Shown here in pieces: positions 1-38,980 of a stretch of DNA of 38,980 nt. Position 1 is the stretch's first letter. Each line of letters begins with the position of its first letter. This DNA comes from a virus: the IMG/VR virus record IMGVR_UViG_3300005265_000015, positions 1 through 38,980 of that record; one strand, 5' to 3'. Below the pieces are notes generated by a model. The model saw only the letters and a program-made list of their open reading frames with translations. It had not been told where the DNA came from and ran no database searches. Both the position numbers and the translations under genes were made by a program.

Positions 1-104
1 TGCCATCCTTTTTTCTAATTTTGTCCTTTTTTGGAAACACTCTAACTTTATAATCATATCCAGCATCCTTTATAATTTTTTTAATTTTATCACCAAAATT
101 TTCC
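1..104. repeat. Terminal direct repeat (circular overlap), copy 1
   Basis: Bases 1-104 are identical to bases 38877-38980. A reading frame on the minus strand continues unbroken from one copy into sequence beyond the other, which fits a circular molecule or circularly permuted DNA assembled with a 104-base overlap. A genuine short terminal repeat of the virion DNA is possible but less likely, because the repeat lies inside a gene. Confidence 0.93.
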
Positions 105-118
105 TTTCCTTTTTTCAT
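1..118 (-). CDS. Early protein of 141 aa, N-terminal part (gene spans the junction)
   Basis: This is the 5' end of a gene that continues at 38980 and stops at 38569. The ATG at 118-116 follows AAGTAAAACT, the start context shared by the neighbouring early genes. The first 26 residues begin MKKGKENFGDKIKKI and lead in frame into the valine codon (GTG) at 40-38, which otherwise looks like a start when the sequence is read as linear. I do not recognise the family. The protein is basic at the N terminus with an acidic stretch (DWDDDEEY) near the C terminus. It follows the 158-aa gene by 11 bases and is probably in the same transcript from P1. Confidence 0.8.
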   Translation of the reverse strand, partial: MKKGKENFGDKIKKIIKDAGYDYKVRVFPKKDKIRKKDG

Positions 119-129
119 AGTTTTACTTG

Positions 130-606
130 TTAGAGGTTATCAAGTTCTCTTTTTAATCTTTCTGCTTTTTCTTTTTTTTCTTCTTCAATCTGTTTTAAAT
201 ATTCTTTTCTTTCTCTCTCAAATTCTTTTTTATTATCCTTTACAGCTTCGGATAAACTATTCCATATTTTGTCTTCGGGATAGTTCTCATCCCAATGACT
301 GTTGTATGCTATTCCTATTTCTTCTTCTTTTTTTTCGCAAGCACATCCTTGGTAGTTTAAATCTCGGTTTTTGCCAATAATTATTGTTTTAATCTCTATT
401 TCTTTAAAACCATCTTCAATATTTTCACATTTAATGGGCATATTATACCACAACGGAACTTTATTATTATCTATAATTAAAACCTTTTGCCCTATCGCAA
501 ATTTGGGTTTTACTTTTTCTATCACATTTCTTTTATTAAAATTTTCTACCATATTTTCAAAATCTTGAATTGCTTGCTTAATTTTATTTATTTCTTTTTT
601 TGACAT
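130..606 (-). CDS. Hypothetical early protein, 158 aa, coiled-coil ends
   Basis: This is the first gene after promoter P1 and interleaved hairpin element E1, so it is probably made early. The family is not recognised. Residues 1-30 and about 115-158 are charged and helical, the latter a Lys/Glu-rich coiled coil (for example KQIEEEKKEKAERL). The middle (about 35-100) looks like a small beta domain, with FAIGQKVLIIDNNKVP and a CAC motif at about residue 88. The upstream context is ATAAAACTATG with no Shine-Dalgarno. The next gene begins 11 bases downstream across the genome junction. Confidence 0.75.
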   Translation of the reverse strand: MSKKEINKIKQAIQDFENMVENFNKRNVIEKVKPKFAIGQKVLIIDNNKVPLWYNMPIKCENIEDGFKEIEIKTIIIGKNRDLNYQGCACEKKEEEIGIAYNSHWDENYPEDKIWNSLSEAVKDNKKEFERERKEYLKQIEEEKKEKAERLKRELDNL

Positions 607-637
607 AGTTTTATTTTAATTCTTTTTTATAAAAAAA

Positions 638-691
638 CACTGGGCAAATACCTTGCAAGTATGGAAGCCCAGTGAATTTTATGCAAGGTAT
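638..691 (-). terminator. Interleaved hairpin pair E1 (terminator/attenuator in P1 leader)
   Basis: Two perfect inverted repeats interlock. CACTGGGC (638-645) pairs with 667-674, and ATACCTTGCA (648-657) pairs with 682-691. Read on the minus strand, the 8-bp stem is followed by seven T (637-631), as in an intrinsic terminator, while its loop is complementary to the ten bases 5' of it. Read on the plus strand, the 10-bp stem is followed by six T. It lies between P1 (start about 738) and the ATG at 606. Stem pairing is directly visible; the regulatory role is inferred. Confidence 0.75.
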
Positions 692-711
692 TTTTTGTTA
701 ATTATATCCAT
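679..711 (-). CDS. Possible 10-aa leader peptide in P1 leader
   Basis: An ATG at 711 opens a ten-codon frame, MDIINKKYLA, that ends in TAA at 681-679. The upstream context GAATTATT is like that of real starts here. Its last codons lie on the outer strand of the 10-bp stem of E1, so ribosomes reading it would stop that strand from pairing. This resembles a translated attenuator leader. Very short frames arise by chance, so confidence is low. Confidence 0.3.
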   Translation of the reverse strand: MDIINKKYLA

Positions 712-744
712 AATAATTCTCAAATATTTTTTTATTTCATTTTC

Positions 745-772
745 AGTATATCAAATCCTCAAACCTTGTCAA
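745..772 (-). promoter_or_regulatory. Sigma70-type promoter P1
   Basis: On the minus strand, TTGACA (772-767) is followed by a 16-bp spacer and TATACT (750-745), with TG one base before the -10 hexamer (extended -10). The surrounding 52 bases (724-775) are identical to promoter P2 at 33839-33890. Transcription would start near 738 and run through E1 into the early genes. The -35 lies just past the holin stop codon. Confidence 0.75.
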
Positions 773-775
773 CCC

Positions 776-1021
776 TTATTTATTCAAAATCGTTTTCTTT
801 CCTAAATCAAAAAGTCCTGACGCTCCAAGTCCAATTATCATTCCGTCAATAATTATAACGCTTGAAAATTCTGTTCCTGTTGCTCTTGTGATAAAAACCA
901 AAATAATGCCAATTACTATTGAAACAACAGGTAAAAATCTTGTTGGTATTAGTTTAGTTGTTTTTATTGCCTCCATTAAAGCCAATGTTATTGGCAAAAG
1001 AGTGCTTGTAAATTCATTCAT
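776..1021 (-). CDS. Putative holin, 81 aa
   Basis: This is a small hydrophobic protein with a polar N terminus, a membrane segment at about residues 30-46 (LPVVSIVIGIILVFI) and a second at about 54-70 (IIIDGMIIGLGASGLF), ending in basic residues (GKKTILNK). Size, topology and position directly after the amidase gene fit a phage holin that times lysis by permeabilising the inner membrane. The family is not pinned down from sequence alone. It is the last gene of the lysis block, and its stop lies four bases from the -35 of P1. Confidence 0.65.
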   Translation of the reverse strand: MNEFTSTLLPITLALMEAIKTTKLIPTRFLPVVSIVIGIILVFITRATGTEFSSVIIIDGMIIGLGASGLFDLGKKTILNK

Positions 1022-1058
1022 TTTTTATCAATGATAACAACAATCTAACAATAACAAT

Positions 1059-1589
1059 TTAATGATAACGATTTAGTGATAATAATTTTCGGTAAATTGT
1101 TACTATTTTTGATAAAATTGTTATCATTTTTGATAATCGTTGTTTTTTATTAAGTGAAGTCCAATTTCCTTTCCTGTAAGCCAAAATCCAATTTATTAAA
1201 CTGCCGGGACAAAGTGTCAAACTTATTTCTTTATGACCCACAATATTTTTTACTGGAATATTATATTTTTTTTGTATTCTTTTTACTAAATATTCCAAAG
1301 ACTTAATTTGTCGTTTCGTTGGTTCTTCTTTTGTGAAATTTCCAATCACGCAAATTCCTATACTTTGAAAATTCATTGATATTCCATTAACTTTTTTATT
1401 GCAATGAGCTCCATATTTATTTTCTTCTCGTCCTTTATATGTGTTCCCCTTATTATCAATAACAAAATGATAACCAATATCAGAAAAATTTCTTGCCTTG
1501 ATATGATAATTTTTAATACCTTCAAATGTAGTTTTATCACGGGGAGTGGCAGAATGATGAATTACAATCCATTTAATTTGATTTTTCAT
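1059..1589 (-). CDS. N-acetylmuramoyl-L-alanine amidase (endolysin, Amidase_2 fold), 176 aa
   Basis: This is a zinc amidase that cleaves the bond between N-acetylmuramic acid and L-alanine in peptidoglycan. The fold signature is clear: WIVIHHSAT at the N terminus (first zinc His), GYHFVID, the GAHC segment, SIGICVIGNF, and GHKEISLTLCPG carrying the second His and the Cys ligand. The catalytic domain covers residues about 5-135. The last 40 residues are basic and may bind the wall or membrane. There is no signal peptide, so release through the neighbouring holin is likely. A perfect terminator-like hairpin lies just before its ATG. Confidence 0.92.
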   Translation of the reverse strand: MKNQIKWIVIHHSATPRDKTTFEGIKNYHIKARNFSDIGYHFVIDNKGNTYKGREENKYGAHCNKKVNGISMNFQSIGICVIGNFTKEEPTKRQIKSLEYLVKRIQKKYNIPVKNIVGHKEISLTLCPGSLINWILAYRKGNWTSLNKKQRLSKMITILSKIVTIYRKLLSLNRYH

Positions 1590-1598
1590 TTTATTATT

Positions 1599-1627
1599 AA
1601 AAAAAGCTGAACACGGCAGCTTTTTTT
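1599..1627 (-). terminator. Rho-independent terminator/attenuator before the amidase gene
   Basis: An 11-bp perfect stem (AAAAAAAGCTG, 1599-1609, with 1617-1627) surrounds a 7-base loop. On either strand it is followed or flanked by a run of seven T. On the minus strand it lies 10 bases before the amidase ATG and 16 bases after the stop of the 35-aa frame. It could therefore limit read-through into the lysis genes. Confidence 0.7.
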
Positions 1628-1642
1628 AATTTTTACTCGTTG

Positions 1643-1750
1643 TTATTTCCTTTCCTCATCATCACTTTTTTCTTCGTTTTCTTCGTCTTCTTCTGCCGCT
1701 GTTTCTGCTGTTGCTGTTACAATAGGTTCTTTTGTTGTATTATCAGTCAT
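1643..1750 (-). CDS. Small acidic peptide, 35 aa
   Basis: The frame starts MTDNTTKEPIVTATAE and ends with a run rich in Glu and Asp (EEDEENEEKSDDEERK). The start context AATTTATTATG style (AAATTATTATG) matches that of many structural genes here. It lies between the 3D-domain gene and the amidase gene, with the TAAAGGTCG motif 38 bases upstream. No family is recognised. The frame could be fortuitous, but gap length, start context and lack of any alternative gene favour a real peptide. Confidence 0.45.
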   Translation of the reverse strand: MTDNTTKEPIVTATAETAAEEDEENEEKSDDEERK

Positions 1751-1787
1751 AATAATTTATTTTTTAATTATTATAATTATTATTATA

Positions 1788-1796
1788 CGACCTTTA
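1788..1796 (-). promoter_or_regulatory. TAAAGGTCG motif, copy 1
   Basis: The 9-base motif TAAAGGTCG includes the TAA stop codon of the 3D-domain gene and lies 38 bases before the ATG of the 35-aa frame. The same motif, same strand, occurs at 12990-12998, 18736-18744 and 33587-33595, each ahead of a gene start. Function unknown. Confidence 0.4.
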
Positions 1797-2231
1797 TTTT
1801 AACAAAGTGATTTCTTTAATTTGTTTGCCAAAGTTAATTGCTTCTGCTCTGTCAAATTTCCAAATATCTATTCTGTTTTTATATCTTTTATTCATTCTGT
1901 CAGCAACAACATAAATTTTATTATCTATCATTATCTTTTGTCCAAATTCAAATTCATTGCTTGCCACAATTCCGTCTCTGACTTTTTCATTGTTAGCTGT
2001 TATAAATGGAGTGCTATCACATTGATCTTCGGTTGACGAATAAGCTGTGACAACTCTAATAATTTTTATTCCTTTTTCGTAATGTAAAATTTGTGAAGTT
2101 CCAATTAAACTATTATTTTGCGCAATAATATAATCACCAATTTTATTTTTATTGCTAATGTTAATAATATCAATTTGACAAGGATATGGAATAATACAAC
2201 AAAATAAAATTATTAAAAAAAGAAATAACAT
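1794..2231 (-). CDS. Secreted 3D-domain protein (double-psi beta-barrel), 145 aa
   Basis: The N terminus is a hydrophobic signal or anchor (MLFLFLIILFCCIIPYP). The C-terminal half (about 57-140) is a 3D domain, named for three conserved aspartates. Visible landmarks are VVTAYSSTEDQCDSTPF, ITANNEKVRDGIVAS, VVADRMNKRYKNRIDIW and the closing RAEAINFG. The fold is related to MltA and expansin barrels and is usually linked to peptidoglycan lytic transglycosylase activity. In the lysis block beside the amidase it may help open the wall. Very similar secreted 3D proteins are common in Patescibacteria and Firmicutes (from memory of the family). Confidence 0.85.
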   Translation of the reverse strand: MLFLFLIILFCCIIPYPCQIDIINISNKNKIGDYIIAQNNSLIGTSQILHYEKGIKIIRVVTAYSSTEDQCDSTPFITANNEKVRDGIVASNEFEFGQKIMIDNKIYVVADRMNKRYKNRIDIWKFDRAEAINFGKQIKEITLLK

Positions 2232-2268
2232 TTTATTCTTTCTGCTTTTTGCTCTTAAAAATAGTTAA

Positions 2269-2355
2269 AAAAATAAAAGGGGATTATAGATAAATACAAT
2301 CTTTCTCCCCTTATTCGGCTTGTTCTGTCGTTCGTTGTCTTATGTCATTATCTAT
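2269..2355 (-). terminator. Interleaved hairpin pair E7 before the 3D-domain gene
   Basis: AAGGGGA (2277-2283) pairs with 2306-2312 and on the minus strand is followed by a T-rich tract (TTATTTTTTT). The loop strand 2286-2293 is complementary to 2348-2355, the last codons and stop of the preceding 53-aa gene. The order X, S, X', S' is the same as in E1 to E6. The stems are short (7 and 8 bp), so this one is weaker than E1 to E4. Confidence 0.5.
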
Positions 2356-2509
2356 CTTTATAGCTCATAGGGTCTATTTTCTCTATTTTTGGCTTTTGCC
2401 AAAAAACATCTGACATCATCTGTTCATAGTCTATTATTGCTTTTTTAATTTGTTTGTCTCTTGTCTCGCCGCCGATAAATTCTTTTCCAAAATATGTTTC
2501 CCAACTCAT
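2348..2509 (-). CDS. Small hypothetical protein, 53 aa
   Basis: The frame begins MSWETYFGKEFIGGETRD and ends in SYKDR. It has one of the few clear Shine-Dalgarno sequences in the window: AAGGAG eight bases before the ATG. Promoter P7 lies 43 bases upstream. It contains an acidic helical middle and three tryptophan or methionine-rich patches (EQMMSDVFWQ), with no membrane segment. The family is not recognised. It is the first gene of the transcript leading into the 3D, amidase and holin genes, and its stop overlaps E7. Confidence 0.75.
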   Translation of the reverse strand: MSWETYFGKEFIGGETRDKQIKKAIIDYEQMMSDVFWQKPKIEKIDPMSYKDR

Positions 2510-2551
2510 TTTTTTTCTCCTTGTATGTTGCCATATAAATAACTATACTTT

Positions 2552-2581
2552 ATTATAAAAAATAATCTATCTTGATGTCAA
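2552..2581 (-). promoter_or_regulatory. Sigma70-type promoter P7 (lysis block)
   Basis: On the minus strand, TTGACA (2581-2576), an 18-bp spacer and TATAAT (2557-2552) are both perfect hexamers. Transcription would start near 2545 and read the 53-aa gene at 2509, then 3D, amidase and holin. The promoter sits 27 bases after the stop of the XhlA-like gene. Confidence 0.75.
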
Positions 2582-2607
2582 GTTTTTTTCAACAAAATTA
2601 TATAGTT

Positions 2608-2916
2608 TTAATATTTATTTTTTAGAAAATAGATAATCCCTCCAATAATTGAACCTACAAAAATAATAATCCCAACGCTAAAATCTGTTATTCGGTTATA
2701 GAATTTTTTAATAGGCTCTAATTCTGTTTTTATCACCTCTAATGTATTTGTATTTTTCCTAATTCTGCCGCAATGGTTGTCAATAAGGTTTTTTGCCTCA
2801 TCTATTCGTTGATTAGATGTTAAAATTAAATCGTCCATTCGTTGATTAAGTTGTTTTCTTAAATCGTCAATTTTTTGAGATAAAAGCTCAACGATTTTTT
2901 GACTATCTCCGTTCAT
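2608..2916 (-). CDS. Coiled-coil membrane protein, XhlA/haemolysin-like, 102 aa
   Basis: Residues 1-70 form a heptad-like coiled coil (IVELLSQKIDDLRKQL, and a repeat of QRMDDLIL / QRIDEAK). Residues about 78-98 form one membrane segment (FSVGIIIFVGSIIGGIIYFL) ending in KNKY. This layout is that of the XhlA-type haemolysin or lysis-accessory proteins of phages, which act with holin and amidase at the membrane. It lies upstream of the lysis genes but has its own transcription, since P7 begins after it. A spanin-like or holin-like role is equally possible. Confidence 0.6.
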   Translation of the reverse strand: MNGDSQKIVELLSQKIDDLRKQLNQRMDDLILTSNQRIDEAKNLIDNHCGRIRKNTNTLEVIKTELEPIKKFYNRITDFSVGIIIFVGSIIGGIIYFLKNKY

Positions 2917-3111
2917 AAATTTTTGACATATTTATTATATGTAATAATTATAATGTTTTTACGACATCATTATAAAGAATACTAATAATAAATATTATTA
3001 TGTTAAAAAATTATTTTGAATTTTATTTTTGGTTGTTTTGCTTGATAAATTATTTCTTTTGTTCTTTTAGTTATTTACTTATCATTCTCTATTATTTTTA
3101 ATTTCTGAATA

Positions 3112-3579
3112 CTAATAATAAAAATTTATTATGCCTTTTAACTTTTTCAAAATATCTTTATAACTATTTTTATCAATTAAAACTATTTTAACATTCGGAT
3201 AATAAATTCTCATTCTATTAAGTTTTGTCTTGCTTTTATTATCCATCCACCCTTTTACTTCGTGATATGAAACACTTTTATCATTATTAGTAATTTTGAA
3301 ATCAGGCATATAACTTCTAACTCCTCTTTTAATTTTTTTAAACCAAAATGTTTTTGGCTCGTATTCCCATTTTTTTATTTTTTTATGTTTTACTAAAAAA
3401 TCTAAGTATAAAGCATAATTTGCCTCCCATACACTTCTAAAAAATATTTTTTCGCCATTTATATTATATTTTCCACTTTTACTTCTTGAATATTTATTTC
3501 GTTGATTTTTTTTTGTTTTCTCTAATAGTATTTCTTTATATTCTTTTAAGTTTATATAATTATTTAAATTTTTCCACAT
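3112..3579 (-). CDS. PD-(D/E)XK-type phage endonuclease, 155 aa
   Basis: Residues about 45-155 match a family of small phage nucleases. Landmarks are FFRSVWEANYALYLDFL, IKKWEYEPKTFWF, then YMPDFKI with the catalytic Asp and YHEVKGWMD with the Glu and Lys of the PD-(D/E)XK motif, followed by PNVKIVLIDKNSY. A very basic N terminus precedes it. Such proteins probably process DNA branches or act in packaging or recombination. It is divergently oriented to the plus-strand gene at 3811. Its promoter is not obvious. Divergent control through the 3580-3810 gap is likely. Confidence 0.75.
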   Translation of the reverse strand: MWKNLNNYINLKEYKEILLEKTKKNQRNKYSRSKSGKYNINGEKIFFRSVWEANYALYLDFLVKHKKIKKWEYEPKTFWFKKIKRGVRSYMPDFKITNNDKSVSYHEVKGWMDNKSKTKLNRMRIYYPNVKIVLIDKNSYKDILKKLKGIINFYY

Positions 3580-3588
3580 TTTGCACTC

Positions 3589-3616
3589 TTGACAAATAAT
3601 TTTAATTTACTAATAT
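3589..3616 (+). promoter_or_regulatory. Plus-strand sigma70-type promoter for the divergent unit
   Basis: On the plus strand, TTGACA (3589-3594), a 16-bp spacer and TAATAT (3611-3616) precede the only plus-strand genes. The start would be near 3623, just before hairpin element E2. The -35 overlaps the start region of the minus-strand nuclease gene, so the two directions could interfere with each other. Confidence 0.55.
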
Positions 3617-3640
3617 GAAAATAATTAATATTAATAATCT

Positions 3641-3713
3641 TGTAGTGAGGATTGCTAATAAAAAACTTCCCACTTCTCACTACATTTAAGTGGGAAGTTT
3701 TTTATTAGCAATC
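3641..3713 (+). terminator. Interleaved hairpin pair E2 in the leader of the plus-strand genes
   Basis: A perfect 26-bp stem (3650-3675 with 3688-3713) has a 12-base loop. Nine loop bases, CTCACTACA (3676-3684), are exactly complementary to the nine bases abutting the stem on its 5' side (TGTAGTGAG, 3641-3649). The stem contains A6 and T6 tracts around a GC-richer core, so it can end transcription in both directions. Position after a plus-strand promoter and before the ATG at 3811 suggests attenuation. Pairing is seen; control is inferred. Confidence 0.8.
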
Positions 3714-3749
3714 CAATTCTGTAAGAATTATTCTTTGTAGTATTCTCTG

Positions 3750-3802
3750 AATAGTGTGCGGAAAAACCACATTTCAGTGTGCGGAAAAACCACATCACTA
3801 TT
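3750..3802 (+). promoter_or_regulatory. Tandem operator-like repeats upstream of the plus-strand gene
   Basis: The 20-mer AGTGTGCGGAAAAACCACAT occurs twice (3753-3772 and 3776-3795), 23 bases apart. The pair is enclosed by an inverted repeat, AATAGTG (3750-3756) and CACTATT (3796-3802). Each unit is itself partly dyad-symmetric (TGTG...CACA). The block ends 9 bases before the ATG at 3811, so a protein bound here would block transcription or translation. It could be an operator for the wHTH protein encoded just downstream, or iterons. Confidence 0.6.
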
Positions 3803-3810
3803 ATATCATT

Positions 3811-4146
3811 ATGAAAAATAAATATCAAAATTTAATTATTCAAGTATTAGGAACAAAACCTATTTTATATAATCCAGATTTAGCAAGAGCGTTAGGAAGT
3901 GTTAAAGCAAGTATTTTCTTATCTCAACTACTTTATTGGCACAAAAAAGGACATAATCCTGATTGGGTTTATAAAACAATAAAAGAAGTTGAAAAAGAAA
4001 CGGCATTAAGTAGGTGGGAACAAGATATAGCAATTAAAATGTGTAAAAAGAAAAAAGTTTTTGAAATGAAAATTGCAGGTGTCCCTCGTAAAAGATATTT
4101 CAAATTAAACCTTGATAATATTATATTATTATTAGAAAATTTTTAA
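3811..4146 (+). CDS. Winged-helix DNA-binding protein (replication/regulatory type), 111 aa
   Basis: I start it at the ATG at 3811. An in-frame GTG at 3754 would make the operator repeats coding and is less likely. The sequence runs YNPDLARALGSVKASIFLSQLLYWHKK, WVYKTIKEVEKETALSRWEQDIA, then a beta-wing-like VPRKRYFKLNL. This is the wHTH pattern found at the N terminus of many phage and plasmid replication initiators, here without a second domain. A repressor-like regulator is the alternative. The gene is one of two on the plus strand and sits behind its own promoter, E2 and tandem repeats. Confidence 0.65.
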   Translation: MKNKYQNLIIQVLGTKPILYNPDLARALGSVKASIFLSQLLYWHKKGHNPDWVYKTIKEVEKETALSRWEQDIAIKMCKKKKVFEMKIAGVPRKRYFKLNLDNIILLLENF

Positions 4147-4168
4147 TTTATTATTTAATTAAATTATT

Positions 4169-4363
4169 ATGAAATTAACAAAATATCTAAAAGAAAAATA
4201 TAATGATTTTGAATATAATCCAACATCTTTTAATAATATTTTTGATAAAAATGAAAATGTTATTATTCAAATAATATGTGCTATATGGATGTTTGGAATT
4301 ATTGGAATTGTTGGATATGTTATTTTATTTTTAATTTGGGAAATTTTATTATCTTTTTTCTAA
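4169..4363 (+). CDS. Small membrane protein, 64 aa
   Basis: A soluble N terminus (about 1-28, MKLTKYLKEKYNDFEYNP) is followed by a long hydrophobic stretch at about 31-64 (IIQIICAIWMFGIIGIVGYV and LFLIWEILLSFF), enough for one or two membrane passes. It follows the wHTH gene by 22 bases in the same direction. Its stop overlaps the end of the convergent 915-aa gene by 15 bases. The family is not recognised. A role in exclusion or lysis timing is possible but only a guess. Confidence 0.6.
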   Translation: MKLTKYLKEKYNDFEYNPTSFNNIFDKNENVIIQIICAIWMFGIIGIVGYVILFLIWEILLSFF

Positions 4364-7096
4364 AAGTTTTTGTAATGCGGAAGTAGATTTTTTTTCATTA
4401 GTATAAGGTATCTTTTTATGTTTTTTTAAATATTGCAATGTTTCTTGTTCTTTTTTTCCTTTTTCCCATTTTCTCCATTCTTTTTCTTCTTCAATATCAA
4501 TAGGTCTTACAGGAACACCACCTAATAATCTCATTGTTTTAATCCAATTAGCAGTTTCAGGATCAAATGCTTGTCCAACAGTCATATAAAATCTTCCTAT
4601 TGCTGTTCTTATTGTATGTAATTTTCTTGCATCCATTTCATAACGAGTTTTAAATACTTTTTTGCCAGTTCCAAGTTTTTTTTCTGCCGCATAATCTCTA
4701 TATTTAACTTTTTTAAAATTCAAAAACTTTTTAATTGGTTCTGGAAGATGTTTTAATTGTTCTATTGTTTTAGTAGTCTGCATATCTCTTGGCAATTCTG
4801 GATTATAAATTTCTCCTCCAAAATATAATGTTTGATTTGTATATCTTTCAATAGGAAATTTTAAAAATGGTGAAAGCATACTTACAAATTCTCTTAACCC
4901 ACTTTTATTGATAGGTAATTTTGTTATATCTTCCATTGGTAAATCTAATTGAAGCCATAAAGAATGACCAGCTTGTTCTCCTATTTTCATAGTAAATTGT
5001 TCTTTCATCCATTCAGGAAGATATTGGAATTCCTCTTGTCCTGTTTTTCCATTTATTGCTTGTCTTATTTTTTCAAGTGAAGCATATTTTGCTGGTTGTT
5101 TTATCATTTGTTCTATTTGTAAAGGTATATTTCCTCGTGTCCATCTATAAAAAGGAATTAATCTTCTCATCCAATTTCTTTCAAAAGCCGTTAATGCTTC
5201 TGGTGTATAATCAAAATGAAATTTAAAAACCCAAGCTGTTGCTTCTTGTGGAGTATCACCTTTTATTAACCTGTCTAAAAACAATGGCATTCTTAATCTA
5301 TTTTCAACTATTTCCATTAAAAAACGAGGATAATCAATTAACTTTCTTAATTTAGTTTGTCCGATTTCTTTTTCAACTTGTCGCATAACATCCATCATAC
5401 CTGTTTGTCCCATTACTCCATTTTTTTCTGCTAAATTTATAATTTGTTTAGATGTATATTTAGTTCCTATTTTTGTTGTAAATATTTTATCTTTGCCTCT
5501 TAAAATACTTTCTGCTTGTTTATATCTTAATGGATTTTTTAAACCAGCTAACCAATTATTAAATACTCCGCCTATAAAATTACGAGTATGAAATGCTGGA
5601 AAATATCCTGTAACTGTTCCTTTCCAAAAAGCAAGAAGTTTATCATACATTTTTAAAAAAACATTTGCTACTTCATCACTTTTTAAAAATTGAGAAGTTT
5701 CATCTATATGTCTAGCAATAGGTTTTGGAAATACTAATCCTTTTAATTGTGGTGCTGTACTTTCTATAAATTCAACACCGTCTATTATTGTCTTTTTCAA
5801 AATCTTTTCTTCTCCTATAAGAGTTTTTTTTGTAATATATTCAGCTGGACGTCCAAATTTACTTGCTGTATCTTTTAGAAAATCATAAGTATTTATTGCT
5901 TTAATATGCTCTACTTTTCTTTGAGCGAATGCCTTAAAAGCATCTGGTTCAAAAAAGTTTCCGCCAACTTTATTTTTCATTGCTTTATTTATTTCTTTAA
6001 TAGTTCCAGCAAGTTTTCTCGGTTTAGCCGCTCCCAGTTTTACTCTTAATGGTTTAGATAATTCAGCATATAAGCTTTTTCCAGTATCTAAAAACTCTCT
6101 ACCTTTATCGGTTAAAAAATGTCTTAAATAATTTGGTAATTCTGTTTTAGCAATTCCTCTTGTTTTTTCCGCTGTTATCATTGCTTTATGTTCTGCTTTC
6201 ATCCATTGGGCTATATCATTAACTACTTTACTTCCAGAAACTCCTTTTTCAATAGCTTCTGCTATCTCTTCACCTACTTTTGGCTTTTTAAAACTTATTT
6301 GATACCATTTTGGAGCAACTGCTTTTGAAGCAATTTTTCCTGTTTTAATAACTGGCTCAACAGCTTTTGTTATTTCAGCTCTTGTTTTTTTTATAAAAGG
6401 CATAAAAGTTCCTTTAACATAAGTACCTTTTCCACCTAATTGAACTGGTAATTTTTCAATTTCAGTAAATGGTTTAAACATTTTAGTTGTTGTTTCTTTT
6501 GCTACTTTATAACCTTTTTCCATTATTGGAATTTTTCCGATAAGTTTATCAAGTCCTTTGCCACCTTTTGTAAAAAGAATTCGTGGGACAATTTCTTTAC
6601 CAGCAAACTTTAAGCCAGTTTTAGATAAATATTTTGTTTCTGCTTTTGTTCCTCCTTTTGCTATAATTTTAGCCATTGATTTTCTTGCTGATTTTTCCCC
6701 TACTTTTTTAATTGCATTTTTTAATAATTTAGTTCCTGCTTTATTCAAAACAACTTGCATACCTGTTTTTGTTATTATTTTTGCTCCCCCACCTGTTCCA
6801 AAAGTTAAATAAGTTGTTGGATCTAATAAAATATCAACTGCTAATTTTCCAATTTTGCTTTTTACTCCTAAAACCGTAGAAGGACTTATTTTTTGTTTTA
6901 TTCCTTCTGTAATTCCTTTACCAGATAAAAAACCACCCATAGCATATTCACCAGTTCTTAAAACATCTAAAATTTTAGATAAAGTAGTTTTTTTAGGTTT
7001 TTCTTCTACTGAATAACCATATTCTTTTAATACTTTACCAGTTTTAGATAATTCTTTTTTTTTATGCTTTAATAATAATTGTTGTAATGCTGACAT
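4349..7096 (-). CDS. Large internal/ejected virion protein with LPD38-like domain, 915 aa
   Basis: This is the last structural gene. The first 300 residues are basic and Lys/Gly/Thr-rich. The region about 490-700 resembles the large polyvalent protein domain LPD38 of phage ejected proteins: GYFPAFHTRNFIGGVFNNWL, FHFDYTPEALTAFERNWMRR, then LIPFYRWTRGNIPLQIEQM. These proteins are packaged inside the capsid and enter the cell with the DNA. The C terminus (TSALQKLLEKR) echoes the N terminus (SALQQLLLKH). There is one base between its start and the stop of the gene before it. It is convergent with the plus-strand membrane gene. No enzymatic motif is visible. Confidence 0.7.
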   Translation of the reverse strand: MSALQQLLLKHKKKELSKTGKVLKEYGYSVEEKPKKTTLSKILDVLRTGEYAMGGFLSGKGITEGIKQKISPSTVLGVKSKIGKLAVDILLDPTTYLTFGTGGGAKIITKTGMQVVLNKAGTKLLKNAIKKVGEKSARKSMAKIIAKGGTKAETKYLSKTGLKFAGKEIVPRILFTKGGKGLDKLIGKIPIMEKGYKVAKETTTKMFKPFTEIEKLPVQLGGKGTYVKGTFMPFIKKTRAEITKAVEPVIKTGKIASKAVAPKWYQISFKKPKVGEEIAEAIEKGVSGSKVVNDIAQWMKAEHKAMITAEKTRGIAKTELPNYLRHFLTDKGREFLDTGKSLYAELSKPLRVKLGAAKPRKLAGTIKEINKAMKNKVGGNFFEPDAFKAFAQRKVEHIKAINTYDFLKDTASKFGRPAEYITKKTLIGEEKILKKTIIDGVEFIESTAPQLKGLVFPKPIARHIDETSQFLKSDEVANVFLKMYDKLLAFWKGTVTGYFPAFHTRNFIGGVFNNWLAGLKNPLRYKQAESILRGKDKIFTTKIGTKYTSKQIINLAEKNGVMGQTGMMDVMRQVEKEIGQTKLRKLIDYPRFLMEIVENRLRMPLFLDRLIKGDTPQEATAWVFKFHFDYTPEALTAFERNWMRRLIPFYRWTRGNIPLQIEQMIKQPAKYASLEKIRQAINGKTGQEEFQYLPEWMKEQFTMKIGEQAGHSLWLQLDLPMEDITKLPINKSGLREFVSMLSPFLKFPIERYTNQTLYFGGEIYNPELPRDMQTTKTIEQLKHLPEPIKKFLNFKKVKYRDYAAEKKLGTGKKVFKTRYEMDARKLHTIRTAIGRFYMTVGQAFDPETANWIKTMRLLGGVPVRPIDIEEEKEWRKWEKGKKEQETLQYLKKHKKIPYTNEKKSTSALQKLLEKR

Positions 7097-7097
7097 A

Positions 7098-9110
7098 TTA
7101 TTTTAACCAACTTAATCCTTTTTTATAAAGAGAATAAGCAGTATCAGATATTTTACCAAGCAATCCTTCTCCTGTTCCATATTCTATTTCTAAAATTTCT
7201 TTTACTTCTTTTTCTTTTCCATCTTCTTTTGCTGCCGCTAAAATTTCATCATCATTTATACCCATTTTTTTTAATTCTAAAACAGTTTCTTTATTCCATT
7301 CTATTGTTTCAGCTTCTTTTTCAATTATTGTTATTGCCTCTTTTTTTGTAGTTCCATAAGGAACACCTAATTTTTCAGCTTCTGATACTGATAAAATTTT
7401 ATTATCTTCCTTTTCTGTTTCATCTAACCATTCAGCATAACTCTTGCCTGTGCCTTCTTCTCCGCCCGCAAGCTCCCATTCTCTAAATGACGTTGGTTTT
7501 GTGGGTTTTTTTGTTTGTTGCTTTGCTTTCCAATCTTCAAAACTCCCAGTATATCCTTGCTGTTGGGCATATTCATATTCTTTTATAGTAGAGGGTTTTG
7601 TGGGTTCTTTTACTTCTGGCGTTAATCCTGTATCAAATGTTTCTATGGTTCCATCATCATAAATAATAGATACTTGCGTTTTGTCATCTGAATACATTGT
7701 TGTTTTTATTTGCTTGTCATTTTTAGCGTTTTCCATAATAGATTGGATATAACCCTCTGGCAAACCTGCTTGTAATTCAAGTTGTTTTATTTTCAATACT
7801 TGAACATCATTTAAAGTATTATAATCAATATTATTATCTTGAAATGATTTTAATATGGTGTTGATATTTGCTCTGCTATCATTTTTTAACTTTTCAACAT
7901 ATGTTTGTTCTTTTTCTTCTGCTTTGCTTAAAAGATTATAAAGTTGAACATTTTTAGTAAATTCTTTTTCATAATATGCCGAAGTATTTTGAAAATCTTT
8001 ATTGGTTAAATCCATTATTATATTAAGAGTGTCAAGTTTATTATTTAATTGTCTGGCAACTGCGTTTCTTTCTATATTCAATAAAGCAATTTCTCTATCT
8101 GCTCTTTTTTGTAATGCTCCTTTTTCTCTCCCTATTTCTGTCATAGAAATCAACTTTTCTCCTGCTTCTTCTGCTTGAACCATCAATTGAGTTTTTATTC
8201 TTTCTATATTAGCGTCTATATCTGCTAATTTGGCTTCTAATGGTTCTATGCCAAGTTTAGCTTTTTCTTCCTGAAATAACTCTTGCAATGAAAGAGGTTT
8301 TGTTGTTTCTTCTTCTTTTTCTGTTTCAAGTTTGTCTTGAATATCTTTTAAAAGTTTTGCTGAATTTCGCATACTAACATCATCTTTGACTGGCAAATTA
8401 TCAAAAATATCTTGAGCTGTTTTGTTTACTTCATCGGCAATTTCTTGCTGTTGTTGCTGTTGTTGCTGTAAATCAATTTGGTTCGCTACTATATCTTTTG
8501 AAGTTTCTTTTGTATTTGTAGTTATAGTTTCTGTTTGCGCTTTTTGCCAATTTATATGAGCAGGGCTTCCTTCTGGAACCATTAAAGGAGCATTTACTGA
8601 ACCAATATTTACTTGTTTTGTTGAAGGCGTAATTTTAACAAATGTTTTATTGTTTTGTTTAGTTTGAGAGTTTATGCGAGTATCACGAAATTTAGGAGTA
8701 ATAACATTATTTGTTATGGCTGTTTTATCGCTTTGTTTGGCTTTATCGCTTTGTTTGGCTGTTTTAGTAGTAGTAGGTGATGTTTGTTGTGTCTTTTTAC
8801 GCAATAAATTAAGTAATTGAGTATTCTGTTGAGCTGTTCCTTTATATCCTGAAATACCATATTGTTTAGCAAGTTTAGCTCTGGTTAAATAATCGCTGGC
8901 TTGTCCTATTGATTTTAAGTAATCAACAATAGAAACGCCCGTATATGTAGTTGGTTTTACAATATTTTGTGTAGGAGTAGAAACTTCTTTATACCAAGAA
9001 CCCGTCGGCTGTGAAGCTGTTTTGTGTTTTGGGTCAAATTTATACTTTTTTCGCCATTCAATCATTTGAGCTTGATTTTTTGGCATTCCTGTTATGTATT
9101 TTTTTGCCAT
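7098..9110 (-). CDS. Large coiled-coil, low-complexity virion protein, 670 aa
   Basis: The N-terminal region has a module at about 60-107 (VDYLKSIGQASDYLTRAKLA and GTAQQNTQLLNLL) that resembles a short module I associate with some endolysins. It continues with Gln/Thr/Lys-rich repeats (KQSDKAKQSDK, and a run of eight Gln near 215), a long coiled coil at about 230-430, and at about 540-600 copies of the phage motif EYAQQQGYTGSFEDWKA / FREWELAGGEEGTGKSYAEW. That motif is frequent in large virion-associated proteins. It sits between the S74 fibre and the LPD38 protein, so an internal or ejected role is the best guess. Confidence 0.55.
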   Translation of the reverse strand: MAKKYITGMPKNQAQMIEWRKKYKFDPKHKTASQPTGSWYKEVSTPTQNIVKPTTYTGVSIVDYLKSIGQASDYLTRAKLAKQYGISGYKGTAQQNTQLLNLLRKKTQQTSPTTTKTAKQSDKAKQSDKTAITNNVITPKFRDTRINSQTKQNNKTFVKITPSTKQVNIGSVNAPLMVPEGSPAHINWQKAQTETITTNTKETSKDIVANQIDLQQQQQQQQEIADEVNKTAQDIFDNLPVKDDVSMRNSAKLLKDIQDKLETEKEEETTKPLSLQELFQEEKAKLGIEPLEAKLADIDANIERIKTQLMVQAEEAGEKLISMTEIGREKGALQKRADREIALLNIERNAVARQLNNKLDTLNIIMDLTNKDFQNTSAYYEKEFTKNVQLYNLLSKAEEKEQTYVEKLKNDSRANINTILKSFQDNNIDYNTLNDVQVLKIKQLELQAGLPEGYIQSIMENAKNDKQIKTTMYSDDKTQVSIIYDDGTIETFDTGLTPEVKEPTKPSTIKEYEYAQQQGYTGSFEDWKAKQQTKKPTKPTSFREWELAGGEEGTGKSYAEWLDETEKEDNKILSVSEAEKLGVPYGTTKKEAITIIEKEAETIEWNKETVLELKKMGINDDEILAAAKEDGKEKEVKEILEIEYGTGEGLLGKISDTAYSLYKKGLSWLK

Positions 9111-9112
9111 AA

Positions 9113-10945
9113 TTATTTTTGTTTAGATAATAAAAATTGAACTCCTAATAATGCTAATCCTGCCATATCATTGGCGGATAATCCTTTATTGTCTCCCAAC
9201 CCAAATAGTTTATAAGCGTCTTCTGCCATAGGAGTTAAATGTCTAATATTTTTTTTATGTTTTTTGTCTGTTTTATAAACATAATTCAAAATATTTAATT
9301 TTTTAATTTTCTCAACAATGTTTTTTAAATTTGGAGTTTGAAAATCTGTTTTTAATGTTTTACTACAAGCGTCTGTCCACGTTCCACCATTTGAAAGATA
9401 TGCTCCATTATCACAATTTATATATCGTCCTGAACCGTCATGTGTAAGATACATTAAATCAACACTACTACTTGCTGAATCTTGAGTAAATTCTACTACT
9501 CGTCCCCCACCATTATTAGAGAATAAAAGCATTGGCAAAGAAGCAGTGCCACTAGTTCTTACAATTTGTAATGATGATCCTGTTCCAGCATCTGTTATAT
9601 CTACGCACGATGAAGCATTAGTTGTTTCAGTTTGATTTATGTATAAACTTTTACCAGTCCCAGCATTAGTAATATCTATAACTGTGCCTATACCTGTTGC
9701 TGTTTTATTTATATCTAACACACAAGCATTTGTCGCTTGATCTATTTGGAGAGCTGTTGTTGTTACTCCATTAACGTGTTTTGTAATCAGTAAAGCTATT
9801 CCACCCACTCCCATTATTTCCTGTGTTATTCCTGTTCCGTTTCCTTCTACATAAAGAGTTCTTGCTGAACTTGCTCCGTCAGTATTTACAACAAATTGGA
9901 CTAAACTTCCTGCTGTATAATCAAGAGAGGGTAAACTTTCAATTGTTAACCCCATATCTTCAGCGCTTCTTGGAAGTATTTTTTGTATTATACTCTCTTC
10001 ACTTCCCGCGCTCCATATTAAATTATTTGAACTATCAATTAAACCAATAGAATTTGCTGATTGAGTAGGAGTTGAACCACTAGTTGATAATAATCTTATT
10101 CGTTTTCCTGAACTTGCTGTTTGTATTGTTCCCCCTGTTATTGCTCCGCCTTTCATTACTAAATCTGAACCATTATAAGAAAAATATTTAGAAGCGCTAT
10201 AATTCCCTATAAATAATTTAGCTGGGTCATTCGTTGCGCTGTCATCTAATCCTAAAATAAACGCTCCGCCGTTTGCGTCTCCACCTCTCCAATTTTCTAA
10301 ATCTAAATTATTGCCACCTGCTATATAACTATCCCCTGTTCCTGCGGCAACCGCTAAAATAAACGCTTTTGAAGTCATTGTTCCAGCAGTTAATTGATTT
10401 ATCGCTACATTTCCTGAATATACAGCATCTCCGTCAATTCCTATCGTAAAAGTGTTTACTCCCGCTTTTTTCCCTAATATCCCTGTGGGAGAAATCCATA
10501 CTCCATTATCAGCGTCTGTTATCATTTTAATTGCCCCTGATTCTCCAAAAGTAAAATCACCTAATATCTGTTTTGACGAGGTATTTAACCTTGTGTCTAT
10601 AAAATGCCCAGAACCATCTATTGCGGAAGCGAGAGTTGACGCTAACCGCCCGCCTATTGTTGAAGCGCCGTCTATAATTCCCCCTGTGAGCTGAATACCT
10701 GTTGCTGATATTATTCCGTCTGCCCCTAATTTCCAGCCAGCAGAACCGCTGACAAAATTATCTGACTGAATAGCCCTATATTCCGCTTTTATTCCAAGGT
10801 TTGCTAATTGATCTCTTATTAAAGTAAAATCATTTACTGCTTTAATTTGCCCTTGTTCTTCTGGTTTTAAATTCAAGCCTACATCAGATATTATTGAAGT
10901 TGGTATAGGAGATAATGAAAATGGTTTGTTCTCTATATAAATCAT
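9113..10945 (-). CDS. Tail fibre/spike with C-terminal S74-type chaperone domain, 610 aa
   Basis: The N terminus (about 1-60) would attach to the tail. The middle is a long series of short Gly/Ser/Thr-rich beta repeats (ITGGTIQTASSGKRIRLL, and repeated SLYINQTETTNASS, LQIVRTSGTAS) typical of trimeric fibres. The last 90 residues look like an intramolecular chaperone of the S74 type, with CSKTLKTDF, VEKIKKLNILNYVYK, LTPMAEDAYKLFGLGDNK and ANDMAGLALLGVQFL. The position where the self-cleaving Ser of the Ser-Lys pair is expected (five residues before the Lys) is a Cys. Host binding is the likely role. Confidence 0.8.
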   Translation of the reverse strand: MIYIENKPFSLSPIPTSIISDVGLNLKPEEQGQIKAVNDFTLIRDQLANLGIKAEYRAIQSDNFVSGSAGWKLGADGIISATGIQLTGGIIDGASTIGGRLASTLASAIDGSGHFIDTRLNTSSKQILGDFTFGESGAIKMITDADNGVWISPTGILGKKAGVNTFTIGIDGDAVYSGNVAINQLTAGTMTSKAFILAVAAGTGDSYIAGGNNLDLENWRGGDANGGAFILGLDDSATNDPAKLFIGNYSASKYFSYNGSDLVMKGGAITGGTIQTASSGKRIRLLSTSGSTPTQSANSIGLIDSSNNLIWSAGSEESIIQKILPRSAEDMGLTIESLPSLDYTAGSLVQFVVNTDGASSARTLYVEGNGTGITQEIMGVGGIALLITKHVNGVTTTALQIDQATNACVLDINKTATGIGTVIDITNAGTGKSLYINQTETTNASSCVDITDAGTGSSLQIVRTSGTASLPMLLFSNNGGGRVVEFTQDSASSSVDLMYLTHDGSGRYINCDNGAYLSNGGTWTDACSKTLKTDFQTPNLKNIVEKIKKLNILNYVYKTDKKHKKNIRHLTPMAEDAYKLFGLGDNKGLSANDMAGLALLGVQFLLSKQK

Positions 10946-10947
10946 AT

Positions 10948-12375
10948 TTACTCATAAAATATGCTTTCAATTTCACAAGCATTATTGTCTTTAACAGTAA
11001 ATTCTATTTTTAATTGTAAAGAAGCAATTTTCGGTATAGTTTCTTTTACTTTTTCCTGCACCAATTCTGTATCAGTAATAGAAGTTAAAGCGTTACTAAA
11101 AGATGTTTCATATTTTTTCTTATACTTAAAAGATATTCCGCAGTCTGCTGGCAATATTTTTGCGTAGTTTGCTATAATCTCTAAAACATTTTTAAAATAA
11201 TTTCTTTTATCTGGCGGAGTTAATATTCCAGTTTCTAAATAAGCAGACGGATATTTTTTAGACCAATTTAATTTATCAACGCCTTGCGCTGACGCAGACT
11301 TCCAGCTAACAAATAAATCCGCTCCTACTGTTAATACAGAGCCAATTTCAATGTTTTCAAGCCCACCCGATACAGGATAAGATAAATCCATTGTTTTAAG
11401 ATAATTTTTATCATAAGAACCAAAGCTATAAACTCCTTGTAAAATAGGATTGCCCGCAATATTAGACACCCCAAACACTGGAATAGTTAAATGAGTAGTA
11501 ACAGCATTAGGGTATATTTCAGCTGTTTTTGTTGGCTTCCAATCTCCGGGCAGTCTTAACGCAGGCTCTAAAAAAGACCCATTATAATAATAAATTCTAC
11601 CTTCTCTGCCTGCTTGAGCATAAGTATTATTACCATCTTTAATAAAAGCGTTTATTCCGTTTTCCTCTACTGTATCAATAACGCTCCAACTTTCGCTTAC
11701 AGTATCCCAACGAATAACATCACATCTATTTACATTTGCGTGTATAAAAGTGCCAAGCAAAATATCTATTCCATAAGTAGTTATTGTTTTAATTCTATGA
11801 GGCTGTCGTATATCCAAAGCATTTGCTGTAAAAGTATGAGAACCAGTTGCGCCAGAGATTTTAGCTACATAATGCGCGTCTCCTATAAATAAAGAAGTTC
11901 CTTGCTTAACCATAGGGTGAAAATTTGCGTCTGTGTTTGTAAATGTTCCCCAGTCCTCTACTGCGTTATCAGTCCAATTTTGAGCAGTTGCTATATTTTC
12001 AATAGGTATTCTATGAATACGACTTTCTGTCGCCCAATAGATATATCCGTCGTGTTCCATTGCTCCAAGACAACCTGCGCCACCTGCCGCGGGAGTTGTG
12101 GTATAAACTAACAACCAAGTTCCGTCTGTCGCTCTACGCCATATTTTTCCACTTGTATAAGAAAACCAAAATGTTTCCCCGCTTGAAGCGACAATGCTAA
12201 CTCTGCAAAGATCTGTTACTGTTGTCCCGCTATCTTTTTCTAATTTCTGTCTAACCTTAATAATTCCTGGAGTTGAATGAAAATCTAAGCCAACAAGCCT
12301 ATAAAAACTACCTGCAAGCCCACTCCATTTGGAGTTGCTTAATCCGCCGAATTGTCCGTTGAAAATAGGTTTCAT
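10948..12375 (-). CDS. Tail hub/nozzle-like structural protein, 475 aa
   Basis: The N terminus reads MKPIFNGQFGGLSNSKWSGL followed by a segment typical of podovirus tail proteins (VGLDFHSTPGIIKVRQKL). Regular blade-like repeats follow (HDGYIYWATESRIHRIPI, TSLFIGDAHYVAKI, NTYAQAGREGRIYYY), so a beta-propeller is likely, as in the nozzle or stabilisation proteins (T7 gp12 / P22 gp10 type). The C-terminal 80 residues (KIASLQLKIEFTVKDNNACE IESIFYE in two parts) form a beta-sandwich-like end. It overlaps the 53-aa gene before it by four bases (ATGA). Assignment rests on fold pattern and context. Confidence 0.6.
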   Translation of the reverse strand: MKPIFNGQFGGLSNSKWSGLAGSFYRLVGLDFHSTPGIIKVRQKLEKDSGTTVTDLCRVSIVASSGETFWFSYTSGKIWRRATDGTWLLVYTTTPAAGGAGCLGAMEHDGYIYWATESRIHRIPIENIATAQNWTDNAVEDWGTFTNTDANFHPMVKQGTSLFIGDAHYVAKISGATGSHTFTANALDIRQPHRIKTITTYGIDILLGTFIHANVNRCDVIRWDTVSESWSVIDTVEENGINAFIKDGNNTYAQAGREGRIYYYNGSFLEPALRLPGDWKPTKTAEIYPNAVTTHLTIPVFGVSNIAGNPILQGVYSFGSYDKNYLKTMDLSYPVSGGLENIEIGSVLTVGADLFVSWKSASAQGVDKLNWSKKYPSAYLETGILTPPDKRNYFKNVLEIIANYAKILPADCGISFKYKKKYETSFSNALTSITDTELVQEKVKETIPKIASLQLKIEFTVKDNNACEIESIFYE

Positions 12376-12533
12376 TTTGCTATTTTAGAAAAAGAAGTTG
12401 AGGGTTTACTTTCGTTGCTCCATTCTGTTCCTAATATAATAATTCTATATCCGTCTTCTTTCAAAAGAAAATATTCGTCTTCTTTTAAAAGATACGAAGA
12501 AGTTAAAATTTTTTCTTGCGGCGTAAAAGACAT
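12372..12533 (-). CDS. Small hypothetical protein, 53 aa
   Basis: The frame runs MSFTPQEKILTSSYLLKEDE to SKPSTSFSKIAK. Its start overlaps the preceding stop (TAATG) and its stop overlaps the next start (ATGA), so it is tightly coupled on both sides. Repeated YLLKEDEYF / FLLKEDGYRIIILG suggests a small beta hairpin. The family is not recognised. The position between the 138-aa protein and the nozzle-like protein suggests a minor virion or assembly part. Confidence 0.75.
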   Translation of the reverse strand: MSFTPQEKILTSSYLLKEDEYFLLKEDGYRIIILGTEWSNESKPSTSFSKIAK

Positions 12534-12949
12534 TATTCTAATTGCTCTAAAATTGAAATAATTGAACGACCTATAAACACGCTAATTGTTTGTTTTTCTT
12601 TATTATCTTTGTCAAAAAGTTCCTCTAAGAAACTTTTTAAAACTGTTGCTTCGTCCAAAGACATTTCTAATTTATTTTTATCTGTTATCCAAGCCTCTTC
12701 TATTTTATCTCTTAACCTCATAAATTTCTTATAATCTTTGAAAGTATGTTTTTTGCTGTCATATAAATTAGAAAGCTGTAAAAGCGCTTGCGAGTCATGT
12801 TGTCTATACACTGCTTCTTTTTCTTTTAGTTTTTCTTTAACAATGCCTTTACAATGCGGACATAATAATTCATTTTCCCCTAAATATACAATTTTGCCGT
12901 TTTTATCTCTTGAATATTCTTTTTTTAATTTTAATACTAAATTTTTCAT
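12533..12949 (-). CDS. Hypothetical structural-region protein with CPHC motif, 138 aa
   Basis: The first 35 residues include one CPHC motif (ENELLCPHCKGIV), half of a typical zinc ribbon. Residues about 45-138 are predicted mostly helical by eye (YDSKKHTFKDYKKFMRL, SLDEATVLKSFLEELF). No second metal-binding pair is present, so zinc binding would need dimerisation. The gene lies 43 bases after the S74 fibre gene, with the TAAAGGTCG motif 41 bases before its ATG. Family not recognised. Confidence 0.65.
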   Translation of the reverse strand: MKNLVLKLKKEYSRDKNGKIVYLGENELLCPHCKGIVKEKLKEKEAVYRQHDSQALLQLSNLYDSKKHTFKDYKKFMRLRDKIEEAWITDKNKLEMSLDEATVLKSFLEELFDKDNKEKQTISVFIGRSIISILEQLE

Positions 12950-12989
12950 AATAATTTTATTTTTAATATAATACTATTCTACATAACAA

Positions 12990-12998
12990 CGACCTTTA
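12990..12998 (-). promoter_or_regulatory. TAAAGGTCG motif, copy 2
   Basis: The motif again contains the stop codon of the gene before it (the S74 fibre) and lies 41 bases before the ATG at 12949. The spacing to the start is close to that of copies 1 and 4. Confidence 0.4.
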
Positions 12999-14627
12999 TT
13001 TATTATTTTTTTCTAATAATTCTATTTTTCCTAAAAGTTCTTGAACGCTTTTAATTAAAAGCGGCGTCAATGTTTTATAATTAATTGCCAAATATCCATC
13101 ACTCCTTTTCGTAACTGCCTCTGGATAAATTTTCTCTAAGTCTTGCGCTATCATTCCAGAGTGTTGTATATCCTCTTTTTCAAACTCATTTTTGTATTTA
13201 AAATCAATAACCTTAATTTTCATTAAATCATTTAAAGAATACTTTGTGTCTTTTATGTCTTTTTTAGTTGCTATGTCAGACGGAGCAGTTACATCTATGG
13301 TGCTGTTTCCTATATACATTGTTGTTGAACCATCACCGTGTGTAGCATCGTCTAAAAGAGAATTTGCTGTATAAGTGGTTGAGCCAATAGTTGCTCCGTT
13401 TGCTATATTAACATAGCCCGCACTATCTATTCTCATTCGTTCGGAGGGAGTAGCATCTGTGTCAGTTCCAGTTGTTTTAAATATTAATCGTCCTGGAATT
13501 GTATAAGGATTATCAGCTACTGCTCCATCTATTTCAGATATTATTTGAGTGCTAGCTTTAAATTTATCAACTGCTCCAACATATCCAAAAAAATTGATTG
13601 TTCCTATTATATCAGCAGAAGCAACAGCAGTTGGAGAGGCATAACTTCCTCTTGCTCTATAAAAACTTTGATAAAAATAAGCAGTATCGTTATATCTATA
13701 ACTTCTTATAAAAAAATTTATATCTGTAAAAATATTATCATCATATTTAAATTTTTGTCCAGAAGTATTAGTAAATATATTAGAAGCGCTTTTATCAACT
13801 AAATTCCCATTCGCTATCCCCGCAATAGTTCTTGCTGTTGTGTCAAATTCTATATTATCACCAAAATGAATTGTTCCAGTTTCTGTATAAATAGCATAAT
13901 TTGAAGTAGTCCCTTTATTTAATGAAGCAATATATAAACCATAATTATTAATAAGTGTGCCTGCTCCTGTTGGATTAAAAATTTTAACTCCATAAGAATT
14001 AGTTATAGTCCCACTATTGATTGCTAAATTAGAAACTAAGCCATAATTATTAGTCATAGTTCCAGTTGAATTATAAGTAGGTGCTACTTGAAAACCAGCA
14101 TAATGGTTATAATTGTTTGTGCCTTCAAAATCTATACGAGCGTCAAAAGAATTATATCCAATAGTTCCTGCTCTTGTTATGTCAGAACTATCAGAAAAAG
14201 CGTGTCCATTTCCTGTAATATCATCATTTACATTACGAGCAACTATAATTTGAGCGTCAACACTATTTAATGTAGCACTAGTTCCAGTTGTAAAAGTTAA
14301 ATTATCGCCCATTACTATATTTCCTTCCATAGTCAAGTCTGTAAGCGTAATACCAGCCAATGTAAGAGGATTAGAAGCCCTGTTTATCGCTACTTGCGTT
14401 GTTCCAATATAAAATGTTTGCCCTACATCAGCCTTGCTGTCTAACTGCGTCTGAACAGCAGAAGTAACCCCGCTCATAAAAGCAAGTTCTGACTTAGTTG
14501 CTCCGCCCACTAAATTAGCAAAAGTTATTTTTTTAGTTTCAGAATTGCTATCGTCAACAACAACAAATTCATCAGCCGAAACTGCTTCTGTTAGTTCTTT
14601 TAAATTTGATATGGGTTCATTTGCCAT
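12996..14627 (-). CDS. Tail fibre with C-terminal S74 peptidase/chaperone domain, 543 aa
   Basis: The N terminus (MANEPISNLKELTEAVSADE, FVVVDDSNSETKKITFANL) is an attachment module common in phage fibres. The shaft carries LTLAGITLTDLTMEGNIVMG and Gly/Asn-rich beta strands. The C-terminal 95 residues are an S74 domain: SDIATKKDIKD with Ser and Lys five residues apart, the expected catalytic pair, then LMKIKVIDFKYKNE, HSGMIAQDLEKIYPEAV, and LAINYKTLTPLLIKSVQEL leading into a coiled coil. The domain trimerises the fibre and then cleaves itself off. The stop overlaps TAAAGGTCG. Its start meets the adaptor stop at base 14627. Confidence 0.87.
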   Translation of the reverse strand: MANEPISNLKELTEAVSADEFVVVDDSNSETKKITFANLVGGATKSELAFMSGVTSAVQTQLDSKADVGQTFYIGTTQVAINRASNPLTLAGITLTDLTMEGNIVMGDNLTFTTGTSATLNSVDAQIIVARNVNDDITGNGHAFSDSSDITRAGTIGYNSFDARIDFEGTNNYNHYAGFQVAPTYNSTGTMTNNYGLVSNLAINSGTITNSYGVKIFNPTGAGTLINNYGLYIASLNKGTTSNYAIYTETGTIHFGDNIEFDTTARTIAGIANGNLVDKSASNIFTNTSGQKFKYDDNIFTDINFFIRSYRYNDTAYFYQSFYRARGSYASPTAVASADIIGTINFFGYVGAVDKFKASTQIISEIDGAVADNPYTIPGRLIFKTTGTDTDATPSERMRIDSAGYVNIANGATIGSTTYTANSLLDDATHGDGSTTMYIGNSTIDVTAPSDIATKKDIKDTKYSLNDLMKIKVIDFKYKNEFEKEDIQHSGMIAQDLEKIYPEAVTKRSDGYLAINYKTLTPLLIKSVQELLGKIELLEKNNK

Positions 14628-15337
14628 TATAAATTAAAACCATTGTCGCTATCGCTTGGCGGCAATGTTCCAATAATACTTTCATCTAAGTTCGCTGTTG
14701 AAAAATTATTTAACGCTTTTTCTAAATCAATATCATAAGTTAAATCTTGTCTATTTAATGCTATATTATTTATGTTTTTATAATTTATACTCACTCGTCT
14801 CGCCAATAATTCGTGAAATTCACGAGGAAAGCCGTGAGAAGTTGTTGTCGGGTCAATAGATAAATCTTCTGTGCCTGTCAAATTATCTAAATCAGCGGGA
14901 AAAGCGTCATAAACAAGTTTTATACCATTTGTAACCGCTACAATAGTTCCAGAGAGAATGTAAAGGGCTTTTCTGCGAATAAAATATCTTGGATTTTGAT
15001 TATCAAAATTGCTTACAATTACACTTTCTTGTAAAACATCGTTATAATGTTTTCTAGCAATAGGTTTAGCTAAAACATAATCCCCAGAAGCTGTAAATTT
15101 CAATTCTAAGGAAACAATATGATTAAGAACATCGCTTGGAAAAGCGTATTCTCTTTGGTCAGCTACCAAATCATCTAAGGCGGGCATATTCCAAATAGTT
15201 GGTCTTACTTGCTGAATATGAGACGCTATTTCATTTTTGAACAGATTAATATCCGCTAATAAATCAGCGTCAGTATAAGTGGTTGAATTAGTGCGAGTTA
15301 ATCTCCTTATGTAACTTGTTATTGAAGCGCCTGTCAT
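14627..15337 (-). CDS. Head-tail adaptor protein (SU10/P22-gp4-like), 236 aa
   Basis: The sequence MTGASITSYIRRLTRT, TYTDADLLADINLFKNEIAS, EYAFPSDVLNHIVSLELKF, ARKHYNDVLQ, NPRYFIRRKALYILSG, then HGFPREFHELLARRVS matches the pattern of podovirus adaptor proteins. These are mainly helical with a beta insertion and form the ring between portal and nozzle. Length is normal for the family. It follows a small secreted protein by two bases and shares a base with the next gene. Confidence 0.75.
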   Translation of the reverse strand: MTGASITSYIRRLTRTNSTTYTDADLLADINLFKNEIASHIQQVRPTIWNMPALDDLVADQREYAFPSDVLNHIVSLELKFTASGDYVLAKPIARKHYNDVLQESVIVSNFDNQNPRYFIRRKALYILSGTIVAVTNGIKLVYDAFPADLDNLTGTEDLSIDPTTTSHGFPREFHELLARRVSINYKNINNIALNRQDLTYDIDLEKALNNFSTANLDESIIGTLPPSDSDNGFNL

Positions 15338-15339
15338 AT

Positions 15340-15660
15340 TTATTTAGGACACCCTTTTTCGTTATAATCCTTTAAGATTTTTTTAGCATTAGTAAAAGGA
15401 AATATCTTATTATTACATTTATTTTTTTCTTTATTTAATACCTCAATATATAATTTCATTTGCTCATAAGATATAGTATTGTTTTCATCGTTTTTACTGG
15501 CTAATTCTCCTATTTGCGTTTTTATTTGCTCGTATTCATATCCTGTGTATTTTTGACCCATTAAATCAATATCTGGGTTCAAATAATATTCCCCTGTCAT
15601 TCCAGCAGTGGCAAGAAGTATTGTTATTCCTATCATTTTTATTGTTCTAGTTTTTTCCAT
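15340..15660 (-). CDS. Small exported or anchored protein, 106 aa
   Basis: A hydrophobic N-terminal segment (MIGITILLATAGMTG, about 9-23) follows basic residues, so it is a signal peptide or membrane anchor. The rest is charged and helical, with two Cys (KNKCNNK and KGCPK) that could form a disulfide outside the cytoplasm. Family not recognised. It is the third gene in a row with a signal-like N terminus inside the structural region. Confidence 0.65.
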   Translation of the reverse strand: MEKTRTIKMIGITILLATAGMTGEYYLNPDIDLMGQKYTGYEYEQIKTQIGELASKNDENNTISYEQMKLYIEVLNKEKNKCNNKIFPFTNAKKILKDYNEKGCPK

Positions 15661-15662
15661 AG

Positions 15663-17117
15663 TTAATCGCTTATTATTATTTTCGGTCTATAACTCTCAT
15701 ACAATGAAGTTATCTCTTCCTCGCTCAACGCGCGGTTATAAATCCTGACTTCGTCTATTGCGCCGTTGAAATGATGAGCATAAGCTACATCTTGTCCAAT
15801 GTATAGGGTAGCCTCATTTTCTAAAGTTCCAGTTGGACTTGACACAGGTGCAACATCTGAAACACCATCCACATATAAATTTAAATTACCCCCAATTTTT
15901 CTGGTAAAAACAACGTGATGCCAGTTTGAGTCGGCTAAATTTGTAGTTCCTGTAATCTCTACTGTAGTATCTCCAAAGACAACACCCCTGGCCACTCCTG
16001 TTGTTGGGCTAATTGTTAAATAATAACCTTGCCCCGCTTCATACTTATATACAATCCTGCCATCATGAGCAACAGGACTTTTCACCCACACGCTAACCGT
16101 AATCTCATCAGTAATATTCAAACTCTCATCATTCCCGCAATCAACATAATCATCAACCCCGTCAAAACTCATCGCCCTGTTTACCTGTCCCATTCTGTCA
16201 AGGTTAAATACATTTGGTGTGTTTAATGTTGCCCAACCGCTATCGTGTGTATCTCCATAACCCGCTGTTGTATCTACAAAATTTGTTAAAGTTCCATTAT
16301 TTACTCCTGTTTCATCTGTTAGAGTTGCGCCTGACTTATCTTTCATCTTGTAATGCGCGACTAAACCCGTTTCGCTAACTGTTCCGCCTTGATATAGAGT
16401 TGTGATTTCCGCTGCAGACAAAGCCCGATTATAAATCCTGACTTCGTCTATCGCACCGTTGAAAAAAAGGGAAAAACCAGCAATATTCCCTATTATAACA
16501 TTATTTCCCGAAGTTGGAATAACGCCAGAACCACTCCAACTTGCTACTTGTGAAGCATTTCTGTATAAATAGGCATTTGAACCATTGAAAGTTGCTGCTA
16601 CGTGCTGCCAATTATCTACTGGGAATGATGCACTTTCCCAAATCCCACTACCATTTATAACATCATCTATCTTGAAAAATAATTGGTTTGTGCTTTTCAA
16701 TCCAATAACATAAGCTCCATAATTTGCAGTGCCTCCATTCACCCCCCATTTTCCACATATTTCCTGTTCAAATGTTGTAGTAGAAGGAATTTTCACCCAC
16801 GCGCTAATCGTAATCTCATCAGTAATATTCAAACTCTCATCATTCCCGCAATCAACATAATCATCTGTGCCGTCAAACTTTAAAATACTTCCCTTTTTAG
16901 TCCCCACATTCTCATACGGAGTTTTATCCGCAAAAGTAGTGGCAGATTGAAGACTTTCTTTATCCAATGTCCAATGCCCGACAAGCCCTTTTTGGAGCGA
17001 ACTAATCTTTATCGCTGGTTTTGTTTCGTCAACTTTTACAATAGCAGCGTTAGAATAATAATACGCTCCTAAAAAGAGTAAAGGAGTTATTATTGCTATA
17101 ATTAGTTTTTTGTTCAT
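15663..17117 (-). CDS. Secreted protein with two LamG (concanavalin-like) domains, 484 aa
   Basis: There is a clear signal peptide (MNKKLIIAIITPLLFLGAYY, cleavage near NAA). Two LamG domains follow at about 45-245 and 250-480. Each has LKFDGTDDYVDCGN / MSFDGVDDYVDCGN, ITDEITISAWVK, a W-H-V strand (NWQHVAATF, NWHHVVFTRK) and the ending FNGAIDEVRIYNRALS. These are lectin-like beta-sandwiches that bind glycans or proteins. Parts of the two domains are identical at DNA level over 57 bases (16098-16154 and 16809-16865). An exported adhesin in a virion operon is unusual. Confidence 0.85.
   Translation of the reverse strand: MNKKLIIAIITPLLFLGAYYYSNAAIVKVDETKPAIKISSLQKGLVGHWTLDKESLQSATTFADKTPYENVGTKKGSILKFDGTDDYVDCGNDESLNITDEITISAWVKIPSTTTFEQEICGKWGVNGGTANYGAYVIGLKSTNQLFFKIDDVINGSGIWESASFPVDNWQHVAATFNGSNAYLYRNASQVASWSGSGVIPTSGNNVIIGNIAGFSLFFNGAIDEVRIYNRALSAAEITTLYQGGTVSETGLVAHYKMKDKSGATLTDETGVNNGTLTNFVDTTAGYGDTHDSGWATLNTPNVFNLDRMGQVNRAMSFDGVDDYVDCGNDESLNITDEITVSVWVKSPVAHDGRIVYKYEAGQGYYLTISPTTGVARGVVFGDTTVEITGTTNLADSNWHHVVFTRKIGGNLNLYVDGVSDVAPVSSPTGTLENEATLYIGQDVAYAHHFNGAIDEVRIYNRALSEEEITSLYESYRPKIIISD
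16098..16154 (-). repeat. 57-bp intragenic direct repeat, copy 1 (second copy 16809-16865)
   Basis: The 57 bases coding for the core of each LamG domain (DYVDCGNDESLNITDEIT region) are identical in both positions, while flanking bases differ. This indicates recent duplication or gene conversion between the two domains. Confidence 0.85.
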
Positions 17118-17125
17118 AATAGTTA

Positions 17126-18103
17126 TTAATTATTAGATCTACTAATTTCAATCCAACGGTCTGATGAATAAATCATCTCAATAGTGTCATATTGCCCAGC
17201 CGCAAAAGCCCCTGCAAGTTCTGACACTCCCGCTGTGTCTGCGAAATCCACTACATTAGCGGATATATTTGTTATTTTAACTATTTGTCCGTCTATGGCG
17301 TTTGTTTCGCTCATTGTTATATCGCAAGTATCAGCGTCATTACAAGTTATTCTAACAAAAGAACCTGTTGGCTCTAATGTAAGTGTTGCGGGGTTGCCGT
17401 CTCCGCTGTCTGCTATTGTTCGCGCGTCAATATCTAATGCCAATTTTTTAGAAACTTTAACTGCTGAATTTTGAATGCCGCCCGCATTATCAGCTTCTGC
17501 GTAAACTTGAAAAATATTATTTCCGTCTAACTTAAAAGCATAACTTTGTTCTGTTCCTTGCGCTGGTGTATCGCTTACAGGCATATCCATTGCTGAAACC
17601 GCTCCGCTATCCTCGTTAAATTCTATTGAGCCAGTAAGCAAACTTGCTCCTGCTTCTATTTCGTCATCAACATTGACTTTGAACATATTTATATAATCGC
17701 TATCAGCATAGTTTCTTGCTCGTATCCAAATATTGTTTGGAATTGAAAAAACATCTGCCAAAGTTAATCCGCCTGTTGCGGTAAAATCAGTTCCAGCGTC
17801 CCCGATGTTGGTTATTATTTCTCCGTCCATATCAATTCCGCCAGTAGCGACTGTTCCGCCGAGAGTAAAAGTATTATTGATTGTCAAATCATCAGTATTT
17901 ATATTGTTTATAGGGTTAGAAGCGTCGCCTAATGTATCAGAAGTATTACATAAAGCCCAAGTATCGCTATCCACTTTACAAAACGCTGACGGAGTTGAAG
18001 GACTTTTTCCTCCGCTTGGACTTGACATTCCCGCTGAAACGCTCATTGAGAAAACTATAAGCAGTATGCCTACAATTATTGTTATTAACTTTAAATTTTT
18101 CAT
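17126..18103 (-). CDS. Secreted beta-rich fibre-like protein, 325 aa
   Basis: A signal peptide is visible (MKNLKLITIIVGILLIVFSM, cleavage near VSA). The rest is a low-complexity beta-rich shaft: TDDLTINNTFTLGGTVATGG, MDGEIITNIGDAGTDF, then a C-terminal domain with SFVRITCNDADTCDITMSE and GQYDTIEMIYSSDRWIEI. The final part resembles the beta domain found at the end of many fibre-like proteins. No S74 domain is present. It starts at the stop of the gene before it (shared base 18103) and precedes the LamG gene by eight bases. Confidence 0.65.
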   Translation of the reverse strand: MKNLKLITIIVGILLIVFSMSVSAGMSSPSGGKSPSTPSAFCKVDSDTWALCNTSDTLGDASNPINNINTDDLTINNTFTLGGTVATGGIDMDGEIITNIGDAGTDFTATGGLTLADVFSIPNNIWIRARNYADSDYINMFKVNVDDEIEAGASLLTGSIEFNEDSGAVSAMDMPVSDTPAQGTEQSYAFKLDGNNIFQVYAEADNAGGIQNSAVKVSKKLALDIDARTIADSGDGNPATLTLEPTGSFVRITCNDADTCDITMSETNAIDGQIVKITNISANVVDFADTAGVSELAGAFAAGQYDTIEMIYSSDRWIEISRSNN

Positions 18104-18672
18104 TATATCATTTTTGCTGTTTCTTTAACTAACACATAACCAACATCAACATTATCAGCGTCTTCGTTAGTTAAATTAAGCATTTGTATAATTTTACCTA
18201 CTCTTGTTTTGTGAGTTGCGACTACCGCGCCATCAAGAGAAAAAATAATAAAGTTTCGTTCCCATTGAATACTAAAAATTTGTTCTGAACCTTCTCCGCT
18301 CCAAGTTAAAGTAGTTGTTTCAGCGTTTCCGTCATCATCATAAGAAACAGCCTTAAAAACTTCACCTGCTATTTCAAAATACATTGAACCTAATGTGGGC
18401 GATGAAGGGTTAATAAGCCCTATCTTTTTTGCCTCTCCCGCTGACGGAGTTGTCGGAATATTAACCGCAAAATTAAAAATCCCAAACAGGAATTGATAAT
18501 ATGATGAAATCTCTGCTGCGTTAATTCTTAATTTATTACTTTCTACTGACGGAGCGCCAGAAATAGTTTTCCAAAAAGAAGTGTCATATCCACGAACTTT
18601 TACATCGTAAATAACAGCGTCTCTTGGTTTTAATTCGCCTGTTAAATCTCTATTTGTTTCTATATTTGCCAT
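18103..18672 (-). CDS. Beta-sandwich structural protein, 189 aa
   Basis: No signal peptide is present. The segment about 100-160 (MYFEIAGEVFKAVSYDDD, TLTWSGEGSEQIFSIQW, NFIIFSLDGAVVATHKT) has the strand pattern of a concanavalin-like sandwich, as in many phage head or fibre decorations. Family not recognised. It is preceded by a 137-base gap with a hairpin and the TAAAGGTCG motif, so transcription may restart here. Confidence 0.55.
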   Translation of the reverse strand: MANIETNRDLTGELKPRDAVIYDVKVRGYDTSFWKTISGAPSVESNKLRINAAEISSYYQFLFGIFNFAVNIPTTPSAGEAKKIGLINPSSPTLGSMYFEIAGEVFKAVSYDDDGNAETTTLTWSGEGSEQIFSIQWERNFIIFSLDGAVVATHKTRVGKIIQMLNLTNEDADNVDVGYVLVKETAKMI

Positions 18673-18735
18673 AATAATTTATTTTTAATTATTATAATAT
18701 TACTTTTTACTATTGCTACTACACACAATATATAG

Positions 18736-18744
18736 CGACCTTTA
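18736..18744 (-). promoter_or_regulatory. TAAAGGTCG motif, copy 3
   Basis: This copy is in the gap between the beta-helix gene and the 189-aa gene, 64 bases before the ATG at 18672. Unlike copies 1 and 2 it does not overlap a stop codon. Confidence 0.35.
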
Positions 18745-18749
18745 AAAAC

Positions 18750-18793
18750 TTATTTCTGCCCTCTGTTATATTTATTGAAAAAGAGCAGAATAA
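18750..18793 (-). terminator. Imperfect hairpin after the beta-helix gene
   Basis: On the minus strand, TTATTCTGCTCT pairs imperfectly with AGAGGGCAGAAATAA and is followed by GTTTTT. It lies just after the stop of the 321-aa gene. It is a plausible weak terminator, but bulges make it uncertain. Confidence 0.4.
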
Positions 18794-18809
18794 ATTTATA
18801 AAGAGATTT

Positions 18810-19775
18810 TTATGCGTCTGCGGCAGGAAGTAAATATCCAGAAGCTCCAGCTACACCCGAAGCATAGTTCTCAAAAAACCCAAAGCCTGAACTGGCTGTA
18901 ACTAATAATTCACTTGCGGTATCTGCGTGTTGAGCAAAATTATTTGCTATAATTCCTGAATTATCGCTTTGGTTTGTATGAACTAAGATAGCGCCTGTGG
19001 AAGTATCAGTGTTTAATCTAAATACTCTATTGCCAGTGATTTGAGCGTTAAATACGCTTTTGCCGTCAGCAATTACCATTAAAGCTGGTTTATTGTTATT
19101 TACGCCAATATGAACAAAATTATCTTTAATCTTAACATCATAATTATCTCCGTCCATTTTTATCATTGAAAGTGTCGCAGTGTCTGGCTCTATCCATTTG
19201 CAATTCTTAATAGTCAATCCGTCAGCGTCAGAAGTGGTAGTATTAGTGTCAACAACATACTTGAAATTCATATTTGTTGCCGTTGCTTTAATGTAACAAT
19301 TTTCAAGAATAAAATTATTAGCGGTTGTTAAAGTAAACACTGAAACAATATCTGCGTAATTTGCTGTGAAAATTATATTTTCAATCTTAATATCAGCGGC
19401 GGAAACAGGAATAGTTGTAGTAGTTGCCGTGTCAAGTGTTATTGTCGGTCTTTTATTGCCTGCTCCTAAACCAATAATAGTAATACCAGCAACATCAAGG
19501 TTTATTGAAGTTGCGTCTGAAATAGTTTCAGTATGCCCAGCGCATACTTTAATTATATCTCCTTCGCCTGCGGTGCAAGCATTGATTGCGGCGTCAATTG
19601 TGGTATAAACCGCAGGAACGCCGTCGCTATAAGCAGGATGTTCGGCAACAAAAGTTGTATAATCTCCCGCTGATTGCGCTTTAACCCAAAATATGCGACC
19701 AGAAGTTCTGGCAACAAATTCAGGACTAAATAACTTCTCTTTTACAAATTCAGCTATTGTGTTTGCGAAATTCAT
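18810..19775 (-). CDS. Right-handed beta-helix virion protein, 321 aa
   Basis: Repeated short strands with Asn/Thr/Ile ladders (LDVAGITIIGLGAGNKRPTI, ADIKIENIIFTANYADI, FILENCYIKATATN, LTIKNCKWIEPDTA, DVKIKDNFVHIGVNNN, AQITGNRVFRLNTD) are typical of a pectate-lyase-like right-handed beta-helix. Similar proteins are often found next to N4-gp56-type capsid genes, probably as head decoration or spike. No glycan-cleaving residues can be assigned with confidence. It is preceded by a three-tier hairpin (19784-19844). Confidence 0.7.
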   Translation of the reverse strand: MNFANTIAEFVKEKLFSPEFVARTSGRIFWVKAQSAGDYTTFVAEHPAYSDGVPAVYTTIDAAINACTAGEGDIIKVCAGHTETISDATSINLDVAGITIIGLGAGNKRPTITLDTATTTTIPVSAADIKIENIIFTANYADIVSVFTLTTANNFILENCYIKATATNMNFKYVVDTNTTTSDADGLTIKNCKWIEPDTATLSMIKMDGDNYDVKIKDNFVHIGVNNNKPALMVIADGKSVFNAQITGNRVFRLNTDTSTGAILVHTNQSDNSGIIANNFAQHADTASELLVTASSGFGFFENYASGVAGASGYLLPAADA

Positions 19776-19783
19776 TATTTTTT

Positions 19784-19844
19784 ATATGTTTTATGGGAGC
19801 ATTCTGAAGAGTTTTTTTCTCTAAACGCTCCCTTTCAACATATA
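19784..19844 (-). other. Three-tier intergenic hairpin
   Basis: Nested pairings are ATATGTT (19784-19790) with 19837-19843, GGGAGC (19795-19800) with 19827-19832, and an inner AGAG/CTCT stem. No T run follows on the minus strand, so it is not a standard terminator. It lies 8 bases before the ATG of the beta-helix gene and may be a processing or stability structure. Confidence 0.6.
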
Positions 19845-19858
19845 TGTATTTTATAACA

Positions 19859-20185
19859 TTAACCTAACGCTATCATACTATATTGTTTGCCTGTGATGTG
19901 AATTGTTGTATTAAGCCCAAAAGTAAATCCATTTGTCGCAGGAGTTATCCCGTCGCTTGTAATAAGAGTTTTAGTCCCGTCTGCAATTTGGAGCAACCCT
20001 TCTTCGTCAGCCATTCCCTCAAACCATTCTTCTTGAATACGATCTGTCTCGTTCACTACTTTGACATATCTTGGCTTAAATCCAATTGTAAATTTACGAG
20101 CCGCAACAGTCCCAGTGTCTTTGTATGAAATTGTTGCCATTCTGGTTAATATTAAAGGTTTATTTATTGTTTCTGTGATTGCCAT
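19859..20185 (-). CDS. Head decoration/fibre-like protein, 108 aa
   Basis: This is a compact beta protein: FTIGFKPRYVKVVNETDRIQ, EEWFEGMADEEGLLQIADGT, KTLITSDGITPATNGFTFGL, then ITGKQYSMIALG. This pattern occurs in small proteins encoded just after phage capsid genes, which are probably head decoration or head-fibre parts. There is no signal peptide. A 87-base gap with a nested hairpin (CAAGGAT...ATCCTTG) separates it from the repeat protein upstream. Confidence 0.6.
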   Translation of the reverse strand: MAITETINKPLILTRMATISYKDTGTVAARKFTIGFKPRYVKVVNETDRIQEEWFEGMADEEGLLQIADGTKTLITSDGITPATNGFTFGLNTTIHITGKQYSMIALG

Positions 20186-20272
20186 TTTATTTATTGTATT
20201 TATTATTTTTTGAAATAATAAATTATTACATTGTATTCAAGGATTTTTGACATTATCCTTGTTGTTGTAATA

Positions 20273-20833
20273 TTACCTTTGTAAAGCTTCAGGAATATTA
20301 TTTCCGTCAATCCTCATAGGACTGCCGTCTTGTCGCTTTAATAATTCGTTTTCAGCAATTCTTGTTTGACGTTGAGCGTCCATAACAATTTCAGCAACTT
20401 GTTTTGGAACTTCAACATACACTCCCTTCTTAATATTAAGACGATAGCCATTAAGAATTACGCTTTCGGTAGCCCCAAAGTTTTCTTTACTTTCCAATGG
20501 TATCATAATAGATACTCTTGGTTGTTTAAGAAGTTTAGCCTTCATAATTTCTGCTTTACTTCCTTTCGCAACTCTAGTATCACTTACGCCATAAGGTAAT
20601 CTAAAAGTTTCTTCTTCTTCTTTCTTTGTTTCTTCTTCTTTCTTTGTTTCTTCTTCTTTCTTTGTTTCTTCTTCTTTCTTTGTTTCTTCTTTCTTCTTCT
20701 TTCTTTGTTTATTCTTCTTTCTTTGTTTATTCTTCTTTCTTTGTTTATTCTTCTTTTTTGTTTCTTCTTCTTTTTTTGTTTCTTCTTCTTTCTTTGTTTC
20801 TTCTTCTTTTTTTGTTTCTTTTTGATTAGTCAT
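20273..20833 (-). CDS. Virion-region protein with long Lys/Glu repeat tail, 186 aa
   Basis: The C-terminal 110 residues form the conserved part: RLPYGVSDTRVAKGSKAEIM, PRVSIMIPLESKENFGATES, VILNGYRLNIKKGVYVEVPK, AEIVMDAQRQT. This block follows capsid genes in many phages and is of unknown function. The N-terminal 75 residues are repeats of KKEEET coded by an 18-base unit. In the middle the repeat is read in another frame as KKNKQR. That frame avoids the TAA that the variant unit would otherwise give. The repeat number is likely to vary by slippage. Confidence 0.7.
   Translation of the reverse strand: MTNQKETKKEEETKKEEETKKEEETKKKNKQRKKNKQRKKNKQRKKKKEETKKEEETKKEEETKKEEETKKEEEETFRLPYGVSDTRVAKGSKAEIMKAKLLKQPRVSIMIPLESKENFGATESVILNGYRLNIKKGVYVEVPKQVAEIVMDAQRQTRIAENELLKRQDGSPMRIDGNNIPEALQR
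20608..20822 (-). repeat. 18-bp tandem repeat tract (VNTR-like)
   Basis: About eleven copies of an 18-base unit (plus strand TTTCTTTGTTTCTTCTTC) with variants. Three central units have TTA instead of TTC, and the spacing around them is shifted by an indel on each side. The tract codes for the N-terminal tail of the 186-aa protein. Confidence 0.85.
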
Positions 20834-20883
20834 ATTTTTTTAGAAAGCAAAAAAACTCTGCTCTCTATTAATTAAATAATATT

Positions 20884-21843
20884 TTAGCTCACAGCGTGTT
20901 CGAGCCTTAAAAGCCAATCTTGGTTCAAAATCTTTGCCACAAAACTTGCTTTCCATCCTGATGTTTGTCTCTGGTTTAATGGGTCGGCGGCACCAGCAGA
21001 ACCAAAAGGCTTAATAATATTCTCAACCGCTTTTCCAGAAATTCTGATTGTGCCATAAGCGTCCGCTCCTAATATAATAGTTCCATATACATCAATACCT
21101 CCTGCCCCAGCAGACGAAAACACTTTTGAGTTAGTAGTTTCAATAAACCTTACTTCGTCCAAACTTCCAACTTCTCCTTCCATTGCTTTCTTCTGTCCAT
21201 ATTCTTGCACTCTAATAAATCCAGGAATATTCTTTAAGTCATAAGTGGTATTAGGGTGAACAATACCGATATAAGCGGCGGAAACAGGACTTGTGTTAAA
21301 TCCTGTGCTTGGGTCAACTTGAGAAGTTATTTTTTTTGCTTTATTATTTGTTAATGTTTTTACAGCTTCCTGAATTTCTGCTTTACTTATCTTCATTGAC
21401 GAGGTTATTTCATCTCTCGCTGTTGCTGTTGAAGGATACTGAACTGTAGTCCCAGCAACCATTATATCCCTACATAACTGGTCAATACTATCAGCGTATT
21501 GAATACCTAATATTTCAGCAGTTTCTGTTAATACTGGGTCTAAAGTAGTCAACATCAATTTATCAGTGAGGGTTACGTAATCGCCATACGATAAAACTGT
21601 CGCAGTGATATCGGTTATTGATAACTGACTACCTGTTGGGGTTACACCTTCGGTTAATGGTGTTGTTACAGCGCTCAAAAGAGTATATTTACGAAATTTT
21701 ATAGTATCAGTGTTATTTTGTGGAATATTTCTTATCTGAGCCCATTTTGTATGAATAAACAAACCAACAGCTTTTCTTAAAAGTGTTCTATCGTAATAAT
21801 TATTTACAGCGGCAGGTATTTCTTCTGTAGTTGTATTTGCCAT
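20884..21843 (-). CDS. Major capsid protein, N4-gp56 family, 319 aa
   Basis: This is the HK97-fold shell protein of the N4-gp56 family. Landmarks are EIPAAVNNYYDRTLLRKAV, TIKFRKYTLLSAVTTPLTEG, VTPTGSQLSITDITATVLSY, GDYVTLTDKLMLTTLDPVL, YIGIVHPNTTYDLKNI, VGSLDEVRFIETTN, YGTIILGADAYGTIRI, then PLNQRQTSGWKASFVAKIL. Length is slightly short for the family. It lies directly downstream of the scaffold gene, separated by a TAA-repeat tract, and the start context AATAAAATAAAATG has no Shine-Dalgarno. Confidence 0.93.
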   Translation of the reverse strand: MANTTTEEIPAAVNNYYDRTLLRKAVGLFIHTKWAQIRNIPQNNTDTIKFRKYTLLSAVTTPLTEGVTPTGSQLSITDITATVLSYGDYVTLTDKLMLTTLDPVLTETAEILGIQYADSIDQLCRDIMVAGTTVQYPSTATARDEITSSMKISKAEIQEAVKTLTNNKAKKITSQVDPSTGFNTSPVSAAYIGIVHPNTTYDLKNIPGFIRVQEYGQKKAMEGEVGSLDEVRFIETTNSKVFSSAGAGGIDVYGTIILGADAYGTIRISGKAVENIIKPFGSAGAADPLNQRQTSGWKASFVAKILNQDWLLRLEHAVS

Positions 21844-21907
21844 TTTATTTTATTATGTGAATGAAAATATATATTTTTTATACTTAAAAATATACTCACC
21901 ATACACA

Positions 21908-21944
21908 ATTATTATTATTATTATTATTATTATATTATTATTAT
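21908..21944. repeat. TTA/TAA microsatellite after the scaffold gene
   Basis: About twelve ATT units with one interruption follow the scaffold stop codon. On the minus strand this gives a series of consecutive TAA triplets, in frame with the stop. Confidence 0.85.
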
Positions 21945-22585
21945 TGTCTTGCCTTAACCTCTAAAACTAAATCATCAAATTCCTCATCACTCATATTAGA
22001 CACATCGGGAATATCATCTTTATTTTTTGCGAGTTTTCTTAAACTGCGTCCACCTGTTTTATTCTTATCAGCGTCTATATTTGCTTCGTCTCTCTTTTTT
22101 TGTAGTAACATTTGTTTGGCTTTTAATGCCAAATAAATCATTTCTACAGAAGCTGACGCATAAGCAGGGTGCTCCATATATTTTCTTATTCTTTTCTCCA
22201 TTTTTTCAGCATCAGGATATTTAGAAAATACACTTTGCAATTCTTGCTCATCGGCTTGCTTCTTTACCGTTTGAAGTATAGGGTCTATTTTATCCTCTAC
22301 TTCTTTTTGAATAGCAGTTTTGCTATTCTCATCAAGATAATTATTTTCTTCATCTTGATATCGTTGCTGTTCTTGTTGAAGTTTTTCTATTTTCTTATTT
22401 TTCCTCTCTATGATATAATCTTTTGCGCTTTTTCTTGGTATTGGCTCTTCTTCAACAATTTCCTCTTCTTCGGATTGATTTTCCTCAATCCCTTCCTCAA
22501 CCTTTTCATCAACCTTTTCCTCATTTTCTTCAGAAGAATTGGTTTCAAAAAGATTGGTATTATCTACCATATTTTCATTACTCAT
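21941..22585 (-). CDS. Capsid scaffold protein, 214 aa
   Basis: I start it at MSNENMVDN (22585). An upstream in-frame ATG at 22633 would lie directly behind the terminator T run. The N-terminal 60 residues are very acidic (EEKVDEKVEEGIEENQ), the middle is Lys/Gln-rich coiled coil (ERKNKKIEKLQQEQQRYQDE), and the C terminus has NKDDIPDVSNMSDEEFDDLV. This composition and the position just before the capsid gene fit an assembly scaffold that is lost or cleaved as the head matures. Confidence 0.8.
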   Translation of the reverse strand: MSNENMVDNTNLFETNSSEENEEKVDEKVEEGIEENQSEEEEIVEEEPIPRKSAKDYIIERKNKKIEKLQQEQQRYQDEENNYLDENSKTAIQKEVEDKIDPILQTVKKQADEQELQSVFSKYPDAEKMEKRIRKYMEHPAYASASVEMIYLALKAKQMLLQKKRDEANIDADKNKTGGRSLRKLAKNKDDIPDVSNMSDEEFDDLVLEVKARQ

Positions 22586-22630
22586 AGCGTTATATTGTGT
22601 ATGGTGATCACAAAATACTATGGCAATACT

Positions 22631-22728
22631 CAACCTTGCGGTTGGTATAAAAAAAAACTTCCAATAAGGAAGTTAACTATTTGTCATAGGGCTGTAATTT
22701 CTGGTCTATGGGAAATAGTTAATTTCCC
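22631..22728 (-). promoter_or_regulatory. Three-state attenuator-like RNA before scaffold and capsid genes
   Basis: On the minus strand an upstream hairpin GGGAAAT...ATTTCCC (22728-22722 with 22716-22710) comes first. The segment GGAAATTAACTATTT (22727-22713) can instead pair with AAATAGTTAACTTCC (22682-22668) with one mismatch. A small stem CATAG/CTATG lies inside that pairing. The terminator AACTTCC-TTATT-GGAAGTT (22674-22656) is followed by at least seven T. The second pairing hides half of the terminator, and the first hairpin frees it again. A CAACC-GCAA-GGTTG hairpin (22644-22631) follows. This is the layout of a transcription attenuator. Confidence 0.7.
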
Positions 22729-22766
22729 AATTCGTCATTTTCTTTTTTTTTATTTAATTGTTAATT

Positions 22767-23030
22767 CTATGAATATGGGTCAAGATTTATCGGACTAACT
22801 TCTTTGTCTTTATATTCGTTTATAAGCATTTCAGGCAATTCTTTTAATTGCTTGCGGTCTGCCCATTGATTTTGTAAAATTTCTATTGTTTCATTATTTT
22901 CTAATTCTTTAATTCCGTGTAATTTCTTATCAATTTCCTCTATATTTAAATCTAAAATTTTAACAAGTATTTTCCAACCTTCGCTTTTCTTTAATGCTAC
23001 TAAATAATTTATAATATCATTTTTTTTCAT
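22767..23030 (-). CDS. Small head-region protein, 87 aa
   Basis: The sequence MKKNDIINYLVALKKSEGWK, ILVKILDLNIEEIDKKLHGI, LQNQWADRKQLKELPEMLIN resembles small helical proteins often encoded between portal and scaffold in podoviruses. Function unknown. A promoter (23041-23068) ends so close to the ATG that the mRNA would be nearly leaderless. Downstream lies the attenuator-like region, so this gene may be made even when scaffold and capsid are not. Confidence 0.7.
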   Translation of the reverse strand: MKKNDIINYLVALKKSEGWKILVKILDLNIEEIDKKLHGIKELENNETIEILQNQWADRKQLKELPEMLINEYKDKEVSPINLDPYS

Positions 23031-23040
23031 TATTATAGTA

Positions 23041-23068
23041 ATGATAACAAATTATAAACTAATGTCAA
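23041..23068 (-). promoter_or_regulatory. Promoter for head genes, giving a near-leaderless transcript
   Basis: On the minus strand TTGACA (23068-23063), a 16-bp spacer and TATCAT (23046-23041) lie 11 bases before the ATG at 23030. Start would be near 23034. The -35 follows the portal stop by 12 bases. Confidence 0.55.
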
Positions 23069-23079
23069 GTTTACTCATA

Positions 23080-25023
23080 TTAAAAAGGCTGAGAGTTTTG
23101 TTGAGGTTGATTTGTTAACTGTTGCGGTTGCGATTGCTGCGGCGATTGTTGTGGTTGTCGTATAGGAGAAAAACTATTCATTGTCTTTTGATTTAATGAC
23201 TGCTGTTCCTGTTCCTGTTGCTGTTGCTGGAATAATAAAGCGTTTTCTCTTTTCTTCATAAGCATAATTTTGTGCGCTTCTATGTGCGCAATTTTTGCTT
23301 TTACATCTTTTGCTTTATTGTGTATTTCAATATGAACAATATCATCATCATTAAAATTTATTTTTGGCAATTTATTTTCGTTAATAACTTGGTTTTCGTC
23401 TTCTGCTCTCATTTCATCTAATGACGGCGGAAACATCATAGCTATTTGAGCTTTTTTCAATCCATTGATTTGAGCAAGTTTGCGAAGAATATATCGTCGG
23501 TTTACTTGTGGATCTTGAATTGCTATTTGAGCAAATGTTGAAAATTCTTGATATTCTTTTTGTTTTTTCAATTCCATTATTGAAGCAATCTCAACTGTAA
23601 CATCAGGATCAATGCTTGAAATCAAATTTTCTCTTGTAAATGTTTTCCATATTGGTCCAAGCGGTCCTTGTAATCTAATAAGTTTTTCATCAATATCTTC
23701 CTTAAAATTTGTCTTATATAAAAAATACCATTGACGCCAAAACTTTTTTTCAGACCAGCTGAAAATTCTTGCTCCAAGAGAATGTCTGTTTATCGCTCCT
23801 GCTCCTACCATTTCATTTTCGCCTAATGTGCGTGTTTTTTTCGGTTGAACACCTTGAGCTATCTCTGGCGCGGCTACCGCTCTTTGGGCGGCAGCATCAA
23901 GAATATTAAGTATTAAATTAACTTGCTGATGAAATACTGATTTCTGAATTGGTTGAATAGCATTATTAACATCACCTTGAACAGGTATCATCTTGTTAAA
24001 TTCAAAATTTAAATCGTTAGAGTTTCTAATTTTTGTTTTATCAAAAATATACATTGGATATAAATCCGCTTTTGCGCTTTCCATACCTAAGTTTATCATT
24101 ACTGCTTTTGCTCTTTGTTTATCCTCAATTAAATCTGGAATATTTACTCCGTCCCAATCGTGAGAAATAGGGAATAATGCTCTATCAATAATCGCCCATT
24201 TATCTTGTTGTTTTAATTTTTGACGACGAATTAGTAATGTTCTATTATTGCCGAGAGTAATAATATACTTTTTCCCTTTAATAGTTGTGTACCATTCAAG
24301 AAGATTATATTCATAATTTTCTTCTAACGCTTCTTCTTTTTTATCGGTTGATTGTATCCCTTGCGCTTCTTGCCTCGCTTTTCTCGCTTCGTTTGTAAGG
24401 CTTTTTTGAAGATCTTTATCTTTTTGTAATTTATCTAAATTAAAATATGATTTATTGCTTTGAAGTTCTGACATTGTCAAACAAATTTCACGACCAAAAA
24501 AACGAGCTCCCCCAAAACCTTTTTGGTTTCCATTAACGGAAGTAGCTCGTGGATCACGAATAAAAGTCATAGGATCAATTACTTCACCAACAGGAGCCAT
24601 ATTTTTTCTTCTGTCAAACTCATTAAGCAACAATAACCCTCTACCAAAAAAACAAGTATCCCAATCCCATTCATAATCTAGTTGGTCTTTTTCCATAATA
24701 GAATAATCATATTCAGCAAGAGAGTTTAAATTTTCAGCTGTCTCTTCATCTCCCTCTTCTCGTCCGTTAAACACACCGATTATTCTGTCATTGTATAAAG
24801 ACGCAAAAACTGTTTGAAACACAGCAAAAAGCAATGGATCGCCTACCTTCTTTTCATCTCTTTTTTGATTATTATAAAGTTTCAAGCGTTTTAAATTTTT
24901 AGCTCTTTTACTTTCAATTGCGTCATAAGATAAAATAAATTCACTATTAACTTGATCAATTATTCTTTTTTCTTCGTTGCTAACATTTTCTTCATAATCC
25001 TTTTTTAGATTATTTTTTGACAT
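23080..25023 (-). CDS. Portal protein, 647 aa
   Basis: This forms the dodecameric portal through which DNA enters and leaves the head. Typical segments are YDAIESKRAKNLKRLKLYNN, DPLLFAVFQTVFASLYNDRI, DYEWDWDTCFFGRGLLLLNE, APVGEVIDPMTFIRDPRATS, VIIDRALFPISHDWDGVNIP in spirit (AIIDRALFPISHDWDG), and a long C-terminal helical barrel. The last 50 residues are Gln/Pro/Ser-rich and probably disordered. Size and context (after TerL, before scaffold) fit the podovirus-type large portals. It overlaps the 84-aa gene upstream by 14 bases. Confidence 0.85.
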   Translation of the reverse strand: MSKNNLKKDYEENVSNEEKRIIDQVNSEFILSYDAIESKRAKNLKRLKLYNNQKRDEKKVGDPLLFAVFQTVFASLYNDRIIGVFNGREEGDEETAENLNSLAEYDYSIMEKDQLDYEWDWDTCFFGRGLLLLNEFDRRKNMAPVGEVIDPMTFIRDPRATSVNGNQKGFGGARFFGREICLTMSELQSNKSYFNLDKLQKDKDLQKSLTNEARKARQEAQGIQSTDKKEEALEENYEYNLLEWYTTIKGKKYIITLGNNRTLLIRRQKLKQQDKWAIIDRALFPISHDWDGVNIPDLIEDKQRAKAVMINLGMESAKADLYPMYIFDKTKIRNSNDLNFEFNKMIPVQGDVNNAIQPIQKSVFHQQVNLILNILDAAAQRAVAAPEIAQGVQPKKTRTLGENEMVGAGAINRHSLGARIFSWSEKKFWRQWYFLYKTNFKEDIDEKLIRLQGPLGPIWKTFTRENLISSIDPDVTVEIASIMELKKQKEYQEFSTFAQIAIQDPQVNRRYILRKLAQINGLKKAQIAMMFPPSLDEMRAEDENQVINENKLPKINFNDDDIVHIEIHNKAKDVKAKIAHIEAHKIMLMKKRENALLFQQQQQEQEQQSLNQKTMNSFSPIRQPQQSPQQSQPQQLTNQPQQNSQPF

Positions 25024-25264
25024 TAAGTTTTTTAATTGTTGTTTCCGCTATTTTGTATAATATTTGAATTATATTATGAATTTGTTTTTTTGTGTATAAT
25101 TCTTTTCTAAATCGTCTATGCCATTCAGGTTTTATATCTATGTAATGAAAATAAATTTCGTTGTTATATGTTAATAAAAATTCAAACCTTGTATCAAGAC
25201 GCCTGATATAAATTGGTATTCCTTTATATTTTATTTTTTTTAAGATTTGTATTTTTTTAGTCAT
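25010..25264 (-). CDS. Hypothetical basic protein, 84 aa
   Basis: I start it at MTKKIQILKK (25264), whose ATG overlaps the TerL stop (ATGACTAA). An ATG three codons earlier also exists. The protein is basic with a short beta-rich part (GIPIYIRRLDTRFEFLLTY, EIYFHYIDIKPEWHRRF) and a C-terminal helix. Family not recognised. It overlaps both neighbours, so it is translationally coupled with TerL and portal. Confidence 0.7.
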   Translation of the reverse strand: MTKKIQILKKIKYKGIPIYIRRLDTRFEFLLTYNNEIYFHYIDIKPEWHRRFRKELYTKKQIHNIIQILYKIAETTIKKLNVKK

Positions 25265-26437
25265 ACGGGTCAAAATCCCTTTTTATTCCTATTCTCTGTT
25301 GTTGAGATTTTATGTTTGGCATTATTCCAACTAATGCGTATCTTATAGCGTCCATTGAGTGTGAAAATTCGTGTTCTGGCTCATTCAACACATTACCATT
25401 TTTATCAACTTTCCACAAATAATTTCTGTATTCTTTAATTACATTTATGCTTCTTTTAGTTACTGATATTTTCTGCTCCTGAACATAGTTTATCCCGTTA
25501 AGAACACTATCTTTCCCTTTTTTATTTGCTCCAATAATATTTACTCCATATAATTTAATTTCTTCAATGTTTTGAGGGTTGGCGCTATCTGCTATAACTA
25601 ATGCTTCATCAACCGCCAACAATGTATCTGCTATTTCTTTATTTAATACTCCTTTTCTATAAAATATTTCATCTACAATATAGCCCCCATTGTAATAATA
25701 TATTGCCACAATCGCTGTTGGACTATTTGTAAAGCCAAAATCTAATCCGTATCGCTCTAACCTCGCTTCGTGCGGTATTTCATCAATTATTTTCCAGTTA
25801 GTATATATTTTGCCTTCTACTTCTCCTAATTGCCCTAACCCATATACTTTCCACCAATTTTTTCTGTGTTTGCGTTGCTCTATACTGGCTATTATTTCAT
25901 CGCTTAATGCTTCATTGTCTAAATAAGTTGTTACTAATTCCTCAACATCGTCTCTTTGATTTAATTCTGTGTAATACCAAAATTCTGAACTTGGGTTCCA
26001 GTCGAGATATACTAAATCTTTGGTTCTTACTTCTAATTGCTCAAACGCATTAAACTTTATATTGTTAGCTTCATTGATAAATAATCTGTCTCGCCTTGCT
26101 CCTCTTACTTTTGTTTCTTGGTCAACTGAAAAAAACTCTATAATACTGCCATTATCAAAGGTATATGTGCCTGTTTTATTCCAATTTTTTTTTTATATAA
26201 ATTTAATCCCTTCATTATGACTAAAAAATCTCTCATTGCTCCTCTTCTAAGATGCGGGAAACTCTCTGAAACTATACTGGTTATTGTTGGTTTTTTATCT
26301 CGTAAAGCTAAATCAATAAGAATAAGAATAACACTATATGTCTTACTGCTGCTTGTTCCCCCAGGCAATGCTCTTATTCTTTTAGTCATTGCTCTTATTT
26401 TTTTAGTTGCTGTTGTAATTCCAATTACATTATCCAT
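25257..26437 (-). CDS. terL: Terminase large subunit, about 393 aa, with a -1 frameshift at an A10 run
   Basis: The packaging motor and nuclease is split in two frames. The first frame from MDNVIGITTATKK (ATG overlaps the TerS stop) carries the Walker A motif LPGGTSSSKT and continues to NLYKKK. There, at ten A (minus strand of 26185-26194), it would run out at 26138. Shifting back one base restores NWNKTGTYTFDNGS, the Walker B region DRLFINEANN, the LDWNPSSEFWYY motif, the nuclease strand RYGLDFGFTNSPTAIV and the last Asp in HSMDAIRYAL. A -1 ribosomal shift, transcript slippage or a one-base assembly error would each explain it. Confidence 0.88.
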
Positions 26438-26846
26438 TTTTCTTTTTATTTTTTGTAAAATCAAAAAGTCTTATTGGCTCGCCTTTGCTTGTTAAGTCAA
26501 GCTGTTTAGTTATCCTTAATTTTAGTCGATTATATTCTTTAACTGCTCCCAATTTACTTTTGAGGTCTGCGTTTTGCGTTATCAATAATTCTAATTGTTT
26601 ATCTACAAACGAGTCGTTTAATCCTCTTAAATTTAATAATTTATCAATATATTTTAAAATGTAAGGTTTAGTAAGTAATTCATAAGCGCTTGTTTTTGCG
26701 TTATTATACCAGTTTCCCTTTTTCTTGATTTTATATGCTTTAATGTAACTTTGAACTCCATTGCAAAAAAATTCTTCCGAAGTAGCATATAATTCACAAA
26801 ATACCTTTTGTTTTGTTGTTAATTTTGTTTTTGCCTCTTTCCCCAT
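26430..26846 (-). CDS. terS: Terminase small subunit, 138 aa
   Basis: The sequence LTTKQKVFCELYATSEEFFC, NGVQSYIKAYKIKKKGNWYN, AKTSAYELLTKPYILKYIDK is the typical N-terminal HTH of phage small terminases that choose and bind the packaging site. The rest (FVDKQLELLITQNADLKSKL, AVKEYNRLKLRITKQ) is the oligomerisation helix. It follows the KH protein by two bases and overlaps TerL by eight bases. Confidence 0.88.
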   Translation of the reverse strand: MGKEAKTKLTTKQKVFCELYATSEEFFCNGVQSYIKAYKIKKKGNWYNNAKTSAYELLTKPYILKYIDKLLNLRGLNDSFVDKQLELLITQNADLKSKLGAVKEYNRLKLRITKQLDLTSKGEPIRLFDFTKNKKKNG

Positions 26847-26848
26847 AA

Positions 26849-27094
26849 TTATCTTTTTGGCTCAATTATTTTTATTTGAATTTTCTCTTTCTGAATAAAC
26901 GCAAATAACTTAACAATTAACTTAATTGCTTCAGCATGCTCTCCTCGTCGTCCTATAATTATTCCCATATCTTGCTTGCTTACTTGAAGTTGTAAAAATA
27001 TGCCACGATCATCTATACTCTCTATTATTTTTATTTCATTAGGATATTTTACTATTTTTTTAACAATAAATTCTAAAAACTCTTTTGATTTCAT
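26849..27094 (-). CDS. KH-domain RNA-binding protein, KhpA-like, 81 aa
   Basis: This matches the bacterial KhpA/YlqC pattern over its whole length: LEFIVKKIVKYPNEIKIIES, then LQLQVSKQDMGIIIGRRGEH with the RNA-binding GxxG loop (GRRG), AEAIKLIVKLFAFIQKEKI and a final beta strand. Cellular KhpA binds RNA and, with KhpB, affects cell-wall and sRNA functions. In a phage, directly upstream of terS, it may regulate late mRNA or modify host RNA control. The unit starts at promoter P6. Confidence 0.85.
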   Translation of the reverse strand: MKSKEFLEFIVKKIVKYPNEIKIIESIDDRGIFLQLQVSKQDMGIIIGRRGEHAEAIKLIVKLFAFIQKEKIQIKIIEPKR

Positions 27095-27154
27095 TTTTAT
27101 TAAAAATTATCATTTGCGTTATATTACAATATTGTTTTACAATATCATTTAACT

Positions 27155-27183
27155 ATTATACATTAAATAAAAAAATCTATCAA
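27155..27183 (-). promoter_or_regulatory. Promoter P6 of the packaging operon
   Basis: On the minus strand TTGATA (27183-27178), 17 bp, TATAAT (27160-27155). The start would be near 27148, 54 bases before the KH gene. The leader contains the dyad TATTGT-AAA-ACAATA, a possible operator. Confidence 0.6.
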
Positions 27184-27205
27184 CCCTTTTCCTAATTTAA
27201 AAACA

Positions 27206-27223
27206 TTCCTTGATATTAAGGAA
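27206..27223 (-). terminator. Short terminator before P6
   Basis: TTCCTT (27206-27211) pairs with AAGGAA (27218-27223) around a six-base loop. On the minus strand TGTTTTT follows. It separates the recombination-end gene at 27315 from the packaging operon. Confidence 0.5.
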
Positions 27224-27314
27224 CATTTTTTATTTTTATAAATAGTTTTATTTTTAAGAGATTATTTTTTAACAAGCCAAATTACCATTAAAAATATTTC
27301 GCTATCGCTTTTTT

Positions 27315-27584
27315 TTATAACTTAAATTCATAATTTAAAATAGTTGTTGTAAAACTCTTTTTTTGTTTTTCTTTCATTTTACCTTTTTTTAATTTAAACG
27401 AATAAATTGTTTCAGTTGGAGATTTTTTCCATTCTACTAACTCCAATTTTCCAGTTTCTATTTTTCCTTTCTTTTCAAAATAATTATTATCTATAATAGC
27501 AGTATATGCTTTAGAAAAATCATCAAGAATTTGCGTGCGTTTTTCATAAATTTCTTTAGATATTTTATTTATTGATTTTTTCAT
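27315..27584 (-). CDS. Hypothetical basic protein, 89 aa
   Basis: I start it at MKKSINKISK (27584), which has a TATAGTTATG context. An ATG four codons upstream is possible. The protein is Lys-rich with alternating strands at the C terminus (TIYSFKLKKGKMKE, TTTILNYEFKL). Family not recognised. It has its own promoter (27614-27642) and is followed by a terminator, so it is a single-gene transcript. Confidence 0.65.
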   Translation of the reverse strand: MKKSINKISKEIYEKRTQILDDFSKAYTAIIDNNYFEKKGKIETGKLELVEWKKSPTETIYSFKLKKGKMKEKQKKSFTTTILNYEFKL

Positions 27585-27613
27585 AACTATATACAATCTT
27601 TTTATACATCTAT

Positions 27614-27642
27614 ATTATACTCTTTATTACTTAAAATAGCAA
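27614..27642 (-). promoter_or_regulatory. Promoter P5 for the 89-aa gene
   Basis: On the minus strand TTGCTA (27642-27637), 17 bp, TATAAT (27619-27614), with a start near 27607 and a leader of about 22 bases. Confidence 0.55.
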
Positions 27643-27674
27643 TATTCGTTTTTTTATTTTCTTTTTTCATAAAT

Positions 27675-28595
27675 TTAAATTGTTTCTTGTATAGAATAAA
27701 CTTTACCTAAATTAGTTCCAGCATAAAGCCTGTTGTTATATACCGTTAAAGAATAAACATAAGAACTTACCTCTAATCTTCCAACCTCAGTCCAAATTGT
27801 TCCCCCTTCGTAGCGATATACCCTACTAGGATTCCCAAACCCAGCATAGAGTTTGCCGTTATATACCGCTAAGGAATAAATAGTAAAACCTAAGTCAATT
27901 TTTCCAACCTTTTCCCAAGTTGTTCCAACCTCTTTCCAAGTTGTTCCACCCTCATAACGAAAAACTTTGCCCTTGCCATATGTCCCAGCATATAATTTGC
28001 CGTTATATACTGTTAAAGCTTCTACACTGAATTCTAAGCCTAATTTTCCAACCTCTTCCCAAGTTGTTCCACCCTCGTAGTAGCGGTAGACCTTGCCAAA
28101 ATCCCCAGTCCCAGCATAAAGCCTGTTGTTATATACCGTTAAAGAATAAACATAAGAACTTACCTCTAATCTTCCAACCTCTTTCCAAGTTGTTCCACCC
28201 TCATAACGATAGACTCTGCCCTTACCATGTGCCCCAGCATATAATTTGCCGTTATATACTGTTAAAGCTTCTACACCGAATTCTCCTAAACCTAACTGAC
28301 CAACATTAGTCCAAGTTTTCCCGCCTTCGTAGCGGTAGACCTTGCCAAAATCATCAGTTCCAGCATAGAGTTTGCCGTTATACACAGCTAAGGAATACAC
28401 ATAAGAACTTGCCCCCAATTTTCCAACCTCTTTCCAAGTTGTTCCACCCTCATAACGAAAGATTTTACCTAAAAAAAACTTTGTCCCGCCATAGAGTTTG
28501 CCGTTATACACAGCTAAACAATGAACATCGGCATTTTCCCCTAATTCTCCAACCTCAGTGATAATAATATTTGTTTTTTTATTTTCTTTTTTCAT
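27675..28595 (-). CDS. Seven-bladed beta-propeller protein C, 306 aa
   Basis: Seven repeats of about 42 residues fill the protein. The consensus is VGxLGxxxxVxSLAVYNGKLYAGTxxxGKVYRYEGGxTW, in which the tryptophan and YNGKLYAGT strand recur in each blade. The fifth blade has a small duplication (TTWKEVGTTWEK). The last blade ends in VYSIQETI. It has no signal peptide, so it acts inside the cell or in the virion. It belongs to a set of three paralogs (also 29057-29992 and 30871-31773), separated by one gene each. The stop-to-start spacing is TAA-AATT-ATG. The ligand is unknown. Confidence 0.85.
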   Translation of the reverse strand: MKKENKKTNIIITEVGELGENADVHCLAVYNGKLYGGTKFFLGKIFRYEGGTTWKEVGKLGASSYVYSLAVYNGKLYAGTDDFGKVYRYEGGKTWTNVGQLGLGEFGVEALTVYNGKLYAGAHGKGRVYRYEGGTTWKEVGRLEVSSYVYSLTVYNNRLYAGTGDFGKVYRYYEGGTTWEEVGKLGLEFSVEALTVYNGKLYAGTYGKGKVFRYEGGTTWKEVGTTWEKVGKIDLGFTIYSLAVYNGKLYAGFGNPSRVYRYEGGTIWTEVGRLEVSSYVYSLTVYNNRLYAGTNLGKVYSIQETI

Positions 28596-28599
28596 AATT

Positions 28600-29052
28600 T
28601 TAAATTTGTTCTAATAATAAATTTTCCTTTTTTTTAGGAAAAGGAATTGACACTTCCCCTCCTGTTCTTTCTATTATTACTTTGTTAATAACATCATATA
28701 TTTTATCAATTTCCTGCATTTTATCTAAATTTTTTGTGCTTTTTTTATTAAACATCGCTTTTTGTAAAGGTTTCCATAAAACTTCTTTAATCAAATATGG
28801 CGTCCATATTACTTCTGCGTTTAACTTAATTATTTTATTCATATAAAATCCTGATTCATTCAAGGCTCTTGCTAACAGAGTAAACCATAAATGTAAAGCC
28901 TTATTTTGCCTGTTTGTTCTCTTTTTATTCATTATATTTATAACCACATCATCATATTTAGAAAATTTATTTTGCGCTTTTTGTTTTGCTTCTTTTACGC
29001 TATTTGCTTGAATAACTAATTGAACAGTAGCAGCAATATAATATTTTTTCAT
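28600..29052 (-). CDS. NinB-like/Orf-like recombination protein, 150 aa
   Basis: Residues about 1-35 form a small beta-alpha unit (YYIAATVQLVIQANSVKEAK). The core reads KKRTNRQNKALHLWFTLLAR, ALNESGFYMNKIIKLNAEVI, WTPYLIKEVLWKPLQKAM, KKSTKNLDKMQEIDKIYDVI, and VSIPFP near the end. The NRQNKALH pattern recalls NinB-type proteins that bind single-stranded DNA and aid recombination. Context next to the exonuclease and annealing protein agrees. The exact family is uncertain. Confidence 0.6.
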   Translation of the reverse strand: MKKYYIAATVQLVIQANSVKEAKQKAQNKFSKYDDVVINIMNKKRTNRQNKALHLWFTLLARALNESGFYMNKIIKLNAEVIWTPYLIKEVLWKPLQKAMFNKKSTKNLDKMQEIDKIYDVINKVIIERTGGEVSIPFPKKKENLLLEQI

Positions 29053-29056
29053 ATTC

Positions 29057-29992
29057 TTAGAATATCCTTTGAATATCCTTTTTTTTAGTTATTTCTTGTA
29101 TAGAATAAACTTTGCCTAAAAAACCCCCAGCCCCAGCATAGAGCCTGTTGTTATATACTACTAAAGAATGCACATCGGTATTCACCCCTAATATTCCAAC
29201 TTCTTTCCAAGTTTTCCCACCTTTGTAGCGATAGACTCTGCCTGAATCAGTTCCAGCATAGAGTTTGCCGTTATACACAGCTAAAGAATAAATATCGGTA
29301 TTTTCCCTTAATCTTCCCACTTCTTCCCAAATTATCCCGCCTTCATAGCGATAGACTTTGCCCTTGCCATATGTCCCAGCATATAATTTACCGTTATATA
29401 CAACTAAGGAATGCGCATAAAGACTCGTTCCTAACCTTCCAACCTCTTTCCAAGTTTTTCCCCCTTCATAACGATATACTTTACCTGATAACCCAGTTCC
29501 AGCATAGAGCCTGTTGTTATATACAGCTAAGGAAGCCACATAATAATTCGACGAGCCTAATATTCCAACCTCTTCCCAAATTGTCCCACCTTCATAGCGA
29601 TAGACTCTGCCCTTGCCATATGTCCCAGCATATAATTTGCCGTTATATACTGTTAAAGCTTCTACACTGAATTCTTCTAAACCTAACTGACCAACCTCAG
29701 TCCAAATTGTCTCGCCTTCGTAACGAAAGACTTTGCCAAATAACCCAGTCCCAGCATAAAGTTTGCCGTTATATACCGCTAAGGAATACACAGCGGGATT
29801 TTCCCCTATTTCCCCTAACCTTCCAATATCAGTCCAAGGTTTTCCGCCGTCATAGCGGTAAACCTTGCCAGATAACCCAGTTCCAGCATATAATTTATCG
29901 TTATATACAACTAAAGAATGAACAGCACGATTTTCCCCTAATCTTCCAACCTCAGTGATAATAATATTCGTTTTTTTATTTATAATTTTCAT
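29057..29992 (-). CDS. Seven-bladed beta-propeller protein B, 311 aa
   Basis: Seven blades of the same consensus as paralogs A and C. The first blades read VHSLVVYNDKLYAGTGLSGK and VYSLAVYNGKLYAGTGLFGK. The second blade has a GEIGEN insertion. Its last blade continues past the SIQE motif into a basic tail (KKKDIQRIF) that A and C lack. Individual blades are nearly identical to blades at other positions in A and C (for example LRENTDIYSLAVYNGKLYAG is blade 6 here and blade 3 in A), so blades have been shuffled. Confidence 0.85.
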   Translation of the reverse strand: MKIINKKTNIIITEVGRLGENRAVHSLVVYNDKLYAGTGLSGKVYRYDGGKPWTDIGRLGEIGENPAVYSLAVYNGKLYAGTGLFGKVFRYEGETIWTEVGQLGLEEFSVEALTVYNGKLYAGTYGKGRVYRYEGGTIWEEVGILGSSNYYVASLAVYNNRLYAGTGLSGKVYRYEGGKTWKEVGRLGTSLYAHSLVVYNGKLYAGTYGKGKVYRYEGGIIWEEVGRLRENTDIYSLAVYNGKLYAGTDSGRVYRYKGGKTWKEVGILGVNTDVHSLVVYNNRLYAGAGGFLGKVYSIQEITKKKDIQRIF

Positions 29993-29996
29993 AAAT

Positions 29997-30845
29997 TTAA
30001 AATTCAGCTATTTTTTTGAATAATAAATATTTTCCTTCCCTTTCTTTGATAATGAAATTTTCCTTGTTTTTGGTAGTATATCCATTTTTTGCTAAAAATT
30101 CAGCGAACTCTTTTTTCTTTTTTAATTGTTTTTGTTCTTTTTCTTTTCGGTCAATTTCTGCCTGTTTTTGCGCAATTTCTGCTTGGATTTTTTCTTTTGC
30201 AATTCTTTCCTTTTCTCGCGCGGCTTCTTTCTCTTGAATTTCGGCTTTAAGTCTTATATTTTCTTTCTTAATCCGCTCTTGTTCTGCTCGCTCTGCTTTC
30301 TCTTGTGCTATACGCTCTTGCTCCGCTTTCTTTTCGGCTTCTTGTTGAGCTTCAAAGGCAATTTTAGAAGAATTTAAAAGATTATTAAATCCTTTATCGC
30401 TCATTTCTTTGAGATTATACATTTTTACATCTTCAACATAAGGCTGTAATTTTGCAATTCGCTCTGCGTTGATTTTTTCTTTTTTGGCTTCTTCTATCAA
30501 TTCAAAATGTTTCTCTATTTTTTGCAATTCTGCTTCTTTACCAATAGCGGAAAATTTTTGAGCATTTCGCCAAGCGTCAACAAAACGTCCTCCTGCCAAA
30601 TAATACGCCTTTGCTTTTTTGTGTATTTCGTCTGTTCCAGTTCTAACTTTGACATATTTTAAACGCAATTCCCGAGCTTTTTGGATTGAATTAGTATTGA
30701 TTGGTAATTTAATAATCGCATTATAATCTTTTTCTAACTCCACCATTTTTTGCAACATTGGCGTAAAGACTGCTTCAATCTTTTGAGCTTCTGTTTTTTT
30801 AAGTCCAAACTCTTGTGGGTTGATTGCTACTAATTGTTTTTGCAT
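29997..30845 (-). CDS. Coiled-coil recombination-associated protein, 282 aa
   Basis: I start it at MQKQLVAINPQEFG (30845). An in-frame ATG at 30866 is preceded by an echo of the same bases. Residues 1-130 contain EFGLKKTEAQKIEAVFTPML and GTDEIHKKAKAYYLAGGRFV, a pattern found in phage proteins encoded beside ERF/RecT-type genes. Residues about 165-255 are one long charged coiled coil (EAEKKAEQERIAQEKAERAE), and the C terminus is a short globular end. Probably a recombination accessory, exact role unknown. Confidence 0.65.
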   Translation of the reverse strand: MQKQLVAINPQEFGLKKTEAQKIEAVFTPMLQKMVELEKDYNAIIKLPINTNSIQKARELRLKYVKVRTGTDEIHKKAKAYYLAGGRFVDAWRNAQKFSAIGKEAELQKIEKHFELIEEAKKEKINAERIAKLQPYVEDVKMYNLKEMSDKGFNNLLNSSKIAFEAQQEAEKKAEQERIAQEKAERAEQERIKKENIRLKAEIQEKEAAREKERIAKEKIQAEIAQKQAEIDRKEKEQKQLKKKKEFAEFLAKNGYTTKNKENFIIKEREGKYLLFKKIAEF

Positions 30846-30870
30846 AATTTTATTTTGTTTTTGCATAATT

Positions 30871-31773
30871 TTAAATTGTTTCTTGTATAGAATAAACTTT
30901 GCCTAAATTAGTCCCAGCATAGAGTTTGCCGTTATACACAGCTAAGGAATACACATAAGAACTTGCCCCCAATTTTCCAACCTCTTTCCAAGTTTTTCCC
31001 CCTTCGTAACGATATACTTTACCTAAATCATCAGTTCCAGCATAGAGCCTGTTGTTATATACAGCTAAAGAAGCTATATAAGAAGAATTCGAGCCCAATT
31101 TACCAACCTCTTTCCAAATTGTCCCACCTTCATAGCGATAGACTTTACCCTTGCCATATGTCCCAGCATAGAGTTTGCCGTTATATTTATATACTGTTAA
31201 AGCTTCTACACTGAATTCTAAACCTAACTGACCAACATTCGTCCAAGTTGTTCCACCTTCGTAGCGATATACTTTGCCAAAAACTCCAGCCCCAGCATAG
31301 AGTTTGTTGTTATACACTGTTAAAAAATAAACACCAAAACCTAAACTAAATCTCACAACCTCTTTCCAAATTGTTCCGCCTTCGTAGCGATAGACTTTGC
31401 TCTTACCATATGTTCCAGCATAGAGTTTGCCGTTATATACAGCTAAAGAATAAATATCGGTATTTTCCCTTAATCTTCCCACCTCTTTCCAAATTTTCCC
31501 GCCTTCGTAGCGATATACTTTGCCTGACACCCCAGTTCCAGCATAGAGTTTGCCGTTATATACCGCTAAGGAATGAACATAAAAACTCGTTCCTAACCTT
31601 CCAACATCCATCCAAATTGTCCCGCCTTCGTAGCGATATACCTTGCCAAATAACCCAGTCCCACCGCCATAGAGTTTGCCGTTATATACCGCTAAGGAAT
31701 GAACAGCACGATTTGCCCCTAATTCTCCAACATCAGTAATAATAGTATTCGTTTTTTTATTTATAATTTTCAT
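30871..31773 (-). CDS. Seven-bladed beta-propeller protein A, 300 aa
   Basis: Seven blades with the consensus of B and C. The first blade is VGELGANRAVHSLAVYNGKL and the last ends TNLGKVYSIQETI as in C. Blade 4 is divergent (VVRFSLGFGVYFLTVYNN), and blade 5 has an inserted KY in VYKYNGKLYAG. It starts four bases after the exonuclease stop. Propeller genes in a phage recombination operon are not something I know from other phages. Possible roles are binding a host protein or blocking a defence system. Confidence 0.85.
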   Translation of the reverse strand: MKIINKKTNTIITDVGELGANRAVHSLAVYNGKLYGGGTGLFGKVYRYEGGTIWMDVGRLGTSFYVHSLAVYNGKLYAGTGVSGKVYRYEGGKIWKEVGRLRENTDIYSLAVYNGKLYAGTYGKSKVYRYEGGTIWKEVVRFSLGFGVYFLTVYNNKLYAGAGVFGKVYRYEGGTTWTNVGQLGLEFSVEALTVYKYNGKLYAGTYGKGKVYRYEGGTIWKEVGKLGSNSSYIASLAVYNNRLYAGTDDLGKVYRYEGGKTWKEVGKLGASSYVYSLAVYNGKLYAGTNLGKVYSIQETI

Positions 31774-31777
31774 AATT

Positions 31778-32341
31778 TTAAAAAGTAAATGTTTTTTCCA
31801 ATTCTTTTAATTGTTCTAAAACTCGTCTTTCCAGCTCAAGATACTCATCTACTTTTTCCTGCACATCTTTGCGGTGAATTGTAAAGTAGAAAAAATCTTT
31901 TGGCATTCTCGGGTCAAAAAAGACAAAATATAGTGTTTTAAGTTTATCATTTACTATAAAATATTGACATTTTTGAGCTTCGTATTCTGTTGGAATTTCT
32001 TGTGTAAGATATGCTTCAATATGCCGAGCAGATGAAAGACATTTAACTTCTACCGCTTCTGTTTTGCCAATTGCTCCGTCCGGACTAATTGCAATGTTCT
32101 CGTCATCATCTCTTGTCCATATTATTAAACTGCTATCTACTTTTTTTCCTGTTTCTTGCTCAAATCTTTCTATTGCGTATTCCTCTAATCGTTTGCCCCT
32201 ATCAATTCTATTCTCGTTACTGGCGGGGATAGCGATGCGTTCAGCAATTAGTTCATAATACCCGATTTTAGGTTTTGTGCTTCTTTTATTTATTAAATCT
32301 TTTAAGCGAGTACCCGTTATCTTGCCTCTACGATTGAACAA
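31778..32341 (-). CDS. YqaJ/lambda-type recombination exonuclease, about 187-199 aa
   Basis: This family degrades one strand of duplex DNA ends and works with a single-strand annealing protein. Visible motifs are RRGKITGTRLKDLIN, NRIDRGKRLEEYAIERFEQE, then AISPDGAIGKTEAVEVKCL with the metal-binding Asp, Glu and Lys, and EYEAQKCQYFIV. The first usual start codon is TTG at 32341, but conserved residues EEEW precede it in the open frame. No ATG exists in that extension. An ATT at 32377-32375 sits in a normal start context, so a non-standard start giving 199 aa is possible. Confidence 0.85.
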   Translation of the reverse strand: MFNRRGKITGTRLKDLINKRSTKPKIGYYELIAERIAIPASNENRIDRGKRLEEYAIERFEQETGKKVDSSLIIWTRDDDENIAISPDGAIGKTEAVEVKCLSSARHIEAYLTQEIPTEYEAQKCQYFIVNDKLKTLYFVFFDPRMPKDFFYFTIHRKDVQEKVDEYLELERRVLEQLKELEKTFTF

Positions 32342-32382
32342 CCATTCTTCTTCATTTTTGAAAGATATTGTTTTAATGTTTT

Positions 32383-32440
32383 TTATGTGTTAATCTGCGG
32401 CACTCTTTATAAAGAGCAACCTCATTCTTAACCACATATT
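32383..32440 (-). other. Hairpin-rich gap between annealing protein and exonuclease genes
   Basis: The gap holds a 14-base perfect palindrome, CTCTTTATAAAGAG (32403-32416), enclosed by TGTG-TTAA and TTAACCACA. It may structure the leader of the exonuclease gene. No T run follows. Confidence 0.4.
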
Positions 32441-33181
32441 TTATTTTTCAGATACTAATATTTTCAAACGATTTTTTATTTCAACAAAATTCTTATCAAC
32501 CAGATCTAATTGCGTAAGTCTTTTAACTGTCTTTTGTATTTGCTCTCTTGTATTTGCTTCTTGTCCTAAATTTCTTAATAGAAATAAAATTTGAGCTTTG
32601 ATTGATTTAGATTCATCTTGCTTTGAAACACTAAGACTATCGTCATCTTCATCGCCTGTGGAAATTCCTAAAGCGTTACAAAGAGAATATCTTTTAGCAA
32701 AAGTAAGAGCAGAAGCAATTTTCTGCGGAGCAGTCATAAACCCTTCTTGATCTACTGGCACAACAAATGAACTTGTCTCTGAATGACCCATTTTGTGAGT
32801 TACTTTAACTGTGGCTTTAACCTCTCCATTTGTATTTTCTGTTGTCCAAGTATAAGCAAAACCATTTTCAGCAAGCGGTTTTTTTATCTGGGCAACGATT
32901 GCGTCAATAGGAGCATATTCATATCTTATTGTTATCCCATCTTTATTCAGCACTTTTTTAGTTTTCTTAATAACAGGACATTCACCTTGAAATTTAGCTA
33001 ATGCTTCTATGTATATTTCTTTTGCTTGTTCCTGTTTTATTTTTTCCCGAAGAGCAAAAAACCTTTCCATTACTTCAATAGGCAATTTTTCTTTTATTGC
33101 TTGCAAAATAAAAGTATTTATAGATATATCAGATTTTATTGCTGCTACTTTTTCTTCTTTTTTTATTATTTCTTTTTTCAT
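32441..33181 (-). CDS. ERF-family single-strand annealing protein, 246 aa
   Basis: Landmarks of the ERF family are EALAKFQGECPVIKKTKKVL, IRYEYAPIDAIVAQIKKPLA, ENGFAYTWTTE, VTHKMGHSETSSFVVPVD, and ASALTFAKRYSLCNALGI followed by STGDEDDD. These proteins anneal complementary single strands and circularise phage genomes. The C-terminal 60 residues are a variable helical tail. E6 lies in its leader. The exonuclease gene follows after a 99-base gap. Confidence 0.88.
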   Translation of the reverse strand: MKKEIIKKEEKVAAIKSDISINTFILQAIKEKLPIEVMERFFALREKIKQEQAKEIYIEALAKFQGECPVIKKTKKVLNKDGITIRYEYAPIDAIVAQIKKPLAENGFAYTWTTENTNGEVKATVKVTHKMGHSETSSFVVPVDQEGFMTAPQKIASALTFAKRYSLCNALGISTGDEDDDSLSVSKQDESKSIKAQILFLLRNLGQEANTREQIQKTVKRLTQLDLVDKNFVEIKNRLKILVSEK

Positions 33182-33200
33182 TTTATTTGTTATGTATGAA

Positions 33201-33265
33201 AGGCAATAGAATTCCAGAAAAATGGTCGTCCCATAAAACTGAAATCCTATTGCCTACGACCATTT
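33201..33265 (-). terminator. Interleaved hairpin pair E6 before the annealing protein gene
   Basis: AGGCAATAG (33201-33209) pairs with 33247-33255, and AAATGGTCGT (33220-33229) pairs with 33256-33265. The two stems interlock. The outer strand (33265-33256) includes the stop codon of the gene before it, and the ATG of the annealing gene is 20 bases after the last stem. No strong T run follows, so control of translation or RNA stability is as likely as termination. Confidence 0.65.
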
Positions 33266-33551
33266 AATATAATATTTCTTTTTCTCTTTCTATATCGTAA
33301 TTATCTATTGTCCCGCCAATCGGATTTTCTTCTGAAAAAATATCTTCTTTTTCTTCTTCAAAAACTTCATTAAATATGTATTTCATTTTTCGCAATTCTT
33401 GTAATATATTTACTTGTAAAATTCTCTCTGCACATTCTTTCCATTCTTTGTAAGAATAATTATCTCTTCTGCGGATATAAGCTGGAATATCCCTATATTT
33501 ATATTCTACCCCACATACCCTTATTATATTTTCTCTTTCTTTATTAGTCAT
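33264..33551 (-). CDS. Hypothetical protein, 95 aa
   Basis: The sequence includes IIRVCGVEYKYRDIPAYIRR and YSYKEWKECAERILQVNILQ, then a very acidic C terminus (EVFEEEKEDIFSEENP). It is helical by eye and its family is not recognised. It lies between the HTH protein and the annealing protein, with TAAAGGTCG 36 bases before its ATG and its stop inside E6. Confidence 0.7.
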   Translation of the reverse strand: MTNKERENIIRVCGVEYKYRDIPAYIRRRDNYSYKEWKECAERILQVNILQELRKMKYIFNEVFEEEKEDIFSEENPIGGTIDNYDIEREKEILY

Positions 33552-33586
33552 ATTTTAATTTTATTTATTTTTTTGTTATATTTTTT

Positions 33587-33595
33587 CGACCTTTA
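33587..33595 (-). promoter_or_regulatory. TAAAGGTCG motif, copy 4
   Basis: The motif lies 18 bases after the HTH gene stop and 36 bases before the next ATG, on the same strand as copies 1-3. Confidence 0.4.
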
Positions 33596-33612
33596 TTTTT
33601 CGTCAAAATACT

Positions 33613-33795
33613 CTAATCAGAGCGATCCCATAAAACATAATTTTTTTTATTATATTCCTTTCTCAAAATTCTATATACATTCGCTGTGCTAACCCCAAAA
33701 ATTTCTGCGATATCAACCATTGCTAACCTGCTTTTTTCTTTTTTCCATAAATCACAAATTAAATTTTCACGTATTTTAATTGTTTCTTTTCTCAT
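33613..33795 (-). CDS. Small helix-turn-helix DNA-binding protein, 60 aa
   Basis: Residues about 25-46 (MVDIAEIFGVSTANVYRILR) form a textbook HTH of the resolvase/homeodomain-like class. The rest is basic. At 60 residues it is a bare DNA-binding domain, typical of a phage regulator. It is the first gene after promoter P2, so it is probably made early and may act on the shared promoters or on the operator-like repeats. Confidence 0.75.
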   Translation of the reverse strand: MRKETIKIRENLICDLWKKEKSRLAMVDIAEIFGVSTANVYRILRKEYNKKNYVLWDRSD

Positions 33796-33859
33796 AATTT
33801 TTTTAATTGATTTTATATTTTTTCCAGTTTTCTCGCTTATATTTTTTTATTTCATTTTC

Positions 33860-33887
33860 AGTATATCAAATCCTCAAACCTTGTCAA
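33860..33887 (-). promoter_or_regulatory. Sigma70-type promoter P2
   Basis: On the minus strand TTGACA (33887-33882), 16 bp, TATACT (33865-33860), with an extended -10 TG. A 52-base block (33839-33890) is identical to P1. It drives the HTH gene and probably the recombination operon. Confidence 0.75.
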
Positions 33888-33963
33888 CCCCTATTTATCC
33901 ACAGGGCTGTTCCTGAAATTTCATAATTGGATTTCCTAATCTTCATTTTTTATAATATTTTCT

Positions 33964-34023
33964 ATAATAAATGCCCCGTCCAACTTACGATAAAAACGGG
34001 GCATTTATTATTTCGTAAGTTGG
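33964..34023 (-). terminator. Interleaved hairpin pair E3
   Basis: A 16-bp perfect stem (33964-33979 with 33996-34011; core ATGCCCCGT) holds in its loop CCAACTTACGA (33980-33990), which is exactly complementary to 34013-34023 just outside. The strands abut with almost no spare bases. It lies 38 bases after the stop of the 84-aa gene and before P2, so it probably ends the replication transcript. No long T run follows on the minus strand (ATTTATTAT). Confidence 0.75.
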
Positions 34024-34061
34024 TTGATATTATGTTTAATATAATCAATTTTAATCATTTA

Positions 34062-34316
34062 TCAGGTTTGTATTTTATTATAAACTTTATATTCATCAAT
34101 CTTTCTCTGAACAACCTTTAATTTAATAGCAATATCTTTGCGATCTTGTTCCTCTATAAAAGGACTATCGTGTAATTGTTTTATAACACCTAACAACTTT
34201 TTAAGATTATCAAAATACCACAAACGGCTTACAGGTTCTTTATAGTTCCCGTCAATTTTTATTTCTTCTTGAAACATATTTTTTGTTTTTTCAATTATTT
34301 CTTTAAAATTTTTCAT
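34062..34316 (-). CDS. Hypothetical helical protein, 84 aa
   Basis: The protein is all-helical by eye (FKEIIEKTKNMFQEE, LWYFDNLKKLLGVIKQLHDS, DRKDIAIKLKVVQRKIDE). Its ATG overlaps the helicase stop (ATGA), so the two are coupled. The family is not recognised. Position suggests a helicase or replication accessory. Confidence 0.7.
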   Translation of the reverse strand: MKNFKEIIEKTKNMFQEEIKIDGNYKEPVSRLWYFDNLKKLLGVIKQLHDSPFIEEQDRKDIAIKLKVVQRKIDEYKVYNKIQT

Positions 34317-35134
34317 AATTCTAATGTTTTTACATTTATTTCCTTGTTTTGTGATACAGGAATAAGCGTCCCATTTTTATAATCAAAAATCAAAATTCTA
34401 TTTTCACCTGTGCGTCTATTTTTGGCTAATGTTATACGAGTTTGATTAGTCCATTCTGTTGGCTCATTTTGCTCCATTAATTTTTTGTCTTTTTTTAATC
34501 TTTCTACTAAAAATACATAATCTGCTTCTTGCGAAATAAGCGAACTATCCCGAATAGATGATAAATCTAATCGCTCATCTTGATAAATCTTTTTGGTATG
34601 AGCAATTAAAATCATAATTATATTATGTTTAATCGCTAATTGTTTTAATTTTCTTACTATTCCGCCAATAACTAACGAACTATTTTTAACCTCTTGTAAT
34701 TGTATAAGATAATGTAAATGGTCTATTATAACAATTTTACACGCCTCTTTTTTTGCGACAATAATTTGTTCCTCAATAAAATTTAATTTATTATCTAATA
34801 ATTCTAACGGAGAATATACAAGCAAATCAGGAGTTGCTCCCATTCGAATAAATTTTTGATTAAGATAATATGGATTCATTTCATAAGAAAAGAAAAGCGA
34901 TGGAACGCCGATTTTATGATAATTTTGTGCTATTATTTGCGAAAATAATGTTTTCCCGTGTCCTGTTTGTCCTGAAATAATTATTAACTCCCCTTCTCGT
35001 AATCCTTTATCCATTGCTTTGTCAAATTCTTTTATACTAATAGGAAAAACATTGTTGCTTGGAATGTATAATTGGGCAACTTTTGATAATTTTTCAACAC
35101 TGCTTATAAATTGATAATCTTTTGGAAACTTCAT
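34313..35134 (-). CDS. DnaB-type replicative helicase, RecA-like domain only, 273 aa
   Basis: The protein contains the ATPase core of DnaB helicases: FDKAMDKGLREGELIIISGQ, Walker A GQTGHGKT, the FFSYEM segment, Walker B IVIIDHLHYL, IMILIAHTKK, then RDSSLISQEADYVFLVERL and LAKNRRTGENRILIFDY with the arginine-finger region. The N-terminal collar domain of full DnaB (about 170 residues) is missing, as in some phage helicases. It follows the initiator gene by six bases. Confidence 0.87.
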   Translation of the reverse strand: MKFPKDYQFISSVEKLSKVAQLYIPSNNVFPISIKEFDKAMDKGLREGELIIISGQTGHGKTLFSQIIAQNYHKIGVPSLFFSYEMNPYYLNQKFIRMGATPDLLVYSPLELLDNKLNFIEEQIIVAKKEACKIVIIDHLHYLIQLQEVKNSSLVIGGIVRKLKQLAIKHNIIMILIAHTKKIYQDERLDLSSIRDSSLISQEADYVFLVERLKKDKKLMEQNEPTEWTNQTRITLAKNRRTGENRILIFDYKNGTLIPVSQNKEINVKTLEL

Positions 35135-35140
35135 AATAAT

Positions 35141-35965
35141 TTATTTTACTTTAATTGAAATTCTATGAAAAGTATCCGCTGTCAAAAAACATCTTAATGA
35201 CCACGAACAATTTTCAAATTTTTCTCTATCTGATTTATTTTTTGGACTTGAAAGATAATAATTTACAAATCTTTTTGTTCTTTCTAATCCAAATTGTTTA
35301 ATAAAAGGTTTAGCATTTCGCTCACAAATAGCCCAGTCAAAAATCGGCGGAGTAGAAGATATTCTTTTAATAAAGAGTGCTTTATAAAAATCAAAGAGAG
35401 AAACTACTTGTTTATGAATTAAAGATTTTTCAGAGAGAGTGTCAGCTTTGCTGACATTCTTCTTATTATTAGTATTGTTTTGCTTCTGTGGTGATACACG
35501 ACTTTTATTAAACAAGTTTTCTTTTTTATCAATATCTTTATTATTTTTAATCTTTATTGGTTCACGAGATTGAATAGGGGCTATTCTGTCTGGTGAATAG
35601 CCCTGTTTATCAGAATGAATAGCCCTATTCATTTGAATGGATAGCTCATCAAATTTAGCAGTTATTTGAAAGTATTTTTTCATATGTTGAAATCGCTTTG
35701 TTTTAATGTATCCAGCCTGTTCTATTTTATTTATTCTTAATGTTAAAATTCCTCTACTCTTTAATTTCAACATTGGCATATCTGCTAATAAAGTAGAATA
35801 ATCAATCCAAGTCCATATTTCATTTTTATCAATTATCCTTTGTTTTTTTATTTTTTCATTTTGGCTACTACAATAAAAATAAATATAATCTAAAATTGCT
35901 CCATCAATAATATCTAATTCTGTTTCTGATAAAACTTGTTGATTTATTAAAATAAAGTATTTCAT
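35141..35965 (-). CDS. Replication initiator/helicase-loader-like protein with wHTH, 274 aa
   Basis: Residues 1-115 form a winged helix (ETELDIIDGAILDYIYFYCS, LKSRGILTLRINKIEQAGYI, KTKRFQHMKKYFQIT). The middle, about 120-180, is polar and probably a linker that may contain the origin. The C-terminal domain (FIKQFGLERTKRFVNYYLSS, CSWSLRCFLTADTFHRI) is seen in phage replication proteins that recruit the helicase. It is the first gene after P3 and its leader hairpin. The helicase follows at once. Confidence 0.72.
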   Translation of the reverse strand: MKYFILINQQVLSETELDIIDGAILDYIYFYCSSQNEKIKKQRIIDKNEIWTWIDYSTLLADMPMLKLKSRGILTLRINKIEQAGYIKTKRFQHMKKYFQITAKFDELSIQMNRAIHSDKQGYSPDRIAPIQSREPIKIKNNKDIDKKENLFNKSRVSPQKQNNTNNKKNVSKADTLSEKSLIHKQVVSLFDFYKALFIKRISSTPPIFDWAICERNAKPFIKQFGLERTKRFVNYYLSSPKNKSDREKFENCSWSLRCFLTADTFHRISIKVK

Positions 35966-35977
35966 ATTTTTAATTAT

Positions 35978-36100
35978 TTAATAAGCTATAATTCTTAACA
36001 AAAAAAACAAGCAAACTGAACAGGTACAATAAAAACCTAAAATTTGCTTGTTTTTTTTACCAAAAATTATATTAAATTGTTGATTTATTGTTTTGTTCAT
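35978..36100 (-). CDS. Possible 40-aa leader peptide through the P3 hairpin
   Basis: A frame begins at the ATG at 36100, almost at the expected start of the P3 transcript. It reads MNKTINQQFNIIFGKKNKQI and then a hydrophobic Cys-containing part (FYCTCSVCLFFLLRII), and stops 13 bases before the initiator ATG. It spans the whole 16-bp hairpin, so translation would prevent it from forming. A small membrane peptide or an attenuator leader are options; chance is also possible. Confidence 0.35.
   Translation of the reverse strand: MNKTINQQFNIIFGKKNKQILGFYCTCSVCLFFLLRIIAY
36000..36058 (-). terminator. 16-bp hairpin terminator/attenuator in P3 leader
   Basis: A perfect 16-bp stem (36000-36015 with 36043-36058) contains CAAGCAAA and flanking runs of eight A or T, so it can act in both directions. 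A small inner stem AGGT/ACCT is present. It lies between P3 (start about 36100) and the initiator ATG at 35965. Loop bases 36017-36022 can pair with 36094-36099, a weak version of the interleaved design. Confidence 0.75.
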
Positions 36101-36106
36101 ATTTTC

Positions 36107-36134
36107 AGTATATCAAATCCTCAAACCTTGTCAA
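36107..36134 (-). promoter_or_regulatory. Sigma70-type promoter P3
   Basis: On the minus strand TTGACA (36134-36129), 16 bp, TATACT (36112-36107) with extended -10 TG. The core sequence is the same as P1 and P2. It drives the replication genes. Confidence 0.75.
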
Positions 36135-36159
36135 GTTTATTTTAACCATATTTCTTTTA
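36123..36159 (-). repeat. 37-bp direct repeat at P3 (second copy 36467-36503 at P4)
   Basis: The 37 bases around and upstream of the -35 of P3 are identical at P4. In both, an upstream frame ends KEIWLK-stop just before TTGACA, suggesting that a small gene end and its adjacent promoter were duplicated together. No intact gene remains at 36140-36245. Confidence 0.85.
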
Positions 36160-36245
36160 TTGATTTTTTTTATTTTTAATAGGTATTCTTTTTCTTTAAT
36201 TGCTGTTTGTATTGCTTCTTTACCGTCTCTGGTAATTTAATTTTC

Positions 36246-36320
36246 TGGCAGAGGCACCCTGATTCGAACAAGGATCAATGGTTTTGGAGACCATTATTCT
36301 AACCGTTGAACTATACCCCC
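36246..36320 (-). tRNA. tRNA-Trp (anticodon CCA)
   Basis: A full 75-base cloverleaf is readable on the minus strand. The acceptor GGGGGTA pairs with TGCCTCT (with G-U pairs). The D arm is GTTC...GAAT. The anticodon stem ATGGT/ACCAT encloses loop CTCCAAA with anticodon CCA. The variable region TGAT is short. The T arm is CCTTG-TTCGAAT-CAGGG. The discriminator is G73, as in bacterial tRNA-Trp, and the CCA end is encoded. It lies downstream of promoter P4 and element E4. Confidence 0.92.
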
Positions 36321-36368
36321 AATATAATAATTTCCTTTTTAACCTTTTTAATTATATTTTATAAAAAA

Positions 36369-36411
36369 ATCCGCCTCTCTCGCTAAAAAGTAGGCGGATA
36401 GTAGCGAGAGA
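36369..36411 (-). terminator. Interleaved hairpin pair E4 between P4 and tRNA-Trp
   Basis: ATCCGCCT (36369-36376) pairs with 36392-36399 and on the minus strand is followed by six T. TCTCTCGCTA (36376-36385), inside the loop, pairs with 36402-36411. It is the most GC-rich element of the set. It starts about 33 bases after the P4 start and ends 49 bases before the tRNA, so it could limit tRNA transcription. Confidence 0.8.
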
Positions 36412-36450
36412 TATTGTTTATTTGCTAAATTTAAATTATTATTATCTTTT

Positions 36451-36478
36451 AGTATAACTTTTTTAGAAACCTTGTCAA
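36451..36478 (-). promoter_or_regulatory. Sigma70-type promoter P4 (tRNA-Trp)
   Basis: On the minus strand TTGACA (36478-36473), 16 bp, TATACT (36456-36451). The spacer differs from P1-P3 after GTTT and lacks the TG. The start would be near 36444. Confidence 0.7.
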
Positions 36479-36522
36479 GTTTATTTTAACCATATTTCTT
36501 TTAATTGTTCTTGTTTTATAAT

Positions 36523-36608
36523 TTTAATAAACAAAAATCTCTAGTTATATAGCTGGGAAGCCACAAGAAAGAAAACCCATAAATAACTAGAGATTCTTGT
36601 TTATTAAA
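36523..36608 (-). terminator. Long hairpin E5 after the early gene block
   Basis: A 12-bp and a 13-bp stem (36523-36534 with 36597-36608; 36536-36548 with 36583-36595) stack with one mismatch around a 34-base loop. Loop bases 36563-36569 are complementary to 36594-36600 in the stem base, again an interleaved option. It follows the stop of the 119-aa gene by eight bases and probably terminates the early transcript. Confidence 0.7.
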
Positions 36609-36615
36609 TATTAAT

Positions 36616-36975
36616 TTAATACTTGCCTTTAATAAATTCATTCGGAAAACTGCTTAAACTTCCATTCTCTAAAAAGAAAACCACACCGCCATATTGAAAA
36701 TCGCCTCGTATGTATTTGTTATCTTTATATTTACTTTCATCAGATATAAAAAATTTAAAGCAATCATAATCATTTAATCTATCCCAACCTAATCTGCTTT
36801 CAACAAAAACCGCACTACCTCCATATCCATTTATTTTTTTTCTTATTGGAATAAAAACAACTTTATTTATAATTTCCTTTTTCAAAATATCTAACCTGTT
36901 AGTAAAAGGCATTTTTAATCTTTCTTTTTTTGTTAATTTTTCAAATTCGTATATTTCTTGTTTTATTTTTTTCAT
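36616..36975 (-). CDS. Hypothetical early protein, 119 aa
   Basis: A helical N terminus (IKQEIYEFEKLTKKERLKMP) is followed by a beta-rich domain (KVVFIPIRKKINGYGGSAVF, VESRLGWDRLNDYDCFKFFI, YGGVVFFLENGSLSSFP). Family not recognised. The start context ACTAAAACTATG is shared with the other early genes. It is the last gene before the tRNA/control region. Confidence 0.7.
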   Translation of the reverse strand: MKKIKQEIYEFEKLTKKERLKMPFTNRLDILKKEIINKVVFIPIRKKINGYGGSAVFVESRLGWDRLNDYDCFKFFISDESKYKDNKYIRGDFQYGGVVFFLENGSLSSFPNEFIKGKY

Positions 36976-36983
36976 AGTTTTAG

Positions 36984-37172
36984 TTAAAGGTTATTTATTT
37001 TGTCTAAATTCTTTTTATACATTTCTTCCCATTCTTTTTCTGGTAAATTGTTTATCCTTTGGCAATCTTTCCAATAATACTTAAAAGTCGGGAAATGAAG
37101 CCTTAAGAATTTATTATCTTTTATTTTTTCCCAAACTTCTTTTGCTTCTTTTTTTGTGATGAATTTTTTCAT
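36984..37172 (-). CDS. Small hypothetical early protein, 62 aa
   Basis: The protein begins MKKFITKKEAKEVWEKIKDN, almost the same first six residues as the 52-aa gene at 37650. It contains FLRLHFPTFKYYWKDCQRIN and ends in an acidic-basic helix (EKEWEEMYKKNLDKINNL). No family is recognised. Start context AAAAACTATG. Confidence 0.7.
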   Translation of the reverse strand: MKKFITKKEAKEVWEKIKDNKFLRLHFPTFKYYWKDCQRINNLPEKEWEEMYKKNLDKINNL

Positions 37173-37177
37173 AGTTT

Positions 37178-37447
37178 TTATAGTATAATATTTTCATTTT
37201 TTATTTCTTCTCCTTTTGTTAAGTTAAGAAATTTTATATCTCCACAATTTTTACAAATCAAAACTTGAATTGTAAATTGATTTTTAGCATTTGTTAATTT
37301 ATTTATTTCAATTACTTCTGTAGAATTTTGGATTTCCCATTTATGATTACATTTCTCTTTGGGAAGAATTTTTATTTTTCCGCATTCGCACCAAAGTATT
37401 CCTCTTTTTTCATCTTTTTGAAATTTATGTTTGTGAAAAATTTTCAT
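37178..37447 (-). CDS. Zinc-ribbon-like early protein, 89 aa
   Basis: Two Cys pairs suggest a metal-binding fold: ILWCECGKIKI at about 20, CNHKW at about 33 and VLICKNCGDIKF at about 70. The pattern CxC...C...CxxC with nearby His (KHKF, NHKW) would hold one or two zinc ions. Nucleic-acid or protein binding is likely for such a small early protein. Start context TAACTAAAACTATG. Confidence 0.7.
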   Translation of the reverse strand: MKIFHKHKFQKDEKRGILWCECGKIKILPKEKCNHKWEIQNSTEVIEINKLTNAKNQFTIQVLICKNCGDIKFLNLTKGEEIKNENIIL

Positions 37448-37491
37448 AGTTTTAGTTAGTTATTTTTAATTTTCCCTATTTTCATTTTTCT

Positions 37492-37650
37492 TTATTTAGT
37501 TAATAAATATTTCTTAATATAATTCGCTATTTTTTGTCTATCAGTAGTGCTTTCAAGCAGAGTAATAACGGTTTGGAGGTCTTGTTCTATTTCTTGTTTT
37601 TGTTGGGAGAGAGCTTTTTCTAATAGCGGATTTGTGATGAATTTTTTCAT
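37492..37650 (-). CDS. Small early protein, 52 aa
   Basis: The frame reads MKKFITNPLLEKALSQQKQE, IEQDLQTVITLLESTTDRQK, IANYIKKYLLTK. It has a typical early start context (AATAAAACTATG) and shares its first six residues with the 62-aa gene, suggesting a duplicated start region. It is all-helical by eye. The frame stops 45 bases before the zinc-ribbon gene. Confidence 0.7.
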   Translation of the reverse strand: MKKFITNPLLEKALSQQKQEIEQDLQTVITLLESTTDRQKIANYIKKYLLTK

Positions 37651-37654
37651 AGTT

Positions 37655-37759
37655 TTATTTATAATCAATTAATTCTCCTAAAATCATTGCCAAAAGACCG
37701 TTTGTTATGTCGCCTTTTATCAATAAATATATCCCCCAAAAAGTAAAAAGGGCTGACAT
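37655..37759 (-). CDS. Possible small membrane peptide, 34 aa
   Basis: The frame MSALFTFWGIYLLIKGDITN, GLLAMILGELIDYK looks like a membrane peptide and stops five bases before the next ATG. It overlaps, in another frame, a 42-aa frame at 37665-37793 that has the conserved early start context (ACTAAAACTTATG) but a less protein-like composition (MKKKKTIAKIAYVSPFYF, then RRHNKRSF). Only one of the two need be real; they could also be a coupled pair. Confidence 0.4.
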   Translation of the reverse strand: MSALFTFWGIYLLIKGDITNGLLAMILGELIDYK

Positions 37760-37793
37760 ATGCTATTTTAGCTATTGTTTTCTTTTTTTTCAT
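37665..37793 (-). CDS. Possible small early peptide, 42 aa
   Basis: The ATG at 37793 follows the ACTAACTAAAACTT motif found before the neighbouring early genes. This favours use of this start. The peptide is basic at both ends with a short hydrophobic middle (YVSPFYFLGDIFI). It overlaps the 34-aa membrane frame. Confidence 0.4.
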   Translation of the reverse strand: MKKKKTIAKIAYVSPFYFLGDIFIDKRRHNKRSFGNDFRRIN

Positions 37794-37802
37794 AAGTTTT
37801 AG

Positions 37803-38069
37803 TTAGTTTTTTGGGATTATTTCCTTAAAATTAGCCATTATATCCTTACCTTCTAATTCAGGATATTCTTTTAAAATATCATTCCAAAAATCTGCCTTTG
37901 CTTTAGCATATAAATTAAAAACTTCAATTAGTGCTTTGGTGTCAACTCTTCTTCTAAAAATACCATATGGTTTTGAAACAATCTTCTTTGCCTCCTCTAA
38001 TACCACTAAAGTTTCATATAGAACTCTTAACTTTGGCGTCATTTTAAATTTTTTCTTTTCTTTATTCAT
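37803..38069 (-). CDS. Hypothetical early protein, 88 aa
   Basis: A helical protein: MTPKLRVLYETLVVLEEAKK, PYGIFRRRVDTKALIEVFNL, YAKAKADFWNDILKEYPELE. Family not recognised. Start context ACTAAAACTTATG. It is one of the run of small early genes in the P1 transcript. Confidence 0.7.
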   Translation of the reverse strand: MNKEKKKFKMTPKLRVLYETLVVLEEAKKIVSKPYGIFRRRVDTKALIEVFNLYAKAKADFWNDILKEYPELEGKDIMANFKEIIPKN

Positions 38070-38078
38070 AAGTTTTAG

Positions 38079-38276
38079 TTAGTTATTTGGATTTTTTCTT
38101 AATGAGTTAATAAATCTTGTCGTTGCCCATTTAATTGTTTCTATTGGATACATTATATCCTGTGATTTTTGTAATGCTTCTATCACTTCTTGATATAATT
38201 TATCTCGTTCTAATTTCACCATTTTTCTATGATTTCTTAAATGTTTACACTTTTTAATTTCCTTTTCTTCTTTCAT
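38079..38276 (-). CDS. Hypothetical early protein, 65 aa
   Basis: A basic helical protein (KKCKHLRNHRKMVKLERDKL, YQEVIEALQKSQDIMYPIET, WATTRFINSLRK). One Cys and two His near the N terminus do not form a clear metal site. Family not recognised. Start context ACTAAAACTTATG. Confidence 0.65.
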   Translation of the reverse strand: MKEEKEIKKCKHLRNHRKMVKLERDKLYQEVIEALQKSQDIMYPIETIKWATTRFINSLRKNPNN

Positions 38277-38290
38277 AAGTTTTAGTTAGT

Positions 38291-38560
38291 TTAGTTCCAA
38301 TAATTAAAAGTAATACTACTTTCATCAGGTGCTCGGTCAAATTTCTCATCACTTGGGACATCCTTTCTATTATAATACTTATGATTAGAAGGAGTGATTA
38401 CCTCGTTTATTTCAACATCCAATACGCTTAAACCACCCGTTTCCATAAAACAAAAATCTTTCCATTTCCTTTTGGCTTCTTTTTTATTTTTTGCCCTAAC
38501 CCAGCCATCAGCAGCGATTAAGATTTGTCCTGTTATTTGGTATTTCTTTCCTTTTTTCAT
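38291..38560 (-). CDS. Hypothetical early protein, 89 aa
   Basis: The N-terminal part (YQITGQILIAADGWVRAKNK, KEAKRKWKDFCFMETGG) is a small beta-alpha-beta unit like the one at the start of the NinB-like protein (YYIAATVQLVIQANSVKEAK). The rest is polar. Family not recognised. It follows the junction-spanning gene by eight bases. Confidence 0.7.
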   Translation of the reverse strand: MKKGKKYQITGQILIAADGWVRAKNKKEAKRKWKDFCFMETGGLSVLDVEINEVITPSNHKYYNRKDVPSDEKFDRAPDESSITFNYWN

Positions 38561-38568
38561 AAATTTCT

Positions 38569-38980
38569 TTAATCTTTTATTTTAGTAAATTTCCAATCTT
38601 TTAAAATTTTTAATAGTTGTTGCTTAGCATATTCTTCATCATCGTCCCAATCTAAATCACTAAACATTGTATATTTGAGCGGTTCGGTTGTATCATGATA
38701 ATCTCTTAAATATATTTTATCACCTTTATTACCTTGTGTTTTTACCGCTTTCATATCGCCAGTCCATTTTCCATTCTCTTTCCACGCCACCAAACGCAAA
38801 CTTCTTTTTTGAGCAATTTTTTTTATATGTCTTCCAGCATAAACAACAACCTTGTCATATTTTTGAATAAATCTTTTGCCATCCTTTTTTCTAATTTTGT
38901 CCTTTTTTGGAAACACTCTAACTTTATAATCATATCCAGCATCCTTTATAATTTTTTTAATTTTATCACCAAAATTTTCC
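38569..38980 (-). CDS. Early protein of 141 aa, C-terminal part (gene spans the junction)
   Basis: This is the main part of the gene whose start lies at 118. Read as a linear end it would appear to begin with GTG at 38916, but the open frame continues upstream through the repeat to the ATG at 118. The coded part includes KRFIQKYDKVVVYAGRHIKK, LRLVAWKENGKWTGDMKAVK and IYLRDYHDTTEPLKYTMFSD. It is a basic protein with an acidic stretch at the end. Family not recognised. Confidence 0.8.
   Translation of the reverse strand, partial: ENFGDKIKKIIKDAGYDYKVRVFPKKDKIRKKDGKRFIQKYDKVVVYAGRHIKKIAQKRSLRLVAWKENGKWTGDMKAVKTQGNKGDKIYLRDYHDTTEPLKYTMFSDLDWDDDEEYAKQQLLKILKDWKFTKIKD
38877..38980. repeat. Terminal direct repeat (circular overlap), copy 2
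   Basis: Identical to bases 1-104. See copy 1. Confidence 0.93.

Follow-up and report, generated by a model that had tools for sequence, protein, structure and literature searches.

Blade-exchanging beta-propeller paralogs interleaved with phage recombination genes as a candidate intracellular recognition cassette

Why would a virus carry three closely similar beta-propeller genes in its recombination operon, each separated from the next by a single other gene? The question is raised by a contig of 38,980 bases, with unclosed ends, from an uncultured virus (the whole stretch of DNA that was analysed, hereafter the window). The propeller genes, here called A, B and C, lie on the minus strand, and the gene order on that strand is ERF annealing protein, YqaJ exonuclease, C, a coiled-coil gene, B, a weakly NinB-like gene and A:

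32441..33181, minus strand: ERF single-strand annealing protein (PF04404, E=5e-23; phrog_155, E=4e-37)
31778..32377, minus strand: YqaJ-type exonuclease (PF09588, E=2e-15), aligning from residue 1 with that of contig L183 at 52% identity
30871..31773, minus strand: propeller C, intact ORF of 300 aa, seven blades (PF19755 DUF6242, 29.2 bits against a cut-off of 29)
29997..30866, minus strand: coiled-coil recombination-operon gene, ORF of 289 aa, homologues near YqaJ exonuclease elsewhere
29057..29992, minus strand: propeller B, intact ORF of 311 aa, seven blades (AlphaFold2 pLDDT 90.4, pTM 0.90; DUF6242, 48.6 bits)
28600..29052, minus strand: NinB-like gene, 150 aa, weak assignment (phrog_72, E=2e-4; Pfam NinB, E=0.069, below cut-off)
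27675..28595, minus strand: propeller A, intact ORF of 306 aa, seven blades (DUF6242, 35.8 bits)
27602..27670, minus strand: truncated fourth leader, MKKENKKTNIAILSNKEYNIDV then stop (from the sequence and leader comparison)

A preliminary description of this locus had proposed three paralogous seven-bladed propellers of 300-311 aa, and this is what we found: all three reading frames are intact, each has seven blade anchors, and B was modelled confidently. The constant four-base distance from stop to start that it had reported holds for all five spacers and extends to a sixth 4-nt spacer 3' of A, after which the propeller leader restarts a fourth time and meets a stop after 22 codons; this truncated leader had been overlooked. 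The order of alternation with coiled-coil and NinB-like genes was also as described, but the NinB assignment is weak. The exonuclease had been taken to start the operon. The ERF gene, however, is located 63 nt upstream of it, so that the operon start need not be the exonuclease. The region of homology in the exonuclease starts further 5' than the TTG at 32341, at an ATT codon. Homologues of the coiled-coil gene lie immediately 3' of the YqaJ exonuclease in L183 and one gene away from the exonuclease in Cellulophaga phage phi10:1. Aligned to B, the three propellers show about 70% mutual identity, and no other copy of this type of propeller was found elsewhere in the window.

The AlphaFold2 model of B, built on an alignment of seven propellers, is a closed ring of seven four-stranded blades (pLDDT 90.4, pTM 0.90), the last of which is plausibly closed by the N-terminal strand (residues 10-17). 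Structures matched in VIA-align include the propeller lyase 2z2o (Z 33.8) and the designed 7-blade v13WRAP-T (Z 31.4). Mean amino acid identity between blades is 65% in the window; a closed propeller with mutually similar blades is what defines a highly repetitive beta-propeller, and the window propellers have this form. All three proteins score above the DUF6242 gathering cut-off of 29 bits, C barely so. Several unrelated propeller models also match A, B and C repeat by repeat, and hence the DUF6242 name says little on function. Neither GH nor W[DN] occurs in A, B or C, and PF00400 is not among their Pfam matches, so that the proteins do not qualify as WD40 propellers. The canonical Asp-box [ST]xDxGx[TV][WF] is likewise absent from all three; a degenerate Asp-box-like [DE]xGxxW is found 4-7 times per window propeller, in most blades and at the expected C-D turn. 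A, B and C consist of the propeller only, with no NACHT, effector or other extra domain.

Relatives of A, B and C were recovered by alignment-based queries only, in scans of IMG/VR; single-protein queries with B against viral and genome collections returned none. The nearest match in a cultured phage, Levilactobacillus phage ENFP1, is distant (31% identity), as are the matches on plasmids. An enzymatic role, as the best structural match, streptogramin B lyase, might indicate, was set aside: identity is 12-13%, similar Z scores are reached by nearly all propellers, and swappable blades are ill-suited to a single fixed catalytic site. A PADLOC scan, the models of which cover defence and not anti-defence, yielded weak matches only.

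The blades had been called near-identical. They are similar, but the term overstates the case, the DNA identity between blades being 59-87% with a mean of about 72%. The suggestion that they recombine was confirmed, both within and between paralogs: the PHI statistic of the window blades was 0.719 against 0.901 +/- 0.030 after permutation, none of 500 permutations being as low, and the outcome was unchanged on third codon positions alone. Furthermore, exact tracts join non-corresponding blade positions, either within one gene or between genes:

28360..28440, minus strand: 81-nt tract in A blades 1/2, exact copy of 30914-30994
30914..30994, minus strand: partner of the 81-nt tract in C blades 6/7, exact match to A1/2
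28111..28181, minus strand: 71-nt tract in A3/4, exact copy of 27718-27788
27718..27788, minus strand: partner of the 71-nt tract in A6/7, exact match to A3/4
27968..28035, minus strand: 68-nt tract in A4/5, exact copy of 29608-29675
29608..29675, minus strand: partner of the 68-nt tract in B2/3, exact match to A4/5
29277..29320, minus strand: 44-nt tract in B5/6, exact copy of 31439-31482
31439..31482, minus strand: partner of the 44-nt tract in C2/3, exact match to B5/6

Sequence is thus shared across positions in different paralogs, as had been described, but in pieces smaller than a blade. Every tract spans a blade junction, covering the last part of one blade and the first part of the following one, and whole blades are never shared; what is exchanged is thus a segment around the D-A loop rather than a whole blade. 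Blades at the same position in A, B and C are slightly more alike than expected by chance (15 of 1000 permutations were as high), which is a remnant of whole-gene duplication. Small in-frame duplications are present in blades A5 (TTWEKVG) and C5 (TVYKYN).

The same setting recurs in an otherwise unrelated phage, L010, a 35 kb IMG/VR contig from another metagenome that was found by the alignment-based scans. Its gene order is Cas4-like exonuclease (phrog_1706, E=5e-12), two propellers, one gene, two propellers, methyltransferase and RusA-like resolvase. The gene between the two pairs has a weak replication-initiation match only and, by eye, resembles a single-strand-binding protein. Three of the L010 propellers (p, q and r) are full-length and 54-61% identical to the window propellers, and the fourth copy, s, has five blades. 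Save for one LamG-like match, no further homologous gene common to the two contigs was detected at E 1e-3. Strong AAGGAGG Shine-Dalgarno sites precede genes in L010 and none were found at the window propellers, a difference that suggests different hosts. L010 is the only other phage in which we observed propellers arranged within a recombination operon.

The L010 blades are more alike (mean amino acid identity 76%) and recombine as well: PHI was 0.855 versus 1.212, with 0 of 500 permutations as low, and the longest exact repeat is 73 nt. They retain no positional memory, identity being 76.4% at the same position and 76.8% at different positions. Relatives with fixed, non-exchanging blades would have contradicted the preliminary description; in the one close relative, L010, the blades exchange too. 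Blades cluster mostly by phage rather than by gene or position, the mark of concerted evolution. The blade tree rests on a number of columns too small for dating or rooting the transfer. In L010, the intervening gene begins with the propeller leader too (MMSIIA...), and its 3' end is overlapped by the start of the third propeller. Thus, the copied unit appears to be the leader together with the propeller.

Operons related to either of the two were found without propellers. In L183, a relative of the window operon, the C-terminus of ERF is followed by the exonuclease (52% identity), the coiled-coil gene (44%) and, later, TerS (60%) and TerL; the coiled-coil gene begins 5 nt after the exonuclease, with no propeller in between. 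For the L010 exonuclease, 14 relatives were screened and none is accompanied by a propeller; those inspected have other small genes 3' of the exonuclease. Among 30 contigs whose major capsid protein is related, many of them fragments, none has a standalone propeller and one has a weak 49-residue propeller match within a 547-aa frame. The window exonuclease had no match among major-capsid-protein relatives, which is uninformative given how many of those contigs are fragments. As relatives of both operons lack propellers, these are acquired cassettes that were gained beside an exonuclease gene in two lineages.

The preliminary description had also proposed binding modules diversified by blade shuffling, and amino acid replacements are concentrated in two loops of the blade, B-C (codons 12-14 and 16) and D-A (codons 34-39). 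Across 22 equal-length blades of L010, pN/pS was 0.13 in the framework, 0.86 in the B-C loop and 1.02 in the D-A loop; across eight equal-length blades of the window, it was 0.34 elsewhere versus 0.89 (B-C) and 1.53 (D-A). With loops defined on the structural model, independently of the observed variation, the 95% intervals of dN(top)/dS(all) were 0.64-0.86 in L010 and 0.99-1.75 in the window, and by contrast 0.12-0.29 in strands. To guard against circular reasoning, the five codons that evolve fastest in one phage were assessed in the other phage. The resulting dN/dS was 1.93 (1.58-2.40) for the window and 1.33 (1.12-1.60) for L010; these are pairwise counts with bootstrap on recombining repeats, and neither a tree-based nor a formal codon-model test. 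Part of the loop dN/dS could reflect strongly relaxed constraint. Per-codon dN correlates between the two phages (Spearman 0.64). Both loops presumably lie on one face of the ring, as indicated by the order of the strands and the usual architecture of such folds rather than by model coordinates.

The same codons are, however, hypervariable in two sets of control propellers, those of phage virion-type proteins (L011, L022-L024) and those of Elusimicrobiota proteins. Loop diversity is therefore a property of the propeller family and not of this operon, and the idea that it is peculiar to the copies in recombination operons was rejected. By itself, it does not imply an intracellular arms race or host takeover. 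What distinguishes the window and L010 propellers is their setting: they are standalone, repeated and interleaved with recombination genes.

Our preferred reading, to which we assign a probability of about one half, is that A, B and C form an acquired cassette of intracellular recognition or decoy propellers diversified by exchange of blade segments. One unit of leader and seven-bladed propeller would have entered the recombination operon beside the exonuclease gene and then been copied into neighbouring gene junctions. The blades have since swapped segments, on this reading through homologous recombination or gene conversion, which would even out the framework and reassort the hypervariable B-C and D-A loops opening on one face. 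The propellers would bind or decoy a variable partner in the host cell, whether a host factor, part of a defence system or a further mobile element. The ring face would be the binding site, and selection would favour variety. No obvious signal peptide was found on the standalone propellers of the window or L010, and this, together with the operon position, suggests that A, B and C are cytoplasmic and expressed early. The phage's own ERF protein and exonuclease could drive the exchange, as their proximity to the propellers hints. A bolder version, which we regard as doubtful, is a diversity generator that works without reverse transcriptase, in which the leader and propeller are a movable cassette and the phage exonuclease and annealing protein reassort blade segments during replication, creating new intracellular specificities against host or competitor factors. 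A diversity-generating retroelement was considered and rejected: no match to reverse transcriptase (PF00078) was found in the genome records G000 and G001, both possibly fragments, while control genomes gave matches. The recurrence in an otherwise unrelated phage and the cross-validated loops raise the weight of the preferred reading, and the family-wide control lowers it.

That control keeps alive a different role: A, B and C would be lectin-like virion components, or would be set free when the cell lyses, with the variable face recognising surface glycans or receptors, as in those family members that form part of phage tail proteins. Other phage members of the family are embedded in large proteins amid apparent tail or virion genes (L011, L013, L018, L022-L024) and have the same variable loops where tested, and a diversified propeller lectin is known from Streptomyces umbrella toxins (PMC13274773). 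We nevertheless consider a virion or adhesin function unlikely. In both phages the genes are standalone and sit in the recombination operon, not in a structural one; their products have neither extra domains nor an obvious signal peptide; and a distinct tail-fibre gene (12996-14627) is present in the window, with no more propeller copies. A propeller gene might also have entered by chance, its tandem copies and mosaics being by-products of repeat-driven recombination and its loops merely relaxed, with no selection for diversity. Repeats recombine readily, relatives do without propellers, and there are signs of untidy duplication in the in-frame TTWEKVG and TVYKYN repeats, the truncated leader and the five-bladed s of L010. 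This we judge rather improbable: seven blades and an open frame are preserved in each of the six full-length copies, purifying selection on the framework is strong (pN/pS 0.13 in L010) alongside cross-validated loops with dN above dS, and the same arrangement occurs in an otherwise unrelated phage.

Their placement among recombination genes in both phages, which are otherwise unrelated, could instead mean that the propellers are scaffolds or clamps for the adjoining exonuclease, annealing or single-strand-binding protein, and the window propellers are basic (pI 9.1-9.6). The L010 propellers q and r are acidic, however (pI 5.2-5.4), which also leaves DNA binding by charge unsupported; the same operons exist without propellers in relatives, and the blades vary most where a fixed partner would demand conservation. 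An accessory role in recombination is accordingly quite improbable. Finally, a short-read assembler might have joined repeats into mosaic blades, given that the window is an uncultured metagenome record with similar repeats and unclosed ends. The longest exact repeats (81 nt in the window, 73 nt in L010) are shorter than an ordinary read, all copies have intact frames, and the same pattern is present in a contig from another metagenome, all of which makes an assembly artefact very improbable.

If the preferred reading is true, phages keep a small repertoire of ring-shaped binders in their recombination operons, with variable faces reassorted by recombination. These binders would parallel, in prokaryotes, the propellers of fungal non-self recognition, and would represent a route to diversity other than diversity-generating retroelements. 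Cassettes of this kind recur in phages with almost nothing else in common. The reading would also tie phage recombinases to protein diversification in a way that can be tested, and the propellers could serve as natural scaffolds whose loops can be exchanged.

Highly repetitive propellers as such are already well known (PMC9218822), whereas for standalone, blade-exchanging paralogs in phage recombination operons we found no precedent in a literature search of incomplete coverage. The highly repetitive propellers, WRAP and Asp-box types included (PMC9218822, PMC6805158), share with those of the window very similar blades within a ring, amplified from single blades; the window differs in that standalone paralogs trade blade segments after amplification and do so between phage recombination genes, and the main text of PMC9218822 contains neither 'phage' nor 'recombination'. 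With respect to Pfam, A, B and C score above the cut-off of DUF6242 (PF19755), a neighbour of the Kelch, Asp-box and Reg_prop propellers. The phage virion-type propellers (L011, L022-L024) belong to the same blade family and have the same hypervariable positions, but are domains of 550-1840 aa proteins beside apparent structural genes. The lectins of Streptomyces umbrella toxins (PMC13274773) similarly combine a conserved blade core with ligand-pocket positions that diverge between blades, but belong to secreted, multi-domain antibacterial particles and are encoded outside recombination-gene operons.

The fungal HNWD proteins of Podospora anserina (HET-D/HET-E/HET-R; PMC1805685, PMC2873952) resemble the window in exchange within and between paralogs, concerted evolution and variable codons in top-face loops. 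In the WD40 units of HET-D and HET-E, positive selection acts on D-A and B-C loop codon pairs around a conserved codon (PMC1805685). The selected codons flank a conserved one in both systems, 7/9 and 25/27 in HNWD and 37/39 around V38 here. Exchange, concerted evolution and a replacement excess in the D-A and B-C loops were all found in the window, dN/dS being estimated from pairwise counts with bootstrap. The HNWD repeats are, however, WD40 units fused to NACHT and effector domains in a fungal receptor, whereas the window has an effector-free, Asp-box/Kelch-like blade in a phage operon. We therefore regard the likeness to HNWD as one of mode of evolution and not of membership.

Homology of the window exonuclease frame to its counterpart in L183, a relative of the recombination operon that lacks propellers, begins at an ATT codon (32377), upstream of a TTG (32341), and the exonuclease is therefore likely, judging from this alignment, to start at a codon other than ATG. 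Elsewhere in the window, the following features were recorded:

20612-20820: 18-nt tandem array of 11 copies, unit TTCTTCTTCTTTCTTTGT, within ORF 20273-20833
25257-26464, minus strand: large terminase, split, with N-terminal and C-terminal parts in different frames
26849-27094, minus strand: KhpA/KhpB-type KH-domain RNA-binding protein (PF13083, E=5e-18)
36246-36320, minus strand: tRNA-Trp (CCA) gene

The ORF that holds the tandem array adjoins the major head protein, and the phage-encoded KH-domain gene immediately precedes the terminase genes. The N-terminal part of the terminase occupies 26138-26464 and the C-terminal part extends from about 26150 down to 25257; the split is a single frameshift, either real or a sequencing error.

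In L010 (IMGVR_UViG_3300005265_000083), an otherwise unrelated phage contig with four such propellers, three further features were found:

6911-7462: gene between propellers
8312-9004: fourth propeller, five blades only, followed by an unrelated tail at the C-terminus
9011-11041: DNA methyltransferase downstream of the propellers, with an HNH/LAGLIDADG-like segment inserted in frame

The gene at 6911-7462 opens with the same leader as the propellers (MMSIIA..). At its 3' end it overlaps with the beginning of the propeller that follows, as though cassettes had inserted on either side of this gene. The five-bladed propeller may be decaying or, alternatively, may oligomerise, and the segment within the methyltransferase is possibly an intein or a homing insertion.

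The blade family extends to bacteria: Elusimicrobia GWA2_62_23 proteins of >2000 aa (L100, L102 and L103) carry 16-28 blade motifs of the phage propellers' family, and their hypervariable codons are the same as those of the phage blades. These proteins constitute a large reservoir of the propeller blade family.
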